Part shown: piece by piece, positions 1 through 64,000 of the stretch
Position numbering within the stretch: the first letter of the stretch is position 1
Layout: each line of letters begins with the position of its first letter
Origin: a virus
Direction: 5' to 3' (one strand)
Virus record (IMG/VR): IMGVR_UViG_3300034104_003402
Coordinates: 20,370-84,369 of that record
Length of the DNA: 64,000 bases
Position numbers and translations under genes: made by a program
Notes under the pieces: generated by a model
Database searches by the model: none
What the model was told of the DNA's origin: nothing
What the model saw: only the letters and a program-made list of their open reading frames with translations

Positions 1-1115
1 CTTCAGGTGCAGTTGGACGATATCCATCCTTGTCTGCAATAAAGGTTGAGACAGTTTGGGTAAGAGAAAGTTTAGAGATGACCAATCCTTTAGCCTTTGC
101 AAGCATGGCATGCAACCCAAACAGGCGGTCAATTTGAGAAGCGTAGGCTTTAAGATACTTCGTGATACGAACCATCTTTTCCGCTTTTTCGTCTTTCTTG
201 CTTTGAGTCTTCAAGGCTTCCGCTTCAGCAGCAAGTTTAGCCTGCACGAAAACGGAAAATCCGTTTGTGGTATTATTGCTCAACCCTGCCTTAACAGTGG
301 AGTTGATGTATTGTGAAACATACTCAGCGGCTTCACTCTTCAAGAAAGAAAGTAGAGCAGACTTAAGATTTGCACCTTCGGCTTCAATCTTTTTTGTTAA
401 GTCAACTATTTGCTTTTCTTCCGAGGTTTGAAGAAGCAGGTTCTTTGGAAGTGTTGGAACTTTCGCATCCACTACCCATACCGCTGTGGAAGTTCCCATC
501 GCAGGAACACCAGGCGACCATGAACCACGCTCTTTGATATCTCCGCTGCCACTCCACTTGGTGTGAAATACCACACCTATCTTTGCTGCTGCAACTTCTG
601 CTGCTGCTGGCGAATCTGTGGGAATAGCATAGGTGATGGTGTTCGGTCGGAACACAATGTAGTCTCTACCATCAATTGTTTGTGTTTTCTTTTCGCCTTG
701 AGTAAACAGCAAATCGCCCCAAGCCACACCACGAATGTTCAACGGCTTGAACAGTTTCAGAGCGGCGATTAGTTTATCTACCACGCCGCCTTCATGGTTC
801 TTGCGAATGTCGGCTTCAGTATAGTTAACTTTGGAAGTCTTGGAAAAGAAAGACTTGGTGGCAACAAAAAACTTCTTGGTTTCAGGATGTATACCAGTAA
901 TGATAGCAGGAGCCCCGTCCCACTTGGTGGATACATTCAGAGAAGCGGTTTGTTTTCCGCCTGCGGAAATACCACTAACGACATCTTTCAGAATTTTGAT
1001 GGAGGTCTGTAAGCCAGCCCAACCATTTTCGAACATGCCGTCTTCAAGATGGCTAATATGTCCGTTGGACTCTTTTATAAAATTAGGGGTTGCGTGTGTG
1101 GAAAATGATAGCATA
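1..1115 (-). CDS. Phage protein with KWDG motif, 3' end cut by window edge
   Basis: Reading frame is open from an ATG at 1115 to the window edge, so at least 371 residues with the C-terminus missing. The N-terminal third contains TKWDGAPA followed by a RGVAWGDLLFT stretch. The first resembles motif I (KxDG) of the nucleotidyltransferase/ligase superfamily, but no clear motif IV or V is visible, so an enzymatic role is unproven. Similar proteins of unknown function occur in T4-like marine phages (from memory). The second half is Lys/Glu/Ala-rich and probably helical. A TATAAATA late-promoter box sits directly upstream. Confidence 0.7.
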
Positions 1116-1121
1116 CCCCAT

Positions 1122-1129
1122 ATTTATAC
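1122..1129 (-). promoter_or_regulatory. T4-type late promoter box TATAAATA
   Basis: Exact TATAAATA on the minus strand, seven bases before the ATG at 1115. It matches the T4 late consensus. The very short distance leaves almost no leader, so the transcript may start close to the start codon. Confidence 0.5.
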
Positions 1130-1635
1130 TATTCCTCAATCCACCTAGACCAAGTTTTGGGGCCCAAATGGTCAATAATTGTCATCACAATCATCTTCCT
1201 GTTAGGCACGATTGGGGGCTTGGCTAAGGGCATCTTAGCCTCCTGCGGGGTTCGGTTAGCCTTCTTGTAGTTACACTTACGGCAAGAAGCCACAAGATTC
1301 TTCCATTCAAACTTACCACCACGGCTTACCGGCATTACATGGTCTACTGTTCCGTTGGCTGCGTTCAGCGAGCACCCACAATACTGACATTCATACTTGT
1401 CACGACGGAATACCCCCTTACGGGTGGCTCCCTTTACCCGATACGGCAAATTTACATACTCCACCAACACAATAGCGGTTGGGAGTTGATAGTGACCTCG
1501 TGGGGTAGGGATGCGATAGTAGTCTTCGTGACCGTAGGGCTTCTCGGCTCGACCTGAACAAAGCAGGTTAACCGCTCGCTTCCAATCAATCACATTTAAG
1601 ACTTCCTCGCTAGCGTTGAGGAGGAGAACCTTCAA
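1129..1635 (-). CDS. HNH endonuclease
   Basis: 168 residues. The central part carries a CxxC pair (YCGC), a DH pair followed by a conserved Asn in the KNLVASC segment, and a second CxxC (CRKC), then KKANRTP. This is the zinc-bound HNH fold, as in phage homing or packaging-associated HNH nucleases. The N-terminus (LLLNASEEVLNVIDWKRAVNLL) is the standard start of this subfamily. Stop codon is TAG. It is not inserted in another gene, so a free-standing homing role is possible but not shown. Confidence 0.88.
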   Translation of the reverse strand: MKVLLLNASEEVLNVIDWKRAVNLLCSGRAEKPYGHEDYYRIPTPRGHYQLPTAIVLVEYVNLPYRVKGATRKGVFRRDKYECQYCGCSLNAANGTVDHVMPVSRGGKFEWKNLVASCRKCNYKKANRTPQEAKMPLAKPPIVPNRKMIVMTIIDHLGPKTWSRWIEE

Positions 1636-1639
1636 GGAG

Positions 1640-1996
1640 TTAACCCTTCAGCAGTTGCGGATTGGTGTCCTGTTCCATCTCTTGGTTGAACAAGTTGATC
1701 TCTTCCTGTTCGTCCTTGATGATGGCGTAAACTTCAGACTTGAAACAAATTGCCAATGCTTGATCGTTCTCAGTCATAAGAGTCATGTATCCTCCAGCAA
1801 TCACTCGATCTCCCTTTTGAATTGGAAATGCTTCAGGCTGACGAGCAAACGAGAAATTTCTACCGTCGCCACCAACAGGCTGAGGAGCAAATGGGGCTTG
1901 ACCCACCGCATATACAGTTCCTTCAAAAGCCTCTCCAGGCTTAACTTTGTTGCGATCAACCTTCACAATAACATATTCAGTATTTGGGATAAGCAT
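1640..1996 (-). CDS. Small beta-rich protein, possibly GroES-like
   Basis: 118 residues, not firmly recognised. The layout is an N-terminal strand (YVIVKVDR), EGTVYAVGQ, then KGDRVI and a C-terminal SEVYAII. This order recalls the Cpn10/GroES barrel (G-x-V-x-A-V-G, V-G-D-x-V, E-x-x-x-I-I), with an insertion rich in Pro and Gly between the strands where a mobile loop would lie. The resemblance is weak. A clearer Cpn10-like gene lies at 19.7 kb. Confidence 0.5.
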   Translation of the reverse strand: MLIPNTEYVIVKVDRNKVKPGEAFEGTVYAVGQAPFAPQPVGGDGRNFSFARQPEAFPIQKGDRVIAGGYMTLMTENDQALAICFKSEVYAIIKDEQEEINLFNQEMEQDTNPQLLKG

Positions 1997-2022
1997 TATA
2001 TTCTCCTTGTTTTAGTATCTAG

Positions 2023-2096
2023 TAGGAGTGCCAGGATTCGAACCTGTTCCAATCGGGTATAAACCAATCTGGGCCAACCAAAGACCCCCCACTCCC
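2023..2096 (-). tRNA. tRNA-Ile (anticodon UAU)
   Basis: 74 nt cloverleaf. Acceptor GGGAGTG pairs with CACTCCT, T-arm is CAGG-TTCGAAT-CCTG, and the anticodon loop is TTTATAC on an ATTGG/CCGAT stem. Discriminator is A; CCA is not encoded. It reads the AUA codon, a usual supplement in T4-like phages. Confidence 0.85.
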
Positions 2097-2097
2097 G

Positions 2098-2334
2098 TTA
2101 AGTAAAAATCACGCGAGACTTTTTGTTTGCTACATGACCTGATTCCGTCTTGATGAGATAGTTGCTCTTCTGTCTGTCCTCATCATTACCTAATCGGTAA
2201 TTCACTTCTGTGATTCCCTTGTCGCGTAAAGTCGGTGTGATGTTACTTGCCAACTGAGCAACAATAGTTTCTGACAAGGCTGCTGCGGTAGCCTCATCGG
2301 TGTTCAGCGGAATATCAATGTGAAGTCGGAACAT
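2098..2334 (-). CDS. Hypothetical small protein
   Basis: 78 residues, function unknown. Begins MFRLHIDIPLN and ends in a basic NKKSRVIFT tail. It looks like a compact alpha/beta protein with no recognised motif. It sits between helicase gp41 and the tRNA-Ile gene. Confidence 0.6.
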   Translation of the reverse strand: MFRLHIDIPLNTDEATAAALSETIVAQLASNITPTLRDKGITEVNYRLGNDEDRQKSNYLIKTESGHVANKKSRVIFT

Positions 2335-2364
2335 GGATGTATTATATCTTATTGTTTGGCTTCG

Positions 2365-3789
2365 TCAAGACCAATCAGCAAAATCTCTCTTTTTATTAAA
2401 CTTCTCACCCATGCGTTCACGGAAAGTTTTAAATTCTCCCGAGTCTTCATCATCCGTATCCTTGGACTCGGTAATATTAATAATTCCGCGTTGAGCCGAT
2501 TCATCCAAGTCAAACAGTTTCATTTTGCTGCGGTCAATTCCGACAACGAAGCGTCGGTTAGATGCAGGATCAGCATAACGGTTCTTCAACTGCTTCACCA
2601 TAATCTGACCAAGACCCTGAAGTTCTTCGGTTGAAACCAAAGCAAACATGAAATCTGCGGTTTGTGGTAGACCGAACGATTCACTAGTATCTGTCAACTC
2701 AACATCCGTGCTAGAGAAGCCAGAACGATTAGTTTGAGTTGCCGTAAAGATGGGAACACCAGTCTCCACCGCAAGACCGCGCAGTTCCTCTGCAATAGCC
2801 TTGATGAATGTATATGAGTTTACTGTAGCACTCTGTTTCATACGAGAAGATGCACAAATGTTTAAGTAGTCGATAAAAATAATTTCAGGAACAAAGTTCT
2901 TCTTCAAACGCAGTTCATCCAACAGATGCTTGAAGTGCATTACTGAAGCACTCGCTGTCGGATACTCTTTGATAATCAGTTTCCCCGTAGTCTGTTCCAT
3001 AATACGCTTCATTTTGCGGTCGTAGATATCCTTGGGCAAAGCCTTCAGATCATCTAAACTAGTATCCATCAGATTGGCATCAATGCGTTCAGCAATACGC
3101 TCTTCCGCCATTTCGCAAGTTATATACAGCACATTCTTACCTTGCATCAGACAATTTGCAGCATGGTGACAGAGGAACAAAGACTTACCCACGCCCGTGC
3201 CCGCGAGACACACATTCAGAGTTTTGTATGGAGTTCCATTGTTGGTAATTTTGTTCATCAGGTCAAGATCAAACGGAATACGCTTCTCTACGGTGTGATA
3301 GAAGTCGTATCGCTTGTCTGCATCACCAATGAAATCGTGACCGATATGAGAATCAAAACTAACTGCAAGAGCAGTAGAAAGAATGCTTGGAATAGCAGTT
3401 TTAGTTTTGTCTTTGGACTTTCCATCAATAATCTGAATGGATTCCATGATGCCATTATAGAGTGCCTTTTCTTTACAGAAGTTTTCTGTGTTGTCTAGCA
3501 ACCATTGTGTGTCGGGAGCATCATGTGTCTTAAAACTCTTGATGATTTCTCGAATAGATTTGAACTCGGTTTCGCTTAAATCATCGCGCTTTCCCAAGTC
3601 GATAAGCAGACTTTCAACACTTGGCTTGGCGTTGTATTGAGTGTAAAACTCGCTCACACAATCGTAGATAACCCGCTCGTCACGCTCATTGAAATACTCG
3701 GGCTTCAAGAACGGTAGAACTTTTCTACCAAACTCCTCATCGTGGAGCAGGGAACGAAGAATTAAAATTTCTGTTCTGTCAGCAGACAT
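2365..3789 (-). CDS. 41: Replicative DNA helicase, gp41/DnaB family
   Basis: 474 residues from the ATG at 3789 (a TTG 33 bases upstream is possible but sits inside the promoter). RecA-type ATPase core: Walker A GTGVGKS at about residues 197-203, Walker B IIFIDYLN near 297, and a TQTNRSG switch-like segment near 352. Length matches T4 gp41 (475). It would unwind DNA at the fork as a hexamer with primase. C-terminal acidic and basic patches (DTDDEDSGEF, FNKKRDF) fit partner binding. It is the last replication gene of the leftward block, separated from uvsX by the sugar cassette. Confidence 0.95.
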   Translation of the reverse strand: MSADRTEILILRSLLHDEEFGRKVLPFLKPEYFNERDERVIYDCVSEFYTQYNAKPSVESLLIDLGKRDDLSETEFKSIREIIKSFKTHDAPDTQWLLDNTENFCKEKALYNGIMESIQIIDGKSKDKTKTAIPSILSTALAVSFDSHIGHDFIGDADKRYDFYHTVEKRIPFDLDLMNKITNNGTPYKTLNVCLAGTGVGKSLFLCHHAANCLMQGKNVLYITCEMAEERIAERIDANLMDTSLDDLKALPKDIYDRKMKRIMEQTTGKLIIKEYPTASASVMHFKHLLDELRLKKNFVPEIIFIDYLNICASSRMKQSATVNSYTFIKAIAEELRGLAVETGVPIFTATQTNRSGFSSTDVELTDTSESFGLPQTADFMFALVSTEELQGLGQIMVKQLKNRYADPASNRRFVVGIDRSKMKLFDLDESAQRGIINITESKDTDDEDSGEFKTFRERMGEKFNKKRDFADWS

Positions 3790-3810
3790 CAGATGGGTTC
3801 TCGAACAATC

Positions 3811-3838
3811 AGTATACCCCAAATCCCCGAAAAGTCAA
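3811..3838 (-). promoter_or_regulatory. Sigma70-like early promoter for gp41
   Basis: Minus-strand TTGACT, 16-base spacer, TATACT, about 25 bases upstream of the helicase ATG. Confidence 0.7.
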
Positions 3839-4302
3839 GCAAACTTTTTCTGACAATCGTAGATAAAATCCGAGCAAACGGCTCCAAATCCGGTTTGATT
3901 ATAAGCGGCTACAGATTCTTTAGAGAGAAGAGGAATAATGCACTTGGAAATCATAGAATTTGTTAAATCGTGCGACCAAATCCAACCATTACTTACAAGT
4001 GTATACCGATCAGATTCGTGACAAAAATATCGAACAGGCTGCATTAAAGATCTTTGAAAAATCCATTTGAGAGCGGCGTATTCCTTGACATGAATCCAAA
4101 GATATTCACGGCGTTGCCAAAGCCACTCCTCGGTCACAGGATACTGAGCGTAATCGTGACCTAGATGGGGTTGTTCGTTTTTCATACGCAGATCTATCTC
4201 TACATCATAGCCTGCATCAATTGCTTCTTGAATGTAATCCAATGAGTTTTCACGCTCGGGAATAACTCCGTCAAGATTACCTCGGTGTGAAATGTAAATC
4301 AC
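3835..4302 (-). CDS. Glycerophosphodiester phosphodiesterase-like protein
   Basis: 155 residues. N-terminus HRGNLDG, PERENSLDYIQEAI and VEIDLRM is the GDPD TIM-barrel signature: the catalytic His of HRG and the Glu/Asp of the E-x-D pair. It is shorter than usual GDPD enzymes (about 250), so it is a minimal form. It overlaps the HAD gene by 4 bases, which places it at the 3' end of the sugar cassette. Similar short proteins occur in capsule loci. The substrate is unknown. Confidence 0.65.
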   Translation of the reverse strand: MIYISHRGNLDGVIPERENSLDYIQEAIDAGYDVEIDLRMKNEQPHLGHDYAQYPVTEEWLWQRREYLWIHVKEYAALKWIFQRSLMQPVRYFCHESDRYTLVSNGWIWSHDLTNSMISKCIIPLLSKESVAAYNQTGFGAVCSDFIYDCQKKFA

Positions 4303-4601
4303 GATAATTCCTCTATTCTTAAACTTTTGTCTTCAATGAATAGATCATAGTAAGGTTTATCGCATCTCAAATCGTGATGCTTTGCACCCCAATCTTCCAA
4401 CTGCTGCTTGGTTAGATCATACCAGTCTATGCCACTTCGACTGCCTCTAGCCGTCCAATAGATGATGGTGTTTCCCTCGTCATATAAGCGATTAATCTTT
4501 TCTATGTTTTCAAGAATAGGCTTAGACTTCTTATACTCCCGAGGATGGTCAGGAGTAATGCAAATCGTTTCATCAATGTCAACAAATATGATTTTAGTCA
4601 T
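4299..4601 (-). CDS. HAD-family phosphatase
   Basis: 100 residues. FVDIDETI near the N-terminus is the HAD nucleophile motif (DxDxT/S), WTARGSR is motif II, and the C-terminal YDLFIEDKS supplies the acidic pair. This compact type is common in polysaccharide biosynthesis loci and removes phosphate from a sugar or related intermediate. It overlaps the nucleotidyltransferase by 8 bases. Confidence 0.8.
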   Translation of the reverse strand: MTKIIFVDIDETICITPDHPREYKKSKPILENIEKINRLYDEGNTIIYWTARGSRSGIDWYDLTKQQLEDWGAKHHDLRCDKPYYDLFIEDKSLRIEELS

Positions 4602-5418
4602 TGTGATACGAGTCCCAATACAGATAGCAGTTAATTAGATCATCCACCGACTTTACCTGCTTACCTTTAACTATGGTTGCCCAAGCCTCAAAATTTTCCA
4701 CTTCTTCAGGAGTTCCAAACACGGTAACAAACGGAGTGTCGTAATAACCAACTTTCAATCCGTCTTGAACCAGCAGATTGTAGACCAAAGTAACATAGAA
4801 TTCGCCATTATACTGAATTCCCCTCTCCATAGCAAGATCAAAATATTTCTTGATATCTGCACCCCGTCTAAAGTAATACATGCCGGTAGAAGCATGTTCA
4901 TTCATCGGATCGTTGGTGTAACACGCCTTTTCTTTAATCTCAGTAATATACGGAGTTCCCGGCACATCTTTAACAAACGCCATCTTTGTTTGAGCCAAGG
5001 TGTGTGGATGAAATCCAGAGTGAGTAAGAATGCAACCATCCATCTTGTAGTAGTTAACATGTTCCTTAAAATGCTCCATGTCCCAAAGGTGAGGATTGTC
5101 GCAGTAAGAAACAATTACTTCTTCATCATCTTTGATGTGTTCGTATACTGCCTTAACCGTCCACACAGGGCCCAACTTATGTTGAGGCATGGATACAATC
5201 GTGGCGTTTGGCTTCAGAGATAGAAGCACATCTCGCATATCAGTTGTTGCTAGGTGGGTATCGTTACAGATGAATACAATTTCATCGTTTGGATCAAACA
5301 TCTCTAGAATGTATTCTATGATTCGTTTACCGTTTACGCGAATAAGGGGCTTAGGGTCTGCATATCCCTTCTCGACAAAACGATTGCCTGTTCCTGCCAT
5401 TGGCACAATTATCTTCAT
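4594..5418 (-). CDS. Sugar-phosphate nucleotidyltransferase
   Basis: 274 residues. The N-terminal VPMAGTGNRF, KGYADPKPLI and later YCDNPH (the metal-binding region) fit the NTP_transferase GT-A fold that makes NDP-sugars from sugar-1-phosphate and an NTP. The GxGxRF-PKP signature is nearly canonical. It overlaps its neighbours on both sides, so it is one operon with the kinase-aldolase gene. Sugar specificity cannot be read from sequence. Confidence 0.85.
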   Translation of the reverse strand: MKIIVPMAGTGNRFVEKGYADPKPLIRVNGKRIIEYILEMFDPNDEIVFICNDTHLATTDMRDVLLSLKPNATIVSMPQHKLGPVWTVKAVYEHIKDDEEVIVSYCDNPHLWDMEHFKEHVNYYKMDGCILTHSGFHPHTLAQTKMAFVKDVPGTPYITEIKEKACYTNDPMNEHASTGMYYFRRGADIKKYFDLAMERGIQYNGEFYVTLVYNLLVQDGLKVGYYDTPFVTVFGTPEEVENFEAWATIVKGKQVKSVDDLINCYLYWDSYHND

Positions 5419-6827
5419 ACTAAAGCCTTTCTGAATTGTTCCGACGACATACTGTTTAACTTTCTCACTTCTTCAGAACTCAAAAAGTTTGGAGTCAAGC
5501 AGGCTCCAGTCATCAGATGTAGTATGTAGTTGTTTGTTGAAGACATTTCGTTTAGAAAAACTGCGGCATCTGGAAAAAGCGGCATATTTATTTTAGAATC
5601 CTCGTAATCCAAGAAACTGTCAACATGAGTAACCAACCAGCGTTTACATCGGTTGTTAATTTTTTCGGTTAGTTCTATTGCTTCTTCGTGAGTTTCTGCT
5701 CCGACTATCAGCCCATGATTTTGCAAAAAAATGATGTTGGTGTTTATCAGATTTGGTGTTATACGATTTACCAATTCATATCCTGGTGTGGTGTAAGGAA
5801 CAAATTGATACGCAATATCTTTGAAAAGAGTTTTCAATACTTCTTCTCCTTCCAAACTACAAAGTATGGAATTAAGGTGTATTGGATGGGTATGGATAAC
5901 AACTTTATTTGGAATGGAGATATGGAATCCGGTTTCCATAGAAGGATTACTGTCCCCTATCTTTTTACATCCTTTGATATACAGATTGTAATGTTTTTCG
6001 TCTGCAAATTTTGGTAAAGGTTCCTTTCGAATATCACAAACACAAAATCCATGATACAAATTTATATCACTCATCTTTGCGCCTGATGATTTGATAATCA
6101 TTCCGCCATCCGACTTGACAGAAACATTTCCGCCTCTGCCTTGAACTAAAGCGGGATCTAATCCCAACCATTTACAAATTTGTAAAAAGTTATTCGTTGA
6201 TTCGTAGAACCCCTTAACGAGTTCCATGAATTTTTGCCCCTTGTCAGTAGTGCAAAAGTATAACAGTTTGATGGAAGAGTGCTGATCTTTACTAAACTTA
6301 ACTACAATATCGGCATTCTGTTTCTGTGGCTTTATGAATCGGTCTTCATCATCTTTTCTGCGCTTTATGGTTTCTAGAACCTCGGCTTTAGTATGGCCTC
6401 TTTTAGTTGTATCGCGTTTAACTTTCCATTCGACTTTTAAATCTTCATCAGTATCCACATAAATGTTTAAATCTGAAATTTGAACAGTAGGTTTGTGATA
6501 AAGAGCATGAAGCCCTTCGTAAATGATATACGGTTTAGAATCAATTCTGACAGAAGAATCAAATTTTCCTGTATCGTGATTATAGTGGCTTCTTTGTATA
6601 GGATTACCATTCTTTAATTCAACAAGATGAGAATAACCCAATTCTAAATTATTTGCATCAGGATTCAAATGTGTAATGGTCTTCCAAATGGGATCGCCTC
6701 TTTCCCACTTGTGAAGATCATCACCACTTAGACAAACACAATCTTTTGACCCAAGAATACTTTGAATGATCTTAGATATTGTGGTTTTGCCTACACCAGA
6801 ACTTCCTGATATGCAAAACAAATTCAT
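5415..6827 (-). CDS. Fusion: P-loop sugar/nucleoside kinase and class II aldolase domains
   Basis: 470 residues with two domains. Residues 1-180 resemble uridine kinase: Walker A SGSSGVGKTT, then KRDTTKRGHT and RRKDDEDRF. Residues 210-450 resemble class II aldolases or epimerases (FucA/AraD/MtnB-like): GRGGNVSVK, IKSSGAKM, a metal-site THPIH and a late QNHGL. The combination suggests phosphorylation and carbon-chain chemistry on a sugar or a small precursor. The gene overlaps the nucleotidyltransferase by 4 bases. I know of no named enzyme with this exact fusion. Confidence 0.75.
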   Translation of the reverse strand: MNLFCISGSSGVGKTTISKIIQSILGSKDCVCLSGDDLHKWERGDPIWKTITHLNPDANNLELGYSHLVELKNGNPIQRSHYNHDTGKFDSSVRIDSKPYIIYEGLHALYHKPTVQISDLNIYVDTDEDLKVEWKVKRDTTKRGHTKAEVLETIKRRKDDEDRFIKPQKQNADIVVKFSKDQHSSIKLLYFCTTDKGQKFMELVKGFYESTNNFLQICKWLGLDPALVQGRGGNVSVKSDGGMIIKSSGAKMSDINLYHGFCVCDIRKEPLPKFADEKHYNLYIKGCKKIGDSNPSMETGFHISIPNKVVIHTHPIHLNSILCSLEGEEVLKTLFKDIAYQFVPYTTPGYELVNRITPNLINTNIIFLQNHGLIVGAETHEEAIELTEKINNRCKRWLVTHVDSFLDYEDSKINMPLFPDAAVFLNEMSSTNNYILHLMTGACLTPNFLSSEEVRKLNSMSSEQFRKALV

Positions 6828-7834
6828 TAGATCATGCCAGCGATTTCAAGAATACGCATCATAGGCCCCTCTTGTTCGTGATATGGACGATAACAATGTA
6901 TATCCATGTAACCCTTGTTCTTTAATTTTTCAACATCATAAAGATATTCTTTACCTGTCCATTGCATGCTTCTTTTCTTTATATTGTTTTGCTTCAGGTA
7001 TTGCACAATATTTTCTGGTGTAGTTTTATTGCTTTCTGCCATATTCTTTATGTCGGTTTCTGTCCATCCATTTGGATCGAACCAAGTTCCATTACCAACA
7101 CGATCAATCTTACCATCAAAGATGTGATATTCTTTACCGAAGAAACCACCAGTGATTCTCTTAGACTTCAACCCATACCAAATCTGTTCGGATGTGTATC
7201 CTTCTTCAGCGACCCAATAATCACCATGAATACTTTTATTGAGAGTGTTTCTTGCATCCTCAGTAACCATACCGTGTCTACGAGCATCAATAACTCCCTG
7301 CACAACTTCTTTGAAACTCTTATCACGGAAGAATAGATTTTCATACAATTTACCCTTAGCCACATGATAATGACCAGGAAGATCATAGCCGCCATTAACA
7401 TATGCACCAACCTTCAAGAAAGTGTCGGGCGAAATGCCTGGCATGCCATCAGGACGAATACCTGGACGCATCTGAGCAGTAAGAGTATAGTTCAAATGAG
7501 CATACGCATCGTCAGGAACATTCGGCAAATCATTTAAAAAATATTCGGTCTGCAAAGGAATTTGATCTATGTCACCGATTATCCATGTTGTTTCTGGTTC
7601 AACCTTTGGATGATAAAACTTAGAAAATTGTATTTGAATGATTTGTGGAAGATCAGGATCATACTTCTGTTCTATAACTTCTCCGTATTCTTCAGATACC
7701 TTACAACTCTTTTTATCTCCAAACAAAAGACATACCGGCTCCACTCCAAACTTAGTCTTCCATACCTTAGATTGTATGTTCCAAAATGGACTGAATGTTT
7801 CCGAGCAACTAAAGACGACTTTATCAATTTTCAT
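6827..7834 (-). CDS. Putative GT-A-like glycosyltransferase of unknown family
   Basis: 335 residues. The N-terminus (VVFSCSETFSPFWNIQSKVW) and the WIIGDIDQIPL segment, with an Asp-x-Asp like metal site, resemble nucleotide-sugar glycosyltransferases. The C-terminal half is tyrosine- and tryptophan-rich without familiar motifs. Its place between the kinase-aldolase and ColD genes supports a role in the same sugar pathway. Family membership is an inference. Confidence 0.55.
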   Translation of the reverse strand: MKIDKVVFSCSETFSPFWNIQSKVWKTKFGVEPVCLLFGDKKSCKVSEEYGEVIEQKYDPDLPQIIQIQFSKFYHPKVEPETTWIIGDIDQIPLQTEYFLNDLPNVPDDAYAHLNYTLTAQMRPGIRPDGMPGISPDTFLKVGAYVNGGYDLPGHYHVAKGKLYENLFFRDKSFKEVVQGVIDARRHGMVTEDARNTLNKSIHGDYWVAEEGYTSEQIWYGLKSKRITGGFFGKEYHIFDGKIDRVGNGTWFDPNGWTETDIKNMAESNKTTPENIVQYLKQNNIKKRSMQWTGKEYLYDVEKLKNKGYMDIHCYRPYHEQEGPMMRILEIAGMI

Positions 7835-7837
7835 GGA

Positions 7838-9007
7838 TTAATCCTTGCTTACTGTAAATGTGTTTACTATGTCAGATACAAACTTAATTTGATCTTCGGT
7901 CATATCAGGATTGTTGGGAACATACATTCCGTAATCGTGTATCTCATCCGCAAACGGGTGCTTCTTGGAACCGTATCTCTCGTAGAAGAACGGCTGTCGG
8001 GAAATACTACCCGCAATTAGTGGACGACACTCCACAGAATTTTTGGCTAGTTTCTTAACAATCTCAGGCACTCTTGGGTGAATGATGGGATAGGCAAAGT
8101 TTGAAACATACTCAAACTGATCCACAGAAATCTTCCAATGTGGATTTACGATATACTTATCGTATAGTTTAAGATTATTCCATCGCTTATCACAGAACCG
8201 ATCAAGTTTCTTGAGTTGCTGTATACCGATATACGCTTGCAGATCGGTTGAGCGAAGATTGAATCCTGGATAGTAGAAGGTGTAGAAGTTACGGAAGTCA
8301 TCAATACCATACTTCAGTTGAAGATTGATACGAGAAACTTCATCCAAATCTCTAGACCATCCGTGAGAACGAATGCTCTTTAGAATATTATACAGTTCGT
8401 AATCATCGGTTGAAATCAACCCGCCTTCTATGGTAGAGAAGTGATGCCCATAGTAAGTGCTGAAAGACGCAGCAAGACTCAAAGTTCCTGTTTTCTTGCC
8501 ATCCACGGTTGTTCCAACACTCTCACAGGAATCCTCAAGAAGTATCACTCCATACTTCTCACAGATTTCTTGAATGCGCTTCATGTCGTTTGGAAATCCT
8601 AAAGCATGAACTACCATTAGAGCAGCAGGATTTTCTCGCTTGCAAATTTCCTCAAACTCCTCAACATCAATTCCCAAGTTGGCTCTGTCGGTTCCGCAAA
8701 GAATCGGCTCTAACCCCAACTGAATTGCAGGAGCAACTGTTGTCACCCAAGACAAACATGGGAACACAACCTTCTTGTTCTTTAAACGATTGCTTACAAT
8801 CAAAGCATAGAATATTGCCAAGTTTGCAGACGATCCCGAGTTTACAAATACCGAATACTTGCAACCCAACCAATTGCTCCACTCCTGCTCAAACTCAACG
8901 GTTCTAGTGGCTTTCGTTAAACGAGGATTAGTGTTAAGCCAAGAGATTAAAGATGATATGTCTTGTTGATCTATAGTGTCTTGAACTAGATTTATTGGTT
9001 TATTCAT
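7838..9007 (-). CDS. colD: GDP-4-keto-6-deoxy-D-mannose 3-dehydratase-like (ColD type) PLP enzyme
   Basis: 389 residues, a DegT/DnrJ/EryC1-fold PLP protein. The key feature is GHHFSTIEGG at residues 187-196: the lysine that binds PLP in aminotransferases is replaced by His. That replacement defines ColD (388 residues, active-site His188), which removes the C3 hydroxyl of GDP-4-keto-6-deoxymannose on the way to colitose. VNSGSSAN (55-62) and LLEDSCES (156-163, the PLP-pyridine Asp) are also present. Its substrate would be made by the gmd gene at 34 kb. It overlaps the epimerase by 4 bases. RfbH-type CDP-sugar dehydrases share the His, so the nucleotide is not certain. Confidence 0.8.
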   Translation of the reverse strand: MNKPINLVQDTIDQQDISSLISWLNTNPRLTKATRTVEFEQEWSNWLGCKYSVFVNSGSSANLAIFYALIVSNRLKNKKVVFPCLSWVTTVAPAIQLGLEPILCGTDRANLGIDVEEFEEICKRENPAALMVVHALGFPNDMKRIQEICEKYGVILLEDSCESVGTTVDGKKTGTLSLAASFSTYYGHHFSTIEGGLISTDDYELYNILKSIRSHGWSRDLDEVSRINLQLKYGIDDFRNFYTFYYPGFNLRSTDLQAYIGIQQLKKLDRFCDKRWNNLKLYDKYIVNPHWKISVDQFEYVSNFAYPIIHPRVPEIVKKLAKNSVECRPLIAGSISRQPFFYERYGSKKHPFADEIHDYGMYVPNNPDMTEDQIKFVSDIVNTFTVSKD

Positions 9008-9813
9008 TGTGTCACCGCCGGGTTTGTTAATTCGCTTATGGTAAGATCAATCAAACGATCAACATCATACTGTTCGTTTCGCACAGCAGAGTAGAAAATG
9101 TTTTTCCGATAGATTGACTCTCTGGTATTATCTTCTGTAACCATATCATTATAACTCAATCCAGAATACATGTAAAGTAATTCTATGAAATCTTTCACAT
9201 AAACCACTCTACCCGAACCAACAATCTCATCCACCCCTGCTGTAGCGTTTATGCTAGCATCAACCACCATTTGAGGATGCAACAGTTCTCGGTAATACTG
9301 AACATCCCCTATGGTGACGGGCTGCTTGTTTACGATGGATTTAAAAATCTTACCAAACAAGTATTGATCGCCTCGGTGAATGCTGTTGAAGTTGAAAGGA
9401 TAGAGAATGGAAACTTTAGGATACTTTTCCTTGTCTCTGAGAATTTGCGTTATATGCCACTTTGACTCGGTGTAATTGTTCTTGTGAAAAGAAACAGGGT
9501 CTGTAATCTTCACAGGGCCTGATGTGTTGTTCCACAGTTCCGCTGTAGAGTAATACACAATCTTATCTGTTACTTCTTGCAGTCTCTCTATAATTTGTAG
9601 AGTCTTATCTACATTAGTATTCCAAAACATATTACGAGTATTCTCGTCTATGGCATTTGCTAGATAAGTTCTTTGCTCGGCAAAACAAATGTATACTGCA
9701 TCCCACCTAGTTTTGGTTAGAGCATCTAAATCCAATTCTCTTGCTGAAACCTTTGCGTAGTTATCAGGAAAATAACGAGACAGTTGAGATGTGCTGCCTA
9801 ATACAAGATTCAT
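9004..9813 (-). CDS. NAD(P)-dependent sugar epimerase/reductase (extended SDR)
   Basis: 269 residues. Short-chain dehydrogenase fold: catalytic Ser in YYSTAELW and the YxxxK pair in NNYTESKW, followed by a YPFNFNS segment. The N-terminal nucleotide loop is degenerate (LVLGSTSQLS), shorter than GxxGxxG. Directly downstream of a glycosyltransferase and upstream of the ColD gene, so it may act on the ColD product as ColC does, or on another NDP-sugar. Confidence 0.75.
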   Translation of the reverse strand: MNLVLGSTSQLSRYFPDNYAKVSARELDLDALTKTRWDAVYICFAEQRTYLANAIDENTRNMFWNTNVDKTLQIIERLQEVTDKIVYYSTAELWNNTSGPVKITDPVSFHKNNYTESKWHITQILRDKEKYPKVSILYPFNFNSIHRGDQYLFGKIFKSIVNKQPVTIGDVQYYRELLHPQMVVDASINATAGVDEIVGSGRVVYVKDFIELLYMYSGLSYNDMVTEDNTRESIYRKNIFYSAVRNEQYDVDRLIDLTISELTNPAVTQ

Positions 9814-9816
9814 GGA

Positions 9817-10710
9817 TTATCCATTAACTGCAAGACCCTGAACTCTTTGCTCTAAAGCCTTAACCATTCCTCCCTTAAACGGTTCAGGTTCACGAGCAAC
9901 ACAATCCATATCAACGAGTTCTATATTCTTAATATCTCCGCCATGCTGATAGCAGAAATCGCGTAGACACCAAACTCTTTCGGGATTCATAAACATCTTG
10001 ATGCCCAACCAACGAATGCAATGATCTCCCCAACGCTTATAGAAGATGTTGCCCGTTTCTTCAATATGATTGAAATAGTTTTGATAGTTGTTGTCACGGA
10101 AGAAATCCATGTCTACAATTTCAAAATTAGTATTGTAGACTTCCATGTTCCATTCAAATTCTGAATTTAGAACTGTGGATTTGTTTGCTTCAATAAACTT
10201 CTTTGTGCTATCCCACAAGCCTTCGCAAGCCCAAGGAGCATCGTATTCTTCTCGTTCCATGAAAGCGTATTGATATCCATTAACTCGCATGACCTCAAAT
10301 GGATCACGGGTGATTTTGGACATGATAAACGAATCAGAATCCAATCTCATATACCACTTATACTTTGCCAAAGCGGGATGATTAAAGATTTGACCGCCAT
10401 AGAAACGACACATATGACGATATCCCATTCGGAATTGAGTGAGAGGAAGAGTATAGAGAGCCGGATCTTCAGATATTCCTTCAGGCAGAGAGAATTCCAA
10501 CTTTTCAAACTTTATGTTTGGTAGGAACCCAAAGGAAAGACTAAACTCTGTTAGCAGATTTGCTATATCTGCCTTGCTCAAATCATCATAGAAAACAACT
10601 ACAGGGTAGTTTGCATCCTTGTTGAAATTAGAATACAAGAAATTGATGCTGTGCTTAAAAATCCACAGATCGTTCTTTCGGGTCATGTATACAATTGCAG
10701 CGTTTTCCAT
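9817..10710 (-). CDS. GT15 (KRE2/MNT1)-like mannosyltransferase, copy 1
   Basis: 297 residues. The segments YRHMCRFYGGQIFNHP, YKWYMRLDSDSF and YNTNFEIVDMDFF, and FYKRWGDHCIRWLG match the signature order of fungal KRE2/MNT1 alpha-1,2-mannosyltransferases (MCRF-x-SG, Y-x-Y-x-WR-x-E/D-P/S-D, NFEI-x-DL-x-FFR, RWGDAPVH). Unlike the fungal enzymes it has no signal anchor, so it is cytoplasmic. It is a paralog of the next gene. Donor is presumed GDP-mannose, which also fits gmd in this genome. Confidence 0.8.
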   Translation of the reverse strand: MENAAIVYMTRKNDLWIFKHSINFLYSNFNKDANYPVVVFYDDLSKADIANLLTEFSLSFGFLPNIKFEKLEFSLPEGISEDPALYTLPLTQFRMGYRHMCRFYGGQIFNHPALAKYKWYMRLDSDSFIMSKITRDPFEVMRVNGYQYAFMEREEYDAPWACEGLWDSTKKFIEANKSTVLNSEFEWNMEVYNTNFEIVDMDFFRDNNYQNYFNHIEETGNIFYKRWGDHCIRWLGIKMFMNPERVWCLRDFCYQHGGDIKNIELVDMDCVAREPEPFKGGMVKALEQRVQGLAVNG

Positions 10711-10725
10711 AATATAAATCCTTTC

Positions 10726-11685
10726 TCACTCGCCCCAATTCAACCAATCAGGACCGCCTGCTCTATATCTATTCAAACCAAAAGTGATTCTTTCTAGACG
10801 GCTGTAACGATGTTGAAGATTTCCATCAACCAAGTTCATAATCTTCTCGGGGATTTCCTTGTTGGGCAAAGCACTCATGTTGCGTATCCAAGCATTGTGC
10901 TGATAGGTGATATCGTTAACCGCCCAAACCTTGCTTGGGTCTAACAACATCTTTACACCTAGCCAATGGATTGGAGCATCGCCCCATCTCTTATAGAAGA
11001 TGTTGCCTGTCTGATCTAACTGGTCAAAGTATGCCATATACTTTTCGCTTCTGAAGAACGAGAACTTGGCAATTTCAAAGTTTGTATAGAACAACCGACA
11101 ACTCCACTTTCCGTCAACCATGCTGTCTTCAAGGTCTTTAGTCATAGGAATATTGTGAGTCTTCATAAACCGCTCAGTTTCATCCCAAAGTCCTTCAACA
11201 ACGCTTGGAACTTCTCCGTCTTCGGTTGCCATGAAAGCATATTCTTTATCATTCTTTGCCATGTATTCAAACGGATCGTAATTGATCGGTGAATAGATGT
11301 AAGAATCGGAATCTAATCTCCAATAATAATCGTATTGTAGAAGACGAGGATCGCGGTAAATACCACCCGAATGATAACGGCACATGTGGCGATATCCCAT
11401 CCAAGCCTGATCCAAAGGAACAGTATACTTTGCTGGATCTTCTGAAACCCATTCAGGCATTACAAAATCCAAACGCTCAAACTTCAGATTTGGAATGAAT
11501 CCCAAGTTCTGATGTAGAGATACCATAAGATTGGAAATGGTTCCCTTATCAATATCATCGTGAAAAATCACAATAGGATATTCTCTGATATGCTTGAAAT
11601 TCCATCCAAGCATACTAAGACTGCGATACAAAAGAGGAACATCCCGCATTCGGGACATGTAAATAATCACACCATTTTCAGCCAT
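10726..11685 (-). CDS. GT15 (KRE2/MNT1)-like mannosyltransferase, copy 2
   Basis: 319 residues, paralog of the preceding gene. Motifs: YRHMCRYHSGGIYRDP, YDYYWRLDSDSY, FYTNFEIAKFSFFRSE, FYKRWGDAPIHWLG and a late DITYQH. RWGDAPIH is almost the fungal RWGDAPVH. No transmembrane anchor. The two copies have diverged clearly, suggesting different acceptors. It overlaps the next upstream gene by 8 bases. Confidence 0.82.
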   Translation of the reverse strand: MAENGVIIYMSRMRDVPLLYRSLSMLGWNFKHIREYPIVIFHDDIDKGTISNLMVSLHQNLGFIPNLKFERLDFVMPEWVSEDPAKYTVPLDQAWMGYRHMCRYHSGGIYRDPRLLQYDYYWRLDSDSYIYSPINYDPFEYMAKNDKEYAFMATEDGEVPSVVEGLWDETERFMKTHNIPMTKDLEDSMVDGKWSCRLFYTNFEIAKFSFFRSEKYMAYFDQLDQTGNIFYKRWGDAPIHWLGVKMLLDPSKVWAVNDITYQHNAWIRNMSALPNKEIPEKIMNLVDGNLQHRYSRLERITFGLNRYRAGGPDWLNWGE

Positions 11686-12337
11686 TGTTAATCCTCACTC
11701 TTTCCATGTTTTCCACAGATACGGGATTCTGCGGTCTTTGTGTTTCAGTTACTGTTGGAGACCAACTATAGTAACACATAACTTTATCAATAACAAGTTC
11801 TGTCTTTGCCTTTTTGCAAGCGTCAAGAGTAAATGCTGCATCTTCTGCCCAATTAGAATCGCCAAAGGCTACCGCCTGAGCAATCTCTCGCTTCCATAAA
11901 CACCATTGCCACGGTGGTCGCTTACAAGGAATTGTATTGCCGTTTTGATCTACAGCCAACTGGTCAAAAGGATGAACTTGATTGTGGGTCAGACTTGTTT
12001 TAACCAACCATGTCTTGCCTTGAATTGTGGCTTCTTGATTATAGCAAATCACATCTACATCTAGATCGTCGGTAATCTTTTCTCGTAAAGTTGCAATATA
12101 ATCATCCGCTACGGTGTCATCATCGTCTATGATGCACACATATCTTCCCGTTGCCATGCTCAATAGAAGAGACTTCTTTCTGCCGATAGACATCATCTTG
12201 TTGTCCATTAGAGACAGAACTTCCACATCTTTGGCATCTCCAATCTGAGTAAGCAACTTGGAATATAAAGGTTGTAGATACATTCGCATTCTGTTAGGAA
12301 TGCTAGGAATGCAAATACTAAGTTTAACAGAATTCAT
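11678..12337 (-). CDS. Family 2-like glycosyltransferase (paralog of 13660-14274)
   Basis: 219 residues. SICIPSIPNR at the N-terminus and CIIDDDDTVADDY in the middle (DxD metal site) mark a GT-A glycosyltransferase. The gene at 13660-14274 has the same plan (LILSIPSR, FLDDDDAVSEDY, RPPYHMCVW against RPPWQWCLW). It overlaps both neighbours, in the same transcript as GT15 and FkbM. Confidence 0.82.
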   Translation of the reverse strand: MNSVKLSICIPSIPNRMRMYLQPLYSKLLTQIGDAKDVEVLSLMDNKMMSIGRKKSLLLSMATGRYVCIIDDDDTVADDYIATLREKITDDLDVDVICYNQEATIQGKTWLVKTSLTHNQVHPFDQLAVDQNGNTIPCKRPPWQWCLWKREIAQAVAFGDSNWAEDAAFTLDACKKAKTELVIDKVMCYYSWSPTVTETQRPQNPVSVENMERVRINNG

Positions 12338-12951
12338 GCTTCCGCTCTTTTGTTGTTTTTATTAATCCAAACTTCGTTTATCCCTACCGTCATATCAAAC
12401 TCAAATCCATTTTCTACTAGAATCTGCTTGCACTCTTCGTAGTGCTTGTTTGAGGGGTGAGTTTCAATACAAATGATATAAACGGGAATAGACCAATCAA
12501 AAGTTTTAAGAATTCCTAATTCGCCACCTTCAACATCAATCACAAACAAATCAACTCGTTCAGGCTTTCCTACTTCTTTCAGCAAGGTTGTAAACGGTTT
12601 GCTTATCAGTTTAACATTATCTTCTTCACGGATAGTTTCATCTATGTGAGTATCAACAATACCTCCGCCAGAATCTCCACCGTTTCTAGTATTGAACACC
12701 ACTTCTCCATCTGTTTCCGAAATAGCATAATCGGAAAGGATGCAATTTGGTCTATTCCTCCTTAACCGTTGAAACTGATTCTTTTCAGGTTCAATCAGTA
12801 TTCCTCTCCAACCCAAACTATCTTCAAAAAACTTTGTGTTGGAATATTTGATTCCGTCCATAGCACCAAGTTCAATAAAGAATCCGTTCTTATAATTCAA
12901 ATACTTTTTCCAAAGTATAACATCTTCACTCTGCTGCGAATAAAAGTTCAT
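12334..12951 (-). CDS. FkbM-family methyltransferase
   Basis: 205 residues. FIELGAMDG is the SAM-binding loop, FEDSLGWRGILIEP the following strand, and DLFVIDVEGGELGIL the FkbM signature. Likely O-methylates a sugar or glycan. The N-terminus SQQSEDVIL is typical of the family. Overlapped by glycosyltransferases on both sides, so a glycan-capping methylation is the natural guess. Confidence 0.88.
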   Translation of the reverse strand: MNFYSQQSEDVILWKKYLNYKNGFFIELGAMDGIKYSNTKFFEDSLGWRGILIEPEKNQFQRLRRNRPNCILSDYAISETDGEVVFNTRNGGDSGGGIVDTHIDETIREEDNVKLISKPFTTLLKEVGKPERVDLFVIDVEGGELGILKTFDWSIPVYIICIETHPSNKHYEECKQILVENGFEFDMTVGINEVWINKNNKRAEA

Positions 12952-13673
12952 ACTGCCACCTCTAGGTCAAAATTCTTTTCTTTTCTTTCCAAAAACTTTT
13001 TTCTATCAACGGTCTGCCCAATTTGCATGTTACGAATCATCAACTCATCATGCCAAGGCTTAAAATTGTGGAAAATTGGTCTTCTGTCAATGTGCTTTAG
13101 AACACCCAACTGCGTGTAAACAATAGTTTGTTCATCATCACATGACTCTGAAATGTAATCAGGATGATAGATGTAACCAAACTTATCGTAGAGTTTTCTA
13201 CCAATTACAGGAAGAGTAATCAAGCCCTTCCATCCCTCGGGTCTGCCGTCAATCTTAGTTTCTAGTCTAGGATCAGTATTGTAATTGATTGCCCCGTAAA
13301 GATCGGGGAATTCGCGGAACATATCCTGAACGATAATATCATCCCAATGGTCTTCCATTGGTTCCATATCATCCGCTGTGGCTACAAGAATATCCCAAGG
13401 AGTGTTCGGGATGTCACGATTGATGGCAGCAATCTTACCCTTACTTTCACCATAAGAGTAGATTACATTAACCGTATCGCTTCTCTTGATGTCTAGGAAT
13501 CTTTGAATACCGCCGTTGTTGCACAGTATGTCGTCGGTGTCCATACTTACAACTAAAGTTATCTGATGCTTACCTGACAATTTCTCAAGGTAAGAATTCA
13601 AGTTCGCCATGAACTTGGATGGACGCTGACGAGTTGGATACTTTAAAAGAAGATGCTTCTTATCGCTTTGCAT
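12948..13673 (-). CDS. Glycosyltransferase-like protein (paralog of 14258-14947)
   Basis: 241 residues from the ATG at 13673, chosen because the paralog at 14258-14947 starts at the same place relative to LLKYPTRQRPSKF. Both contain a D(T/L)DD segment near residue 45, an ASDD/ATADDME segment and a FGYIYHPDYIS-like motif. Probably a GT-A fold glycosyltransferase. An upstream ATG at 13703 would lengthen it by 10 residues. Confidence 0.68.
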   Translation of the reverse strand: MQSDKKHLLLKYPTRQRPSKFMANLNSYLEKLSGKHQITLVVSMDTDDILCNNGGIQRFLDIKRSDTVNVIYSYGESKGKIAAINRDIPNTPWDILVATADDMEPMEDHWDDIIVQDMFREFPDLYGAINYNTDPRLETKIDGRPEGWKGLITLPVIGRKLYDKFGYIYHPDYISESCDDEQTIVYTQLGVLKHIDRRPIFHNFKPWHDELMIRNMQIGQTVDRKKFLERKEKNFDLEVAV

Positions 13674-14274
13674 ATTGTATACTTTCCGATGTTCTGTCAT
13701 CATATTGATAGTAGTGAAGCACTTTATCTAGGTGAGTTTCACTTGTCACAAACGGATACATTCGCATACACCAATCAATATCTTCTCCGTATGAAACGGC
13801 ACGGAATGGAATATTCTTTGCGATCTTGGTTGCCCACACGCACATGTGATACGGAGGACGCTTAATATCGCCTAGACTTCCATCAGGATTCTGCTTAAGT
13901 CCTTCGTGAGGATTACCCATACGGAAATCAACCTTGAACTCTCTGCCATTTACCGAGCAATGCTGTTCAAAACTAATCACATCGGCAGGCTTATTCTTCA
14001 AGGTTTCAATCAAGGTTGCAATATAATCTTCGGATACCGCGTCATCATCATCCAAAAATGCTATCCACTTACCTCTAGCAGATTGAATTAAAGCCTGACG
14101 CTTTTCGCCAATGCTCATGCTCTTGTTGTCTACAAGAGTTAGAACCTCAACGCAGGTCTCATTTCCAATCTGCTCCAACAAACGATTGTAAGTTGGAATC
14201 AGACACTTCTCAAGACGAGAGGGAATAGAAAGAATCAGAACACTTAGTAAGATTTCATTAGGAGGCGTTGGCAT
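13660..14274 (-). CDS. Family 2-like glycosyltransferase (paralog of 11678-12337)
   Basis: 204 residues from the ATG at 14274, which overlaps the previous gene by 17 bases; the longer frame above it is inside that gene. SVLILSIPSR and IAFLDDDDAVSEDY give the GT-A nucleotide-sugar and metal sites. Shares gene-wide similarity with 11678-12337. Donor unknown. Confidence 0.8.
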   Translation of the reverse strand: MPTPPNEILLSVLILSIPSRLEKCLIPTYNRLLEQIGNETCVEVLTLVDNKSMSIGEKRQALIQSARGKWIAFLDDDDAVSEDYIATLIETLKNKPADVISFEQHCSVNGREFKVDFRMGNPHEGLKQNPDGSLGDIKRPPYHMCVWATKIAKNIPFRAVSYGEDIDWCMRMYPFVTSETHLDKVLHYYQYDDRTSESIQYAKR

Positions 14275-14947
14275 GTTGTGACAAACCGAAGTTTGCTTCC
14301 TTTCTCTTTTGATACAAGGCTCCATCACGAGCGTAGAGTTCACGATTCTCGTTACGCATGTATAGAGCGTCAACACCAATCTCTATCCAAAAGTGACGAA
14401 TGATAACCTTGTCGATGTAGGTGGCTTTTCCTAGAATCCTGCTGACATCAGTAAATTCATTATCAGGATAAACACTAATGTATTCAGGATTGTAGATGTA
14501 ACCAAAACGATCAAAATACTTCTTGCCCATGATGCACAAAGTATTCAATCGTTCTCCCTGCTTACCATCGTTGTAGTGCAGAACACCATCACCATCAGGA
14601 TAGTAGGTCTGCATATCCTGCATGATAATATCATCGTAGCCTTGCATCTGAGGGATCATATCATCTGATGCTAGCAGGAGAACATCGTAATCTCCTGCGT
14701 GTTCCAAGTCGGCATTGATGGCTTGTATCTTGGTTTTTGAATTGCCCCAAAACGCCTTAACGGAATCGCCTTGCTTGGCAATCCAGTTACGAATACCAGG
14801 ATTATTCATAGTGGCATCATCAAGATCAAACGAACACAAAAACCGAACATCGTGCTTGCCGGATGCCATATTCTTATAGAGATTGAATACCTCCATGAAC
14901 TTAGCCGGACGCGATCTGCTTGGTAACTTAATCAGAAGTTTCGCCAT
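14258..14947 (-). CDS. Glycosyltransferase-like protein (paralog of 12948-13673)
   Basis: 229 residues. [12 protein letters not shown] at the start, CSFDLDDATM near residue 45, LLASDDMIP near 105 and FGYIYNPEYIS near 160 parallel the gene at 12948. Likely GT-A fold. First gene of the sugar cassette in transcription order, after the small gene next to uvsX. Confidence 0.68.
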   Translation of the reverse strand: MAKLLIKLPSRSRPAKFMEVFNLYKNMASGKHDVRFLCSFDLDDATMNNPGIRNWIAKQGDSVKAFWGNSKTKIQAINADLEHAGDYDVLLLASDDMIPQMQGYDDIIMQDMQTYYPDGDGVLHYNDGKQGERLNTLCIMGKKYFDRFGYIYNPEYISVYPDNEFTDVSRILGKATYIDKVIIRHFWIEIGVDALYMRNENRELYARDGALYQKRKEANFGLSQHANAS

Positions 14948-15227
14948 GTAGTTCTGCCTCCTCGTGGAATTCCTCTATAGTGCAGCGGTTAACGAGCACA
15001 GGAGTTCCTTCACCAAGATAGCCGCCTAGAGTGTTAACCTCTAACCACTCGTAGGCATCAACCACATCCATACCCTGCGCCACCAAAATGTCCAAGCACT
15101 TCTCGTAGTCATAAACAGCCACAGGCATGGTCTGACCAAACTTACGCAGGTTGCCTAAGAACGCGGCTTCAAACTCAGGATAGACGATTATCTCATCCTT
15201 CCGCTTCAACGGTTTCCGAGGGTTCAT
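14928..15227 (-). CDS. Hypothetical acidic protein
   Basis: 99 residues, unknown. Start at 15227 chosen because AAGGAG lies about nine bases upstream; a farther ATG at 15257 lacks this. It overlaps the 3' end of uvsX by 35 bases and the next gene by 20. No motif recognised. Confidence 0.6.
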
Positions 15228-16260
15228 TGGTGTTTGCTCCTTCCTGGTCGGAGCCATACTTGAACTCCTTGGCTGCTGCTGTTTCCAAAGCCTTCATCAC
15301 TTCTTCGGTGAAATACTTGGTTGGATTCTTCACAATCTGGCTTTCGAAGGCGGTTGTGCCGTTTGGCAATTCAATCTTGGTGGAAACCTTCTTGAACACT
15401 CCCTGCTTCAGAGCAAGGTCAACCAAACCGTAGTATCGGTCAAGTCCCTTATCAAAGGTTAGAAGAACATCAATCATCTTATTCTCTCGGGTAAGACGAC
15501 CCTTGTAGAGTTTGCAATGAACAATATTGCCAACCACTTCGTCATCCACCTTGTGCTTCTTCTTGGAAAGATAAACGATGGTTGAAGCCGCATACTTTAG
15601 TCCTGTGCCACCACCCATCTCCTTGGTTGGCACATACGCACCAACTACCTCGTAGGTGTGATTCGTAACAATCATAGGAATGTTATGCAGACCCAACTTC
15701 AAAGTAAGCACACGGAACGCACCCTTGATAACCTGAGCACGGGTCATGTCTCGCACTTCCTTGCCTTCAAGCGTGTCGTTGGTTTCCTTGCTGGTGCTCA
15801 ACATGCCTAGCGAATCCAACACCACAAAGAACGGCTTACGCTTCTTCTCATCCAACTTGCCGTAGTTATCAATAATTTGCAGCAACTGATGACGGAATTG
15901 CTCCACGGTTGCCACAGGGAATACGGCAACGCGATTCGGGTCAAGTCCGCGTGACTTAATCATGTCGCTAGTGACAGCCTGCTCGGAGTCAAAGTAAAGA
16001 ATCGCTCCTTCGGGATTATCGTTCAAGAACTGTGCGGCGATACCCAAAGCAAAATAGGTCTTGCCTGTGGCAGACTCGCCTGCAATACCTAGAATCTTAT
16101 TGTTGGCAATACCGCCAGTCAACGAGCCTGACAGAAGAGCGTTGAAAGAATACGAGCCAGTATCCACAAAGCCCGTGATATCTCCTTCAACTCCATCTTC
16201 GGCTAGCGAAGCAAACTCATTACCTGACGCACGAATCATACTCTTTAAAAAGTCACTCAT
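15193..16260 (-). CDS. uvsX: UvsX/RecA-family recombinase
   Basis: 355 residues. Walker A GESATGKT at 61-68, Walker [11 protein letters not shown] near 143, and the L2-like region [16 protein letters not shown]. It forms filaments on single-stranded DNA for recombination-dependent replication and repair, as in T4. The acidic C-terminal tail ([12 protein letters not shown]) is usual for the family, although this stretch is also overlapped by the next gene. It has its own early promoter. Confidence 0.95.
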
Positions 16261-16280
16261 TGTGTATTCTCCATTGTATT

Positions 16281-16309
16281 AGTGTATCACACTTTTTGTT
16301 TCCAGTCAA
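16281..16309 (-). promoter_or_regulatory. Sigma70-like early promoter for uvsX
   Basis: Minus-strand TTGACT, 17-base spacer, TACACT, about 20 bases before the uvsX ATG. The box lies over the last codons and stop of the small upstream gene. Confidence 0.65.
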
Positions 16310-16454
16310 GTCTTTTAAGAGCGTCCCTCACTCTTTTCCGTTTTTCTCGTAGTTCATGTTCATGGTATCGTTTATCTTTAATGTGTTCGGTTATTATGTG
16401 AAAAACCACTAATATTGTAAAGCATAAACTAGTTATAAAAATTATTCCATTCAT
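16287..16454 (-). CDS. Small membrane protein, one TM segment plus basic tail
   Basis: 55 residues, read directly from the sequence. Starts with an ATGA overlap on the polymerase stop. Residues 3-21 are hydrophobic (IIFITSLCFTILVVFHII) and the rest is strongly basic and charged, likely helical. Predicted Nout/Cin small inner-membrane protein. Function unknown. Confidence 0.55.
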   Translation of the reverse strand: MNGIIFITSLCFTILVVFHIITEHIKDKRYHEHELREKRKRVRDALKRLDWKQKV

Positions 16455-18988
16455 GTCCATGTGAACAAGCCTTCTAGACTGCTAACTTCTCGCATCTGCC
16501 ACCCGATTACATTTAAGATTGCGTTCAGAGGTTCTTCGAACGACTTCTCAAATTGAGTGTCATAGTCTATGTATTTCGCCTCTAGTCCAAACTCCTTGGG
16601 AATTCCGGCTGAAAAAGAAATAACCTTGTCACGAATCGGATTGGGAACTCGCAGATAAACATACTTAATTTTCTCACCATCGCCAATTTTAGGATATCGC
16701 TTTCCTAAATCCTTTTCACGAAGCCAATGGTTATACAATAAGGCTCCCTTAACATGAAGTGGAGTAGACTTGCGATAGATGGTGGTGTCATCCCGATACT
16801 CTTTCAATCCGTTGCATCCACGCGGGAACGCAATTTCTTCCACCGAACGAGCAAAGAAGTCAGTCTTAAACTCGGCAACATATTCTCGCAATTCAGATTC
16901 TTTGCCCACCATGATAATACCGATGGCTTTCTTTAAAGCATCACGAACAATCTCAGGGGTGCTGCTCTTCGCGGTTTCAAGACCCATGATTTTAGTTTCA
17001 GGCTTGCTTAGAAGAACATCATCTTCGCCCATCCAAATGCTCAACATGTAACGCTTCTTGGCAGTCCAAATTCCTTTAGATGCAATGCCTTCTCGCTTCA
17101 TTCTCATCTTTTGAGCATAGGCATTCTGTTGTTCTGCAAGAGCAGCATACTGCTTGTCGATGAACGGCTGCAACACCTCGTTGCAGAACTTGTTCAAGAA
17201 CTTTGTAATCTTTTGTGGGTCAGTTTCGTTGGGCATCACTTGCTTTACAAGCGAACCTAATCGTAGATATACAGAATCGGTATCTGATGCTATCACATAA
17301 TCGACTCCTGCTGTCTTCAGGGTTTTGTTCAAGAATCCATTCAAGCCGTTCTCAATCCAACGAATGGATACCTGTCCTGAAATGGTGATAGCCTCGGCAA
17401 TCTCTTGGTCATAGTAGCGGAAGTATTGATTGCCGCAAGCACCGAATGCCGAGTTCAATTGAATCTTACGAACCAACTGAAAGTTATGATACTTGGTGAT
17501 GTCAAGTTTTAGTTGTGCTTCCTGTTCAGGTGTAGGATTCACAAGTTTCTTTAGAGCGGCTTTGGCTTCCAACATCTTCTTCTTGAAAGCCTTGCGTTCC
17601 TCATACATGGTTTCCATAAGTTTCGGCAAGAATCCCTGTATGTCCTTACGAAATGCTACACAGTTACCGGCTACACTAAGATTCTTGACTCGCATGTTAT
17701 CAAGATAATCTCTCGCGCCTTCGCTCGCACCCGCACCCGCGAGGAAGTCGTTCACACTAAACTTGTTGCGAGTTCCGGCACTAGTCTTGGTTTCAGGCGA
17801 CAGATTGTATTGCATGATGAGATGCGGATACAGCGAGTCCAAGTCAAAACTCACAACCCAATCGTGTGCTCCAACGATAGGGTCTTTCACATACGCACCT
17901 TCAAACTTATCTTCCTTGTCTTCCGCATTTCCCTTCATGGGAATCGCAATTCGCTTCTTGGTCAGGTGATGGTAGATGATGGCATCCCATGTGCGAACCT
18001 GCGAGAACACATCGTTCAGATTCACCTTGGCGGAATATGCAAGTGCTAGAGCAAGTTCCATCAATTTGAGTTTGTTCTCAAGCATTCCTACAAGCAGAGT
18101 ATCGTGGTGATTATACTCCATGAATCGTTGAAAATCATTCTTGTAGAATTCTGCTAGAGTCCCATCGTAGTGTTTCTTGCGCTCGCCCAACTCCACCCAA
18201 ACAATATGGTCGAGTTTATAGGTTTCTCGGGTCACATAAGTGAACTTACGATACAGGTCAAAGTAGTCCAAGGTAGCGATGCCTAGCAGGTCATATACCT
18301 CGTTCTTCTTGTTCATTACTTCCACTTCGCGGGAACGAATCTCTCGCCAAGGAGAAAGACGCATGGCTTCCTTCTCGTCAAACAGGCGAGTGATACGATT
18401 CACAAGATACGGAATATCAAAGAAGTTGACATTCCATCCTGTCACAATGTCTATATCCATTGCTTCCCATGCTGCAAGGAAGTCTCGCAACATGTGCTTC
18501 TCATCGTCGTATTGGAAACACTTCGCATCAGGAATCGTAAACTCACCCAATCCAAACACCAATACCTTGTTGCCTACCTTGAGAGTGATAGCGTTCACTC
18601 GTTCGGTTGCAGTCTTGATGGACGGAAAGCCTCCCTCGCATTCCGTCTCAATATCAATAAAAGCCACCTTTAGTTTAGATGGGTCGTATTCCACTTCATC
18701 AGGAAACGCTTCTCCGATGTATTGATACAACCATTCCGTATTTCCGAATATTTCAAAGCCTGCCACTCCCTTGTATTCATTAATGAAATCCTTGGAATCG
18801 CGGATGGAACCTGGCTTGAAAGGCTCAACATACTTGCCGTCAAGAGTTTGCCACTCCGTCTTCTTGCCTTTTGCAGGCACAAACAAAGTAGGCATGAACG
18901 GAACCTTTTCGGCTATCCGCTTACCGTTCTCGTATCCACGATAAAGGATATGAGAACCTCTAACAGCAACATGGGTGTAAAATTTCAA
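16451..18988 (-). CDS. 43: Family B DNA polymerase, gp43
   Basis: 845 residues. Exonuclease motifs AFIDIETE (Exo I), NVNFFDIPYL (Exo II) and YNHHDTLL (Exo III); polymerase motif A SFDLDSLYPHLI, motif B KIQLNSAFGACGN and motif C IASDTDSVYL. All catalytic Asp/Glu residues are present, so both proofreading and polymerisation should work. The SLYPS serine is replaced by His (SLYPH). Slightly shorter than T4 gp43 (898). The stop overlaps the small membrane gene and the start overlaps the methyltransferase. Confidence 0.97.
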   Translation of the reverse strand: MKFYTHVAVRGSHILYRGYENGKRIAEKVPFMPTLFVPAKGKKTEWQTLDGKYVEPFKPGSIRDSKDFINEYKGVAGFEIFGNTEWLYQYIGEAFPDEVEYDPSKLKVAFIDIETECEGGFPSIKTATERVNAITLKVGNKVLVFGLGEFTIPDAKCFQYDDEKHMLRDFLAAWEAMDIDIVTGWNVNFFDIPYLVNRITRLFDEKEAMRLSPWREIRSREVEVMNKKNEVYDLLGIATLDYFDLYRKFTYVTRETYKLDHIVWVELGERKKHYDGTLAEFYKNDFQRFMEYNHHDTLLVGMLENKLKLMELALALAYSAKVNLNDVFSQVRTWDAIIYHHLTKKRIAIPMKGNAEDKEDKFEGAYVKDPIVGAHDWVVSFDLDSLYPHLIMQYNLSPETKTSAGTRNKFSVNDFLAGAGASEGARDYLDNMRVKNLSVAGNCVAFRKDIQGFLPKLMETMYEERKAFKKKMLEAKAALKKLVNPTPEQEAQLKLDITKYHNFQLVRKIQLNSAFGACGNQYFRYYDQEIAEAITISGQVSIRWIENGLNGFLNKTLKTAGVDYVIASDTDSVYLRLGSLVKQVMPNETDPQKITKFLNKFCNEVLQPFIDKQYAALAEQQNAYAQKMRMKREGIASKGIWTAKKRYMLSIWMGEDDVLLSKPETKIMGLETAKSSTPEIVRDALKKAIGIIMVGKESELREYVAEFKTDFFARSVEEIAFPRGCNGLKEYRDDTTIYRKSTPLHVKGALLYNHWLREKDLGKRYPKIGDGEKIKYVYLRVPNPIRDKVISFSAGIPKEFGLEAKYIDYDTQFEKSFEEPLNAILNVIGWQMREVSSLEGLFTWT

Positions 18989-19704
18989 TCTGTTATCCTA
19001 TCCTGTGCAATTTTTGCGGTTTCTTGATCTATCTCTATACCCAAATAATTTAGTCCGTGTGTCTTACAGATTATACCACAAGTTCCGCTTCCTGCAAAGA
19101 TATCTAACACAATTCCTCTTGGTGGGCAGGTGGCTAGAATACAAGACTCAGCAATTTTTGGAGATATTGAATAAAACTTTGAAACTTTTGGAGCATCATC
19201 CGTCCAAACACTTGTATCTTTAAATTTTGCATGAACTTTGTTTGGATCAAAAGCGCAGTAATTACTCTTTGTCAACAATCCAATATAAGCATGTGTGTTT
19301 GGTGCTATATCATTTTGTTTGAACGATTCTGTCATACCTTTAGAAAAATGCCAAACAATTTCCTCCTGAATCGTCCAACCATCTTTTTCAAGATAATCAC
19401 AAACACGAGAAAAAGTTCTAGCAATACCAGGCTTTGGTGAAGCGTAACGAAGATGATTTGATTTTCTAATTTTATTACCTGTTAGCCAAACACATCCTGA
19501 TGGTTTTATGACTCGTTTGACCTCTATAAAAAATTCCATCAAATGCTGGCAATACTCGTCTAAGGTTAATTCTGTTCCAAGACTACCATCATATCTTGCG
19601 ATCCGCCACCAGGGTGGATTTACAAAACAAACATCTGCCCAATCTGAGGGCAGAGTTTTTAATATCTGTTTTGAGTCAGCATTTTTTATGCCGAAGATAC
19701 TCAT
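18985..19704 (-). CDS. DNA methyltransferase (N6-adenine or N4-cytosine, beta-type order)
   Basis: 239 residues. Catalytic motif IV is NPPW (FVNPPWWR) near residue 30 and the SAM motif I is DIFAGSGTCG near residue 210, so the order is catalytic first and SAM second. Between them lies LTGNKIRKSN and a variable recognition region. Overlaps gp43 and the GroES-like gene by four bases each. No cognate nuclease is adjacent, so it probably protects or modifies phage DNA. Confidence 0.88.
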   Translation of the reverse strand: MSIFGIKNADSKQILKTLPSDWADVCFVNPPWWRIARYDGSLGTELTLDEYCQHLMEFFIEVKRVIKPSGCVWLTGNKIRKSNHLRYASPKPGIARTFSRVCDYLEKDGWTIQEEIVWHFSKGMTESFKQNDIAPNTHAYIGLLTKSNYCAFDPNKVHAKFKDTSVWTDDAPKVSKFYSISPKIAESCILATCPPRGIVLDIFAGSGTCGIICKTHGLNYLGIEIDQETAKIAQDRITD

Positions 19705-19964
19705 CGTTCAACCATAGAAATCCAATCCTGATGAATCAGATTGTTTCTGCCGTATCCTTGTCCACGAATCTTAGAAATATCCCACAGCACCTTGTCGCCA
19801 ACCTTGACATCTTCGGTGAGTTTATCACCAACAGAAATCACCGTGCTCCACACCAATTGTGAGTTAATCTTCTCGGTGTAGATGATACCTTCCGAGGTCT
19901 TCTTTTCACCACCACCAACAGTCTGCACTTCAATCCACTTACCAATCGGTCTCAACTTGTTCAT
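19701..19964 (-). CDS. GroES/Cpn10-like co-chaperonin
   Basis: 87 residues. RPIGKWIEVQ, then KTSEGIIYTEK (where the mobile loop normally lies), ISVGDKLTEDVKVGDKVLWD and a final IHQDWISMVE reproduce the Cpn10 layout (RPLGDRVLV, xxGI, VGxG, VxVGDxVxx, ExDIxxxxx). Slightly shorter than GroES (97) and than T4 gp31 (111). It could work with the host GroEL to fold the phage capsid protein. It lies between two methyltransferases in one operon. Confidence 0.7.
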   Translation of the reverse strand: MNKLRPIGKWIEVQTVGGGEKKTSEGIIYTEKINSQLVWSTVISVGDKLTEDVKVGDKVLWDISKIRGQGYGRNNLIHQDWISMVER

Positions 19965-20908
19965 GCTAAAAATCCTTGTAATGAGTTTGCCACTTCTTCA
20001 CGAATTCGGTCTTCCGCAATCTTAACATACTCGGGGTTCAGTTCTGTGCCAATATAATTTCTACCGTTGTTTAACGCCACCACAGCGGTTGTGCCGCTGC
20101 CTGTGAACGGATCAAATACCGTTCCACCAACAGGCGAACCTGCAAGAACACATGGAGTAATTAGTTCCTTGGGATACACCGCAAAGTGCGCGCCCTTGTA
20201 TCCCTTGGTGTTCACAGTCCATACGGAACGCTTGTTCTTTTTGCCGTCTGCACCCCACAATCGCTCAGGCTCTAAAGCAGGGTCACGGGCTCCCTTATCT
20301 TCAGGTTGTGTGCGATTCTTGTTGCCAGGAGCATGCGGAGCACTAACAGCGGTCTCCTTGATGGCTTCATGGTCATAATAGTAGTGCGATTTCTTGGAGA
20401 GCATGAAAATGTATTCGTGAGCACGAGTGCATCGGTCGGTAACACTCTCAGGCATAGGATTAGGCTTGTGCCAAACAATATCTTGACGCAGCCACCAACC
20501 ATCGGCTTGCAGGGCAAACGCTACTCGCCACGGAATTCCAATCAGGTCTTTCGTCTTCAATCCCTTTTGGTCTTTACGATTGCCTGGCACAAAGTCGGTT
20601 GGCATACCACGCTGACCACCGATGGTTTGTGGTGGAGGAGCACAATTCTTTGCTGCCATGTAAGAATCGCCAAGATTCAACCAAAGTGTTCCGTCATCAC
20701 GAAGAATACGACGCACCTCGCGGAACACCTCCACCATCTTCTGCACATACTCTTCTACAGTTTCTTCCTGACCGATTTCCTCATCTCCACCCTCGTAGGA
20801 ACGCAAGCCGAAATACGGTGGGGAAGTTACGCAAGTGTGAATGCAGCCATCTGGCAGCGTCTTCATGCCTGCAATACAATCACCAAGAATTATGCGATGT
20901 GTGTTCAC
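19961..20908 (-). CDS. DNA methyltransferase, SPPY type
   Basis: 315 residues from a GTG at 20908 whose last bases form the speD stop (GTGA); an in-frame ATG further up lies inside speD. Motif IV is TSPPYFGLRS near residue 30 and motif I is DPFTGSGTTA near residue 275. SPPY is typical of N4-cytosine enzymes, though some N6-adenine enzymes share it. RHAEYIF-like text (RAHEYIFMLSK) follows the variable region. Clear homology to stand-alone phage methyltransferases. Confidence 0.9.
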   Translation of the reverse strand: MNTHRIILGDCIAGMKTLPDGCIHTCVTSPPYFGLRSYEGGDEEIGQEETVEEYVQKMVEVFREVRRILRDDGTLWLNLGDSYMAAKNCAPPPQTIGGQRGMPTDFVPGNRKDQKGLKTKDLIGIPWRVAFALQADGWWLRQDIVWHKPNPMPESVTDRCTRAHEYIFMLSKKSHYYYDHEAIKETAVSAPHAPGNKNRTQPEDKGARDPALEPERLWGADGKKNKRSVWTVNTKGYKGAHFAVYPKELITPCVLAGSPVGGTVFDPFTGSGTTAVVALNNGRNYIGTELNPEYVKIAEDRIREEVANSLQGFLA

Positions 20909-21306
20909 GCGATATCTCCATATTTGGTTCCACGCACAAAGAACTGCTCTTCGTGCCACGCAAAGCCAAAGCATTCTCTAGCATAATTCAAAATGATATC
21001 CTTGTCAAACTTGTTGCACGAATAAACATCAAGCGTGATGAATCGCTTTGGCTCCATTGAGTGAATTTGAATACCACTCTCAATGAGTGGAACCCAACCG
21101 CTCACTCCTGCCTTGTCGGGATATAGTTCCGTGCCGTGATTGGTTGGGCCGTGCATTACTACAGGCTGACTCATGCGTGTCATGCCAATCTTGTCTACAA
21201 CTCGCTCAAGAAAACGATAGTGCAACTCCAAATCATCGGCTGCACCGACGCGACAATTATACATGTCCAAATAGTAAGAATATCCGAATGGTTTAATTTC
21301 ACTCAT
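20905..21306 (-). CDS. speD: S-adenosylmethionine decarboxylase proenzyme
   Basis: 133 residues, the normal prokaryotic SpeD length. LIESGIQIH holds the self-cleavage site between E76 and S77, which would give the pyruvoyl group; H82 and C97 (DVYSC) lie 5 and 20 residues after the Ser, exactly the spacing of S63, H68 and C83 in bacterial SpeD. It makes decarboxylated SAM for spermidine synthesis, possibly to neutralise packaged DNA or support translation. TAATG overlap with the Mom-like gene. Confidence 0.9.
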   Translation of the reverse strand: MSEIKPFGYSYYLDMYNCRVGAADDLELHYRFLERVVDKIGMTRMSQPVVMHGPTNHGTELYPDKAGVSGWVPLIESGIQIHSMEPKRFITLDVYSCNKFDKDIILNYARECFGFAWHEEQFFVRGTKYGDIA

Positions 21307-22241
21307 TATTTGCCTCGTTGCTTTGGATACGGCTTCGGAGGATTACGCTCCTCAAACTCTCGCCGTAGTTTCTTGGTTTCTGCTTTAGTTCTGCCCAACA
21401 CAAACGCATACTTATGTTTGCTAGGCATTTCCACTTTGATTGATGTCTTCTGCTTTTCCTTGGAATGCTCTCGCAACCGCTGCTCAATCTCATCAGGGAT
21501 ATTTTCCCAAAGTATCTTTTGGTCGTTGTTCCAATCCTTTTCCCAAGAAATGCCCAACTCTTTCGCATACTTCTTGTATGCACTACGCACACGAAAGAAT
21601 CTGTCGCTCACTACTTTGCCGGTATACGGATTGATATACCTAGTTGTGGTTCCTGAATCTTGACCAAGGTAATAGAAGTTACAAGCCTGATAGATGGTTC
21701 CCAACTCTTTCGCAGTCGGGTCAGAGTAAGCAGTAAACAACCGATACTGCGTATTCTTAACCATCCAATTAATACTCCACATCAGAAAAGAACTAGCCAA
21801 ACACTTTGGACTCCATGATACGCAAGCACCACGGCTAACCAATCGTTCAATCTCTTTGGTATTTTCGCCAAGCAGTTTTGAGAAAGCGTTCGGCAAATTC
21901 ATCAGGATAACTCCCGCCATGATATCTTTGCCTATCAATCCTTGATTTGGAGCATGATAATACGCCCCAAACCAATGCGTGGTGTATTGAGAAAGATTGC
22001 CAAGCCATTCGTGACGCTTGATGAATTCTGTGGCTTCCCGCTTCTCGGCTTCCGTTGTAAGCGGTTTGAAAATGAAATCGGAAACACGCAGTTCGGCTGC
22101 TTGTTCTTTAGACAGGTCGGCTTCCGCCAAATCTTGTTGAAGATTGTTTAAGCGTATATCATACTGCCAACAATGTTCTTTGTCGTAAGACTTGGTTCGC
22201 TCAATAATGTCTACCGATTCACTTTTGCTTTTCGAGTTCAC
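21306..22241 (-). CDS. Mom-like DNA modification protein (GNAT-fold acyltransferase family)
   Basis: 311 residues. The stretch HEWLGNLSQYTTHWFGAYY, AGVILMNLP, EIERLVSRGACVSWSP, SFLMWSI and TAYSDPTAKELGTIYQACNFYYLG follows the order seen in Mu Mom and its phage homologs (HYFGAY, LxGVI, ExxRLVxRG, YSDxxxGHxGxIYQAxN). Mom converts adenine to a carbamoylmethyl-adenine that blocks restriction. The C-terminal 60 residues are charged and basic and may bind DNA. It is next to speD and two methyltransferases. Confidence 0.8.
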   Translation of the reverse strand: MNSKSKSESVDIIERTKSYDKEHCWQYDIRLNNLQQDLAEADLSKEQAAELRVSDFIFKPLTTEAEKREATEFIKRHEWLGNLSQYTTHWFGAYYHAPNQGLIGKDIMAGVILMNLPNAFSKLLGENTKEIERLVSRGACVSWSPKCLASSFLMWSINWMVKNTQYRLFTAYSDPTAKELGTIYQACNFYYLGQDSGTTTRYINPYTGKVVSDRFFRVRSAYKKYAKELGISWEKDWNNDQKILWENIPDEIEQRLREHSKEKQKTSIKVEMPSKHKYAFVLGRTKAETKKLRREFEERNPPKPYPKQRGK

Positions 22242-22725
22242 GCTTCACCTTTTTCCAATACTTTTCCGTGGCTTTAATCTTGTAACCTTTAGGCCCACCA
22301 TTGTGAATACGGGCTAAGGTTTCCCAAGATGCGCCTTCAGGAGCATACCTGTTGAGATAAGCCACAACAACACGCTCCGCATAATTTCGATTAAAGCAGT
22401 TCTCATACTTACCTCCGATAGTTTTGTCATAGTCTACCGCATCTTGCCAGTAGTCCCGCCAAACCTGATAACTACCGATAGCATTGCCGTAGTCTCCCAC
22501 AGCCTTATCGTTTCCTTGACTTTCTACTTGGCGTATTGCATCAAGGAACTTACGAGTTTCTTGTGGTGTCTTTCCACGGAGAGGAAATGTAATAGGTTTG
22601 TAGAGGTCTTGTGGGGTCGTCTTGCTTGATTGTGGTTTTGCAGCAGCCATTGCCGTTGGTGTGAACAACATCAGAAGGCTTAACATCAGCAATGAACAGG
22701 GGAGCAGATTGGGCTTTCTTGTCAT
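22219..22725 (-). CDS. Secreted lysozyme/lytic transglycosylase-like protein
   Basis: 168 residues from the ATG at 22725; an ATG at 22737 is also possible and neither has a good ribosome-binding site. A Sec signal peptide (NLLPCSLLMLSLLMLFTPTAMA) precedes the domain FLDAIRQVESQGN, GNAIGSYQVW, YAERVVVAYLNRYAPEG and RIHNGGPKG, which resembles SLT-type lysozyme folds with the catalytic Glu in QVESQ. It would cleave peptidoglycan after export and could be the endolysin. The signal region overlaps the DUF1599 gene for about 175 bases. Confidence 0.75.
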   Translation of the reverse strand: MTRKPNLLPCSLLMLSLLMLFTPTAMAAAKPQSSKTTPQDLYKPITFPLRGKTPQETRKFLDAIRQVESQGNDKAVGDYGNAIGSYQVWRDYWQDAVDYDKTIGGKYENCFNRNYAERVVVAYLNRYAPEGASWETLARIHNGGPKGYKIKATEKYWKKVKRELEKQK

Positions 22726-23026
22726 GTAGATAAGCATACATCAAAACCGAGTAGTTTACAATATCAATTATGGTATCTTCGAAAGATTCATTTTCAACAG
22801 CCAATTTTCCAGATTCAACAAAAGATGAAAGGCGACTCATCTTATCGGTCATGCGAACCAAGAATCCTTGTTCTGTGCTGCAAATACCCATTGCTTCTAC
22901 TCGGGTGAAATTTGCAAAAGGCTCCAATCCATCGTTGCCAGCGTAATCAGCATTCTTTTTACGCATCAGGCTGCGACCCTTATCACAAATCATTTCATGC
23001 ATATTTAAAAGTTCATCGCGTGTCAT
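22550..23026 (-). CDS. DUF1599/NMAD1 nucleotide-modification-associated protein
   Basis: 158 residues from the ATG at 23026, one base after the dut stop and with GGAG upstream inside dut. KNADYAGNDGLEPFANF and MTDKMSRLSSFVESG, then DTIIDIVNYSVL form the DUF1599 pattern, an all-alpha NTP-pyrophosphatase-like fold seen beside modified-base genes in phages. The final 50 residues (after YAYLHDKK) go beyond the domain and are overlapped by the lysozyme signal peptide. Confidence 0.8.
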   Translation of the reverse strand: MTRDELLNMHEMICDKGRSLMRKKNADYAGNDGLEPFANFTRVEAMGICSTEQGFLVRMTDKMSRLSSFVESGKLAVENESFEDTIIDIVNYSVLMYAYLHDKKAQSAPLFIADVKPSDVVHTNGNGCCKTTIKQDDPTRPLQTYYISSPWKDTTRNS

Positions 23027-23027
23027 T

Positions 23028-23564
23028 TTAAGAAACTCCGGTAGAGCCGAATCCACCTTTTCGGCTAGTCTTGGGTTGAACTCGCTCATCGGTGGGGTGT
23101 AGCGAGTATTTCAAAACAGGAATCATTTCCCCCTGACAAATTCGGTCGCCATGAGTAACACGAACTGGCGTGTTTGACAAATTCATAACCGCTACCATAA
23201 GTTGATCGGTGTAATCCGAATCAATTATTCCTTCTGAATTGGCAAGCACAATGCCGCCTTTAATTGCCAATCCGCTTCGGGCGTGTAAACGAACCGAGTA
23301 TCCTTCAGGAATATCAAACACGATTCCTGTGGGAATAAGAACTCTAACTCCATCAGGAGGAATCATCAAGAACGGCGGAGAGTCTGAACGCTCAAACGCC
23401 GCAAGTAGTTTGTGGGGTGTGTTGTTTTTATCGTAAGCATCGACAATCCGTGTTTTGCTACCAAAATATGCTTTGATATCAAAACAGGCAGATTGTTCGG
23501 TTGCGAATACGGGATCGAAAGAATCAATCCATAACTTATTATACTTTAGGGTCAAGTCACTCAT
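23028..23564 (-). CDS. dut: dUTP diphosphatase
   Basis: 178 residues. Motifs: FDIKAYF (I), HARSGLAIKGG (II-III), NSEGIIDSDYTDQL (III), GDRICQGEMIPV (IV) and the P-loop-like RKGGFGSTG (V). Hydrolyses dUTP to dUMP, keeping uracil out of phage DNA and feeding dTMP synthesis. About 30 residues longer than cellular Dut because of an insertion near residues 35-60. All motifs are intact. Confidence 0.95.
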   Translation of the reverse strand: MSDLTLKYNKLWIDSFDPVFATEQSACFDIKAYFGSKTRIVDAYDKNNTPHKLLAAFERSDSPPFLMIPPDGVRVLIPTGIVFDIPEGYSVRLHARSGLAIKGGIVLANSEGIIDSDYTDQLMVAVMNLSNTPVRVTHGDRICQGEMIPVLKYSLHPTDERVQPKTSRKGGFGSTGVS

Positions 23565-23597
23565 GGCATGATATAAAAAGGTTGTAGTTATTTATTG

Positions 23598-24038
23598 TTA
23601 TTCTTCTGCATCAGGATCGTAAGTTTCGTAACTTGATGAAGATTTTTTTCTTCCAATGTTATACTTTGGAACCAATTGCCAATCATTCTTCTGACCGAAC
23701 GGTAAAATTTTCAAGTAAGAAACTGGAACAACTGGTTCTTTGGTTTTACTTGGGTCTTTAATTGTAATCAATTTCCATTCGGCAAGCAAGTTACAAATGG
23801 TATTTCTTCTTGCTTTATCTGCATCAGGAAAATCTGTGGGCAGACCGTCAAGCATAAACAATTCTTTGAAATGAACGAGATAATACTTGCCCCTCTTGTG
23901 CAAAATGTGACAAGACTGAAACAATTTTTTCTCAGTTTTTGAGGAAATTCCAATTCGGGTAAGGGTTTCCTTAACCTTTAAGAAATTCTCGGGAGCGGGA
24001 AGATCAATTTCAATAAACGAATCAATTAGTGAAGACAT
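23598..24038 (-). CDS. regA: RegA-like translational repressor
   Basis: 146 residues against 122 in T4. Very close at NFLKVKETLTRIGIS, FQSCHILHKRGKYYLVHFKE and LVPKYNIG. RegA binds the start region of early mRNAs and blocks their translation. It lies between gp62 and the dut gene, as in T4 where it lies between 62 and 43. The C-terminal tail is extra and acidic. Confidence 0.93.
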   Translation of the reverse strand: MSSLIDSFIEIDLPAPENFLKVKETLTRIGISSKTEKKLFQSCHILHKRGKYYLVHFKELFMLDGLPTDFPDADKARRNTICNLLAEWKLITIKDPSKTKEPVVPVSYLKILPFGQKNDWQLVPKYNIGRKKSSSSYETYDPDAEE

Positions 24039-24081
24039 ATTGTAGACTCCTTATTTGTGCTACAAGGAGTATTTAGTTTTT

Positions 24082-24468
24082 TTATTTCTTGACCCCGCCC
24101 GTATTAGTTCGTTTTGCTAGTTCTTCCCGATCTTCTTCGGTCATCATGGAAAGATACTCTCTGGCTCTAACCCTGCTCACTTTATAGTAGTCTGCAACAA
24201 GTTGTTCTGAAGACTCATCCCACTCCGGCTTAATCCATTTAGAGAATCGTTTACGCGGTTTTAGTGTGTAATACAAATAATCGTATTGCAATTTACGATC
24301 AATATGATGCATACAATTAGTTGTGTTAGCAGCAATTACGGTGTCTGGAAACTGTGAAAAGGCGCGATTCACAATAAAAGGAACATATGCCTTTTCGGTG
24401 TCTGGATCCTGATCTATCAGATTATTGGTTTTATCGTTTATACTTTTAACAAAATCAAACGGATTCAT
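24082..24468 (-). CDS. 62: Clamp loader small subunit, gp62
   Basis: 128 residues. PFDFVKSIND, YVPFIVNRAFS and LQYDYLYYTLKPRKRFSKWIK match the gp62 signature of T4-like phages, which is a short helical protein without a P-loop. It completes the gp44/62 complex that places gp45 on DNA. T4 gp62 is 187 residues, so this is a shorter type like those of marine T4-like phages. ATGA overlap with the upstream unknown gene. Confidence 0.88.
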   Translation of the reverse strand: MNPFDFVKSINDKTNNLIDQDPDTEKAYVPFIVNRAFSQFPDTVIAANTTNCMHHIDRKLQYDYLYYTLKPRKRFSKWIKPEWDESSEQLVADYYKVSRVRAREYLSMMTEEDREELAKRTNTGGVKK

Positions 24469-25178
24469 TGTATACCTTCAACTAGTCCGACTATATCAGC
24501 ATCACAATCAATTTTAATAATTAGTCTTATTGGAATATAAACCCAATCATTTTTCTTGATATCGTAAAAAGACCTAAGCAAAAAAGAATCGTAAGCGTTA
24601 ATGCCGTGATGGCGGTCAATCAAAGGGGCTTCCACATGCTCTTTTGTTATTGCTAAAGGTCGATGGCGAATCTTGGTTTTTACTTTTTCCCCATTCAGAT
24701 CCTCATACACAATATCAAGGTGTGTTGGGTATATTTTTGTTAAAACTTTATCTAAAAAGTCCCCAATAATAATATCTGCGGTTCCAGTTAGTTCGAACAC
24801 GCTGGATATGCTGCTGTTATCATTTTTCTTTTTGCTTCCAACAACTTTAGAGGAAAAGTAATTTCGTCTGTCTTTGAGAAACAAATCTCTTAAATAATTA
24901 CACTCATCAAGATATTCGGTGTAATTATATGTTTCTGTAAGATCAGCCGTAGACTCTATCAGTTTTTCTACCATTTCGTCTGTTATTTTACCTGAAACAT
25001 TGATAATTTTTTGAAATGGATTCGAAGCACCATCATTTTTCAACTCTGTTAAAATTTCATCGTTAGTATCGCCAACAGCCTTCCTGTAGGCCTCAATGAA
25101 ATCTTCAATCTTATACTTCTTGTTTACTTCGTGAAGTGCGATTGTTAAATCGTTTAGGCTTTTTATTTTGGGATTCAT
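24465..25178 (-). CDS. Hypothetical protein between gp44 and gp62
   Basis: 237 residues, not recognised. N-terminal helical segments (ALHEVNKKYKIEDFIEAYRKAVG), then a conserved-looking HRPLAITKEHVEAPLIDRHHG and IPIRLIIKIDCDAD. Its place inside the clamp-loader operon, where T4 has nothing, suggests a replication-linked accessory or an inserted gene. Confidence 0.65.
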   Translation of the reverse strand: MNPKIKSLNDLTIALHEVNKKYKIEDFIEAYRKAVGDTNDEILTELKNDGASNPFQKIINVSGKITDEMVEKLIESTADLTETYNYTEYLDECNYLRDLFLKDRRNYFSSKVVGSKKKNDNSSISSVFELTGTADIIIGDFLDKVLTKIYPTHLDIVYEDLNGEKVKTKIRHRPLAITKEHVEAPLIDRHHGINAYDSFLLRSFYDIKKNDWVYIPIRLIIKIDCDADIVGLVEGIQ

Positions 25179-25184
25179 ATACCC

Positions 25185-26117
25185 TTATTTATCGAAAGAA
25201 CAATCTGAAGCAAGCATCAAACAGCATGCAACCATGTTTAATTCTTGGTCAGCCACAAATGCAGCCTTGTATTGATATTCGCTCAAGATAAGAATTGCTT
25301 GCGGTATAGATCCCGAATTCATCTTGTCTTGAAGTCCGTCATAAATACGCCGGAAAATCATTGCAGGTTCGGTGTCCGAGTGTTCCGCGACCCATTTACG
25401 AATATCAGCAAACGACTTGTTCTTCATCGCCTTCACCAACTGGTCGATATCAACATCCTTGCCAGTAGCAAGAGCACTAGAATTTACTGCTCCTGAAACA
25501 GAGTGCCGTTGAATCGTGTTGAGGATTCTGCGAAAGTCAGGGAAGTAACGAATGATGAGTTCAGCAATTGCTTTCTCTTCATATTCGATGCCTTCTGCTT
25601 CCATGATTCGCTTGGCTCGCTCAAGAAATTCGCCAGCGAGTTGCGGCTTTTCTTTCGCAGGAATCTTGAAGTCAACAACAGTGCAACGAGAGTGTAGCGG
25701 CTCAATGATACGAGCCTTGTAGTTGCAAGTCATAATGAACCGACAGTTCACAGCAAACTCTTCAATAGCACCACGAAGAGCAGGCTGTGTGGACTGTGGA
25801 TTCAGATAGTCGGCTTCATCAAGTATGATAACTTTCTTGCCACCATTCAAAGAAACGGTTGAAGCGAAGTTTCGAATCTTGGTGCGTAGTGTATCAATGC
25901 CGCCCTCCTCGCTCGCATTGATAAACATGTAGTCCACCCCAAGTTCCGAACACATCGCACGGGCTATGGTTGTTTTACCACAGCCTGCGGTTCCCGACAG
26001 TATCATGTTCGGGATTTCGCCTGACTGCACTACACCTTCGAAGGTGGACTTAATCGCCTTCGGAAGAACGCAGTCTGCAACCGTTTTTGGTCTATACTTT
26101 TCAACCAACGGCAGCAT
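25185..26117 (-). CDS. 44: Clamp loader large subunit, gp44
   Basis: 310 residues, AAA+ ATPase. Walker A GTAGCGKTT at about 42-50, Walker B VIILDEADYL near 96, sensor TCNYKARI and the trans-acting arginine in HSRC. Forms the 4:1 complex with gp62. Overlaps gp45 by 17 bases. Length matches T4 gp44 (319). Confidence 0.95.
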   Translation of the reverse strand: MLPLVEKYRPKTVADCVLPKAIKSTFEGVVQSGEIPNMILSGTAGCGKTTIARAMCSELGVDYMFINASEEGGIDTLRTKIRNFASTVSLNGGKKVIILDEADYLNPQSTQPALRGAIEEFAVNCRFIMTCNYKARIIEPLHSRCTVVDFKIPAKEKPQLAGEFLERAKRIMEAEGIEYEEKAIAELIIRYFPDFRRILNTIQRHSVSGAVNSSALATGKDVDIDQLVKAMKNKSFADIRKWVAEHSDTEPAMIFRRIYDGLQDKMNSGSIPQAILILSEYQYKAAFVADQELNMVACCLMLASDCSFDK

Positions 26118-26826
26118 TGGACTTCTTCTTGCTCTTGGTGAACTTGCTGTCAGTTTCCAAAGAAATCCAATAGGTCAACGCCTGATTCTTGGTTTCAAAC
26201 TGAGCCACCTTCTTGTCGGACACCTTAACTTCGTAAGTGCCAGGAATCATCTTTAGATTCTCCGACTTGAACATGAACTCAAAAGAATCATCGCCGTCAT
26301 ACTCACCCACATCAATCGAATAGGTGTGTCCTGTGCTGTCCTTGCGGTCAAACACATTCAAGGTTAGACGGTCGCCAGAGTTGCGAAGAGCAAGGTCAGG
26401 AGCAGCAAGAACTGCTGCCGCTTTCTGCAACTCGTTGAAATCCTTGGAATCTAAAGTGAAGTCCACAACAGATTCTGGCATGTTGAAACTCTTGCCGCTC
26501 TTGATGATTTGCAGAATCTGCGGATCAAGCATCTCAAGATTCGAATAATAGTAGCGAACCTTGGCTCGACTACCTTCCGACTTAATTACCACATGGTTGT
26601 TTTCGAATTCGAAGTGCGGCTCCTTGAACATGCTTACAGTTGCAAGGAACTTGCTTAAATCCCAAACACCGAACTCTATCGGAAAGTCCTCCTGAACTTC
26701 CGCCTCAACCATGATATTCTTGGTTGGGCTGATAGTCTTCAAGGTGTTGCCTGGCATCACAATCAGGTTGCTGTTGATAGTGCTGAAATTCTTCAGAACT
26801 GCCAGCGTGTCGTGCGAAATCTTCAT
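26101..26826 (-). CDS. 45: Sliding clamp, gp45
   Basis: 241 residues (T4 gp45 has 228). N-terminal TLAVLKNFSTINSNLIVMPGN and QEDFPIEFGVWDLSKFLATV match gp45, the trimeric processivity clamp and activator of late transcription. First gene of the replication operon, with an early promoter just upstream. Confidence 0.92.
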   Translation of the reverse strand: MKISHDTLAVLKNFSTINSNLIVMPGNTLKTISPTKNIMVEAEVQEDFPIEFGVWDLSKFLATVSMFKEPHFEFENNHVVIKSEGSRAKVRYYYSNLEMLDPQILQIIKSGKSFNMPESVVDFTLDSKDFNELQKAAAVLAAPDLALRNSGDRLTLNVFDRKDSTGHTYSIDVGEYDGDDSFEFMFKSENLKMIPGTYEVKVSDKKVAQFETKNQALTYWISLETDSKFTKSKKKSNAAVG

Positions 26827-26853
26827 AGTGTAATCTCCTTCAAAGGTTGTGGT

Positions 26854-26881
26854 ATACTACCACGAACTCAGGAGAAGTCAA
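26854..26881 (-). promoter_or_regulatory. Sigma70-like early promoter for the gp45 operon
   Basis: Minus-strand TTGACT, 16-base spacer, TAGTAT, about 30 bases before the gp45 ATG. Confidence 0.65.
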
Positions 26882-27747
26882 GCACTAGGTGGAAGTAATT
26901 CTCCTTGATTGTGTCGTAGCAGCGTCTCTTTTAAAAACGAGGCTGGCACAGAATAGATCTGCCAGTTTTGGCAGTTTAGCATAACCACTACACCAATGCA
27001 AGCCCCGGAATCTGCACGATACAATCCGCCGCCTGAGGAGCCTGGAGCACCATCAGCATCTGTTTGATAATAATAGGGTAGATGCTCGGATAGTGAACTC
27101 CGGCTCCTGTGATTGTTTCCAATGATACCGCGAGTAATACTCATATAATCCGATGATGGGTTTCCCATGATGTATACAGGCACTCCCATTCGTGGAGTAG
27201 CATAATCAAAAACGCATCCTTTAACGAGCGGTGTCAATGGTTTATCGGTTGCCACTTCTAGAATTGCTAGATCATATTCTGGATCGTTGAATACCAATTT
27301 ACAAGTTTCTTTGCTTATTGGAGACTCTAACTCTCCCGCAAACAGAGTAACTTCTATCTTTTTTGTTCCCCATGTTTTATCTTCACAAGTGTTATCAACA
27401 GAAGGCGTTTGAAACATGGGAATAAAATCTATTTCCACATAATTATCAGGAAAAATCCATCTTCTAGTTTTAACTTGTTCCTCATCTTCAATCACATGTG
27501 CTGCTGTGAGCACATACAACTTGCCGTTCTTGCGATATGCAATGCCAGAACCAAGAGGCAATCCGTTGTAGTGAACAACAGCGTTCGCTCCAACAACTCT
27601 TTCCACAACCTGTTGGTTGTAACCATTGCAATCGCAATTTGATTTATTATTTTGGCAGGATACCTGTCCTGCTGTAAGCACGCTTGCGAGCGTTAGTAGC
27701 ACGCTCGCCATGACCAAACTCCTCGGTCTACGCATACGCGGCTCCAA
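26878..27747 (-). CDS. Exported trypsin-like serine protease
   Basis: 289 residues. A signal peptide (basic start then VMASVLLTLASVLTAG) precedes the domain. Catalytic triad is visible: His in LTAAHVIE, Asp in EYDLAILE and Ser in GAPGSSGGGLY. This is the S1/HtrA-type chymotrypsin fold without a PDZ domain. Three Cys pairs at the ends suggest disulphides. It would act in the periplasm or envelope, perhaps on receptors or at exclusion. It has its own late-type promoter upstream. Confidence 0.88.
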   Translation of the reverse strand: MEPRMRRPRSLVMASVLLTLASVLTAGQVSCQNNKSNCDCNGYNQQVVERVVGANAVVHYNGLPLGSGIAYRKNGKLYVLTAAHVIEDEEQVKTRRWIFPDNYVEIDFIPMFQTPSVDNTCEDKTWGTKKIEVTLFAGELESPISKETCKLVFNDPEYDLAILEVATDKPLTPLVKGCVFDYATPRMGVPVYIMGNPSSDYMSITRGIIGNNHRSRSSLSEHLPYYYQTDADGAPGSSGGGLYRADSGACIGVVVMLNCQNWQIYSVPASFLKETLLRHNQGELLPPSA

Positions 27748-27758
27748 TCTGTCCTTGT

Positions 27759-27785
27759 AAGACGGCTAGTTTTTGGTTAATCTAG
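27759..27785. other. Hairpin in the leader of the protease gene
   Basis: GGCTAG and CTAGCC arms around a T-rich loop form a 6-bp stem between the late box and the protease ATG. On the plus strand it is followed by TTTT. It could be a 5' leader stem or a weak terminator; nothing more can be said. Confidence 0.35.
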
Positions 27786-27805
27786 CCTTTTGAGAAGGAC
27801 AGAAT

Positions 27806-27813
27806 TATTTATA
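27806..27813 (-). promoter_or_regulatory. T4-type late promoter box TATAAATA
   Basis: Exact late consensus on the minus strand, about 60 bases upstream of the protease start and just after the stop of the next gene. Confidence 0.6.
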
Positions 27814-27816
27814 AAA

Positions 27817-28437
27817 TTACTGCTTTTGATTTTTCAAATCGTAGTAGTAACTATCATCATCGCAATCAATAACCCAACGGTCGCTTGTTCCCTCGCATCG
27901 GAAAATCTTATCGTCAACCTTGTAGTCAGGCTTCTCAGGGAATGGCTTGGTTACAAACGACATATGCTTCCAATAGATTCTGTTGTTTGGCTGTAGAGCA
28001 AAGCATCCGTTATCCAAACGAATCATATGCAAGCACTTGTATTGAGTCGGCTCATCGCTGTATGCGTTGTTATACCAATCAAAAGTTGTCATGTAATCCC
28101 CCCAATACGCTTTACCGTCTTTCAGGATAACCTTACAACGAGAACCACGAAGAGGTTCGTATGTGGTGACAGTTGAATTAATGGAAAAGCAATCCCATAA
28201 CTGAAGATGGTCTAGTGGTATTTCGGGTGCGTCTTCACGATGGCAAAGCATGTGAATAGGAACGCGACTGCGAACCAAACCATTATCTGTTAGAACATGA
28301 AACAGGATTGCTCGCTCAGGATTAGATTGAGCACCAAACACCATAACTTTATCAAACTCGCCCTTGTGAGTCTTGTGCTGATACATATGCTCACGACGAA
28401 GTAGACAGAAAAAATTTGGTATGTTTAGGTTTAGCAT
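27817..28437 (-). CDS. Hypothetical protein
   Basis: 206 residues if the first ATG is used, only four bases from the tRNA-Thr 3' end; a second ATG at 28386 gives 189 residues and starts at MYQHKTHKG, which fits better with the absence of room for a ribosome site. Central VFGAQSNPERAILFHVLTDNG, later AYWGDYMTTFDWYNN and acidic C-terminus. No known motif. Confidence 0.6.
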   Translation of the reverse strand: MLNLNIPNFFCLLRREHMYQHKTHKGEFDKVMVFGAQSNPERAILFHVLTDNGLVRSRVPIHMLCHREDAPEIPLDHLQLWDCFSINSTVTTYEPLRGSRCKVILKDGKAYWGDYMTTFDWYNNAYSDEPTQYKCLHMIRLDNGCFALQPNNRIYWKHMSFVTKPFPEKPDYKVDDKIFRCEGTSDRWVIDCDDDSYYYDLKNQKQ

Positions 28438-28441
28438 GTAA

Positions 28442-28513
28442 AGCCATCTGTGGGATTCGAACCCACGACCTCCAGATTACAAATCAGGTGCACTACCACT
28501 GTGCTAAGATGGC
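28442..28513 (-). tRNA. tRNA-Thr (anticodon UGU)
   Basis: 72 nt. Acceptor GCCATCT/AGATGGC, anticodon loop TTTGTAA, T-arm TGGG-TTCGAAT-CCCA. First of a run of three adjacent tRNA genes. Confidence 0.9.
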
Positions 28514-28518
28514 GAAAG

Positions 28519-28591
28519 TAGTCCCTATAGGATTCGAACCTACAACTTCTTCCGTGTAAAGGAAGCACTCTAGCCGTTGAGTTAAGGGACT
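28519..28591 (-). tRNA. tRNA-Val (anticodon UAC)
   Basis: 73 nt. Acceptor AGTCCCT/AGGGACT, anticodon loop TTTACAC on a CTTCC/GGAAG stem, T-arm TAGG-TTCGAAT-CCTA. Discriminator A. Confidence 0.9.
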
Positions 28592-28596
28592 ATTAG

Positions 28597-28678
28597 TGTC
28601 GGTGGAGGGAGTCGAACCCACACGCCTTGCGGCAAAAGAACCTAAATCTTTCGTGTATGCCAATTTCACCACACCGAC
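28597..28678 (-). tRNA. tRNA-Leu (anticodon UAG)
   Basis: 82 nt with the long variable arm expected for Leu. Acceptor GTCGGTG/CACCGAC, anticodon loop TTTAGGT on an AAAGA/TCTTT stem, discriminator A. Confidence 0.88.
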
Positions 28679-28684
28679 TATTTC

Positions 28685-29218
28685 TTACTTCTTGACTTTG
28701 GTTTTCTTTTCCTTCTTTGCCAAAGACTTCTTAACCTTGGCAACCATTTCCTTTAGTTCTGGTGGAGAAAATGCATTAGTCTTCAACAGATCGTTTCTTC
28801 GCTTTTCTTCAGCCTTCTCTGCTGCCAGTTCCTTGGACTTTTCGCCAGCATCAAGTTCTTTGCAGTATTGAATCAGAGCAGCCTGACATTCTGCTTCGTT
28901 AACAAAGGGCCCATGAAAGTCTGCCCATGTTTCTTGCCAGAAAATCCAACCGCCATGCTTGGGAGAATACTCTACAGGATCGTGACGACCGATAGCAATG
29001 TATCCCTTTTCACTTGCCTTGGGCTTGCCCCATTCGCACATCACCTTCTCGTTGTTCTTGATCCACAGTTCAACATCAAAGTCAAACGGATAGTGCTTGA
29101 GCAAATCACGAGCCTGCTTGCGAATTGCATCCTTGCCCATCTTGGTGTTGCCCATAAGTTCCTTCAGAAATTCTGAAGTCTTAACAACTGCCCAATAAGA
29201 TTCATATGGTAGCGTCAT
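28685..29218 (-). CDS. Hypothetical protein with lysine-rich tail
   Basis: 177 residues from the ATG at 29218, which has AAGGAG upstream; the longer frame overlaps the neighbour. Tryptophan-rich middle (WIFWQETWADFHGPF) with an EAECQAAL stretch, then a coiled-coil-like charged segment and a Lys-rich end (KKEKKTKVKK). Function unknown; similar proteins occur in T4-like phages as hypothetical proteins (from memory). Confidence 0.62.
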   Translation of the reverse strand: MTLPYESYWAVVKTSEFLKELMGNTKMGKDAIRKQARDLLKHYPFDFDVELWIKNNEKVMCEWGKPKASEKGYIAIGRHDPVEYSPKHGGWIFWQETWADFHGPFVNEAECQAALIQYCKELDAGEKSKELAAEKAEEKRRNDLLKTNAFSPPELKEMVAKVKKSLAKKEKKTKVKK

Positions 29219-29399
29219 GGTATAGTTTCTCCTTCCTACGAGACTGTCGCTCGTAGGCTTTAAATAAGCCTTCACTAAATCCGGCATGCTTGCCGTGACC
29301 GTATCCTTGAGAATACGCCCAAGTATATAACTTGATTTGCGAGGCTGCGAGTGCGGAAATTCCCGAAACGATGAAAAAGATTGTTGCTATTGTTTCCAT
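29202..29399 (-). CDS. Small membrane protein
   Basis: 65 residues, read from the ATG at 29399 because the frame further up is a tRNA gene. One hydrophobic helix (ATIFFIVSGISALAASQIKLY) then a charged C-terminus. Overlaps the next gene by 17 bases. Confidence 0.55.
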   Translation of the reverse strand: METIATIFFIVSGISALAASQIKLYTWAYSQGYGHGKHAGFSEGLFKAYERQSRRKEKLYHDATI

Positions 29400-29435
29400 G
29401 TGAGTAGATATCGTATAACACAATCTGAACAAAAG

Positions 29436-29521
29436 TGCGAGAGGTGGGATTCGAACCCACACGCCTTTAGAGGGCAGCGGATTTTGAATCCGCCGTGTAT
29501 GCCAATTCCAGCCACTCTCGC
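29436..29521 (-). tRNA. tRNA-Leu (anticodon CAA)
   Basis: 86 nt with long variable arm. Acceptor GCGAGAG/CTCTCGC, anticodon loop TTCAAAA on a GCGGA/TCCGC stem. Confidence 0.9.
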
Positions 29522-29527
29522 AAACAG

Positions 29528-29600
29528 TAGGACTGATGGGATTCGAACCCATACTTTACGGATTTTAAATCCGTTGACTCTGCCGTTGGTCTACAGTCCC
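29528..29600 (-). tRNA. tRNA with Leu anticodon UAA but short variable loop
   Basis: 73 nt. Acceptor GGGACTG/CAGTCCT, D-stem GAC/GTC, anticodon loop TTTAAAA on an ACGGA/TCCGT stem, variable loop only 5 nt (AAAGT), T-arm ATGGG-TTCGAAT-CCCAT, discriminator A. The anticodon reads UUA (Leu) but Leu tRNAs normally have a long variable arm, as its two neighbours do. Its charged amino acid is therefore uncertain. Confidence 0.75.
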
Positions 29601-29601
29601 A

Positions 29602-30507
29602 TTACTTTCGGACATTCGGGTATTTTACTAGAAAGTCCTCAATAGTTTTCTTTAGACCAGTCTTCAAGTCGGTAAATTTAAAATCAGGGAAGTAAGTCGT
29701 GAACAAGGTATTGTTTGTTGGCTTCCTCATTATACCTTCTGGCTTGGTTTTGTCAAACACCAATTCGCCAGAAAAGCCCATTTCGGAAATTATAATTTCT
29801 ACCGCTTCACGAATGCTCCACTCTTTACCTGGAGAAACAATCATCATATCAGGAGTTGAGTGTTCGTCAACATGAATCATTTGTAAAATTCTACCAAGGT
29901 CTTCGGAAAATACAAATTCACGAAGAGCCTTACCTTCTCCCCAAATTGTAAAAGGTTGATTGTTAATCTTTGAAAGATAACAACGATGAATTAGACTTGG
30001 AAGAACATGCCCGTTTTCCATATCGTAATTATCGTTTGCTCCGTAAAGATTACAAGGAATAATACACTTCGCATTAACTTTGTATTGCTCTCGTAGACTT
30101 CTTGCTCCCACTTCAAGCATTCGCTTTGCGTAAGCGTATCCGTAATTTGTGGGATGTGGTTCGCCGTTATGAATTTGTTCTTCGGTTAGCGGATAGTGAG
30201 CAAACTCAGGAAAGATGCAAGTAGACAACAAGAAGGTTGCTCGTTTAACTTCCCGAGAAGCCTTGATAATGTTTGCGTTGATAGTTAAGTTATCAACAAG
30301 AAAATCGTTGATGAACTGCTTGTTGGATTTAACTCCGCCAACCTTTCCAGCGCAATGAACAATATCTGTAATTTTATGGTCACGAATGTAACCAATTAGT
30401 TGATCGTAATTACTTAGATCAACTTCTTTGCGAGTTGGCTTTAATCCAAAAGGAACTGAAGTTCCAACAAGTCCTGCTCCACCTGTGATTAGATAACGCT
30501 TTTCCAT
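29602..30507 (-). CDS. fcl: GDP-L-fucose synthase-like epimerase/reductase (Fcl/ColC family)
   Basis: 301 residues. TGGAGLVG nucleotide loop at 8-15, then AGKVGGVKSN, STCIFP and the YxxxK pair in YAYAKRM, followed by NLYG and NGHVLPSLI. This is the GMER family that turns GDP-4-keto-6-deoxymannose into GDP-fucose, or the ColD product into GDP-colitose (ColC). The partner gmd is 4 kb away, so both products are possible. Confidence 0.85.
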   Translation of the reverse strand: MEKRYLITGGAGLVGTSVPFGLKPTRKEVDLSNYDQLIGYIRDHKITDIVHCAGKVGGVKSNKQFINDFLVDNLTINANIIKASREVKRATFLLSTCIFPEFAHYPLTEEQIHNGEPHPTNYGYAYAKRMLEVGARSLREQYKVNAKCIIPCNLYGANDNYDMENGHVLPSLIHRCYLSKINNQPFTIWGEGKALREFVFSEDLGRILQMIHVDEHSTPDMMIVSPGKEWSIREAVEIIISEMGFSGELVFDKTKPEGIMRKPTNNTLFTTYFPDFKFTDLKTGLKKTIEDFLVKYPNVRK

Positions 30508-30514
30508 ATTTAAA

Positions 30515-30586
30515 CTGGCTCGGCTGGATTCGAACCAGCAACCTATCCGTTAACAGCGGATCGCACTACCGTTGTGCTACGAGCCA
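30515..30586 (-). tRNA. tRNA-Asn (anticodon GUU)
   Basis: 72 nt. Acceptor TGGCTCG/CGAGCCA, anticodon loop CTGTTAA on ATCCG/CGGAT, discriminator G as usual for Asn. Confidence 0.9.
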
Positions 30587-30591
30587 CCTTT

Positions 30592-30756
30592 TTAGATTTG
30601 CTTTTCCCGCTTAATCCAAAGCGGAAGAATACCACGATCTTCTAATTTACGAAGAATTTCCTTCTTCGCATTTAGAAGTTCTGTCTGACGCTTAATTTTT
30701 CGGGATTCGTAACGACGCTTACGACGACGACGAAGTTCTCTCATTTTGTCTATCAT
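30592..30756 (-). CDS. Small basic protein
   Basis: 54 residues, read directly from the sequence. It starts MIDKMRELRRRRKRRYESRK, has 22 Arg/Lys in all and ends in PLWIKREKQI. Probably a helical nucleic-acid-binding protein. AAGG lies upstream of the ATG. It overlaps the previous gene by 38 bases. Confidence 0.55.
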   Translation of the reverse strand: MIDKMRELRRRRKRRYESRKIKRQTELLNAKKEILRKLEDRGILPLWIKREKQI

Positions 30757-31354
30757 TATCTAAACCTTTCTTCTTCATAAGATGCTTCACCCAAATTTCA
30801 GTTACAGTCATTGGATGATGGAATTCCTCAAACTTGAAACCACTAATTGGCTCCTTGTTCTTGGTCTTGAGTGCAGTATAGATGCCGCTAAGTCGGTTAG
30901 GCTTGAACTCACCAACAGGTTCTTCCTTACCTAGACCAGGCCATGCTTCTGCCTTGGTTCCGATGACTAATCCTTGTGGATTGGCAGGCGACTTGAAAAA
31001 GATAGCATCCTGCTCATACTTTGCGCCCATCTTCTTGGCAAAGCCTTTGATGGCTCCAACCTTCGCAGCACTATCATCATCTCCGATAATCATAAAAGAC
31101 TCTTCAGTAACACGACGCTTCTTGCCGTCACCAAGGTCTTCTTCGTAAGTGCCAACAACTTTCTCAAAACCAAAACCTGCTGCACGAATATCATTCTCCA
31201 ACTTCTTGTTGAGTCCACGATTCACCGACAGCGAATTGCTGCCACGAAACGCGGTAAGCAAAGCAAACGGTCGCTTCTCAACATGTGAGAACACGCGAGC
31301 AAGTGAGATTTCTGTAATCAATTCTTTTCGATAGGTTTCAATTTGTTCAGACAC
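30719..31354 (-). CDS. Hypothetical protein
   Basis: 211 residues. RGSNSLSVNRGLNKKLENDIRAAGFGFEKV and EESFMIIGDD recall DUF3293-like proteins, but the match is from memory and weak. Gly/Lys-rich, with a Ser-rich tail overlapped by the small basic gene. Confidence 0.6.
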   Translation of the reverse strand: MSEQIETYRKELITEISLARVFSHVEKRPFALLTAFRGSNSLSVNRGLNKKLENDIRAAGFGFEKVVGTYEEDLGDGKKRRVTEESFMIIGDDDSAAKVGAIKGFAKKMGAKYEQDAIFFKSPANPQGLVIGTKAEAWPGLGKEEPVGEFKPNRLSGIYTALKTKNKEPISGFKFEEFHHPMTVTEIWVKHLMKKKGLDNDRQNERTSSSS

Positions 31355-31532
31355 TTGTGGCTCCCCTGATTTCTTCTGTAGATTGTTTTAGTGACAAGTA
31401 AACTTTTCGTATCTCTTCAAACGCTTGCGATGCGGTGAACTTGCCTTCCAATTCCCACTCAACAATACGAGCAGTTTTGCGGGCTAGTTCTCCGATATTC
31501 GCATGCGCTGCGAAGTCTTCAATCTCCATCAT
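31347..31532 (-). CDS. Small acidic protein
   Basis: 61 residues, helical and Glu-rich (ELARKTARIVEWELEGKF, FEEIRKVYLSLKQ). Overlaps the next gene by 8 bases. Has an upstream promoter. Function unknown. Confidence 0.5.
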   Translation of the reverse strand: MMEIEDFAAHANIGELARKTARIVEWELEGKFTASQAFEEIRKVYLSLKQSTEEIRGATSV

Positions 31533-31597
31533 CTTTCTCCGAATGCGACTTGCTGTAACCGCTCCAACAAGTCTGGTAAAGTTAAGGTATAGTGTTT

Positions 31598-31626
31598 AGT
31601 ATACCGTCACTTTCCCTTCGGTGCAA
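31598..31626 (-). promoter_or_regulatory. Sigma70-like promoter before the 31.5 kb gene pair
   Basis: Minus-strand TTGCAC, 17-base spacer, TATACT, about 65 bases before the ATG at 31532. Confidence 0.55.
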
Positions 31627-31741
31627 TTTTTTTATTTGCTTTCTTCTTTTTCTTAAAAATTGCGTCCCAATTCTTTGACCATAAAGCGTAATCCACCTTA
31701 CGGTATCTATCTCCCTTGCCTGCTGCATGCTTGCCGCTCAT
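31607..31741 (-). CDS. Small basic protein (MSGKHAAGKGDRYR type)
   Basis: 44 residues, read directly. ATGA overlap with the purA stop. N-terminus GKHAAGKGDRYRKVDY, a WSKNW segment and a Lys-rich end (KKKKKANKKIAPKGK). Short proteins with the GKGDRYR start recur in T4-like marine phages (from memory) but have no known role. Confidence 0.6.
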   Translation of the reverse strand: MSGKHAAGKGDRYRKVDYALWSKNWDAIFKKKKKANKKIAPKGK

Positions 31742-32736
31742 ATCGTCTCCTGGTGGCTTGAGAAGGTGATTTGGTGAACAGGTAGACCGCAGTTTCCTGC
31801 ATCGCCAATAGCATCAATTATAAAAACCTTCAGTTCGCCTAAATCTTTAAAATTGTGTAGTGAACCCTTGTGGTAAACTTTAAAAACTCCCACTTTTTCT
31901 AGCACATCACATTTGTTGATAATGAGTTCCGTGCAACCCGACAGTTTCATGGATTGAATCAGTTTGTCAAGATTCAACCAATTTACCAAACGCTTTCTGC
32001 CAGTTGTGGTTCCAAACTCACCACCTGCTTGAAGAACTGCATCAAGTTCTTGGTCATCCCATAGAGAAGTCGGGAATAGTGGGTCAACTCCGCTCTTGGT
32101 ATCGTAAATCTTAGCCACACCAATCAGTCTTCCAATCTTATGCGGCGAGAAACCAATAGAACATGCACCATACGGAAGTGTTGTGCTAGAAGTGACATAC
32201 GGATAATCGCCGTGGTCAATGTCTAACCAAACGCTTTGTGCGCCTTCGCACAGCACCCGTCCGTCTAGTTTGCCGTCCCAAAGCCATTCACTAATGAAAT
32301 ACTCGGCGGCTCGCTTACCACCACGAATCATCTTGTCGGAATAGCACGGAGCAATTCCTTGACCTGTGGTTCCAAGATGCACCAAGTTCCGCTTATCGTA
32401 ATCAATGTGTGCTTGTGTAATGATATGAGCAGCAGGAGAAATCTTGACAAGCGAAGTGTCAAACCCTTCGCTACGCAGATACCGAATCTCTTCAAAAAAC
32501 TTGTCGGTGTTGATTACACATCCTGGCCCAATCAAGCACCGCTTGCCTGCAAAAATGCCTGAAGGAATAATATGGGTCTTGTGCTTCTTGCCGTTTACCC
32601 ACACGGTGTGTCCTGCGTTTGGCCCGCCGTTCCATCGGCACACCCAATCGTATTTGGGAGCAAGAGCAGCGGCAATCTTGCCCTTGCCTTCATCGCCCCA
32701 CGCAAGACCGTATACCACATCAACGGTTTCAATCAT
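31738..32736 (-). CDS. purA: Adenylosuccinate synthetase, short archaeal/phage type
   Basis: 332 residues, the short form rather than the 430 of bacterial PurA. GLAWGDEGKGK at 10-20 carries the catalytic Asp14 and the phosphate loop, GPNAGHTVW at 38-46 the catalytic His43; later DHGDYPYVTSS and TTGRKRLVNW. It converts IMP, Asp and GTP to adenylosuccinate. The Z-DNA enzyme PurZ replaces this Asp with Ser or Gly, so that role is not favoured. GuaC lies 500 bases upstream and supplies IMP from GMP. Confidence 0.9.
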   Translation of the reverse strand: MIETVDVVYGLAWGDEGKGKIAAALAPKYDWVCRWNGGPNAGHTVWVNGKKHKTHIIPSGIFAGKRCLIGPGCVINTDKFFEEIRYLRSEGFDTSLVKISPAAHIITQAHIDYDKRNLVHLGTTGQGIAPCYSDKMIRGGKRAAEYFISEWLWDGKLDGRVLCEGAQSVWLDIDHGDYPYVTSSTTLPYGACSIGFSPHKIGRLIGVAKIYDTKSGVDPLFPTSLWDDQELDAVLQAGGEFGTTTGRKRLVNWLNLDKLIQSMKLSGCTELIINKCDVLEKVGVFKVYHKGSLHNFKDLGELKVFIIDAIGDAGNCGLPVHQITFSSHQETI

Positions 32737-32990
32737 TGTAGTCCCAACTCTTCGTCAAGTTTTGCAAGGCGGTCAAGTGCTTCGTTTGCAGTTCCCCACC
32801 GCTTACGCCATGCCTTCCAACGAGTGAATGCGTTACGAAGACTTGGCGTAGGAGGATTCTCCATTGCTTCAAACAATCGCTTCGCATCTTCAGGAGACAT
32901 GGCATTCAATCTCCACTCCATCTCAGCAGAATTCATCTGATTAAGCGGAAGATTCAAAAATTCTTTAACACGGTCAAAAGGTTCAGTCAT
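32733..32990 (-). CDS. Hypothetical protein
   Basis: 85 residues from the ATG at 32990 (the upstream frame is a tRNA gene). Helical, Arg/Glu-rich with AMENPPTPSLRNAFTRWKAW; the C-terminus resembles a short coiled coil. ATGA overlap with purA. Confidence 0.55.
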   Translation of the reverse strand: MTEPFDRVKEFLNLPLNQMNSAEMEWRLNAMSPEDAKRLFEAMENPPTPSLRNAFTRWKAWRKRWGTANEALDRLAKLDEELGLQ

Positions 32991-33006
32991 TTTATATACT
33001 CCAAAG

Positions 33007-33081
33007 TCGGGGTGATAGGATTTGAACCTACGACCTCCTGCTCCCAAAGCAGGCGCACTAGCCAAACTGTGCTACACCCCG
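33007..33081 (-). tRNA. tRNA-Pro (anticodon UGG)
   Basis: 75 nt. Acceptor CGGGGTG/CACCCCG, anticodon loop TTTGGGA on CCTGC/GCAGG, T-arm TAGG-TTCAAAT-CCTA. Confidence 0.9.
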
Positions 33082-33085
33082 AGAA

Positions 33086-33157
33086 AGCGGGTAGAGGGAT
33101 TCGAACCCTCGGCCTTTGGTTTGGAAAACCAATACTCTACCGCTGAGTTATACCCGC
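33086..33157 (-). tRNA. tRNA-Gly (anticodon UCC)
   Basis: 72 nt. Acceptor GCGGGTA/TACCCGC, anticodon loop TTTCCAA on TTGGT/ACCAA, T-arm GAGGG-TTCGAAT-CCCTC. Confidence 0.9.
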
Positions 33158-33178
33158 AAAAAGTCCGAGCCATTATAG

Positions 33179-34231
33179 TTAGGTGAAAATGGTATTGAGT
33201 TGACGGTTAACTCGGACAAATGTTGTGCATTTTGGCAAGTCCTTCAAGCGAGCAGCCCCCACATAAGTGCAAGCCGAACGAACTCCACCAAGAATTTGTT
33301 GCATCACGCCATCCACAGGACCAACAGGCTTCACATGAACCCGCTTACCTTCTGCGGCACGATATTGTGCAACTCCTCCTGAATACTTTTCCATTGCAGT
33401 AGCGGAACTCATGCCGTAGAATTCTTTGCCGTCTTCGGTTTCCTCACCTGCGGCTTCATCAGTTCCTGCAAACATGCCACCAATCATAACAAAGTCTGCG
33501 CCTGCACCGAATGCCTTGGCTACATCACCGGGGCAGGTGCACCCACCGTCCGAAAGCACATAGCCACCTAGTCCGTGTGCGGCATCAGCACACTCCATGA
33601 TGCACGATAGTTGCGGGTAGCCCACGCCTGCAACCTTTCGTGTGGTGCAAACCGATCCTGGCCCAATTCCAATCTTCACAATGTTCGCCCCTGCTAGAAT
33701 TAAGGCTTCAGTCATTTCTCGTGTTACCACATTGCCTGCAATCAAGATATGGTTGGGGAATGCTTCACGAATGGTTTGCACATATCGCACAAACTTTTCA
33801 GTATAGCCGTTAGCCACATCCACACAGATAAACTTGATAGCAGGACTGTTACGCATCACCTCTTGTGCTTTCTGAAGTTCAGCAAAATTGTTGCTATCGC
33901 TACCCATACCCATTGTGTAAACTAGTCCACAATTAGGGTGACGAGCAAACCACCCGCTTGTTTCTCTACGCCAATCGTCTACGGTGTAATACTTGTGAAC
34001 AGCACACAAGGCATTGTGCTTTTCCAAGGCTTCTGCCATTGAAAAAGTTCCGATGGTGTCCATGTTTGATGCCATGATTGGAACGCCTTCCCAAACTGTT
34101 TCTTTACCTGCTGCCAAACGAAAATTAAAACGACGAAGCAAATCAACTTTATTTCTGCTGTCAAGGTTGCTACGCTTTGGGCGAATCAACACATCTGCAA
34201 AGTCAAGTTTCACATCATCTTCAATCTTCAT
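33179..34231 (-). CDS. guaC: GMP reductase
   Basis: 350 residues from the ATG at 34231, which has AAGGAG ending in the gmd stop; the upstream ATG lies in gmd. [20 protein letters not shown] holds the catalytic Cys and its Thr; the following [40 protein letters not shown] and YRAAEGK are diagnostic of GMP reductase rather than IMP dehydrogenase. No CBS domains. Converts GMP to IMP with NADPH, so together with PurA it routes guanine to adenine nucleotides. Confidence 0.93.
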
Positions 34232-34235
34232 ACTA

Positions 34236-35225
34236 TCACTCCTTGTAGGTGGCGTAATCCGAATCAAACATCATACGAGCAAGAGCAGGCATATCATACT
34301 TTGGTTGCCAACCCAACACTCGCTTCGCCTTAGCAGGATTTCCTAGCAGGTAGGGAACCTCGTTTGGTCGGAAAAGTCTTGGATCAATTTCCACATACTT
34401 ATTGTAATCACCAAGACCCGCGTAGTCAAATACTACTTCCAAGAATTCACGAACAGTATGAGTTCGGTTGGTGGCAATCACATAATCGTCTGGAGTGTTT
34501 TGCTGAAGCATCAACCACATGGCTTCCACATAATCGCCAGCAAAACCCCAATCTCGCTTAGAGTCAAGATTTCCAAGGAACAGTTTGTTTTGCAATCCTG
34601 CTTTAATCTTGGCTGCTGCCATAGTAATCTTGCGAGTCACAAAGGTTTCGCCACGACGAGGACTTTCGTGATTAAACAGAATGCCGGATGAAGCGTGAAG
34701 TTCATAAGCATTACGATACACTCGCGTCATGTGATGAGCATGAAGTTTAGCCACCGCATACGGAGATACTGGCATCATTCGGCTAGTTTCCGTGTAACCG
34801 TGCTGATCGTAATCATCGCTATCTCCAAACATTTCGGATGAAGAAGCCTGATAGTAACGAGTAGCCGGACTTACAGTTCGGATGGCTTCAAGAATCTTGA
34901 GAGTTCCTTGAGCGATACCATCAGAAGTATATTCAGGAACATCAAAGGAAACTGCAACATGCGACTGAGCAGCAATATTGTAGAATTCGTTTGGCTGATA
35001 CTTATCCAACAGATGCACGATTGCCGCTCCGTCCGACAGATCGTAGTAGTGCATCTTGAATTGTGAATTTGAGATTGGATTGTCGTAGATGTGATCCACT
35101 CGTCCAGTATTGATGGACGAAGTTCTACGCTTCAGACCCACCACATAGTAACCCTTGGAAATCAAAAGGTCAGCAAGGTAAGAACCATCCTGACCGTTAA
35201 CACCAGTTATCATCGCTGTCTTCAT
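34236..35225 (-). CDS. gmd: GDP-mannose 4,6-dehydratase
   Basis: 329 residues. [15 protein letters not shown] is the nucleotide loop; [14 protein letters not shown] binds GDP-mannose; SSSEMFG holds the catalytic Ser/Glu and [10 protein letters not shown] the YxxxK pair; [19 protein letters not shown] completes the family signature. It makes GDP-4-keto-6-deoxymannose, substrate of the ColD-like enzyme (7.8 kb) and of Fcl (29.6 kb). Confidence 0.95.
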
Positions 35226-35272
35226 GTTTTCCTCATCATTAAAAGTTCACTCAAACAACCCGATTATTTAGA

Positions 35273-35376
35273 CGGGGATGCGGGAATCGAACCCGCCACT
35301 AATGAATTATCTAGAATGATTTCATCAGCGATTCTACCGATGGTTGTTACTCCTTCAACCAAAGAACTCTCCCCAT
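35273..35376 (-). ncRNA. tRNA-like RNA of unclear type
   Basis: A perfect T-arm (GCGGG-TTCGATT-CCCGC, 35280-35296) is followed by TCCCC, which pairs with GGGGA about 90 nt upstream. No normal anticodon arm fits. Instead the insert can fold TGGTTG/CAACCA and TAGAAT/ATTCTA stems. The piece may be a decayed tRNA, a tRNA with an insertion or an unknown tRNA-like element. It lies between gmd and a structured spacer. Confidence 0.4.
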
Positions 35377-35544
35377 AAAAGAAAGGCAGCAGACCTGATG
35401 CTCTCTAGTGGCCATCTAGAAGAAACATCCAACTACGCCCCCCGACTGTATCGCAAACTCTTGTTCCTACTGTTAGTGAGCAGGGAGATGGATAGACAGT
35501 TCAAAGGTTTTTGATGGGGTTAACAATCCCATCAAGGTTTTTAG
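35377..35544 (-). other. 168-nt non-coding spacer with hairpin
   Basis: No open reading frame of note. The TTGATGGG and CCCATCAA arms at 35511-35518 and 35528-35535 form a perfect 8-bp stem with flanking AAGGTTTTT on both sides. Downstream in minus direction lie GGGGGGCGTAG and an inverted CTAGATGGCCACTAGAG. It is transcribed with tRNA-Glu from the promoter at 35.6 kb. Could be a processed RNA. Confidence 0.4.
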
Positions 35545-35617
35545 TGACCCTACGGAGATTCGAACTCCGGTCAAGAGGATGAAAGCCTCCTATCCTAGAC
35601 CACTAGACGATAGGGCC
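35545..35617 (-). tRNA. tRNA-Glu (anticodon UUC)
   Basis: 73 nt. Acceptor GGCCCTA/TAGGGTC, anticodon loop CTTTCAT, T-arm CGGAG-TTCGAAT-CTCCG, discriminator A. Confidence 0.88.
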
Positions 35618-35636
35618 AAGTAACTTCAACTAGAGT

Positions 35637-35664
35637 ATTATATCGTGCTAACCGTCCCTGTCAA
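35637..35664 (-). promoter_or_regulatory. Strong sigma70-like promoter for tRNA-Glu and gmd
   Basis: Minus-strand TTGACA, 16-base spacer, TATAAT: consensus in both boxes. Lies just after the stop region of the 35.7 kb gene. Confidence 0.75.
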
Positions 35665-35668
35665 GGGA

Positions 35669-36031
35669 TTAAGTTAAACGAAGCAGATATTTTGTCTGAT
35701 TCAGAACAGCAAGCATCTCGTCACGAATATTTAAAAGATCGGTGTCAGCCGTCTGATCCAACTTTGTTGGCAGTTCGTGAGTGAGATGATAGATGGCGGC
35801 GTTAATTACGCCCAACGAATTGGAATCCTTGTAGTTGTTAACATAGAAACTAAAACTTGGATTCCCCAAGGTATTGCCGTATTTGCCTGTGTGAACTTCC
35901 ATAAACTTATCAACCAAGCCATCAAGATCTTCGTAAGCCTTTCCTAAAGCCTTATGTTCGGCATAAGACTTGGTTTGCCAGTGAAGCACTCGTAGTTGAG
36001 ATTGAAGTTGTAGGAAGAATGTTACGCACAT
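35669..36031 (-). CDS. Ferritin-like helical protein, unknown function
   Basis: 120 residues. LQSQLRVLHWQTKSYAEHKALGKAYEDLDGLVDKFME resembles the first two helices of the Dps/ferritin four-helix bundle (LHWxxxxxxxHxxxxxxYxxxDxxxD). Phage proteins of this type are annotated as DUF5856 (from memory). Ferroxidase residues are not obvious, so the role is open. Confidence 0.6.
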   Translation of the reverse strand: MCVTFFLQLQSQLRVLHWQTKSYAEHKALGKAYEDLDGLVDKFMEVHTGKYGNTLGNPSFSFYVNNYKDSNSLGVINAAIYHLTHELPTKLDQTADTDLLNIRDEMLAVLNQTKYLLRLT

Positions 36032-36055
36032 GGTTTAGTATATAGTCCAAGTCAA

Positions 36056-36130
36056 AGGTCGGAGTGAGATTTGAACTCACGAAATCACGGATTTGCAATC
36101 CGTTCCCTTAAGCCACTTGGGTATCCGACC
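36056..36130 (-). tRNA. tRNA-Cys (anticodon GCA)
   Basis: 75 nt. Acceptor GGTCGGA/TCCGACC, anticodon loop TTGCAAA on ACGGA/TCCGT, T-arm GTGAG-TTCAAAT-CTCAC. Confidence 0.9.
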
Positions 36131-36134
36131 AAAG

Positions 36135-36219
36135 CGGGCAGAGAAGGATTCGAACCCTCGGAGGCATTCACCTCGGCGGTTTAGTAAACCGCTGCATTAG
36201 ACCACTCTGCCATCTGCCC
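36135..36219 (-). tRNA. tRNA-Ser (anticodon ACU, unusual)
   Basis: 85 nt with long variable arm and discriminator G, both typical for Ser. Acceptor GGGCAGA/TCTGCCC, stem GCGGT/ACCGC around loop TTACTAA, giving anticodon ACU. Bacterial Ser tRNAs for AGY normally carry GCU; A34 here is rare. Confidence 0.8.
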
Positions 36220-36225
36220 TAAAAG

Positions 36226-36306
36226 TGCGTCGTGTAGGACTCGAACCTACGAAGTCAAAGACAACAGATTTACAGTCTGTCCCAGTTGCCGCTTTGGTAA
36301 CGACGC
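36226..36306 (-). tRNA. tRNA-Tyr (anticodon GUA)
   Basis: 81 nt with a long variable arm. Acceptor GCGTCGT/ACGACGC, anticodon loop CTGTAAA on ACAGA/TCTGT, T-arm GTAGG-TTCGAGT-CCTAC. Confidence 0.9.
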
Positions 36307-36310
36307 TTAA

Positions 36311-36398
36311 CGGGCAGAGAGGGATTCGAACCCCCGGTAGATTGTTCACCTACTGTTGTTTTCAAGACAACCGCGTTAGACCACTCCGCCATCTGCCC
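36311..36398 (-). tRNA. tRNA-Ser (anticodon UGA)
   Basis: 88 nt with long variable arm. Same GGGCAGA/TCTGCCC acceptor as the neighbouring Ser gene, anticodon loop CTTGAAA on GTTGT/ACAAC, discriminator G. The two Ser genes look like duplicates. Confidence 0.9.
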
Positions 36399-36404
36399 CA
36401 TATT

Positions 36405-36611
36405 TCACTCAGAAAGGAATCGCTTGCTTTCGTTGATTCCTTGCTTGGCTCGTTCAATGATGTTGCGTTCCGCTTCCGCATATCCCTGTCGATACTCAGC
36501 CCAATATGGTTGAGTGACGGCATACGAAACAGAACGGTCGGCTAGTCCTGCCATCCGATCTTGATAGCCGTCTTTGTAGCCTTGTCCTGGAATGTATCCG
36601 TGTGTGTTCAT
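36405..36611 (-). CDS. Hypothetical small protein
   Basis: 68 residues from the ATG at 36611 (upstream is tRNA-Ala). YIPGQGYKDGYQDRMAGL and YWAEYRQGYAEAERN repeat a Y-x3-G-Y pattern seen in small phage proteins. Unknown role. Confidence 0.5.
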   Translation of the reverse strand: MNTHGYIPGQGYKDGYQDRMAGLADRSVSYAVTQPYWAEYRQGYAEAERNIIERAKQGINESKRFLSE

Positions 36612-36628
36612 ACTGCGGTCTCCTGTAG

Positions 36629-36701
36629 TGGATCGAAGAGGACTCGAACCTCCAACCCATGCCTTGCAAAGGCATTGTTCTCCCAATTGAACTATCGACC
36701 C
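36629..36701 (-). tRNA. tRNA-Ala (anticodon UGC)
   Basis: 73 nt. Acceptor GGGTCGA/TCGATCC, anticodon loop TTTGCAA on ATGCC/GGCAT, T-arm GGAGG-TTCGAGT-CCTCT, discriminator A. Confidence 0.88.
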
Positions 36702-36704
36702 TTA

Positions 36705-36914
36705 TTAATCCTTCATAAATTCTACGCCATCAATTTTTGTAAAAGAGGCTGCATAATCATTGGCTCGTTTCCAAAGATCACCATCAATCTCTTTCACATA
36801 TTCAGCAAACTTCAATCCAAACAACATGATAGCCTGATGATATCGCTTCACCGTTTCGGGATCACGAATCTCATTGCCGTCATCATCTGTCGGATAGAAG
36901 TTCCACTTTTCCAT
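36705..36914 (-). CDS. Hypothetical small protein
   Basis: 69 residues from the ATG at 36914, preceded by GGAG. YHQAIMLFGLKFAEYVKEIDGDLWKRANDYA suggests a helical hairpin. Unknown. Confidence 0.5.
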   Translation of the reverse strand: MEKWNFYPTDDDGNEIRDPETVKRYHQAIMLFGLKFAEYVKEIDGDLWKRANDYAASFTKIDGVEFMKD

Positions 36915-36928
36915 ACCTGTCTCCAAAA

Positions 36929-36999
36929 TTGCCCGACCTAGATTCGAACTAGGACAGAGAGGACCAAAATCTCTCGTGCTACCGTTACACCATCGGGCA
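36929..36999 (-). tRNA. tRNA-Gln (anticodon UUG)
   Basis: 71 nt. Acceptor TGCCCGA/TCGGGCA, anticodon loop TTTTGGT on AGAGA/CCTCT, T-arm CTAG-TTCGAAT-CTAG, discriminator A. Confidence 0.85.
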
Positions 37000-37024
37000 G
37001 GTGCATCCTTGCACTACTCCGCTA

Positions 37025-37237
37025 TCAGCAAGCGGGAGTGTTACCGCCAAAAAGACCCATCACCACATTGATGACAGCGACCACGGCGTTCTTCAGCCAC
37101 AAGGCTCCATTCCAAGCGAACGGAAGCAGGGCGAGAGTAACGAGCATGCTACGGTTGACTCCAACCTTGGAAAGAAGGCAATTCAACTTGTCGCAGCCAC
37201 CAGTAACAGGGCATGAGCCCGATTCAAACTTAGCCAT
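37025..37237 (-). CDS. Small Cys-containing membrane protein
   Basis: 70 residues. N-terminal CPVTGGCDKLNC then a hydrophobic segment (MLVTLALLPFAW) and a second (AVVAVINVVMGLFG). Two TM helices with a Cys-rich outer end; could be a small membrane or pinholin-like protein, but there is no direct evidence. Confidence 0.5.
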   Translation of the reverse strand: MAKFESGSCPVTGGCDKLNCLLSKVGVNRSMLVTLALLPFAWNGALWLKNAVVAVINVVMGLFGGNTPAC

Positions 37238-37291
37238 TTTTTTCTCCTTATGTTAAAGTTAATTGGGGATGGCAATCCCCTAATCCCCCAA

Positions 37292-37645
37292 TTATCTGCG
37301 CTTCTTCTTTGAAGCAGTGCAGAGTTCTGGTTCCGCCTTTTCGTTCAGGCGTTCGATCTGATATTCAACTTCGCAAAGACGATCACAAACACTGTCCTCG
37401 ACCTGGTTGATAGCCGTGCGAGCATCACCAATCTCAAGACTAAGATTACGAATCTCTTCTCTAATATTGTGATTGGACAGTTTAGCAGCGTTATCAATCT
37501 TACGATTCAACTCATCATAGATTGAATTAATAGTTCTCTGATTTTCCTCGTCGCGCTTCTTTGAGTTTGCAACCAAAGTGCTGATAGCAGAGAATGCGTT
37601 AGCCGCGAGTGAGAGACCAAGCAATCCGTAAAGATAAGTATCCAT
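37292..37645 (-). CDS. Membrane-anchored coiled-coil protein
   Basis: 117 residues from the ATG at 37645, preceded by AAAGGAGAAT. N-terminal TM helix (YLYGLLGLSLAANAFSAISTLV), then a Gln/Glu/Arg-rich coiled coil and a basic tail. This is the plan of an i-spanin, but no partner o-spanin is adjacent. The lipoprotein-like gene at 40.1 kb is a candidate partner. Confidence 0.5.
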   Translation of the reverse strand: MDTYLYGLLGLSLAANAFSAISTLVANSKKRDEENQRTINSIYDELNRKIDNAAKLSNHNIREEIRNLSLEIGDARTAINQVEDSVCDRLCEVEYQIERLNEKAEPELCTASKKKRR

Positions 37646-37683
37646 AATGTATTCTCCTTTCAAGAGAAGGTGAGTGTATTTAG

Positions 37684-37941
37684 TGCTCCGGGTGGGACTC
37701 GAACCCACAACCTACCGATTAACTTACCACTTCGGCTTACGCCGCCCTTACGGTTCGTGGTCTGGACTTTGCCTTCATCCGTTCTGGATGCCCGCCGTCA
37801 AGTCTCTACACCTTCCCTTTCGGGCTTGGCTCGGCGTTGGGTCTTTCAACCGTCCACCGAATTTGACGAGTTTCATGTTTTGTATTCCTACAAAACTGCT
37901 CCTATTGAAGTCGGCTACTCTACCAATTGAGTTACCGAAGC
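37684..37941 (-). tRNA. tRNA-Lys (anticodon UUU), interrupted by a group I intron
   Basis: 258 bp. Exons 37908-37941 and 37684-37722 join to a 73-nt cloverleaf: acceptor GCTTCGG/CCGGAGC, anticodon loop CTTTTAA on CCGA/TCGG, T-arm GTGGG-TTCGAGT-CCCAC, discriminator A. The intron lies between U34 and U35. Confidence 0.85.
37723..37907 (-). other. 185-nt group I self-splicing intron (IC3-like) in tRNA-Lys
   Basis: Core elements in order: CAACGCCGAGCCAAGC, then GGTGTAGAGACTTGACGGC (P7 region) and GGCAAAGTCCAGACC, all close to the Azoarcus tRNA-Ile and Anabaena tRNA-Leu introns. The 5' exon ends in U and the intron in G. GAGC near the 5' end can form P1 with the exon GACUU with a G-U at the splice site. 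No open reading frame inside. Shorter than Azoarcus (205 nt) and Anabaena (249 nt). Confidence 0.88.
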
Positions 37942-37956
37942 ATATTAACTTGTAAG

Positions 37957-38031
37957 CGTTCCTGATAGGATTCGAACCTATGACCTGATGCTTAGAAGGC
38001 ATCTGCACTATCCAGGCTGTGCTACAGGAAC
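37957..38031 (-). tRNA. tRNA-Arg (anticodon UCU)
   Basis: 75 nt. Acceptor GTTCCTG/CAGGAAC, anticodon loop CTTCTAA on GATGC/GCATC, T-arm ATAGG-TTCGAAT-CCTAT, discriminator G. Confidence 0.9.
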
Positions 38032-38039
38032 TTAGTTTT

Positions 38040-38306
38040 TTAAGATTCCTGTTTTATTTCTTTGATTTGTTCTACTGAAAATCCTCGCCACGCACTCTTA
38101 TCCAAATCCCAAACCGCGAGCGTATCCGGATTAGTCTTGCGAACCTTAACTTCTGTGGTTGGCTTTGTGGCGACAGGAGCAGGAAGCAAATCACTCTTCA
38201 AGGTGCATCGCATAATACGCTCTGTGCCGTCACGCTTCGTAAAAGTAACAACACAAATGTTATCACGAAGCATGGTTAAGTAATCATTACGAGTTAGTGT
38301 AGTCAT
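38040..38306 (-). CDS. WYL_2/DUF2693-like SH3-fold protein
   Basis: 88 residues. VVTFTKRDGTERIMRCTL and the C-terminal AVWDLDKSAWRGFSVEQI fit the small DUF2693 (WYL_2) phage family, a single beta-barrel thought to bind nucleic acid or ligands. It has an early-type promoter of its own. Confidence 0.75.
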   Translation of the reverse strand: MTTLTRNDYLTMLRDNICVVTFTKRDGTERIMRCTLKSDLLPAPVATKPTTEVKVRKTNPDTLAVWDLDKSAWRGFSVEQIKEIKQES

Positions 38307-38532
38307 TGTTGTTCTCGTTACGCTTATTATACTCGATCTTGTTCAGTCCTGCAAGTATACCACGAAAAAAAGCGTGTGCAAATGAAAATGCTAAAGGAAT
38401 CCAAAGTGGTGAAAGAGTCCATCTCCATGACCAATCAAGTTGCCCGTCAAGACGAAGAACCACAAGCGTCAGAGTGGATGCTGCTGCTGCAATTGCAGTT
38501 TTATTAAAAGTGTTGTCTTCAGATTGGCTCAT
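38287..38532 (-). CDS. Small membrane protein
   Basis: 81 residues. Two hydrophobic stretches, TAIAAAASTLTLVVLRL and LSPLWIPLAFSFAHAFFRGI, joined by WSWRWT. Overlaps the DUF2693 gene by 20 bases. Similar WSWWWVLSPLW-containing phage proteins are annotated only as transmembrane. Confidence 0.55.
   Translation of the reverse strand: MSQSEDNTFNKTAIAAAASTLTLVVLRLDGQLDWSWRWTLSPLWIPLAFSFAHAFFRGILAGLNKIEYNKRNENNNDYTNS
38326..38354 (-). promoter_or_regulatory. Sigma70-like promoter for the DUF2693 gene
   Basis: Minus-strand TTGCAG, 17-base spacer, TATAAT, about 20 bases from the ATG at 38306; it lies inside the upstream membrane gene. Confidence 0.65.
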
Positions 38533-38538
38533 GCGGTA

Positions 38539-38567
38539 ATACTACCACATGAATAGGATCAAGTCAA
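38539..38567 (-). promoter_or_regulatory. Sigma70-like promoter for the 38.3 kb membrane gene
   Basis: Minus-strand TTGACT, 17-base spacer, TAGTAT, seven bases before the ATG at 38532, so the leader would be almost absent. Confidence 0.55.
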
Positions 38568-38987
38568 GGATCTTCTGATTGCATTTCCTCGGGCAAGCAA
38601 AGGAATTTTTAAATCAGTAGAGCCTTTCTTTTTAGAAAGTGATTTATAAACTTTACGAAGGGCTCGCAAAGAATTTTTACTTTCGTGTATTTCTACCGCT
38701 TCAGTTTGACCATCCGTGGCAAAAGCAACCCATCCGCCTGCTTTTCTTTTCTTTAGAGTTCCGTAAAATCTACGCATTGCTCCAACAGGTTCTCGTAGAG
38801 CCCAATCGTAAGATTCTTTTCCTACACGATGGTCACGATGTTTTTTAACCATTACAGTAACCACAGGTCGTTCGTGTCTCATATCAGACGAGCGAATAAC
38901 TATAGAACCAGATGGCTTCAGAGGACTATCATCATCCTCGGTAAACATTCCTTTAATTTTGCCCCATAGATCACTAAAGGATGCCAT
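38559..38987 (-). CDS. Hypothetical basic protein
   Basis: 142 residues. Strongly basic in the second half (FYGTLKKRKAGGW, RALRKVYKSLSKKKG). Acidic patch near residue 18 (TEDDDSP). No recognised motif. Confidence 0.55.
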   Translation of the reverse strand: MASFSDLWGKIKGMFTEDDDSPLKPSGSIVIRSSDMRHERPVVTVMVKKHRDHRVGKESYDWALREPVGAMRRFYGTLKKRKAGGWVAFATDGQTEAVEIHESKNSLRALRKVYKSLSKKKGSTDLKIPLLARGNAIRRSLT

Positions 38988-39182
38988 TTAGTCGCCCTTC
39001 TTTTTTGTATAGGGTGTAGGAGAAATTTCTACAGCCACAGAAATTCTACCGTCCATCATTGGTGCTGCTTCCATAATCTTCAAGAGAGGCAAGCCGGGTC
39101 GGTCTACAACCGTTCCTGATGGTAGGAAATTCGTATAGATTTCTGATGGTATTACAACTGTAACTACTTTTTTGTTTTTCAT
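38988..39182 (-). CDS. Hypothetical small protein
   Basis: 64 residues. VVTVVIPSEIYTNFL start with beta-rich character. Overlaps its neighbour by 4 bases. Confidence 0.5.
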   Translation of the reverse strand: MKNKKVVTVVIPSEIYTNFLPSGTVVDRPGLPLLKIMEAAPMMDGRISVAVEISPTPYTKKKGD

Positions 39183-39823
39183 ATTGCGCTTCCGCTACTT
39201 GGTTCATCAAAAACTGGATCTTCATAACCAGGAAATCTTCTGCGCGCTCTACCTCTAGACAAATTATCACATCTTGTAGCACATTTTTTATACTTTTCCA
39301 CAACATCTTTACACGCTAATGCGTCTTCAAATTCTTTTATCCAATTATCTAGTGATTGATCGTAACACGAATCTATGAATTCGTTTAATTTTTCTGGCGT
39401 GCATTCTTCTGGCGGAAGCCTTGTTGCACATGCCATTATTGCTGCCTCTTTACAAAACTCATAATATGATTGTTGATTGCCACATTCGCAATTATTGCCG
39501 TTTTGAATTGGAATAGGCCCCACATCAGGAAAATCTGGAGGAAATATTCCTGGAGGGCATTTAGATAGATCCGGGTTTTGATTTACTTTTACTCTACAAT
39601 CAGCCATACACCTTTGAAACGCTTCAGCACTACTTGTAGATGTTCCTGTTCCTGTATTTATTTGTATAAGTTTAGTTATTACTGGTGTTTGATCTTTCTC
39701 TTCTAATTGAATAGGCAAAATATCCGTAGTTGATAATGTGTTTGCGACACTTTGGTTGAGTAAACTCAAAACCATTTTATAATCAAATATTCCTAATGTT
39801 AGTATGTCTTTCCAATTTGCCAT
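39179..39823 (-). CDS. Cysteine-rich protein
   Basis: 214 residues with about 14 Cys, spaced mostly as C-x3-C or C-x8-12-C (AFQRCMADCRVKV, FCKEAAIMACATRL, CKDVVEKYKKCATRCDNL). Helical stretches between them. Resembles the plan of the cysteine-rich proteins at 55.7, 57.1 and 57.7 kb. Probably a virion or extracellular protein. No signal peptide. Confidence 0.6.
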   Translation of the reverse strand: MANWKDILTLGIFDYKMVLSLLNQSVANTLSTTDILPIQLEEKDQTPVITKLIQINTGTGTSTSSAEAFQRCMADCRVKVNQNPDLSKCPPGIFPPDFPDVGPIPIQNGNNCECGNQQSYYEFCKEAAIMACATRLPPEECTPEKLNEFIDSCYDQSLDNWIKEFEDALACKDVVEKYKKCATRCDNLSRGRARRRFPGYEDPVFDEPSSGSAI

Positions 39824-39835
39824 TTATCTTCCCCT

Positions 39836-40126
39836 TTATCGTTTGGCTGTTTGCCAATCTGGAACTTGTGGTAATGATTGATCTCCAACTGATTCTTTAG
39901 CATTTGCTCCTGCGGCTTTTAACCACTTTGCAACCATTTCTCTACGACGCTCGGCATATAAAGCATTCTCAACTTCCCAAGGAAGTTTTGTTCTTTCAAA
40001 ACCATCATATTTTTCCACATCAAAATCTGTTGGAACCATGTCTGCTTGAAATCCTAAACCATAAGTGAAAACTCCGGTTCCATTCGCCGGCCCTTCTTCA
40101 CGAATGTATTGTTTAAACGATTTCAT
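39836..40126 (-). CDS. Small protein with capsid-targeting-like N-terminus
   Basis: 96 residues. Begins MKSFKQYIREEG, matching the T4 internal-protein leader MKTYQEFIAEA with an I-x-E cleavage position. The rest (TYGLGFQADMVPTDFDVEKYDG) is not recognised. Stands alone from the main tagged cluster. Confidence 0.6.
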   Translation of the reverse strand: MKSFKQYIREEGPANGTGVFTYGLGFQADMVPTDFDVEKYDGFERTKLPWEVENALYAERRREMVAKWLKAAGANAKESVGDQSLPQVPDWQTAKR

Positions 40127-40127
40127 T

Positions 40128-40409
40128 TCACGATTTAGAATTATCTTTTTTGGTTTCTTCTGTTGTGGTTTCTTCCTCTTTGCACTTCTGCTTTAGATAC
40201 TGATTATACGCCCAAACCACAACCAAGAAAACTATGGGCAGATACCAAAGAATCCAACTCCAACCAACTACTGGAGTTTTCCCGTTCTGTATTTCCCACT
40301 CTAGTCTCTTCATAACCACATTGTCTTTGGTTGTGTCGGGAACAATAACTGGTGCTGTGCTGCAAGCCGTTAGAACGAGTGAAGTGATTAATCCTATTAG
40401 GTATTTCAT
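40128..40409 (-). CDS. Lipoprotein-like small membrane protein
   Basis: 93 residues from the ATG at 40409, preceded by AAAGGAG. Lipobox-like LVLTAC ends the signal segment, with a second TM helix (WSWILWYLPIVFLVVVWAYN) and an acidic/Lys tail. Candidate o-spanin or lysis-related protein next to a holin-like gene. Confidence 0.6.
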   Translation of the reverse strand: MKYLIGLITSLVLTACSTAPVIVPDTTKDNVVMKRLEWEIQNGKTPVVGWSWILWYLPIVFLVVVWAYNQYLKQKCKEEETTTEETKKDNSKS

Positions 40410-40419
40410 GTTTACTCCT

Positions 40420-40848
40420 TTACGACTTGTTTGCTGCTGCTGCTGAACCAAAGTAGAATCCTACAATGCTCAACAAGATTTGACGATTCTCTGATGTGAA
40501 CAGGAACCCGTTGATTTCTACAAAGTATTTCTTGATGGTGTCCATGCCAAACAGATTTGTTTGTGTGGCATCCACCTCAACGAAGGTTGGAACACCGAAG
40601 AACGGCAAAACAAACGGAGCCAAGAAAGTTGCAAAGAGTGTTGACAAAACGATGACTTGGCGAACTCCTCTGCCAACATCAATCCCAACTCTTTGAACTG
40701 CTGCGTTTTGGTTTTTTGTGGTTCTTTCGTTCGCTTGCATCATCTGTTGAAAGAGTTCCTTTTGGTCTTGAGACTTCTGTGCTATGAAGCGGAACAGGAA
40801 GCCAACAGCGGAACCTCCAAGCATTGATAGTAGTTCAATCATAGGCAT
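40420..40848 (-). CDS. Holin-like membrane protein
   Basis: 142 residues. Two to three hydrophobic segments: MLGGSAVGFLFRF, VIVLSTLFATFLAPFVLPFFG and ILLSIVGFYFGSAAA, with a charged helix between. The ending fits the 3TM holin families (GFYxG near the C-terminus). The nearby lipoprotein-like gene supports a lysis role. Holin identity is not proven. Confidence 0.55.
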   Translation of the reverse strand: MPMIELLSMLGGSAVGFLFRFIAQKSQDQKELFQQMMQANERTTKNQNAAVQRVGIDVGRGVRQVIVLSTLFATFLAPFVLPFFGVPTFVEVDATQTNLFGMDTIKKYFVEINGFLFTSENRQILLSIVGFYFGSAAAANKS

Positions 40849-40881
40849 GATAACCCCTTTCTAAAAATACTAAAGTATTTA

Positions 40882-40914
40882 GGAAAAGAAAAGGGGAGGA
40901 GTCGCCTCCTCCCC
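40882..40914 (-). terminator. Rho-independent terminator
   Basis: GGGGAGGAG and CTCCTCCCC form a 9-bp stem around GCGA, followed on the minus strand by TTTTCTTTT. It ends the outer-membrane protein gene. Confidence 0.9.
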
Positions 40915-40941
40915 AATCTCTGACAGTATTGAATTGTAAAA

Positions 40942-41697
40942 TCAGAACTTGATGCCGATACCGGCGGTGACATTCCAACTGTTCTCGTTGGCAGCGTTTA
41001 CTTCCTGCCAAACGGGAATACCGAAGCCTGCGTTCAGGTCAACATTGTTGGAGACCTTCCACTCAGCCTTTGGCCCAAGGAAAGCAACATTGCTGCCCTC
41101 GGTATACCACTGATTCAAGTCTAAGCCGACAGCAAGTGAATCCCACTTATAGGCAACAAACGACTCGGCGTTCAAACCGTAGTTATTGTAGTTACCGAAC
41201 ACGGGGGTATAAGCATATGAGCCAACCCACAGCACATCAAAAGTCTGTGTGTAGACCACCGAGCCCCAAGTCATATCGTAATTGAAACCAACATGTGGGT
41301 TCACATTGTCGGTGTTGTAACCAGCCGAACCTGTTGGCATCCATGCACCCGCTTCAACGCTGAAGTTGGTGACTGAACCAAGGAACTTCTCGCCGGTGAG
41401 CAAACCGTAATTCACTCCAAGGTCGATAGCACCGTAGCCGGTAGTGTCCTGCGAATACACAGGAACAGTGATGTGCCAACCGAGCAAGTCATACAACTTA
41501 CCCTTAACGGTTGAGTCCAACTCGGTAACGGTATCAACATTCTTCTTGCCCCAGAAGGTCAAGGTTTCGTCAACCGATACGCTGTTGAACATGGCAGGTG
41601 ATGCCTTCGGAGCCGGAGCCGAAGCAGTCTGAGCAAAAGTGCTGTGTGCCAAAACTACTGCGGCTACAGCGGCGAAGTATCTAAAGAATCGTGTCAT
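40942..41697 (-). CDS. Outer-membrane beta-barrel protein
   Basis: 251 residues. Sec signal (RYFAAVAAVVLAHSTFAQ), then a barrel of alternating polar and hydrophobic strands with many Tyr/Trp/Gly, such as HVGFNYDMTWGSVVY and YNNYGLNAESFVAYKW. It ends NVTAGIGIKF, a C-terminal Phe as in BAM-assembled porins. A phage-encoded outer-membrane protein would change the host surface, for example to block superinfection or import solutes. It is flanked by hairpin terminators. Confidence 0.8.
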   Translation of the reverse strand: MTRFFRYFAAVAAVVLAHSTFAQTASAPAPKASPAMFNSVSVDETLTFWGKKNVDTVTELDSTVKGKLYDLLGWHITVPVYSQDTTGYGAIDLGVNYGLLTGEKFLGSVTNFSVEAGAWMPTGSAGYNTDNVNPHVGFNYDMTWGSVVYTQTFDVLWVGSYAYTPVFGNYNNYGLNAESFVAYKWDSLAVGLDLNQWYTEGSNVAFLGPKAEWKVSNNVDLNAGFGIPVWQEVNAANENSWNVTAGIGIKF

Positions 41698-41720
41698 TAC
41701 ATTTCTCCTTATAAGTTAGA

Positions 41721-41740
41721 ACCCCTCAACTCCGAGGGGT
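41721..41740 (-). terminator. Hairpin upstream of the outer-membrane protein gene
   Basis: ACCCCTC/GAGGGGT stem followed by TTCT on the minus strand. It would separate the upstream small genes from the outer-membrane protein gene. Confidence 0.6.
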
Positions 41741-41788
41741 CTAGTATATTGGCCCGAAATGCTGAACAGACTCGATTTATAAACTGGT

Positions 41789-41938
41789 TTAAACTTTAAC
41801 TTTTATCGCTCTCAAAGTCACATCGTGACCTGGCGGATAAAGTTTCGGCAATCCTTGACGAGAAACGCCCTTTGGACGCTTGCGTGTTTTGTAGCCACCT
41901 TTTCGGAAAGCCTTTGTGCCATCTCTATTCTTTGCCAT
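41789..41938 (-). CDS. Small very basic protein
   Basis: 49 residues from the ATG at 41938 (an upstream ATG would give 65 residues with a Lys-rich extension). KNRDGTKAFRKGGYKTRKRPKG. Likely nucleic-acid binding. Overlaps the next gene by 14 bases. Confidence 0.5.
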   Translation of the reverse strand: MAKNRDGTKAFRKGGYKTRKRPKGVSRQGLPKLYPPGHDVTLRAIKVKV

Positions 41939-42101
41939 CTGATTTACTCTTTGATTTGGTTTCTTTTTTAATTTCTTCTTGTTCATTATATAAATTTTGC
42001 GCTGCTTGTTCTTCTGGCGTTGCAGAAGGAAATTTTATAGGTTCAGTAGAACCCATGTTTAATTTTTCTCTAAAGTTTGGCCCAAGAAAAAACTTGGACA
42101 T
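41925..42101 (-). CDS. Hypothetical small protein
   Basis: 58 residues, read directly. TGATG overlap with the upstream gene and GGAAGAG before the ATG. GPNFREKLNMGSTEPIKF then an acidic EEQAAQNLYNEQEE helix, Lys-rich end. Stop is TAG. Confidence 0.5.
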   Translation of the reverse strand: MSKFFLGPNFREKLNMGSTEPIKFPSATPEEQAAQNLYNEQEEIKKETKSKSKSDGKE

Positions 42102-42562
42102 CAAACTCTTCCCTTCATAACCAAACTATGTGCTTGTGTGAATCCTTTAACAATTTCATGCCAGTCACGAAGATTTATAAAGGCTCGATTGACTGTGCTT
42201 TCATCTCCGGAATCTCCACCCGAGCATACATTTGCTTTCTTGCAAAGAGCATCAGGAATGAAACTCAAGTCTCCGTATATCGACCAAGTTTGACGGAATC
42301 CACCAAATGTCTTTTTAATTCCACCTTCAGAATACATTACCACAATAGTTCCGATTCCAGGAATAATCTTTTCGATTGCGGGAATACCAGGGCCTGATGG
42401 ATCTTCTATGGTTGATGCTTTCCATCCTTGAGGAGGACGAGTGTAAAACTCTGGCATCTTTGGTGGGGCTTTTCTGCTACCAAACCCAAAAATTTTCTCG
42501 GTTAGAGAACGCTTTACTTCTTCGTGCAACTTCTTTTGATAGTAGTAAGCACTTCCGCTCAA
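42101..42562 (-). CDS. Protein with YYYQKKLHEEV leader, probable TTG start
   Basis: 153 residues from a TTG at 42562; no in-frame ATG exists before the conserved leader. The reading frame is the same as that of the gene upstream and is separated from it by a single TAA at 42617-42619. The leader SAYYYQKKLHEEV parallels MYHYQKKLQEEV of that gene. Middle IEKIIPGIGTIVVMYSEGG; C-terminal part has a CKKANVC pair. Unknown function. Confidence 0.6.
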   Translation of the reverse strand: MSGSAYYYQKKLHEEVKRSLTEKIFGFGSRKAPPKMPEFYTRPPQGWKASTIEDPSGPGIPAIEKIIPGIGTIVVMYSEGGIKKTFGGFRQTWSIYGDLSFIPDALCKKANVCSGGDSGDESTVNRAFINLRDWHEIVKGFTQAHSLVMKGRV

Positions 42563-42616
42563 TTGTGCAGATTCAATTTTACCTAAAGCGTAACGCTTTG
42601 ATAGTGCAGGAATAAT

Positions 42617-42994
42617 TTATCCTGCAAGTTTAGTGATTAGATCCTTCTCTTTCTGTGTGCATTCCGTCTTTAGAATGCTTAGAACCTTGTCTGGATTATT
42701 AGAGTTCTGATTGATCTTTGCTGCCAATCGGGGGAGAACGATTGAAGAGAAAGAAGTTAAAAGTAGTTGCTCGTTTGGAGTAGCCGACTTCTTGAACCAT
42801 CCGAAAAATTCTGAAACAGGAATTACAATTTCAGGATTGCGATCCGAAAGTGTTTGCAACATTTCGTCAATAGTTACTTCACGATCTTCTTTCGCCAAAA
42901 CTGAAGCAGGGGTTGGTGCAACGGGTGTAGTTTCGGCCTTCTTTGGTTGAAACTTGGCGACTTCTTCCTGCAATTTCTTTTGATAATGATACAT
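42617..42994 (-). CDS. Protein with YHYQKKLQEEV leader
   Basis: 125 residues. Leader MYHYQKKLQEEVAKF resembles the T4 capsid-targeting type (aromatic-x-x-L-x-E) and the next gene's leader. Thr/Pro/Ala-rich linker and helical C-terminus. A TATAAATA late box lies 28 bases upstream. Confidence 0.6.
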   Translation of the reverse strand: MYHYQKKLQEEVAKFQPKKAETTPVAPTPASVLAKEDREVTIDEMLQTLSDRNPEIVIPVSEFFGWFKKSATPNEQLLLTSFSSIVLPRLAAKINQNSNNPDKVLSILKTECTQKEKDLITKLAG

Positions 42995-43022
42995 TTTTTC
43001 TCCCTAGAATAAGGTTCCAGGG

Positions 43023-43030
43023 TATTTATA
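43023..43030 (-). promoter_or_regulatory. T4-type late promoter box TATAAATA
   Basis: Exact late consensus on the minus strand, upstream of the gene at 42617-42994. Facing a plus-strand box 27 bases away. Confidence 0.65.
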
Positions 43031-43056
43031 CATAATGTATCGGCGGTTGCGGAACC

Positions 43057-43063
43057 CTAAATA
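43057..43063 (+). promoter_or_regulatory. Late-promoter-like CTAAATA on plus strand
   Basis: CTAAATA about 26 bases before the only plus-strand gene pair, with a following AAAGGAG ribosome site. Similar boxes occur on the minus strand before genes at 40.8, 55.6 and 56.2 kb. Confidence 0.5.
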
Positions 43064-43089
43064 CAAAAAACCCGCTAAAGGAGTCTGCT

Positions 43090-43350
43090 ATGCGTTCAGA
43101 TTACGGTTTCCGAGATCCCCTAAACCACAATAAAAAGCCTGTTACAAACTTTTTAGAACACCTTCGTAAGATTGCTTCGGGCGATTTTAGTCCTGCTGGT
43201 AAAGAAACAGTAAACGAAGTGTCTCCACCATCGGGCCCCGCTCGCAGATTCTCAAAAAAGCCAGAAGTTAAGGCTGCATTCAAGAAGCGTTACGGAGATC
43301 GTTGGAAAGAAGTAATGTATGCTACCGCTTGGAAGATGCACAACAAGTAA
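43090..43350 (+). CDS. Hypothetical protein, plus strand
   Basis: 86 residues, with AAAGGAG before the ATG. Contains NFLEHLRKIASGDFSP, a Pro-rich linker and a basic FKKRYGDRWKEVMYATAWKM. Short phage proteins ending in GDRWKEVMYATAT-like text occur in T4-like genomes (from memory). First gene of a two-gene plus-strand island. Confidence 0.6.
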   Translation: MRSDYGFRDPLNHNKKPVTNFLEHLRKIASGDFSPAGKETVNEVSPPSGPARRFSKKPEVKAAFKKRYGDRWKEVMYATAWKMHNK

Positions 43351-43353
43351 CAG

Positions 43354-43920
43354 ATGAAATCGTTTCGCACATTCTTAAACGAGCAAAGCGACCCAAAATG
43401 TTTGGAGCAATCCAAATTTGTTTGGCGTGGTGCTGTTAAAGAGAGTGCTATCTGCAATTTTAAAGATGGGATTGTCTGGCAAGGAGCCATTCAATCTGTT
43501 CCGCTTTTCAACATTAAAGGTGGAGTGATGTGGGAAGGAGCCTTGCAAGCCAAGGCTATCGGAAACTTTAAAGGTGGAATTCTTTGGGCAGGTATGATTC
43601 AACAAACTCCGCTATGCAATATGCGCGAAGGTGTTGTATGGCAAGGAGCCGTTCAAGCAAAGGCTGTTGCCAACTACGGCATACAGATTGGTCAAGCAAA
43701 CGAGTGCGGCTCCGAAAGTCTGTTTTTGTGGAAAGATATGGTTAGAAGTGTTGCGTTCTTCAATTCCAACACTAAACTTAGCAACCACATGAAAATGGCT
43801 TTAGTGTATTGGTTCTTGATGCGTAGCAAGTCTACAAATAAAAAAGCAGCCTCGGCGGTTAAGCCAAAGGCTGCTGTTTCAAAGCCAAAGTCTAAATCGA
43901 CTCAAGCATCCAAAGCGTAA
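43354..43920 (+). CDS. Repeat protein with capsid-targeting-like N-terminus, plus strand
   Basis: 188 residues. Leader MKSFRTFLNEQS fits L-x-E cleavage. Residues 19-110 hold about five copies of a 19-20 residue unit, F-K-x-G-(I/V)-(V/L/M)-W-x-G-A-x-Q. Lys/Ala/Ser-rich tail. The repeat suggests a solenoid or beta fold, similar in rhythm to MORN-like repeats but different in sequence. Ends convergently, overlapping the minus gene by 19 bases. Confidence 0.65.
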   Translation: MKSFRTFLNEQSDPKCLEQSKFVWRGAVKESAICNFKDGIVWQGAIQSVPLFNIKGGVMWEGALQAKAIGNFKGGILWAGMIQQTPLCNMREGVVWQGAVQAKAVANYGIQIGQANECGSESLFLWKDMVRSVAFFNSNTKLSNHMKMALVYWFLMRSKSTNKKAASAVKPKAAVSKPKSKSTQASKA

Positions 43921-44735
43921 TAATTCGTCGTTTTGCTTGGCGAGTTGTTGATGAAGTTTTCAATACCTTGCATGATTTCATCAAACTTCTGCTTGTCTGA
44001 AACCATCTCCTGCTCCGTCAGGTCTTCGGTAAGAATGCGAGGAGTAGTGAAATCTGGAAGTGCGGTATCTACACCTATATTCCAATTCCTGCTTCCCCAT
44101 TGCAAACGAGGAGGCTGACTCTTCATGTCTTCAGGATGGGAAACTCGTTTAATCCTGTTCCATTGGGTTTCATCCCAACTGTTGTGAGAGGTCAACTCTC
44201 CGAATGTGCGAGTGGAAACATCGGGTGAGTGCGCCCACACGCGAGCGTAAACCTGCTCCCAAATTACACGAGCCAAGTCGGGAGTAATCAGAAGAAACTG
44301 ACAACCGTTCACCGAGATGCCCTTGCCTCTGCTGTAATCTTCTTCAAACATCTTGAACAAGCGGTTGTTCATGTTCGCTTCATGGGTAGCCATGTTCCAC
44401 GAGTCGCTTGGGTCTGCATCAATCTTGTGAAACACACTCAAAGGAGCCAACGGCTTATGATCGGAAAGCATGGGTGTGCCGAACACACCCTCTAATTCCC
44501 GAATTTCCATCGGATACCAACAGTTTGTCCCGTTGCTGCCAAGCCCACGCGGAGCAGCACCAAGCCACTCACGAGCAAACAGGGCAACGCAATGTGGGCG
44601 GTTGGACTTCAATCTCCAAAAGTGAAGTTCCACAATGTTGTGCTGCTGCAAACCGTTGAACAGAATGGTGTGCTTGTTCACTACAGGAACGCCGTGAATC
44701 TTGGATAGTGTCATGGTGTCGTCACGCATTTTCAT
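43902..44735 (-). CDS. Hypothetical protein
   Basis: 277 residues, more G+C-rich than its left-hand neighbours. VALFAREWLGAAPRGLGSNG, WNMATHEANMNNRL and a C-terminal YALDA. No recognised motif. Converges on the plus-strand gene. Confidence 0.65.
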   Translation of the reverse strand: MKMRDDTMTLSKIHGVPVVNKHTILFNGLQQHNIVELHFWRLKSNRPHCVALFAREWLGAAPRGLGSNGTNCWYPMEIRELEGVFGTPMLSDHKPLAPLSVFHKIDADPSDSWNMATHEANMNNRLFKMFEEDYSRGKGISVNGCQFLLITPDLARVIWEQVYARVWAHSPDVSTRTFGELTSHNSWDETQWNRIKRVSHPEDMKSQPPRLQWGSRNWNIGVDTALPDFTTPRILTEDLTEQEMVSDKQKFDEIMQGIENFINNSPSKTTNYYALDA

Positions 44736-44958
44736 TTCCTTTTAACGCTGGATATCGGTCTTGGATTCGTCCCATTGTTTCCGATAAATCTTTTCCTTCC
44801 CGGAACGCTTGCATCATGTCCATCAGAAAAATGGTGTTGTGTTCGTTGCCTGCAATCAACACTTCATCAAACAAGAGATAGAACATCTCTCTAGTTTGTT
44901 CTGCGGTGACTGCGTATTCCTTGCCTTCATGCCGGTAAATCCAAAGTGGAGGGGCCAT
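44722..44958 (-). CDS. Hypothetical protein
   Basis: 78 residues from the ATG at 44958 (the longer frame overlaps the upstream gene). YAVTAEQTREMFYLLFDEV suggests an alpha/beta unit. Part of a run of small genes with similar composition. Confidence 0.5.
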   Translation of the reverse strand: MAPPLWIYRHEGKEYAVTAEQTREMFYLLFDEVLIAGNEHNTIFLMDMMQAFREGKDLSETMGRIQDRYPALKGNENA

Positions 44959-44960
44959 AG

Positions 44961-45326
44961 TTAAATTGCCAATTCTTTCAGGAGAAGTTCCTTGTTTTCC
45001 TGCGTGAGATTGTAGAAGCAATGCTGAAGATGGGGTGGCAGCAGTCTGCAAACCCATCCCGCAGCAGGCTGTTCGTAGAAACGCAAAACCTGTTCCCAAT
45101 TAGCCCGAGCATTCGGCAAATCGGAACACTGCATTGCAGCCACGGCGGTGCGATTGTTTGCCTCATAGTCTCGCACCCATACCCCACCACCACGACGCAA
45201 ACCATTAAGGCTTGGGTCGAGCGGAATAAGGTATTCCCGCATCCACATTTGTCCTGTTCTTCGATTATAGCACAGCAGACAGTAAATCGAAAACGGAGCA
45301 TTCACATCGGCGGCATTACTTGACAT
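44961..45326 (-). CDS. Hypothetical protein
   Basis: 121 residues from the ATG at 45326, overlapping the next gene's stop. SIYCLLCYNRRTGQMWMREYLIPL and NRTAVAAMQCSDLPNARANWEQVLRF. The latter resembles repeats in the neighbours at 45.3 and 45.8 kb (VENARKQWDRLV, VEHARQLWEHYI). Confidence 0.55.
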   Translation of the reverse strand: MSSNAADVNAPFSIYCLLCYNRRTGQMWMREYLIPLDPSLNGLRRGGGVWVRDYEANNRTAVAAMQCSDLPNARANWEQVLRFYEQPAAGWVCRLLPPHLQHCFYNLTQENKELLLKELAI

Positions 45327-45567
45327 CGAGAATTGCTCCCATGTTAACGAGCCTATCCCATTGCTTGCGAGCATTTTCAACCGTCAATTCAATGGTGTTG
45401 ATGCACTTGTCTTTAAAAAAGTGACAGCACATTACATTTCGTGGGTCGGTTTTAACAAGAGTGAAACTCCAAGTTTCTTTCTCATATAGGTGATGAGTCA
45501 TCACCAAACGATGAGTGATAAACTTTTCCTTGTTGGTCTGATTGGTTTCCCATTTAGCCCAATTCAT
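45316..45567 (-). CDS. Hypothetical protein, A-R-x-x-W family
   Basis: 83 residues. LTVENARKQWDRLVNMGAI near the C-terminus resembles the neighbours. TWSFTLVKTDPRN suggests beta strands. Overlaps both neighbours. Confidence 0.55.
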   Translation of the reverse strand: MNWAKWETNQTNKEKFITHRLVMTHHLYEKETWSFTLVKTDPRNVMCCHFFKDKCINTIELTVENARKQWDRLVNMGAILDVK

Positions 45568-45827
45568 GCTCCACCTTCTTCCGCAAAGATTTGACCTCGT
45601 TCGTGAAGTTCAGAAAGACGCAGAATGGGATGAGCAAGCGCGTCCCGAAACCGATTGAGAGATTCGTGCAATCCTTCAATGGTATCTCCCAACACACTTG
45701 CAAAGTGCGGAGAGACCGTAGTAAGGATTCCGTTTTCATACCCCGCTTCGTGAATTGCGAAGTATTCGTTCTCAGGGTCGGTGTCGTGGTGAACCACGCG
45801 ATGATTCCATGTGAATTCCATTTTCAA
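45564..45827 (-). CDS. Hypothetical protein
   Basis: 87 residues. FTWNHRVVHHDTDPENEYFAIHEAGY start, TIEGLHESLNRFRDAL helix. ATGA overlap with the next gene. Confidence 0.55.
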   Translation of the reverse strand: MKMEFTWNHRVVHHDTDPENEYFAIHEAGYENGILTTVSPHFASVLGDTIEGLHESLNRFRDALAHPILRLSELHERGQIFAEEGGA

Positions 45828-45833
45828 TTTTCC

Positions 45834-46130
45834 TTACTTGGTGGGAGTATACGATTGGTCGCCACGACGCTCGGTTTTCTGAATGAGATACCTACCGTTC
45901 TGCTTGGTGATGTAGTGTTCCCACAGTTGACGAGCGTGTTCCACAGTGCCAGTCCAAGTGCTGAGAATCTTGCCAGGCGCACCGTTGGTGTCTGCCCGAA
46001 CCAAGACTCGGCACTGATGAACATGCTTGAAAGGTTTGGTGTGAACCACAAACTGCACCCATTCCTGTCGCTTGTAGCCGCCGTAGTCATCTTCAACCAA
46101 CAGCCAATAGTGAATCACTTCCCAATTCAT
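45834..46130 (-). CDS. Hypothetical protein, A-R-x-x-W family
   Basis: 98 residues. YWLLVEDDYGGYKRQEW, CRVLVRADTN and VEHARQLWEHYITKQNGRYLI, the last similar to 45316-45567. The set looks like a small diverged gene family. Confidence 0.55.
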   Translation of the reverse strand: MNWEVIHYWLLVEDDYGGYKRQEWVQFVVHTKPFKHVHQCRVLVRADTNGAPGKILSTWTGTVEHARQLWEHYITKQNGRYLIQKTERRGDQSYTPTK

Positions 46131-46132
46131 TT

Positions 46133-46363
46133 TCAGTCTTCTCCTCGCCAGTTTCTAGCCCAAACTTCTTCTCGGTAATCCTCAAGCCCCTTAACCTCTT
46201 CACGAAGGCTTTCAATCTCCATCGCGGCTCGGTCAAGCAGCCACTCAATACCCTTCTTCCCGCTGAACCATGCAGCGGCTTCACGCAACTCCTTCACAAT
46301 ATCAGGAGTCTCCTGAACGGGAGTCTTGCGAACAGTCTTCTTCTTGGTCTTCTTGGTTTTCAT
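46133..46363 (-). CDS. Hypothetical small basic/coiled protein
   Basis: 76 residues from the ATG at 46363. Lys/Thr-rich start, then EIESLREEVKGLEDYREEV, a likely coiled coil. Confidence 0.5.
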   Translation of the reverse strand: MKTKKTKKKTVRKTPVQETPDIVKELREAAAWFSGKKGIEWLLDRAAMEIESLREEVKGLEDYREEVWARNWRGED

Positions 46364-46371
46364 TTTTTCTT

Positions 46372-46605
46372 TCAGTAAAAGTTCGGATAGTTTGGATTGT
46401 CTTTCAAGGTTTCGTTCATCACTTGAAGCATTGCCCACATTCGTGCGTCATCGTTTGAAAATTGATTGGAGTAGTAAATGCCCCAAACAGTTCGCATCGC
46501 TTGACGCAACCGCAGTATTTCGCTTCCCGCAGCACACGAAAGTTCATCGTTGCGACGAAACAGTTCGTCCACGATGTCTCGCTTGAATGATGCGGAGGAT
46601 GTCAT
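46372..46605 (-). CDS. Hypothetical helical protein
   Basis: 77 residues from the ATG at 46605, TGATG-linked to the phosphoesterase. FKRDIVDELFRRNDELSC and ILRLRQAMRTVW. No motif. Confidence 0.5.
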   Translation of the reverse strand: MTSSASFKRDIVDELFRRNDELSCAAGSEILRLRQAMRTVWGIYYSNQFSNDDARMWAMLQVMNETLKDNPNYPNFY

Positions 46606-47168
46606 CACAGTCCTGCTTTCTTACGAATCTCTTCCAACGAAATCGGCGTGTAGTTGATTCGTTCCACACACACCGAAAAGTAACGAGGGTCTTCCGCCTG
46701 ACATGCTCGCATCGGCTCCTCGGGGTCATCTTGCATTTCCATCACGGCTTCCGCGTGAAGATGAGCGTGAATGTTCAGCCACCATCCGCCAGTCTGATGC
46801 CGATACAAGGAATTCGGATGCAGCGGAATGTGTGAAAGAATCTCCTTGTCCATTCTGTGATACGCACGAATATCCTTGAAATACTTCAGGTATTCGCCTG
46901 GCTTCAGAATGTCATGGTTGCCCTTGATAAGAATCTTGGAACCGTTAAGAGAACCAAGAATTTTCAAAGCCTGATTCGTGAAGGCTACATCGCCCATCAC
47001 ATACACCTTATCAGCAGAACGCACCGTGGCGTTCCACCGTTCTGCCATTACCGCATCTCCCTCGGCGGCATTCGCAAACGGGCGAACTCGCTCACCGTTT
47101 GAACGAGTGAAGCGGTAAATGTTGTCGTGCCCGAAGTGCGGACAACCGATGAAGAAGGTGTTAGCCAT
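46605..47168 (-). CDS. Calcineurin-like metallophosphoesterase
   Basis: 187 residues. FIGCPHFGHDNI, VYVMGDVAF, LIKGNHD and IHAHLH give the metallophosphoesterase blocks. The usual first D-x-H is here GCPH, so the first metal-binding Asp is missing, replaced by Cys. Activity may be changed or lost. The WNATVRSADKVYVMGDV context is typical of stand-alone phage phosphatases. Confidence 0.82.
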   Translation of the reverse strand: MANTFFIGCPHFGHDNIYRFTRSNGERVRPFANAAEGDAVMAERWNATVRSADKVYVMGDVAFTNQALKILGSLNGSKILIKGNHDILKPGEYLKYFKDIRAYHRMDKEILSHIPLHPNSLYRHQTGGWWLNIHAHLHAEAVMEMQDDPEEPMRACQAEDPRYFSVCVERINYTPISLEEIRKKAGL

Positions 47169-48079
47169 TATCGCTGCCCACCAATCTCCATCGTGAGGTT
47201 TGAGGGGGAAACGCGAGCATGCGGATTCGGCGTATCACCGATGGGAGGATACCGCATCAGCAGCGCAAGCACCTGCTTGGTGCGCTCGTCGCACAGACTG
47301 TCTGCCTGCTTGGAATCCTCAATAAGATTGTTGAGAATCTGCTGGTCGGCATCGTTCGGCACATACTCCACATTCGCGGGATTGATGAAACCCACATCCG
47401 TGAACTTGCCGCTCGCATCACGCTTGTCCGACCAAGCAAGACCGATGGCAGCACCGAAGCGAGTCTTGCCGTCCCAAAACATCATGCCCACCTTGCCGTG
47501 CGGATACTTGCGACCCGCCGTCACGCGCCACTTGGAACCCTTCACAGGCTTCGGAGACACCGTATCCTCCCAACTCTTGCGAAGTTGACCAAGGTAGTTT
47601 TCCTTGAAATTCTTGCCCATCGCGGCAGCAGTCTGCACCGCCCACACAGTCTTCCACCACACGAGAAATTCGGCTCGCTCCTTCACGGAAGCATCGCACT
47701 GAAACGCGGTGCTGGAAACATGATGACCGCGAACAGGCGTGTAGCCGTAGCGTCGCTGCTCGTGGCACTGCACCATGATGGGAAGGAAACGCACCATCTC
47801 GGTGGCGTTCGGGTCGGGATTTCGCAACCACGCATACAGCATGCAACACATGCTGGTGGTGTCGTCCGCGTAGAGCGGAATCATGCCCCACCAATCCGTG
47901 AGACAGCACACCTTGCCCTTGTAACGCTCAAACAGATCCTGCGTGTGCGGATTCCATCCCGACTCCAACAGCAGTTCCGCGTTGTCGGAATGGTAGAACA
48001 GCGGAGCCGTGGACACGGGCGTGACATCGGCGGGCAGGAGAGTGGCGAGAGAGTAGGGCGGCAATGTAGTTGTGGTCAT
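47168..48079 (-). CDS. Hypothetical protein
   Basis: 303 residues, high in G+C. VCCLTDWWGMIPLYADD, ARVSPSN and WRVTAGRKYPHGKVGMMFWDGKTRFGAAIGLAW. No known family seen. The first bases ATGACCACAACTAC are shared with the VWA gene at 62.3 kb. Confidence 0.65.
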   Translation of the reverse strand: MTTTTLPPYSLATLLPADVTPVSTAPLFYHSDNAELLLESGWNPHTQDLFERYKGKVCCLTDWWGMIPLYADDTTSMCCMLYAWLRNPDPNATEMVRFLPIMVQCHEQRRYGYTPVRGHHVSSTAFQCDASVKERAEFLVWWKTVWAVQTAAAMGKNFKENYLGQLRKSWEDTVSPKPVKGSKWRVTAGRKYPHGKVGMMFWDGKTRFGAAIGLAWSDKRDASGKFTDVGFINPANVEYVPNDADQQILNNLIEDSKQADSLCDERTKQVLALLMRYPPIGDTPNPHARVSPSNLTMEIGGQR

Positions 48080-48085
48080 CCCTCA

Positions 48086-48114
48086 ATTTTAGCATAAAAA
48101 CGGGGCCCTGTCAA
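48086..48114 (-). promoter_or_regulatory. Strong sigma70 promoter for the 47.2 kb gene
   Basis: Minus-strand TTGACA, 17-base spacer, TAAAAT, seven bases before the ATG at 48079. Nearly consensus. Confidence 0.8.
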
Positions 48115-48298
48115 GCCGTAGGGCCGCCGAATCGCCATTTTTTATTATCGGACGCACACCCAAAAGGACCGGGTTTCCTGCGGGTTTTTGGGGGGTTTTG
48201 GAGCCGCTAGCCGCCTCTCTGGCGCGTTCGCAGGTCGGGCCCCACCCTACGGGCATCCCCACGGGGCCACCCCTCCACGGGGCCTAAAGTTATCGGAC
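48115..48298. other. G-rich non-coding spacer with repeated GTCCGATAA
   Basis: No gene. Plus strand holds GGG, GGG, GGGGGG tracts spaced by T-rich loops, able to form a G-quadruplex, and many GGGGCC/GGCCCC blocks. The minus strand has GTCCGATAAT at 48136-48145 and GTCCGATAAC at 48288-48297. A similar spacer is at 62.3-62.6 kb. Confidence 0.6.
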
Positions 48299-49555
48299 TT
48301 ACCAGGTGTAACGCATTTCGGTGGGCTGTAGGCCGAACTTATCCAAGAACGAACCTAATCCAAGTCCACGAATTGCTCGACTTAAAATTGCCGCAAAGAT
48401 TGAAACTACTTTACGCAAAGCCTCAACAAACTTTTTAAATCCTTCTTTAACATATTGATAACCTTTCATGCCTGCGTTAACCACATTTTGTTTTGCGGTT
48501 TTCAACCAATCGCCCAATCCTTCATTGAAACATTGCATGTAGTATTCGTAGTTCTGTTCCAACATCATGCCGTCGAACGCTTCATCTAGTTCGCCTGCAT
48601 CTCCTGCTTTCTGAGCGAAGTCTAATCGGAACGCAATGCCACGAGAACCGCCACCGCTCTTGCTGCTCTTTCTTCCACGGTCACGCAAACCGAACTTGAA
48701 GCGAGGCAACATGTGGTCAATGAATTCGTCTGCATCCATAAACTTAATGCTGCCGTCATCAAACCATTCCAAGAAGTGAGTGGCTATAAAGTCAGGTTTG
48801 TTAAATCGTTTTTCACCTGTCGCAAACTCACGAAGTAGTTTCTTGCGATTCTCATTTTTCAACATGAACTTGGTCATTTCAATTGTTATCTTTTCACGAA
48901 CTCCAATCAAATCCAAGAATTCGTTTATCTGTTCTAGTTCGCGGTCGAACGGAACTCCTGTTCCACTCTTCAAACCAGTAACCACACTTATCAGGCGGTC
49001 AAATTCATCTTTACCATATTTGGTTTCAAACTTCTTGCGAGTCTGCTTGTAGACTGTTTCGTTACCGGTTTGAATAATAATGTTAGAAATGGTTTTAGCA
49101 ATTTCTGCACCTTCTGTTTTTCCAAAGGTTGCGTTAAGCACCGCGTAGATTTCGTTGGTTTGTGCGGAAGCAATTTGTGCTGCTGCTCCGTTTTTAACCG
49201 AGGAGCAATACTTTTTGCCGCTCTGATTTAAGAACACAATATCGGTTTTTGGTTCGCCACTCTTAATGCTCTTGCCTGGCCCACCTTCCAAGTATGCAGG
49301 AGTGATTACCGAAGTGGGTGCTCGACCTGCCATCTGCCAAGCCAAGCGAGGCTTGCCAATCCTTTTAATCAACTCTTTAATGCAAGACTTAGCCGCAACT
49401 TCCGCTGCTTTGCTTTGATACTTTAGTCCAGTAGCACGACTTTTGCCTTCGCTTGAAATTTCATTGAAAGCCTTGGTTAAATCAATTTCAAATTTAGTGG
49501 AATTGATAGACTCTGTTAGGTAGAGTTCTCCAAGTAGTCCGGTTAAAGTCTTCAT
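48299..49555 (-). CDS. Tagged protein with possible PD-(D/E)xK nuclease site
   Basis: 418 residues. Leader MKTLTGLLGELYLTESIN has L-x-E sites (LGE, LTE) like prohead-protease targets. EPKTDIVFLNQ followed by YCSSVKNG resembles a restriction-like D-x(n)-(S/E)-x-K core. C-terminal helices are amphipathic and hydrophobic (VVSIFAAILSRAIRGLGLG). It may be a packaged nuclease-like protein. Nuclease identity is an inference. Confidence 0.6.
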   Translation of the reverse strand: MKTLTGLLGELYLTESINSTKFEIDLTKAFNEISSEGKSRATGLKYQSKAAEVAAKSCIKELIKRIGKPRLAWQMAGRAPTSVITPAYLEGGPGKSIKSGEPKTDIVFLNQSGKKYCSSVKNGAAAQIASAQTNEIYAVLNATFGKTEGAEIAKTISNIIIQTGNETVYKQTRKKFETKYGKDEFDRLISVVTGLKSGTGVPFDRELEQINEFLDLIGVREKITIEMTKFMLKNENRKKLLREFATGEKRFNKPDFIATHFLEWFDDGSIKFMDADEFIDHMLPRFKFGLRDRGRKSSKSGGGSRGIAFRLDFAQKAGDAGELDEAFDGMMLEQNYEYYMQCFNEGLGDWLKTAKQNVVNAGMKGYQYVKEGFKKFVEALRKVVSIFAAILSRAIRGLGLGSFLDKFGLQPTEMRYTW

Positions 49556-49580
49556 ATCGGTATTTATTCTTTCTGCGTGA

Positions 49581-50528
49581 TTATGACACTAGTGATACTA
49601 GTGCGTTAAATGCTTTTTCTGTGGCATCAACGCTTGTGAAGAACTTTCGGAAGTGACGCAAGAATATTGCTTTATCTTCCTTCTTCCAATCCCAAACAGT
49701 TGTGCGCTCATCCGAATTGCTCCATTCTGGATCTTTCCCGTATCCTCCTGGCGCGTTCTGCATCATGGCAACAAATCCTCTCAAAGGCACATAAACCTTG
49801 CAACGAATCGGCTTATTGCTTAAACGAAGCACTTCCTCTTCATCATCAATACTTCCCATTACTGCATTAAGTATATCGCTGCTTGCTTTGCCGTCAAACA
49901 GAGTTTCTTGTTTGGTTAACTGTGCTTCCATGATTGCCATAACGCGAGACCTGTTGGTGCGTTCACGAACATATTTTACCGATATTTTACCAAATGATTC
50001 GGCAACCCTAAATGTTGTTGACCACGATTGTCCTTCATACCTAGAACTGTAGGTCATATCTCCAATCAGGTAAGTGCTGCTGCCAGTAAATGCCGCATCC
50101 TTAAATTTCACGCTCTTGAAGTCATCCATTCCTAATGTGGTTCCGCGATATGCTTCACCATCATACCAAGTCCAAGAAGCACGAGACGGACAAGCAAGCA
50201 ATTTTTTCAATCCTAGTTTTACTGAATTCATGTCACTTTGCGAACGATTTGAATCTATAGAAATTTTGAAATGCTCTCCGATATTTACTGCTGCCATCCA
50301 AATTTCTTTTGTTAGATTTGGTGCAGCAGGCGCAAACTTTTTGCGATACTCTTCGTATGCAACTCTTATTTTCAAGGTTTCAATCATCGCGTAATCGTAA
50401 CGGACAGTTTCAAATCTTTCGTAACATAAATACACCAACTCCTGTAACGGTCTAACCATAGGTTGGCGCAGCCACCAGCAGATGCCTTCGTTTGGGGTCT
50501 CTTGAAGATAGTTCGTGAACCCTTTCAT
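49581..50528 (-). CDS. ADP-ribosyltransferase with capsid-targeting leader, copy 1
   Basis: 315 residues. Leader MKGFTNYLQET (L-x-E). The R-S-E motif set of arginine ADP-ribosyltransferases is present: R128 in YRGTT, SWS at 168-170 in GQSWSTTFRVAESF, and E230-x-E232 in DDEEEVLRLSN. Upstream ACPSRASW is shared with its paralogs. Alt and Mod enzymes of T4 use the same fold to modify host RNA polymerase. NAD is the substrate. Confidence 0.82.
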   Translation of the reverse strand: MKGFTNYLQETPNEGICWWLRQPMVRPLQELVYLCYERFETVRYDYAMIETLKIRVAYEEYRKKFAPAAPNLTKEIWMAAVNIGEHFKISIDSNRSQSDMNSVKLGLKKLLACPSRASWTWYDGEAYRGTTLGMDDFKSVKFKDAAFTGSSTYLIGDMTYSSRYEGQSWSTTFRVAESFGKISVKYVRERTNRSRVMAIMEAQLTKQETLFDGKASSDILNAVMGSIDDEEEVLRLSNKPIRCKVYVPLRGFVAMMQNAPGGYGKDPEWSNSDERTTVWDWKKEDKAIFLRHFRKFFTSVDATEKAFNALVSLVS

Positions 50529-51322
50529 ACGGAATACTTACTTACCTTTTTCTCAAAGTGTTTCCACAAGTTGCTTGTGCTCATTCGTTTTAACGCATCT
50601 TCTCCGGTAATTTTAGCAAGACGAGTTTTGAATGTTTTAATATCTCTTTCGTCTGCATTCCCTATACTGAAGTCTACTAGATTGCCCCATGCGCTCCATA
50701 GGGAAACATAAGCACGAACCTGTATTGGTGTGTTGCTTACACGAAGAATTTCTTTCTCTTCGGTGTGAGCAGATATCTGACGAATCACATCAGGTGTTAA
50801 GAAAGTTTCTTGTCGTTTAACACGATGCTCAATTATGATTTGGATGGCATCTTCAGTAAAAGAAGGTATTGTGTAGGTTGTAAATTGTTGTGCCACCCTA
50901 AACTCGTAACTCCACGATTGAATTGGATGCTCTGATTTATAAGTTCCTGTAGCCACAAGATATTCCACACCGTTAAATTCAACCAATTCTCCTGTAAACT
51001 TAAATTTCTCGGCAAGATAACGAGAAGTCTTATTAAGCCCACGCCAAACTGGTATGTTATCAAACGAGTAAGTCCAGTTTGCACGATTCTTACATTTACA
51101 CATTTCAATTATAGCATTATGAACACTAGGTTTTCTTATGCTTGAATCAAAATAATAAATCAACGCGCTTGAGTATTTTTTCAGTGAACCCATACCAGAA
51201 GAAACAGGATGTTTAACCATATCTACAAACGCTTCTTCGGTTGGTTGAGACAGCAATTCACAGATGGTTGGCCCCTTTGTCGTTTTGGTGGCTTCTTGAA
51301 GATAGTCTATGAAATCTTTCAT
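50525..51322 (-). CDS. ADP-ribosyltransferase with capsid-targeting leader, copy 2
   Basis: 265 residues. Leader MKDFIDYLQEAT. R94 in VWRGL, SWS at 136-138 in SWSYEFRVAQQF and E189-x-E191 in EEKEILRVSN complete the R-S-E set. Smallest of the four copies. ATGA overlap on both sides. Confidence 0.82.
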   Translation of the reverse strand: MKDFIDYLQEATKTTKGPTICELLSQPTEEAFVDMVKHPVSSGMGSLKKYSSALIYYFDSSIRKPSVHNAIIEMCKCKNRANWTYSFDNIPVWRGLNKTSRYLAEKFKFTGELVEFNGVEYLVATGTYKSEHPIQSWSYEFRVAQQFTTYTIPSFTEDAIQIIIEHRVKRQETFLTPDVIRQISAHTEEKEILRVSNTPIQVRAYVSLWSAWGNLVDFSIGNADERDIKTFKTRLAKITGEDALKRMSTSNLWKHFEKKVSKYSV

Positions 51323-52206
51323 GTTAACTTCTCGTTTGAGTTCACAGTAATCTTACCTTTATCCCATCGTGCTGTCCACTTTGCGGTTTTAACAAGCGAG
51401 TCCCAAATCTTTCTGGCTTCGCGTGTGTAGATGTTTGAGCGTTTCGGGTCTGTCCAATTTGCTATTGAAGGCGAATACCAATACGAGACATCATATTCTG
51501 TAATGGTATTCTTATCATCAGTAAGATGCCCGAAAATTCTATAAGGGTGTATGCCGTTCGTTGCCTTGCCTTGATATTTTGCAGTAACTTTCTCAGGCTC
51601 TGCAATGATGTGCAACACTTCAGGTATAGTGCCGTAACCCTTCTTCAGTTTTTCAACTATACTTTCCACACTTCCTTTTGCGTTTTTAATTTCACGGTCT
51701 GTCATCTCGGTGATAGGTTTACGCATGTGTGAAGTCAAATCAAGCATCACCACCGTAGGATTAATGCCGTTCATAAACGCAATATCCATTCGCGTGTTGC
51801 CTGCAAGAACTCGCATATCTCCTTTAGGAAACTTCACCACGATAGGCATATCTACCGGCTTGCCTGCCTTTATAAGTTTCTCTAAATCTTTAAGTGTATC
51901 TTCATTTCTAAACTTTGGAAACGAACGATATCCTGAGATAAGATCTAGTAGTTCTTCCATGTCTCGGGTGCGACTGCGATTGTGAATCTTACGGTCGGTA
52001 GCAGAATCAATCTGCATCGTGGGAGCAGACTTTACCGCTTTCAGAAACTCTGCTTCGGTTGGAAAAATGTTTCTAGGCAACTCGTGAATCAGATGCTTCA
52101 AATACTCAATCTGATATTCTTTGCGAATGCTAGCATCGCTTGGGCGAACCCAATTGCCGCGTTTCGCTTCACTCAAAACTTCTCGTAGTTGCCAGTAGTC
52201 TTTCAC
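51319..52206 (-). CDS. Tagged ParB-like nuclease-domain protein
   Basis: 295 residues. Leader MKDYWQLREVLSEA, L-x-E then Ala, is almost identical in type to T4 internal proteins. Central MPIVVKFPKGDMRVLAGNTRMDIAFMNGI matches the ParB/Srx core (V-x-x-G-N/H-x-R-x-x-A). C-terminus KWTARWDKGKI. May cut or modify DNA or nucleotides after injection. Flanked by ADP-ribosyltransferases. Confidence 0.65.
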   Translation of the reverse strand: MKDYWQLREVLSEAKRGNWVRPSDASIRKEYQIEYLKHLIHELPRNIFPTEAEFLKAVKSAPTMQIDSATDRKIHNRSRTRDMEELLDLISGYRSFPKFRNEDTLKDLEKLIKAGKPVDMPIVVKFPKGDMRVLAGNTRMDIAFMNGINPTVVMLDLTSHMRKPITEMTDREIKNAKGSVESIVEKLKKGYGTIPEVLHIIAEPEKVTAKYQGKATNGIHPYRIFGHLTDDKNTITEYDVSYWYSPSIANWTDPKRSNIYTREARKIWDSLVKTAKWTARWDKGKITVNSNEKLT

Positions 52207-53351
52207 GATTTTTCTCGCAACAGAGTCTTGTAAATATACGCTACCGCTTCAGTATCATTACGAACTGCTGATACGAGAGTTCCTTTGGTGAGAATAAACT
52301 TCGCTTTAATTGGAGCATTAGACACGCGAATCACTTCCTCTTCAGAAGATGAAATTCCTGCACGAGCCGCCAATTTTCTTGAAGCCCGTTCACTAAGCAT
52401 ACACTGCTCTTTAGGAACCGCTGCGGAAATTATCACAGGAGCAGAACCAGATACTTTTGCGGTTCCAGGCTTAGGCATTACTCCTCCTGAAATTCCTGAG
52501 ATGTGTAACTCGGCTTCAGGAGAACCGCTAGCCTCTGAGCCTGCCGATCTTGCAAAATTTTTAGCGACAGCAATACTTCTTGTCCAAGATTGTGCTCCAA
52601 GTCTGCTCTGATAGATTCCCTCGGCGTGTAAGTCGTTTCCGACTCGTTTCCATTTCAACTCTTTAAGTTTATCCCAAGACATAGTTTTGCCGCGATACAA
52701 ACTTCCCTTGAAATCTGCTTTTGTCCAATCGCCTCGTGTTGGACACGCTTGTATTGCTTTAAACACTCCTAGCACCGAGGCTTTACCGCGACCCATTAAA
52801 TCGGAACCAAACCAATCATCAAATGCCGTGTCAATTTTATCGGCTACAGATTCAAGGGTTTTCATTCCGTCTAAAATCCACGCATCTAATAACTCTTTAG
52901 TATTATCGTTCCAAAGATATGAGTCTTTAAGTCCGTCAATCACATACACCATGTCATCAAGAGATAAACTCACGAAGTCGCATATGGTGACACCTGAGAA
53001 ATTGGGAAATCCTAAATTATCCTTTTTGCCTTTACTTAACTTGGTAAATATCTTCTTGTCTTCTGGGTCAAATTGGTAATCACTAGCAGGGCGAGGTTTT
53101 GATTTACTTGAGTTACCCGATTTACTAGATTTACTTGAGTTCTTGTCAAGTCCGTATTCTCGTATAATTACTTCAGCCCATAATTCGCTCCATTCCATCC
53201 CGTCTGGAGTCCAGCCACCCCGAAGTTTTTTAGCCAAGGCTGCATCTCCTCCAAACTTTCTACTCCATTCTTTCCAGTATGCATCCCAAGACTCGTTTAC
53301 GAGTTTGCTTGAAGTTTTCAACTCTTGTTTTAATTGCCAGTAGTCTTTCAT
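52203..53351 (-). CDS. ADP-ribosyltransferase with capsid-targeting leader, copy 3
   Basis: 382 residues from the ATG at 53351 (a GTG two codons earlier overlaps the upstream stop). Leader MKDYWQLKQELK. LYRGKTMSW, AQSWTRSIAVAKNFA and SSSEEEVIRVSN form the R-S-E set. A Ser-rich region and a DFVSLSLDDMVY segment precede it. Long N-terminal region shared with the next gene (KIF/KILT-like KLSKGKKD, FPNFSGVTICDFVS). Confidence 0.82.
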   Translation of the reverse strand: MKDYWQLKQELKTSSKLVNESWDAYWKEWSRKFGGDAALAKKLRGGWTPDGMEWSELWAEVIIREYGLDKNSSKSSKSGNSSKSKPRPASDYQFDPEDKKIFTKLSKGKKDNLGFPNFSGVTICDFVSLSLDDMVYVIDGLKDSYLWNDNTKELLDAWILDGMKTLESVADKIDTAFDDWFGSDLMGRGKASVLGVFKAIQACPTRGDWTKADFKGSLYRGKTMSWDKLKELKWKRVGNDLHAEGIYQSRLGAQSWTRSIAVAKNFARSAGSEASGSPEAELHISGISGGVMPKPGTAKVSGSAPVIISAAVPKEQCMLSERASRKLAARAGISSSEEEVIRVSNAPIKAKFILTKGTLVSAVRNDTEAVAYIYKTLLREKS

Positions 53352-53353
53352 GT

Positions 53354-54307
53354 TCACTTCCTCTTACCAATGATATTGAAGATGTGGTCAATCTGCTCAT
53401 CGTTGTGGGTTACAGTTTCCAACATTTCTCGTGTAACCGTAAACTTTGCTCGGATAGGTTCTGTGGAAACACGAAGCACTTCTTTCTCGTTTAATTCGCC
53501 GTATTCTATCGCTCTTTGAATTTTATCAATCATGTGAGGATTAAACACGCAATCTTTCGCTGGAATGTTGGCTTGAATAATCACAGGAAGGAATCCTGTT
53601 ATATTTCTTCCGTATATCTCTTCTTCTCTTGCATCACTCCAACCTGTTGGTATTTCTAAATCCATATCACTCATAGCCCCTTCATTCCCTGCGGCAAATT
53701 TTTTTGCTACCTTTAGGTCTATGGTCCACGATTGCATTGCTAGTTTGCTTTGATAGATTGCGGTGCATTCTAGATTCTTACCTACAACTCGCCACGGCAT
53801 ACTCTTAAATCTACCCCAAGAAATTCGTTTGCCGCGATACAGGATTCCGCCTGAGAATCGTGCCCAATCGCCTCGTGTGGAACACGCTTTAATATCACGG
53901 AACACTTGCACCACTGAAGACTTGCCGCCACCCATCAAAACATCTCCGAACGCATCACCAAACGCTTCTCGTATTCTGTCCGTCATTCCTGTGAGAGCAT
54001 TCCAACCGCGAACCTTGTAATCCGAGTAGTTTACGAAATAATCGCTTTGTCTTTTAGAACCTTCTCCGTCTGTAGCCTTAAGCATCTGACAGAAATCTTG
54101 AAGATTTAGAGAAATCAAATCACAGAAAGTTACGCCGGTAAAATCAGGAATGCCATTCTCATCTCGCTTGCCTCGACTGACCTTAAGCAATATCTTTTCA
54201 TCAGCCGGATGAAATCCTGCACCGTGTCCTCCAAAATCATATTCACGCTTCAGTTTAATCTTCTGAGCGGCGGTTAGATCTTCGCGTAGATACCAGTAGT
54301 CTTTCAT
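53354..54307 (-). CDS. ADP-ribosyltransferase with capsid-targeting leader, copy 4
   Basis: 317 residues. Leader MKDYWYLREDLTAAQ. R158 in LYRGKRISW, SWT at 193-195 in MQSWTIDLKVAKKFA and E-x-E in LNEKEVLRVS. Near copy of the preceding gene, including IPDFTGVTFCDLIS and ACSTRGDW. Together they look like a recent duplication. Confidence 0.82.
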   Translation of the reverse strand: MKDYWYLREDLTAAQKIKLKREYDFGGHGAGFHPADEKILLKVSRGKRDENGIPDFTGVTFCDLISLNLQDFCQMLKATDGEGSKRQSDYFVNYSDYKVRGWNALTGMTDRIREAFGDAFGDVLMGGGKSSVVQVFRDIKACSTRGDWARFSGGILYRGKRISWGRFKSMPWRVVGKNLECTAIYQSKLAMQSWTIDLKVAKKFAAGNEGAMSDMDLEIPTGWSDAREEEIYGRNITGFLPVIIQANIPAKDCVFNPHMIDKIQRAIEYGELNEKEVLRVSTEPIRAKFTVTREMLETVTHNDEQIDHIFNIIGKRK

Positions 54308-55092
54308 GTGATGATATAATTTTCCGCTGCAATTCTTGTTGCAAGTGTCTTGGTTGTTCTTGATTGACGAGCACTGTTGGGCGCATACAAATCTAGTTCA
54401 ATTTTCACCTCGCCAGGTATCGTGGCAAGAATTTCACGAACCGCCAATCTTGCGGCAAGTTTACTTGTGCCTTCTAAAGTTATCCAAGAGTCGGAGTGCC
54501 GTCTTCCGTAAACTTTAAACCAGCCTTTATCGTAAACTCGTCGTTGCAGCGGAAAGCAAAGATCTATAACTTCATTTTGAATGAGTTCTTTAATATGATG
54601 AGGTTCTAGTTTTTCGCCGTCCTCAAGATCGAATTTTGATTCATAATACTCTGTGTCGAAATGCGATTTGTTTTTAAGGTATTCGTCTAGTGCCTGCTCC
54701 ATTTCGCTGTTTGAGATACCAAATCGCTGCGGTTTATTTACAATCTGTGTGGTATGATATCCGTCGCTATCGTGGAAGAAAGTGAACCATTGATTAGAGG
54801 CATGCCACCAGCCTGCACGATCTTTATCCCACGGAAACGGAGTTCGAGTGGGCTTTGCTATGCCAAGTTTCTTTAATCGTTCAAGTTTCTTCAATCCGGC
54901 GGCATCTCTACGCTGTGCGGCTGCAATCATGGCTTGACCGCGTGGACTACGCTCAAACTTTAAACGCAACTCGCGCTCGCGTGGAGTTTCCACATGCCCG
55001 CCTCGTGGTTCAAATGCGTTCGGGTTGGTGTAGATGCCCAACAGTTCATCTAGTTGTCGTAATTCGGTTAACAGTTCAGATAAGGTTTTCAT
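54304..55092 (-). CDS. Tagged protein, unknown
   Basis: 262 residues. Leader MKTLSELLTELRQLDE. Middle RAGWWHASNQWFTFFHDSDGYHTTQI and HIKELIQNEVIDLCFP, basic Arg-rich helix near 45-75. Not recognised as a known enzyme. ATGA overlap with copy 4. Confidence 0.6.
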   Translation of the reverse strand: MKTLSELLTELRQLDELLGIYTNPNAFEPRGGHVETPRERELRLKFERSPRGQAMIAAAQRRDAAGLKKLERLKKLGIAKPTRTPFPWDKDRAGWWHASNQWFTFFHDSDGYHTTQIVNKPQRFGISNSEMEQALDEYLKNKSHFDTEYYESKFDLEDGEKLEPHHIKELIQNEVIDLCFPLQRRVYDKGWFKVYGRRHSDSWITLEGTSKLAARLAVREILATIPGEVKIELDLYAPNSARQSRTTKTLATRIAAENYIIT

Positions 55093-55096
55093 AAGA

Positions 55097-55603
55097 TTAC
55101 TCCCACAACATATCGTCGCCGCGATCTAGCATTACACGACGAGAGGCTTTATCTAAAACTTGCAGACCTGTGCCTGCGGCTTTCAGTTCCACCTCTTTGC
55201 CGCTCATGCTTATATAAGTTTCGCGTCCCATCTTCATGGCTTTCTTAATGAACATGGTTTGTGGGCTACCGTCAAGTTTTTTCCCCATGATCTCAATTTT
55301 AACACCTACAGGTTTAATGCTGAGAGTCAGGATCATATCTTTCGCGGTATCAATCGCGGCTTTGGTCATCTGTCGAGTAGCCGACCATGCTTTCGCGTTT
55401 CGCTTAGGAATAATGTTACCCATCGGATCAGTTTTACGAGCCTTGAGTGGCTTCTGTGAACCTACAAATCTGCGTGGATCGTCTAGATCAACTCCGTAAC
55501 CGATTGTGCCTAAACTAGGCCCCTTGGGAAACTTTGGTTTCGGGGCTTCAGTTAAACCTAACACAATCTCGGCGGCTTCAAGAATTTGCAAATATCGCTT
55601 CAT
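55097..55603 (-). CDS. Tagged protein, unknown
   Basis: 168 residues. Leader MKRYLQILEAAEIVLGLTEAP holds two possible L-x-E sites (ILE, LTE). Pro/Lys-rich linker, then TKAAIDTAKDMILTLSIKPVGVKIEIMGKKL. Possibly first gene of the tagged operon, with CTAAATA upstream. Confidence 0.6.
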   Translation of the reverse strand: MKRYLQILEAAEIVLGLTEAPKPKFPKGPSLGTIGYGVDLDDPRRFVGSQKPLKARKTDPMGNIIPKRNAKAWSATRQMTKAAIDTAKDMILTLSIKPVGVKIEIMGKKLDGSPQTMFIKKAMKMGRETYISMSGKEVELKAAGTGLQVLDKASRRVMLDRGDDMLWE

Positions 55604-55645
55604 GGTGGAACTCCTACGAATACTTTATTTAGGTTTTCAAACGAA

Positions 55646-55666
55646 AGCCCCCCTTGCGGGGGGGCT
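55646..55666 (-). terminator. GC-rich hairpin terminator
   Basis: AGCCCCCC/GGGGGGCT stem with loop CGCAA, then TTTCGTTTG on the minus strand. Ends the cysteine-rich gene at 55.7 kb. Confidence 0.75.
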
Positions 55667-55692
55667 GTTCAATTCGAAATATTTTTGTAAAC

Positions 55693-56169
55693 TTATCGAC
55701 AGTTCTTGTTTTTGCAGACTGTGGATTTCTTATCTGCGTTTATAGTTATAGTGCTGTATGCCCACGAAGGATATAAACTTTCTTCAAACCACTGCACCGT
55801 TGGATATCCTGCCAAACCTGGAACTTTACCTGGTATTTGGGCTACACACTGGTTTAATACTCTTCCGTAAGCCCACGCTACCTCTCGATAGCACATGCCT
55901 CTAGTCATGGAATCACCATAACTGTCACATCCTCGATATTGATCTCTTCTGTAATCGTCTGCTTCCTTCTTGCAGTTTGCCTCTTCTGCAAGCCAAAGAT
56001 CAACCTGTTGCTGATACCAATTAGTTTTCCAGGTGGTATCGCAGTCGGCACGACAAGCCGATAATGCCGCATCGGTCAAGGTATCGGTTCTAGCAGTTCG
56101 ATCTTCTGGAGGAGCAATGAAGGATCGTTGAAACGACGAGTAAATTGTGTTATCGAATTCGTTGGCCAT
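55693..56169 (-). CDS. Cysteine-rich protein, NWY-Q-V family
   Basis: 158 residues with about 10 Cys. WKTNWYQQQVDLWLAEEANC and GKVPGLAGYPTVQWFEESLYPSWAYST resemble segments of the gene at 57.7 kb (NWYEEQVGLFLDKFLEC; KGIPGMMEPLSVYEN). No signal peptide. Probably a virion or disulphide-bonded injected protein. CTAAATA-like box upstream. Confidence 0.6.
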   Translation of the reverse strand: MANEFDNTIYSSFQRSFIAPPEDRTARTDTLTDAALSACRADCDTTWKTNWYQQQVDLWLAEEANCKKEADDYRRDQYRGCDSYGDSMTRGMCYREVAWAYGRVLNQCVAQIPGKVPGLAGYPTVQWFEESLYPSWAYSTITINADKKSTVCKNKNCR

Positions 56170-56249
56170 TAGGTTCCCCTTTGATAGATTTCCGTTACCC
56201 CTATTTAGGATTTACGAGTTTTTGAAATTTTTAAAAACGGTGGTTTTCC

Positions 56250-56963
56250 CTATTTTCGAACGATCTTTTTAGAGGTTACAAACGGCGAACCTGGCGCGAA
56301 CCATGCTAACTGCGTGTTTGCTATTTCAGGACGAGACGGAGGAATCGCGTAAATTTGAATGCCACTTTTCGCGGCTAGGCGTTTCGCTATGCCGTTGTAA
56401 ATTAAAGCCCGAGCAGGTCTAGCCCCGGCTTTGGTTCCCCACATAATCCCTACGGGTTTTTTTCTAGCCGTAAAGTCTTCAACAATTTGAATAATTGAAC
56501 CAAATACTCGCATCACATGAGAAGTATCGGTTCCACCTAAATCTTCATCTGTGCCTTGATCGAACCCGCTGCCGTCCGTGTCCACATAGGTGGCAAAGCC
56601 TAACTCCCATACTCGCTCCCATAACGGTAATTCAATTTGTTTGCCAGTTTTTGCTAGCCCGCGATTCACTCGCTGCCAGTCTTTAAACGCGGTTGTTCCG
56701 CGATACTGTGTGAACTGCACGGCGACGCGCTGACGCTCGGCGGGTGTGTTTTTTCGATACGCTCCCAGAATGCGTTGAGTGGTGGCAATGGAGCGAGGAA
56801 CTCCTGGTGTGAACTCGGGGCCTGGATCAGGAATCCACTCCTTGCTTCCGCGTAACCGCATCACATCAAACTGATAGTCCATGTTTGTGTCGCCAGAACT
56901 CCACAATCGCCACGGATACGAGCGTTCAAAGATTTCATTGAGGTAGGTTTGAAAGTATTTCAC
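56250..56963 (-). CDS. Tagged protein, unknown
   Basis: 237 residues. Leader MKYFQTYLNEIFERS with L-x-E. FTQYRGTTAFKDWQRV recalls the R motif of the ADP-ribosyltransferases, but no SWS or E-x-E follow. C-terminal half FATYVDTDGSGFDQGTDED and GIMWGTKAGARPARALIYNGIAKRLAAKSG; ends in VTSKKIVRK. A late-type box lies directly upstream. Confidence 0.58.
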   Translation of the reverse strand: MKYFQTYLNEIFERSYPWRLWSSGDTNMDYQFDVMRLRGSKEWIPDPGPEFTPGVPRSIATTQRILGAYRKNTPAERQRVAVQFTQYRGTTAFKDWQRVNRGLAKTGKQIELPLWERVWELGFATYVDTDGSGFDQGTDEDLGGTDTSHVMRVFGSIIQIVEDFTARKKPVGIMWGTKAGARPARALIYNGIAKRLAAKSGIQIYAIPPSRPEIANTQLAWFAPGSPFVTSKKIVRK

Positions 56964-56969
56964 TGAGAA

Positions 56970-56977
56970 TATTTATC
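56970..56977 (-). promoter_or_regulatory. Late-promoter-like GATAAATA
   Basis: One base from the TATAAATA consensus, just before the gene at 56250-56963. A second box, AATAAATA at 57065-57072, lies about 100 bases upstream. Confidence 0.5.
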
Positions 56978-57083
56978 AGGGAAAGAAAATCTTCCCGGCG
57001 GGAGGTATTTTCGTGTGAAGACTTCACGAGTCAGAAATTAGTTTGTTGCAGCGTTGTTTTATGGTATTTATTTAAAGTTAAAT

Positions 57084-57599
57084 TCAACCCGACAAGGTTC
57101 CTGCGGTTTGTTGTTGATAAGCAGGATTCTTAGAACAGTTTGGATATTGTCGATCTAGATTAACAAGATCTTGATAGTATTTGTCGTTAATCTCCTTGGA
57201 GGTTTTTCGCCAAATGTCGTCACACTCAGATGCCATTCTTGATCCTGAGTCCAAACAGCATACGATACCGGAACAATTCGCACCTGGTGCGCCAAGTGGC
57301 GTTTTGGGCCATTGGTAAGTTCTACCAGCGTTAGTATCAATTAAACAAAGAAAACTCATACTTTCCGATTGTCTTTCGCAGTCTCGTAGTTTCTGAAATT
57401 CTGCGTCTATTTGTTTCTTGCGAGTTTCAAATAGAAGGTCTCTCTTCTGTCTATACATCAAACAATTTTCTGGACGATATCCTTCGTTAGATGAGCCTTT
57501 TGGTCGATTTTGCTGCGTGATAAATGTGTTTATAAAAGCATCGTTTACGAGATTTTCTTCGTTTTTTTTAAAAACTAAATTCAAGTTTGAATTATCCAA
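57084..57599 (-). CDS. Cysteine-rich protein
   Basis: 171 residues with 10 Cys, including CSGIVCC. Helical charged part RKKQIDAEFQKLRDCERQ and a later SECDDIWRKTSKEI. C-terminus QQQTAGTLSG. Same general plan as neighbours at 55.7 and 57.7 kb. Confidence 0.58.
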   Translation of the reverse strand: MDNSNLNLVFKKNEENLVNDAFINTFITQQNRPKGSSNEGYRPENCLMYRQKRDLLFETRKKQIDAEFQKLRDCERQSESMSFLCLIDTNAGRTYQWPKTPLGAPGANCSGIVCCLDSGSRMASECDDIWRKTSKEINDKYYQDLVNLDRQYPNCSKNPAYQQQTAGTLSG

Positions 57600-57670
57600 G
57601 AGTAATTACCCCTTTTGTTAAATTTCACTGATTTCAATAACTGAATCTTTTTAAAAGTGACTGATGTGAG

Positions 57671-58486
57671 TTACTGAGCGGCGTTGCCGCTGTTTACTCC
57701 GCGATCTATCGGGTAGTTCACCACACCACACTCTCGCAAAGCACATTCTTTCGTTTTAAGGTAGGCGTTCACACCAATATGCGATTCTGCTCGCTGGTAG
57801 TGCCACTCGGTGGATGCATACCAGGTCCATCTCGACAACTCATCGGCATTCTCGTAAACGGAAAGAGGTTCCATCATGCCAGGTATGCCTTTGGGTAGTT
57901 GCTGCACACAACACGCATACGAGTTGTAACGAGTGCTTTGTATGATTGTTGGATTGAACACCAGCGCATCTAAATCGCCAGGATTATTACATTTTCCCTT
58001 TTGAATTCCACCGTATGAGAGTTCACGGAAAACACTGTAAGAACACAGTTCTAATCCGATTTCTGTGTCTTGTTCACATGACCGTAAATTTTCCGCACGA
58101 CACGCCGAGTTTCCGTTTGGGCATTTTCTTTGCAAGCAACACTCCAAGCAGCCTTGTGTTGCCTTGCATATTTCGCGTTCTTTATAGTAATTCTTCCAAA
58201 ACGATGATTCACATTCCAGAAATTTGTCTAAGAATAATCCGACCTGTTCTTCATACCAGTTTGGAGTAACTTTTCGATACGCGCCTGGTTCACCAAGCCA
58301 GACTATGCCAGTCCAACGCGCTTCACAATTTCGACAACATTCGGTTGAAGGAGTTTCGTCGGTTTGTGCTGGAGTGTCGGATATGTAGGGTAAACTTGGC
58401 GGGTTTATCGGCAGTTTAGCGTAAATTTGGTGTGTAATTTGGGTGGTGGATGGAGTAAATCCGGATGATGGAGGAGGAGGATTCAT
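57671..58486 (-). CDS. Cysteine-rich protein, NWY-Q-V family
   Basis: 271 residues with about 20 Cys (ECCRNC, CLECCLQRKC, NSYACC, ECALREC). Pro/Ser/Thr-rich start. Shares NWYEEQV and KGIPGM segments with 55.7 kb. Likely disulphide-rich and outside the cytoplasm, perhaps part of the virion. Preceded by a late-type box. Confidence 0.6.
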   Translation of the reverse strand: MNPPPPSSGFTPSTTQITHQIYAKLPINPPSLPYISDTPAQTDETPSTECCRNCEARWTGIVWLGEPGAYRKVTPNWYEEQVGLFLDKFLECESSFWKNYYKEREICKATQGCLECCLQRKCPNGNSACRAENLRSCEQDTEIGLELCSYSVFRELSYGGIQKGKCNNPGDLDALVFNPTIIQSTRYNSYACCVQQLPKGIPGMMEPLSVYENADELSRWTWYASTEWHYQRAESHIGVNAYLKTKECALRECGVVNYPIDRGVNSGNAAQ

Positions 58487-58491
58487 GCAGG

Positions 58492-58499
58492 TATTTATT
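58492..58499 (-). promoter_or_regulatory. Late-promoter-like AATAAATA
   Basis: AATAAATACC followed within six bases by the ATG of the gene at 58486. Same box plus ACC occurs at 49561-49568 and 57065-57072. Confidence 0.5.
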
Positions 58500-58702
58500 T
58501 AAAAGTTGAATTCAACCTGTTTTTTGGGGGTTGGGCCACCGCGTGTTGTGGGCGATTTTTGGGAAACTGAATTATTTTAAGTTTTGGGGGGTGGGGGCCG
58601 ACTTTTCTACGCGGACGCGATACACCGCGACCCACTAGACCTGAACCCGTATGGGAACCCATGCTCGCTAAAACTAAAGTAGGGGGCCGTTTTTTCTGGC
58701 GA
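58500..58702. other. G-rich non-coding spacer
   Basis: No gene. Contains long G tracts on the plus strand separated by T-rich loops (for example GGGGG, GGG, GGGGGG). Function unknown. It separates the late gene at 57.7 kb from the terminator. Confidence 0.5.
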
Positions 58703-58742
58703 TAAAAAAAGAAAACCCCCTGCCACTACGGCGAGGGGGTTG
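58703..58742 (-). terminator. Rho-independent terminator
   Basis: AACCCCCTCGCC and GGCAGGGGGTT arms around a short loop, followed by TTTTCTTTTTTT on the minus strand. Ends the gene at 58770-59231. Confidence 0.9.
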
Positions 58743-58769
58743 GAACTCACAAGAATTCTGTTTGACCGA

Positions 58770-59231
58770 TCAGAACGGCGGCTTCAGATCGTTTTCATCC
58801 TCGGGATTCTCAGGCAAGTCTTGATCGTCCAAGCCTTCCTGATACAACTCCTGATCCGCCTTGCTCATACCTTGAATTTGAGCATCAATATCCGCAATCA
58901 TCTGCTCGATTTGTTCGATCAGATCCTTGGATGCCTTGTTTTCCTTGAAAAACCACACCTTGTTTACTGGTGACTTTGGAGCATCAGGCACTACACCCTT
59001 GAAAATCTTGCTGCTGCTCTCGGAATAGATGGTTTCAATCTCTTCTGGAGTCTTCGCCTTCACAATTCTACTCGTGGCTTCCATCATGCACTTGTCGGTG
59101 TTAGACATGGGCACATTGGCTCGCTGTAGAGCAATGCTGAGATGGTCATGGCTCAAACAAACCTGATACAGTTTGCTAGCCAACAGTCGGTTTTGCATTT
59201 CAAGACGACGCAAACGCTTTTCCAAATCCAT
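58770..59231 (-). CDS. Hypothetical acidic coiled-coil protein
   Basis: 153 residues from the ATG at 59231, preceded by AAAGGAATCC; the frame above it lies in the neighbour. LEKRLRRLEMQNRLLASKLYQV coiled coil, later DLIEQIEQMIADIDAQI and an acidic tail. Unknown. Confidence 0.6.
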   Translation of the reverse strand: MDLEKRLRRLEMQNRLLASKLYQVCLSHDHLSIALQRANVPMSNTDKCMMEATSRIVKAKTPEEIETIYSESSSKIFKGVVPDAPKSPVNKVWFFKENKASKDLIEQIEQMIADIDAQIQGMSKADQELYQEGLDDQDLPENPEDENDLKPPF

Positions 59232-59244
59232 TTTTGGATTCCTT

Positions 59245-59652
59245 TCAAACAGTTCCACGGGCGATACCAGCACCGATGCTGATTTTCCATTCGCCGTTCG
59301 CAATCCACTTAAGTCCTGCACTCATAGCGGCATCTTCCGCTTCGCTTGTCCATTCCTCGTCGGTGCAGAACCATTTAACGAGAAAGTATTTATGATCCGA
59401 GCCGTCGTGACGATCAATCGTGGTGAAGAAACGAGCGGATTTTAAAATCTCATCTTCCGCTATCACACGCACCGTAGAGCCTTCACCGTAAGGCGAGTAG
59501 ATCAGAATGCCGTCTGTCCACGATTGCACCGCTAGAGTTTCCTCTGGCGAGTCCACGCCAAACACCCACAGGTTCGGTTGCGGTTGCCACACCTGAACCC
59601 AACGAACCGATACCGGATTCGGCTTCTCGTTTTGAATTCTCAACTTAATCAT
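59245..59652 (-). CDS. Hypothetical protein
   Basis: 135 residues from the ATG at 59652 overlapping the upstream stop. RWVQVWQPQPNLWVFGV and DGILIYSPYGEGSTVRVIAEDEI; two Trp-rich beta segments. No known family. Confidence 0.58.
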   Translation of the reverse strand: MIKLRIQNEKPNPVSVRWVQVWQPQPNLWVFGVDSPEETLAVQSWTDGILIYSPYGEGSTVRVIAEDEILKSARFFTTIDRHDGSDHKYFLVKWFCTDEEWTSEAEDAAMSAGLKWIANGEWKISIGAGIARGTV

Positions 59653-59933
59653 TGATTCAACCTGTAAAAAGGGTTTTCGCAAGGAACGGCTTGATGATTA
59701 CTAGTCAATTCCATCCAAAGGGCTCGGGCACTTTCCAATCGGTCTGCGCTTTCTCCAATCGGTTTGCCCTTGATGGAGTATTGTCGCACAAACACCATTA
59801 ACTCGCTCATCTGCTTGGTCTTGAAAGTTGAAAACTCCCAATACGAACTTCCTTTACTTTCGGGTTGCTTCAACCAATGGCGAGACTTTTGGTTGGCAAC
59901 CGCTAGGGTATACGAGTATTCTGTTGGATTCAC
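59649..59933 (-). CDS. Hypothetical protein
   Basis: 94 residues. TKQMSELMVFVRQYSIKGKPIGESADRLESARALWMEL; the A-R-A-L-W segment is like the A-R-x-x-W family at 45 kb. ATGA overlap with the VWA gene. Confidence 0.55.
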   Translation of the reverse strand: MNPTEYSYTLAVANQKSRHWLKQPESKGSSYWEFSTFKTKQMSELMVFVRQYSIKGKPIGESADRLESARALWMELTSNHQAVPCENPFYRLNQ

Positions 59934-62296
59934 GCCGTCACCTTCGCCTTCTTGCTGTCCGCCTTCGCAATCAGATCCACGAGGCGGGTGCAGAGCAGAC
60001 GATTGTTGCCCGCCTTCTCAAGGCTAGCCTCAAACGCCTTCTTCAGGTTCGCCTTGCTGGCATCACCTGCAATCAGCGAATCGAACGGGTCGGTCTCGTC
60101 CACACGAGGATTCGGCACAGCGAACCAAGCGGTGTAACCGTGAACGCCCTCAGCGCACAGGAAGCCGTCACGACGGCTCTGCTCCAAGCACTTATCCTGC
60201 TGTTCCGCCTTCAGACCCGAGTAACGCAGCAGCGACTTGAAATCGCGCTTCGGCGTGATGGAGATACCCACCGAACGCAGACCCGTCACACGCTTGCTCA
60301 GAAGACTGAGCAGAGCCTTCAGACCGCTGCTCGGGCTGCGACTCTGACAACGAGCGGTAGCACCCGTCACAGGATCTCGCAACTCGTAGCCGCTCGCATA
60401 GTCGGAACCCTTGGCGTGAGTAACAGGCGCATCATAATGATCGCCGCCCCACGAAGTCTTCTGACCAGTCGGGCGACCTGAGGCGTGAACATAATCGCTC
60501 GCCTCGCCGTCCGTGAGGGTGACGAAGTGAACAATCTGAAGTCCGTTCTGACGCTTGAACTGCTCAACCAGATCAAGAGCCGCAGCCGTAGCCGCCGTGG
60601 TGGGAGTGCTGTTCAAAGCAAACAACCGCTGCGTCTGACGATACTGCTCGTCGCTGCCCCACTGACCATTGCTGTTGCTCATGGCGGTGTAATCGTGACG
60701 CGCACCCCACACGGCAAGCAGACCGCCCGCCGTGGTGCGCCAATCGCGGTCGCTGAGACCCTTGGTGGAGATCAGGTGAACAAGACGCATGCCCTCATCA
60801 AGGGTGGCACGATTGGTTTCGCTGTCACGATGCACCCACGGCGAAGAGACCTGACCGTTCACACAGCCCTGCCACTTGTGACCGATGCCGTCCGAGAAAC
60901 CGTAAACATCGCACGGAATGTTGCTACGACGACACCAAGCCGCAAGCATCAGCATCTGACGAATGGTTTCCGACATGATGGCACTCATGCTGCCAGAGAA
61001 GTCCACGAACACCACAATACCGTGACTCTGACCGTTACGCACCGTGGCGTTCTGAAGGAAGATGTCATCGGAAATCTTGTAACTCCACAGACGATTCACA
61101 TCAATCGTGCCGGTATCCGCAACCGAGGTGCGGCTAGCAGCATCCGCCGCCATACGACGCAGGAACTCCTGCTGCATGATGCTGACATCACGACGGCTCT
61201 TGCTCTCCCACTCAGCGAGCAGGCTAGCACCATTGCAATTGGTGAAATACTTGGTCAAGGCAGGCAGCACATGCTCGCGGAAATCAATCACGCCACGCCG
61301 CGAATCGAAACGCGGCAGAGTGAGCGGCGTGTAGTAGGTCGCTGCGGTGTCGCGGAACTCGTTGCTCACCGACTGCATGAAGTTGTCGGTCTGAGCCGCA
61401 GTCGGATCACGCTCAGTCTTCTGAGCCTCGCCCTCGCTCTTCGCAGACTCGTTACCCGAAGCCGCCGCGTTACCGCTCTGCGGCTTGTCGGACTTGCTCT
61501 GCTCGTCGCCCTTGGCATCCGAGTTGTCCTGCTTGCTCTCGCCCTGCTCGCCGGTATCCACATCTCGCTGACCCTTCGGCTCGCGGGTGCTGCTACCGGG
61601 CTGCTGCTGTTCCTGCGGCTCGCCCTGCTGACCCTCGCCGTCGCCCTGACCGGCACTCTGCTGGGGCTCCTGCTGCTCCTGCGGCTCCGAGTTCTCCTGC
61701 TCGCGCTGCATCTCCCAAATGCGACGGCTCAGGTCGATCACATCATCGAAAGTCTTGGTTCGCTCCACTTCCTGCACGAGCGGAAGTTCCTCAGCGGTGA
61801 ACGGAACCTTGCACCACGCACCAAACTTGTAGTGCATGTTGATGCGGTCGATCAGACGCATCTTGTCCACATGCTTGAACTGCTCCACGAAGAGCGGGTG
61901 CGTCATCAACTCCTTGTAGGCGTTGAAGAAGGAACGACGCAGACCCGGCAGGCGAGCCTTCATCAACCGCTCAATTCGCGCATCCTCCACAATGTTGAGA
62001 AAGGTCTTCGCAGCGGTCGAGCCGTTGCGAGGATCCACCTTGCGAATCGCATCCACAAGCACCTGAGTGCCCGCAGGAGTGAACAGAGCGTGACCCGTTT
62101 CGTGACCCGCGAGCATATCGTAAAGATCGTTGCTCATGAACTTCCAACACGGAAACACGAGAGTGCGGCTCGTGGAGTCGAAGTAGGCGGTCTGAGCCGA
62201 GGGAACATGCTCCACGGTGAGGTTTTCCGTGGCCATCATGCGAGCGAGAACGGCCTTGGAGTCGAGAACGGTGCGAGAGAGAGTAGTTGTGGTCAT
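59930..62296 (-). CDS. HExxH metallopeptidase-like plus VWA protein (CobT-like)
   Basis: 788 residues, high in G+C. N-terminus has AGHETGHALFTP (H65, E66, H69) and then NIVEDARIERLM, which together resemble a zinc HExxH peptidase with a distal Glu. Residues about 210-330 are a low-complexity Gln/Glu/Gly/Ser linker. The C-terminal half is a von Willebrand A domain with the MIDAS DxSGS in VVFVDFSGSMS. This plan is annotated as CobT-like in T4-type phages. It may act with an AAA ATPase (MoxR-like) that is not seen in this window. Confidence 0.82.
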   Translation of the reverse strand: MTTTTLSRTVLDSKAVLARMMATENLTVEHVPSAQTAYFDSTSRTLVFPCWKFMSNDLYDMLAGHETGHALFTPAGTQVLVDAIRKVDPRNGSTAAKTFLNIVEDARIERLMKARLPGLRRSFFNAYKELMTHPLFVEQFKHVDKMRLIDRINMHYKFGAWCKVPFTAEELPLVQEVERTKTFDDVIDLSRRIWEMQREQENSEPQEQQEPQQSAGQGDGEGQQGEPQEQQQPGSSTREPKGQRDVDTGEQGESKQDNSDAKGDEQSKSDKPQSGNAAASGNESAKSEGEAQKTERDPTAAQTDNFMQSVSNEFRDTAATYYTPLTLPRFDSRRGVIDFREHVLPALTKYFTNCNGASLLAEWESKSRRDVSIMQQEFLRRMAADAASRTSVADTGTIDVNRLWSYKISDDIFLQNATVRNGQSHGIVVFVDFSGSMSAIMSETIRQMLMLAAWCRRSNIPCDVYGFSDGIGHKWQGCVNGQVSSPWVHRDSETNRATLDEGMRLVHLISTKGLSDRDWRTTAGGLLAVWGARHDYTAMSNSNGQWGSDEQYRQTQRLFALNSTPTTAATAAALDLVEQFKRQNGLQIVHFVTLTDGEASDYVHASGRPTGQKTSWGGDHYDAPVTHAKGSDYASGYELRDPVTGATARCQSRSPSSGLKALLSLLSKRVTGLRSVGISITPKRDFKSLLRYSGLKAEQQDKCLEQSRRDGFLCAEGVHGYTAWFAVPNPRVDETDPFDSLIAGDASKANLKKAFEASLEKAGNNRLLCTRLVDLIAKADSKKAKVTA

Positions 62297-62303
62297 ATGC
62301 TTA

Positions 62304-62332
62304 ATTATAGCCTAAAACAGGGGTTATGGCAA
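62304..62332 (-). promoter_or_regulatory. Strong sigma70 promoter for the VWA gene
   Basis: Minus-strand TTGCCA, 17-base spacer, TATAAT, eight bases before the ATG at 62296. Confidence 0.8.
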
Positions 62333-62586
62333 GTCCAAGGATCGAAAAAGGGGGCCAAAAAGGGGGCCAAAATGCCCATTTTTTCAAATTTTCCCCCAAA
62401 GTCCGATAATATAGGCCCCGTTTTTAGCGTTTAAAAGGGGCCCTATCAGCACGCCAGGCGATCTCTCCGCCGCGTTTCTTTTCAAGATTTAAACCTTGAA
62501 ATTGAACTTGTAAACCAGATCGAGAAGAGAGTCACCCAGCAGCAACCAGCAGACTCAATGAATTCAAGTTAACTTTCAACCTGTAA
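62333..62586. other. Non-coding spacer with G/C blocks and GTCCGATAA
   Basis: No gene. Contains two near-identical AAAAAGGGGGCC units in tandem (about 62344-62367), GTCCGATAAT on the plus strand at 62401-62410 and GGGGCCC at 62437-62443. It shares the decamer and G blocks with the spacer at 48.1-48.3 kb. Confidence 0.55.
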
Positions 62587-62624
62587 AAAGAACAACCCCT
62601 CGGATATGAAAGAGATCCGAGGGG
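62587..62624 (-). terminator. Rho-independent terminator
   Basis: CCCCTCGGAT and ATCCGAGGGG form a perfect 10-bp stem, followed by TTGTTCTTTTT on the minus strand. Ends the gene at 62729-63034. Confidence 0.88.
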
Positions 62625-62658
62625 AGTTCCAAAGGGGGAATCAGGATGTGAACTGCGA

Positions 62659-62708
62659 GATGTGGTGGGCCGCCACAGGATTAATTTCAAAAATTAGCCC
62701 ACCACATC
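62659..62708. repeat. Perfect 12-bp inverted repeat
   Basis: GATGTGGTGGGC at 62659-62670 and GCCCACCACATC at 62697-62708 with a 26-base A/T-rich loop. It lies just downstream of the stop of the 62.7 kb gene and before the terminator. Confidence 0.75.
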
Positions 62709-62728
62709 CCCACAGGTTAATCACCCAC

Positions 62729-63034
62729 TCAGGCCGAGTAGGTGTAGTAGTTCGGGTAGCCAGCGCGGCGCAGCGTGTTGCGACGGAACGAGGCGCGGTG
62801 AGCCGACTTCTCCTTCAGCGAGACCTTCTGATCCCACGCGAAGGTGCGAGCCTCGCCACACTCAAAGCGAACGCGCACAGTGCCCTTGCTCTCGTTGCGA
62901 GTGATGCTCTCAACGAACAGGCTCGGCTCGCCACGCAGAAGGAACTCATCGCCCTCCAGCATGTTCTGAGCAGCCACACGGATGCGGTTAGCGATGCGAA
63001 TGTTGCGACCGTTAGTAGTCATAGTTGCGGACAT
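62729..63034 (-). CDS. Hypothetical basic protein
   Basis: 101 residues. LLRGEPSLFVESITRNESKGTVRVRFECGEART, a beta-barrel like pattern, then a basic YPNYYTYSA end. Ribosome site AGGAGATTTC. Downstream carries two strong hairpins, suggesting high expression or mRNA protection. Confidence 0.6.
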   Translation of the reverse strand: MSATMTTNGRNIRIANRIRVAAQNMLEGDEFLLRGEPSLFVESITRNESKGTVRVRFECGEARTFAWDQKVSLKEKSAHRASFRRNTLRRAGYPNYYTYSA

Positions 63035-63275
63035 AGTGAAATCTCCTAAGTAGGAATGCGCGAGTCGTTACATGAACTCGCTAGGTTTTGAAAATCCTGC
63101 ACACACAGTTAAGTGGGTGCAAGAAGGGTGCAGCAGGGACTTACTATATCGTTCAGGTGTTTCGCATCATGCCGCTGAGTGCTACTTTGCCTGCTAATCG
63201 GGTGATGTGAGCAATCATCAGATTAGTCCTTTAAAATATAATAGTCATTGGTTCTTGACCCAAGGCTCACGAAAT
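63035..63275. other. Non-coding spacer upstream of the 62.7 kb gene
   Basis: No gene seen on either strand. The minus strand has TATAGT at about 63144 without a good -35, and the plus strand has TATAAT at about 63238. The leader of the 62.7 kb gene lies here. Confidence 0.4.
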
Positions 63276-63334
63276 CCGTCTGCATGGTTTCCCACACAGA
63301 CGGGGATGCGACTCAATATGACCACAGGAGTCGC
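63276..63334. repeat. Tandem pair of 7-bp stem-loops
   Basis: CCGTCTG/CAGACGG (63276-63303) and GCGACTC/GAGTCGC (63308-63334) lie head to tail just after the stop of the 63.35 kb gene. No T-run follows, so they are unlikely to be ordinary terminators. Confidence 0.6.
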
Positions 63335-63350
63335 CACTGTCCCTCTACTC

Positions 63351-63662
63351 TCAGGCAGTCGCAGGAGCCTCGGCGGGGGTAACAGGGGACTGCGCCCCAT
63401 TCGCTGCCACGAAAGCATCGAATTCCGCCCACGGGAGGGAGTAAACGGCTCGCTGCACAGTGAAGTTCGCAGAATTCGTCAGCCAAGCAGGATGACGAAG
63501 GATATAGCCGAAGGGGCCGGTCTTGCCAGTCCACTTGGCTTGAATATCCAAAAGAGCCTTTCGCGTCACCGTGGTCGGACGACCAAACTCGGTTTCAAAC
63601 GCGGCAAGCCAGTTGCACTGACGCTTGTTCAGACGAATCGTGATGTTGCTGGTGTTGCTCAT
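63351..63662 (-). CDS. Hypothetical protein
   Basis: 103 residues. TIRLNKRQCNWLAAFETEFGRPTTVTRKALLDIQAKW suggests a DNA-binding-like helix pair; Ala/Pro-rich tail. Unknown. Confidence 0.6.
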   Translation of the reverse strand: MSNTSNITIRLNKRQCNWLAAFETEFGRPTTVTRKALLDIQAKWTGKTGPFGYILRHPAWLTNSANFTVQRAVYSLPWAEFDAFVAANGAQSPVTPAEAPATA

Positions 63663-63674
63663 GTGTATGCCTCT

Positions 63675-63702
63675 ATTATAGCGGGTTTCGGGTGAATTGC
63701 AA
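63675..63702 (-). promoter_or_regulatory. Sigma70-like promoter
   Basis: Minus-strand TTGCAA, 16-base spacer, TATAAT, 12 bases before the ATG at 63662. Confidence 0.7.
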
Positions 63703-63742
63703 GTGATGAACTGAAAAAATCCGCACTTTCTTTTTTTAAATT

Positions 63743-64000
63743 TCAGTCCTCACACTCAGGATCCGTGTCACAATCAAGAAATCGTTCCGCGCCCGCAGGA
63801 GAAATTCCTGAAATCAAGGATTCGCATTCAAGGTTTTCGAGATACGGAAAGTAGTGAGAAATCGGAAACAGTCGGTTCGCCATTGCTCGCCATGCTACCC
63901 AATCTTCCGCTTCCACTGTAATCGTGAACGGCTTGCCGGTAACAGGGCAGGTGCGAGTAATGGCGTGTGGAATCTTGAATTGATGTGCGGCAGGGCGCAT
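63743..64000 (-). CDS. Hypothetical protein at window edge
   Basis: At least 85 residues; an ATG falls exactly at the window edge, so the true start may lie outside. CPVTGKPFTITVEAEDWVAW and a Cys-containing acidic end (DCDTDPECED). CPxTG... looks like half of a zinc ribbon, with the C-terminal Cys pair possibly completing it. Confidence 0.6.
   Translation of the reverse strand: MRPAAHQFKIPHAITRTCPVTGKPFTITVEAEDWVAWRAMANRLFPISHYFPYLENLECESLISGISPAGAERFLDCDTDPECED

Follow-up and report, generated by a model that had tools for sequence, protein, structure and literature searches.

Layout of the operon

At positions 48299-55603 of the window, i.e. the whole 64,000-nt stretch analysed here (positions 20,370 to 84,369 of the IMG/VR record IMGVR_UViG_3300034104_003402), the ORF call gives eight consecutive genes on the minus strand, listed here from the first gene to the last with the leader of each protein, cuts being placed at the slashes.

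55097-55603, minus strand: 168-aa protein, body without known identity; leader MKRYLQILE/AAEIVLGLTE/APKPKFPKGP; dN/dS ~0.1
54304-55092, minus strand: 262-aa protein, body without known identity; leader MKTLSELLTE/L in the strict IPIII register, site kept in L001 and L005
53354-54307, minus strand: candidate ADP-ribosyltransferase ART1, 317 aa; leader MKDYWYLRE/D; R158-G, S193 and E274xE276 from alignments
52203-53357, minus strand: candidate ART2, 384 aa (382 if the ATG at 53351 is used); leader MKDYWQLKQELK; R-S-E motifs
51319-52206, minus strand: 295-aa protein of ParB/sulfiredoxin-like type; leader MKDYWQLREVLSE/A; core starting at NWVRPSD, with the motif GNTRMDIAF
50525-51322, minus strand: candidate ART3, 265 aa; leader MKDFIDYLQE/A in the strict register; R94-G, S136 and E189xE191
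49581-50528, minus strand: candidate ART4, 315 aa; leader MKGFTNYLQE/T in the strict register, site kept in L001 and L005; R-S-E motifs
48299-49555, minus strand: 418-aa protein; leader MKTLTGLLGE/LYLTE/S; EPKTD...SVK body; hydrophobic helical C-terminus after NE/GLGDWL

From the gene at 54304 down to that at 49581, each start overlaps the preceding stop as ATGA or GTGA, while a 25-nt gap separates 48299-49555 from the gene before it. The initial annotation had counted seven overlapping genes, all with leaders; seven leaders with an L/I-x-E site are indeed present, but the genes number eight, the leader of 52203-53357 is site-less and the gene at 48299 follows the gap. Each of the eight genes has an orthologue in both IMGVR_UViG_3300035663_000005 and IMGVR_UViG_3300007735_000799, with dN/dS of ~0.1-0.5 across the operon; the eight genes are real, and purifying selection acts on them. 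Named phages searched at the DNA level gave no match, and Pfam and PHROGs scans of its proteins returned matches that were weak or of no known function, and nothing better. T4-superfamily replication genes are present, and these were counted toward the assignment to a T4-superfamily phage.

Three TAAATA elements lie close to the leader-bearing genes:

55626-55631, minus strand: late-promoter-like TAAATA (CCTAAATA), 28 nt ahead of the first operon gene
49561-49566, minus strand: late-promoter-like TAAATA, 11 nt ahead of 49555
56970-56975: TAAATA near the upstream leader gene 56250-56963

The T4 late promoter is TATAAATA, and we read the operon elements as late-promoter-like; noncoding [AC]TAAATA sites in the contig number 18 on the gene strand versus 1 on the opposite strand.

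N-terminal leaders

Mutagenesis of the T4 capsid-targeting sequence (CTS) assigned targeting to residues 4 and 7 and processing to residues 8 and 10; the gp21 cut falls after L/I-x-E (PMC9026906). Defining a T4-type CTS by hydrophobic residues at 4 and 7, L/I at 8 and E at 10, we found the exact register of T4 IPIII in four of the eight operon leaders (48299, 49581, 50525 and 54304), and a shifted site (E9 or E13) in those of 51319, 53354 and 55097. The likeness to T4 internal-protein leaders proposed in the initial annotation was thus borne out, the more so since the site is conserved among orthologues: L/I-x-E falls inside the first 20 residues of 24 of the 26 orthologues examined, and in 56 of 325 windows of equal length taken from the protein bodies (Fisher p 4e-15, or 1e-5 with one copy per family). 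In 55097-55603 both orthologues retain the ILE at 9 and the L-x-E at 19/20, and in 48299-49555 the LTE site is retained in all three orthologues while the remaining leader diverges. The exception is ART2, whose leader MKDYWQLKQELK contains no L/I-x-E; its L005 orthologue likewise has none, and its L001 orthologue has LRE.

The strict pattern matches 7 of 88 contig genes versus 0.011 expected from shuffling, counts that are descriptive because the pattern was drafted once the leaders had been inspected. Run on complete T4 (ORFs of at least 50 aa), it returns IPII, IPIII and 61.1 only. Leader genes in the strict register also lie outside the operon:

56250-56963, minus strand: upstream leader gene, 237 aa; MKYFQTYLNE/IFERSYPW, with ITE in both orthologues
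39836-40126, minus strand: leader gene, 96 aa; MKSFKQYIRE/EGP, retained in the relatives G001 and G002
43354-43920, plus strand: repeat protein with leader, 188 aa; MKSFRTFLNE/Q, retained in G001 and G002

The ATGA overlaps explain the shared MK start in part. That the shared leaders are simply paralogous N-termini was considered and rejected, because the leader sits on unrelated bodies and because one ParB core bears a leader in the studied phage, Slicko01, L036, L040 and L045 and is leaderless in phage RM378. From these comparisons, the leader appears to behave as a detachable module on otherwise unrelated cargo.

Candidate ADP-ribosyltransferases

Four proteins had been annotated as carrying the R-S-E motif set of arginine ADP-ribosyltransferases, and the alignments agree: R-G, Q-S-W and E-x-E are kept in all four and in 19/19 relatives, with R, S and ExE invariant among 19 diverse members though the mean column identity drops to 23%. 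A search of five phage genomes (582 ORFs) with the motif pattern finds the four operon proteins and T4 ModA and ModB; outside the ARTs it matches a single pair of orthologous primases (0.11 expected from shuffling). A at S+8 and F at S+11 are also common to ModA/B and these proteins. That the four carry the R-S-E motif set is well supported. The initial annotation placed them in the class of T4 Alt; in hhalign, similarity to ModA/ModB was borderline (P 0.005), and a profile built from T4 Alt and 18 of its homologues gave no significant similarity (P 0.35). None of the four had a Pfam match; phmmer and hmmsearch against PDB sequences found no ART match, and tblastn of ART1 and one G002 ART found no match in named phages.

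Evidence for the fold is mixed. Structure comparison, proposed earlier as a check, placed the Vis ART (4xzk/4xzj/4y1w) as the best PDB match of the ART1 model (AF2, pLDDT 73.9), a weak hit at E 0.03 and probability 0.84-0.85, and gave matches down to E 2e-5 among viral structures; the ART3 model, which scores above that of ART1 (pLDDT 83.5, pTM 0.80), had no significant PDB match in Foldseek. The number of ART copies per phage differs among close relatives, four versus six.

ParB-like protein and possible nuclease

The ParB-like core noted at first in 51319-52206 was corroborated by a homologue in phage RM378, which is 46% identical and without a leader, and by GNTR[MI]DxAF, a G-x-x-R pocket motif conserved in four diverse ParB-like homologues. 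A Slicko01 homologue (40%) bears a different leader, and phrog_1033 matches at E 0.21 only. The assignment of a ParB/sulfiredoxin-like core is supported at the sequence level. A distinct C-terminal domain follows PITE/M. In L005 (12054-13343) the ParB protein is fused to the ART3 counterpart through the junction KLTE/AAE; effector domains in the window are separate genes, the fusion being found in L005 only, so the several-domain organisation of polyvalent proteins is not seen here.

The E-P-K-T-D...S-x-K pattern of 48299-49555, initially flagged as a possible nuclease site, is conserved in L005 and phage S-SM1 and is only suggestive of a PD-(D/E)xK-like site. This protein matches phrog_22045, of no assigned function, at E 7e-12; its distant relative in S-SM1 has no leader.

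Prohead protease and phage Slicko01

Neither gp23 nor a gp21-type (S77) protease, which the initial annotation had thought worth seeking, was found on G000-G002, the 84-kb contig plus its two nearest relatives; the missing gp21 is uninformative because the contig carries no head module. On 4 of 9 contigs carrying ART relatives, an S77 protease was present at E ~1e-33 or better. Alishewanella phage Slicko01 has, at 85888-91558, eight tandem genes annotated as hypothetical, which have in common the leader MKIDxLYESLLEE or variants, with L/I-x-E sites such as LLEE, MITE and MLNE; one product is an ART-PolyVal recognised by Pfam (E 2e-11), and the genome encodes an S77 protease homologous to gp21 (E 2.6e-21) plus a T4-type scaffold. 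Judged from its genes, Slicko01 is an independent parallel to the studied leader operon.

Discussion

The reading of the leaders as T4-type capsid-targeting signals is well supported by the T4 register, the conservation of the site across genomes, the presence or absence of the leader on one core, the S77-bearing relatives and the Slicko01 parallel. We consider it probable that the locus belongs to a T4-superfamily phage and forms a late operon whose products, four R-S-E ARTs among them, are effectors that are packaged in the head, trimmed by a protease and injected. Beyond what is directly seen (genes, leaders, site conservation, motif set, selection, promoter-like elements and protease-bearing relatives), we infer the packaging, cleavage, injection, enzyme activity and targets of the operon proteins. 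An N-terminal capsid-targeting propeptide of 9-15 residues would dock each protein into the prohead core, where a gp21-type S77 prohead protease, encoded outside the fragment, would cleave after L/I-x-E and free the body within the head; the freed bodies would travel into the host along with the DNA. There, the four paralogous mono-ADP-ribosyltransferase bodies would modify host proteins or nucleic acids ahead of phage gene expression, the other bodies being one ParB/Srx-like putative DNase/NTPase, one possible nuclease and two without an assigned role. Counted against this reading are the lack of L/I-x-E in ART2 in two of three genomes, the lack of S77 and gp23 on G000-G002, the lack of a Pfam match for any of the four ARTs, the weak Foldseek result for ART1 and negative one for ART3, the profile values (P 0.005 for ModA/B and 0.35 for Alt), and the ATGA overlaps that partly account for MK.

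It could be argued that the proteins are packaged by their leaders, but that the R-S-E-like domains are inactive ARTs, either degenerate or of another fold acting as inhibitors, in the way that T4 Ip1-3 function as GmrSD inhibitors (PMC12373910). The ART3 model without a significant PDB match, the lack of Pfam and PDB sequence matches and the unmatched Alt profile would fit such a case; we regard it as unlikely given that R, S and ExE stay invariant at so low a column identity, that Vis tops the PDB matches of ART1 and that the motif pattern is specific. Less likely still is that the leaders are inherited or translational features, produced by duplication and ATGA coupling, of proteins that work in the infected cell. 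Four of the genes are paralogous, MK starts are favoured by the overlaps and ART2 is site-less, but ATGA leaves the site at 8-10 and the hydrophobic residues at 4 and 7 unexplained, the leader occurs on unrelated bodies and on genes outside the operon, the RM378 ParB core has none, and in Slicko01 that role is taken by another leader. A chiefly structural or head-assembly cargo, with effector activity secondary, as suggested for T4 IPIII, whose mutants assemble heads more slowly (PMC9026906), seems to us the least probable of these; an accessory arsenal fits better than an assembly role, because the catalytic motif sets are conserved and the gene content varies from one close relative to another (four ARTs or six, and the ParB-ART fusion).

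A wider proposal, possible rather than probable and offered tentatively, is that the T4 superfamily has an open modular injection platform, in which a prohead-core tag of ~10 residues plus a protease site makes an effector, the tag consensus being specific to each lineage. Some lineages would fuse effectors for the prohead protease to free, as at KLTE/AAE in L005, a virion 'polyprotein', and R-S-E ARTs would have radiated, four to six per phage, for different host targets.

If the effector-operon reading is right, some eight proteins, including four ARTs, would be injected from this one operon, and the ARTs belong to a family missed by searches of Pfam, PHROGs and PDB sequences. The leader would be a sequence-readable rule for listing the injected effectors of uncultured T4-like phages, including cargo without recognisable domains; Slicko01, being an isolated phage, allows a direct test of this rule, and the injected content of T4-like phages would become testable superfamily-wide by proteomics.

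Comparison with known systems

The Slicko01 operon resembles the one studied here in its eight tandem genes, common leader, ParB-like orthologue and ART, with an S77 protease in the genome, and differs in its leader consensus (MKIDxLYESLLEEG) and in most of its cargo. The T4 head contains Alt, which is processed by gp21, and the three internal proteins IPI, IPII and IPIII, which carry a CTS leader, are processed by gp21 and are injected. The studied proteins share with the internal proteins the leader register, the L/I-x-E site and the use of one leader on polymorphic bodies; however, the T4 proteins are small inhibitors encoded at two loci, whereas here a single operon encodes bodies that mostly look like enzymes and reach 418 aa. 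With ModA and ModB they share R-G, S-x7-A-x2-F and ExE, and with Alt the head packaging and gp21 processing, which are features of Alt and predictions for the studied proteins. Unlike the case of Alt, ModA and ModB, the studied phages have four to six paralogues, each with an IP-type leader, and QSW replaces the usual STS; the profile of Alt does not match significantly. Polyvalent proteins of phages and plasmids contain ART and ParB-like DNase domains that are predicted to be injected (Iyer et al. 2017, PMC5512222). The kinds of domain are the same, and L005 joins ParB to ART, but the studied operon mostly has a single domain per gene, each with a CTS. Our literature search, run largely outside the subscription literature, found no paper describing operons of CTS-tagged ARTs. 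The operon is most likely a variation on the T4 internal-protein/Alt strategy.

The operon and its conservation

The window belongs to an 84,369-base viral contig whose UvsX, gp41, gp44, gp45, RNR and primase are replication proteins of the T4 superfamily; its gp43 is ~50% identical to cyanophage polymerases, and a CobT-like protein, mostly found in cyanophages, is also encoded. The initial annotation had counted seven overlapping leader genes at 48299-55603. Most starts do overlap the stop of the gene before, but there are eight genes, one of which (52203) has no cleavage site:

48299-49555, minus, protein with the pattern EPKTD-x13-S-x-K
49581-50528, minus, ART4
50525-51322, minus, ART3
51319-52206, minus, ParB-like protein
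52203-53357, minus, ART2
53354-54307, minus, ART1
54304-55092, minus, operon gene
55097-55603, minus, operon gene

Genes and order are kept in IMGVR_UViG_3300035663_000005 (~96% DNA identity over the operon region) and, diverged, in IMGVR_UViG_3300007735_000799. The operon genes are under purifying selection (dN/dS 0.1-0.5) and are therefore real, with ART1 and ART2 showing the highest dN/dS between the two closest genomes. Outside coding sequence, the late-promoter-like [AC]TAAATA occurs 18 times on the minus (gene) strand of the contig versus once on the opposite strand.

Small Cys-containing proteins without leaders (55693-56169 and 57084-57599) have similar counterparts at the same place in the related stretches L001 and L005. 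Of the 17 tRNA genes in the window, 16 cluster within 28442-38031, mixed with metabolic genes, including a predicted adenylosuccinate synthetase-like gene (31738-32736) named from its sequence.

Leaders

T4 gp21 cleaves after L/I-x-E, and in IPIII residues 4 and 7 direct head targeting while 8 and 10 govern processing (PMC9026906). The exact IPIII register occurs in five genes in or adjoining the operon and in two other window genes; the 994-996-aa protein left of the window, described below, would be an eighth match if started at an internal GTG. In 51319, 53354 and 55097 the L/I-x-E is displaced by one or a few residues, and the leader of 52203 (ART2) has no such site. The proposed likeness to T4 internal proteins stands, in exact or shifted form, except in 52203. 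The register pattern, composed after the leaders had been seen, gave 7 matches versus 0.011 by shuffling; more independent are the tests on T4, where it matched IPII, IPIII and 61.1, and on relative genomes. L/I-x-E is kept across orthologues even where the remaining leader differs, as in those of 48299 (MKTLTGLLGELYLTE/S versus MNKFTSFIHTKFLTE/G, the slash marking the predicted cut). In G002, a closely related contig, one of two extra ARTs and two neighbours start MKSFKTHLTE/A, MKSFKTHLTE/L and MKSFTTHLAE/Q, leaders outside the set from which the pattern was made; the second extra ART starts MKDFQVFNEAAS.

T4 gene 61.1 (NC_000866 18966-19130; 54 aa) has a perfect IPIII-register leader, MKTFKEFIKE/D, and is not known as a virion protein. 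At 43354-43920, among the very few plus-strand genes, lies a leader-bearing GGI-W-x-G-like repeat protein. Just left of the window (L007:5288-8278, contig 17288-20278), a 996-aa protein with an L-I-T-E leader from an internal GTG (MKKLSQLITEAP) combines cytidylyl/NMN-transferase-like, RimK-type ATP-grasp ligase (E 3.6e-29) and Zn_protease (E 1.6e-12) domains, making it a candidate packaged multi-enzyme; the nucleotidyltransferase of cyanophage S-SM1 has a leader of the same type, MKKFSAFLNEA. In a relative's cluster, an HNH-nuclease-like protein (L041:9532-9813) starts MKSFKEYLEE/K.

The leader as a module

Judged by sequence, the leader behaves as a module. The ParB-like core, beginning at N-W-V, follows MKDYWQLREVLSE/A in 51319, MKFNFLYESMLNE/S in Alishewanella phage Slicko01, MIKRFKQYIIE/K in L036, MKSFSQHITE/A in L040 and MKTFGAYMQLTE/K in L045, and has no leader in Rhodothermus phage RM378. 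ART1, ART2 and the ParB gene have their first 14 leader bases (TGAAAGACTACTGG) in common, although the bodies of ARTs and of ParB show no kinship. Compared as profiles, the two families match best in the leader itself (P 0.03).

The ParB-like core noted initially is borne out: the 51319 product is ParB/Srx-like, with homologues in other phages. Such domains of injected polyvalent proteins have been proposed as NTP-regulated DNases (PMC5512222). In L005 (12054-13343) a single reading frame joins the ParB-like domain to an R-S-E ART, the ART3 domain replacing the C-terminal half of 51319, and the junction reads KLTE/AAE, an L-T-E/A motif; the window encodes these domains in two different genes, with I-T-E at the matching position of its ParB protein.

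Probable ADP-ribosyltransferases

All four ART paralogues keep R-G, Y-x-S, Q-S-W and ExE despite low overall identity. Across 19 members only C77, R94-G95, Y128, S130, Q135-S136-W137, F147, E189, E191 and R194 (ART3 numbering) are invariant. T4 ModA and ModB have S-x7-A-x2-F (S96, A104, F107) and E163-Q-E165 in common with them, and a pattern built from these common residues, run on 582 ORFs, matched the ARTs together with ModA and ModB and, besides these, a single pair of primase orthologues. Structure comparison was divided: the ART1 AF2 model (pLDDT 73.9) had Vis entries as its three best PDB matches (E 0.03), but the ART3 model (pLDDT 83.5), which has R, S and E in the order expected and on strands or next to them, gave no significant Foldseek match. 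Against a viral library, the ART1 model had matches down to E 2e-5, including a head-morphogenesis protein, with annotated ARTs lower in the list. Given motifs, ModA/ModB likeness and models, the proteins are probably R-S-E-type ARTs, as first annotated, but their placement in the Alt family is unsupported.

Slicko01 and the protease

Slicko01 (OQ508956, complete, isolated) offers an independent parallel: eight consecutive genes whose products start MKIDxLYESLLEE or variants, one being Pfam ART-PolyVal over its cut-off (E 2e-11) and another the ParB orthologue. Its genome has an S77 (gp21-type) protease (E 2.6e-21), a T4-type scaffold match and gp23, and ITE/S or similar recurs in the N-termini of the protease and other small core-region proteins. 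In OQ508956, the gene annotated 'DNA polymerase I' (140130-141377) encodes a gp23-like protein (PF07068 E 4e-68), and the S77 protease is encoded at 138612-139223 under the annotation 'prohead core protein'.

The suggested search for such a protease found neither S77 nor gp23 on the three closest contigs, fragments without a head module, but did find S77 in 4/9 further contigs with ART relatives (E 1e-33 to 2e-37). One of the four, G003 (168 kb), carries ART, ParB and 56250-type genes, all with leaders, in one cluster.

Proposed route and known systems

All steps beyond the presence of leaders we infer from T4. TAAATA elements would drive late transcription of the operon, leaders would dock in the prohead core and be cleaved off by S77, and the cargo, ejected together with the DNA, might modify host macromolecules immediately.

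For the site-less ART2 there is precedent in IPIII, where a changed position 10 blocks processing and leaves targeting intact (PMC9026906). T-even phages inject polymorphic bodies bearing common IP leaders (PMC12373910). Head packaging of phage ARTs is widespread, as inferred from context or MuF fusion (~44%; PMC9503650), and genuine polyvalent proteins are said to be without R-S-E ARTs (PMC5512222). As far as the literature searched shows, what is new is CTS-tagged operons that combine other cargo with four to six ART paralogues, gain or loss of a leader on one core, a lineage-specific leader consensus, and a ParB-ART fusion that contains an internal site.
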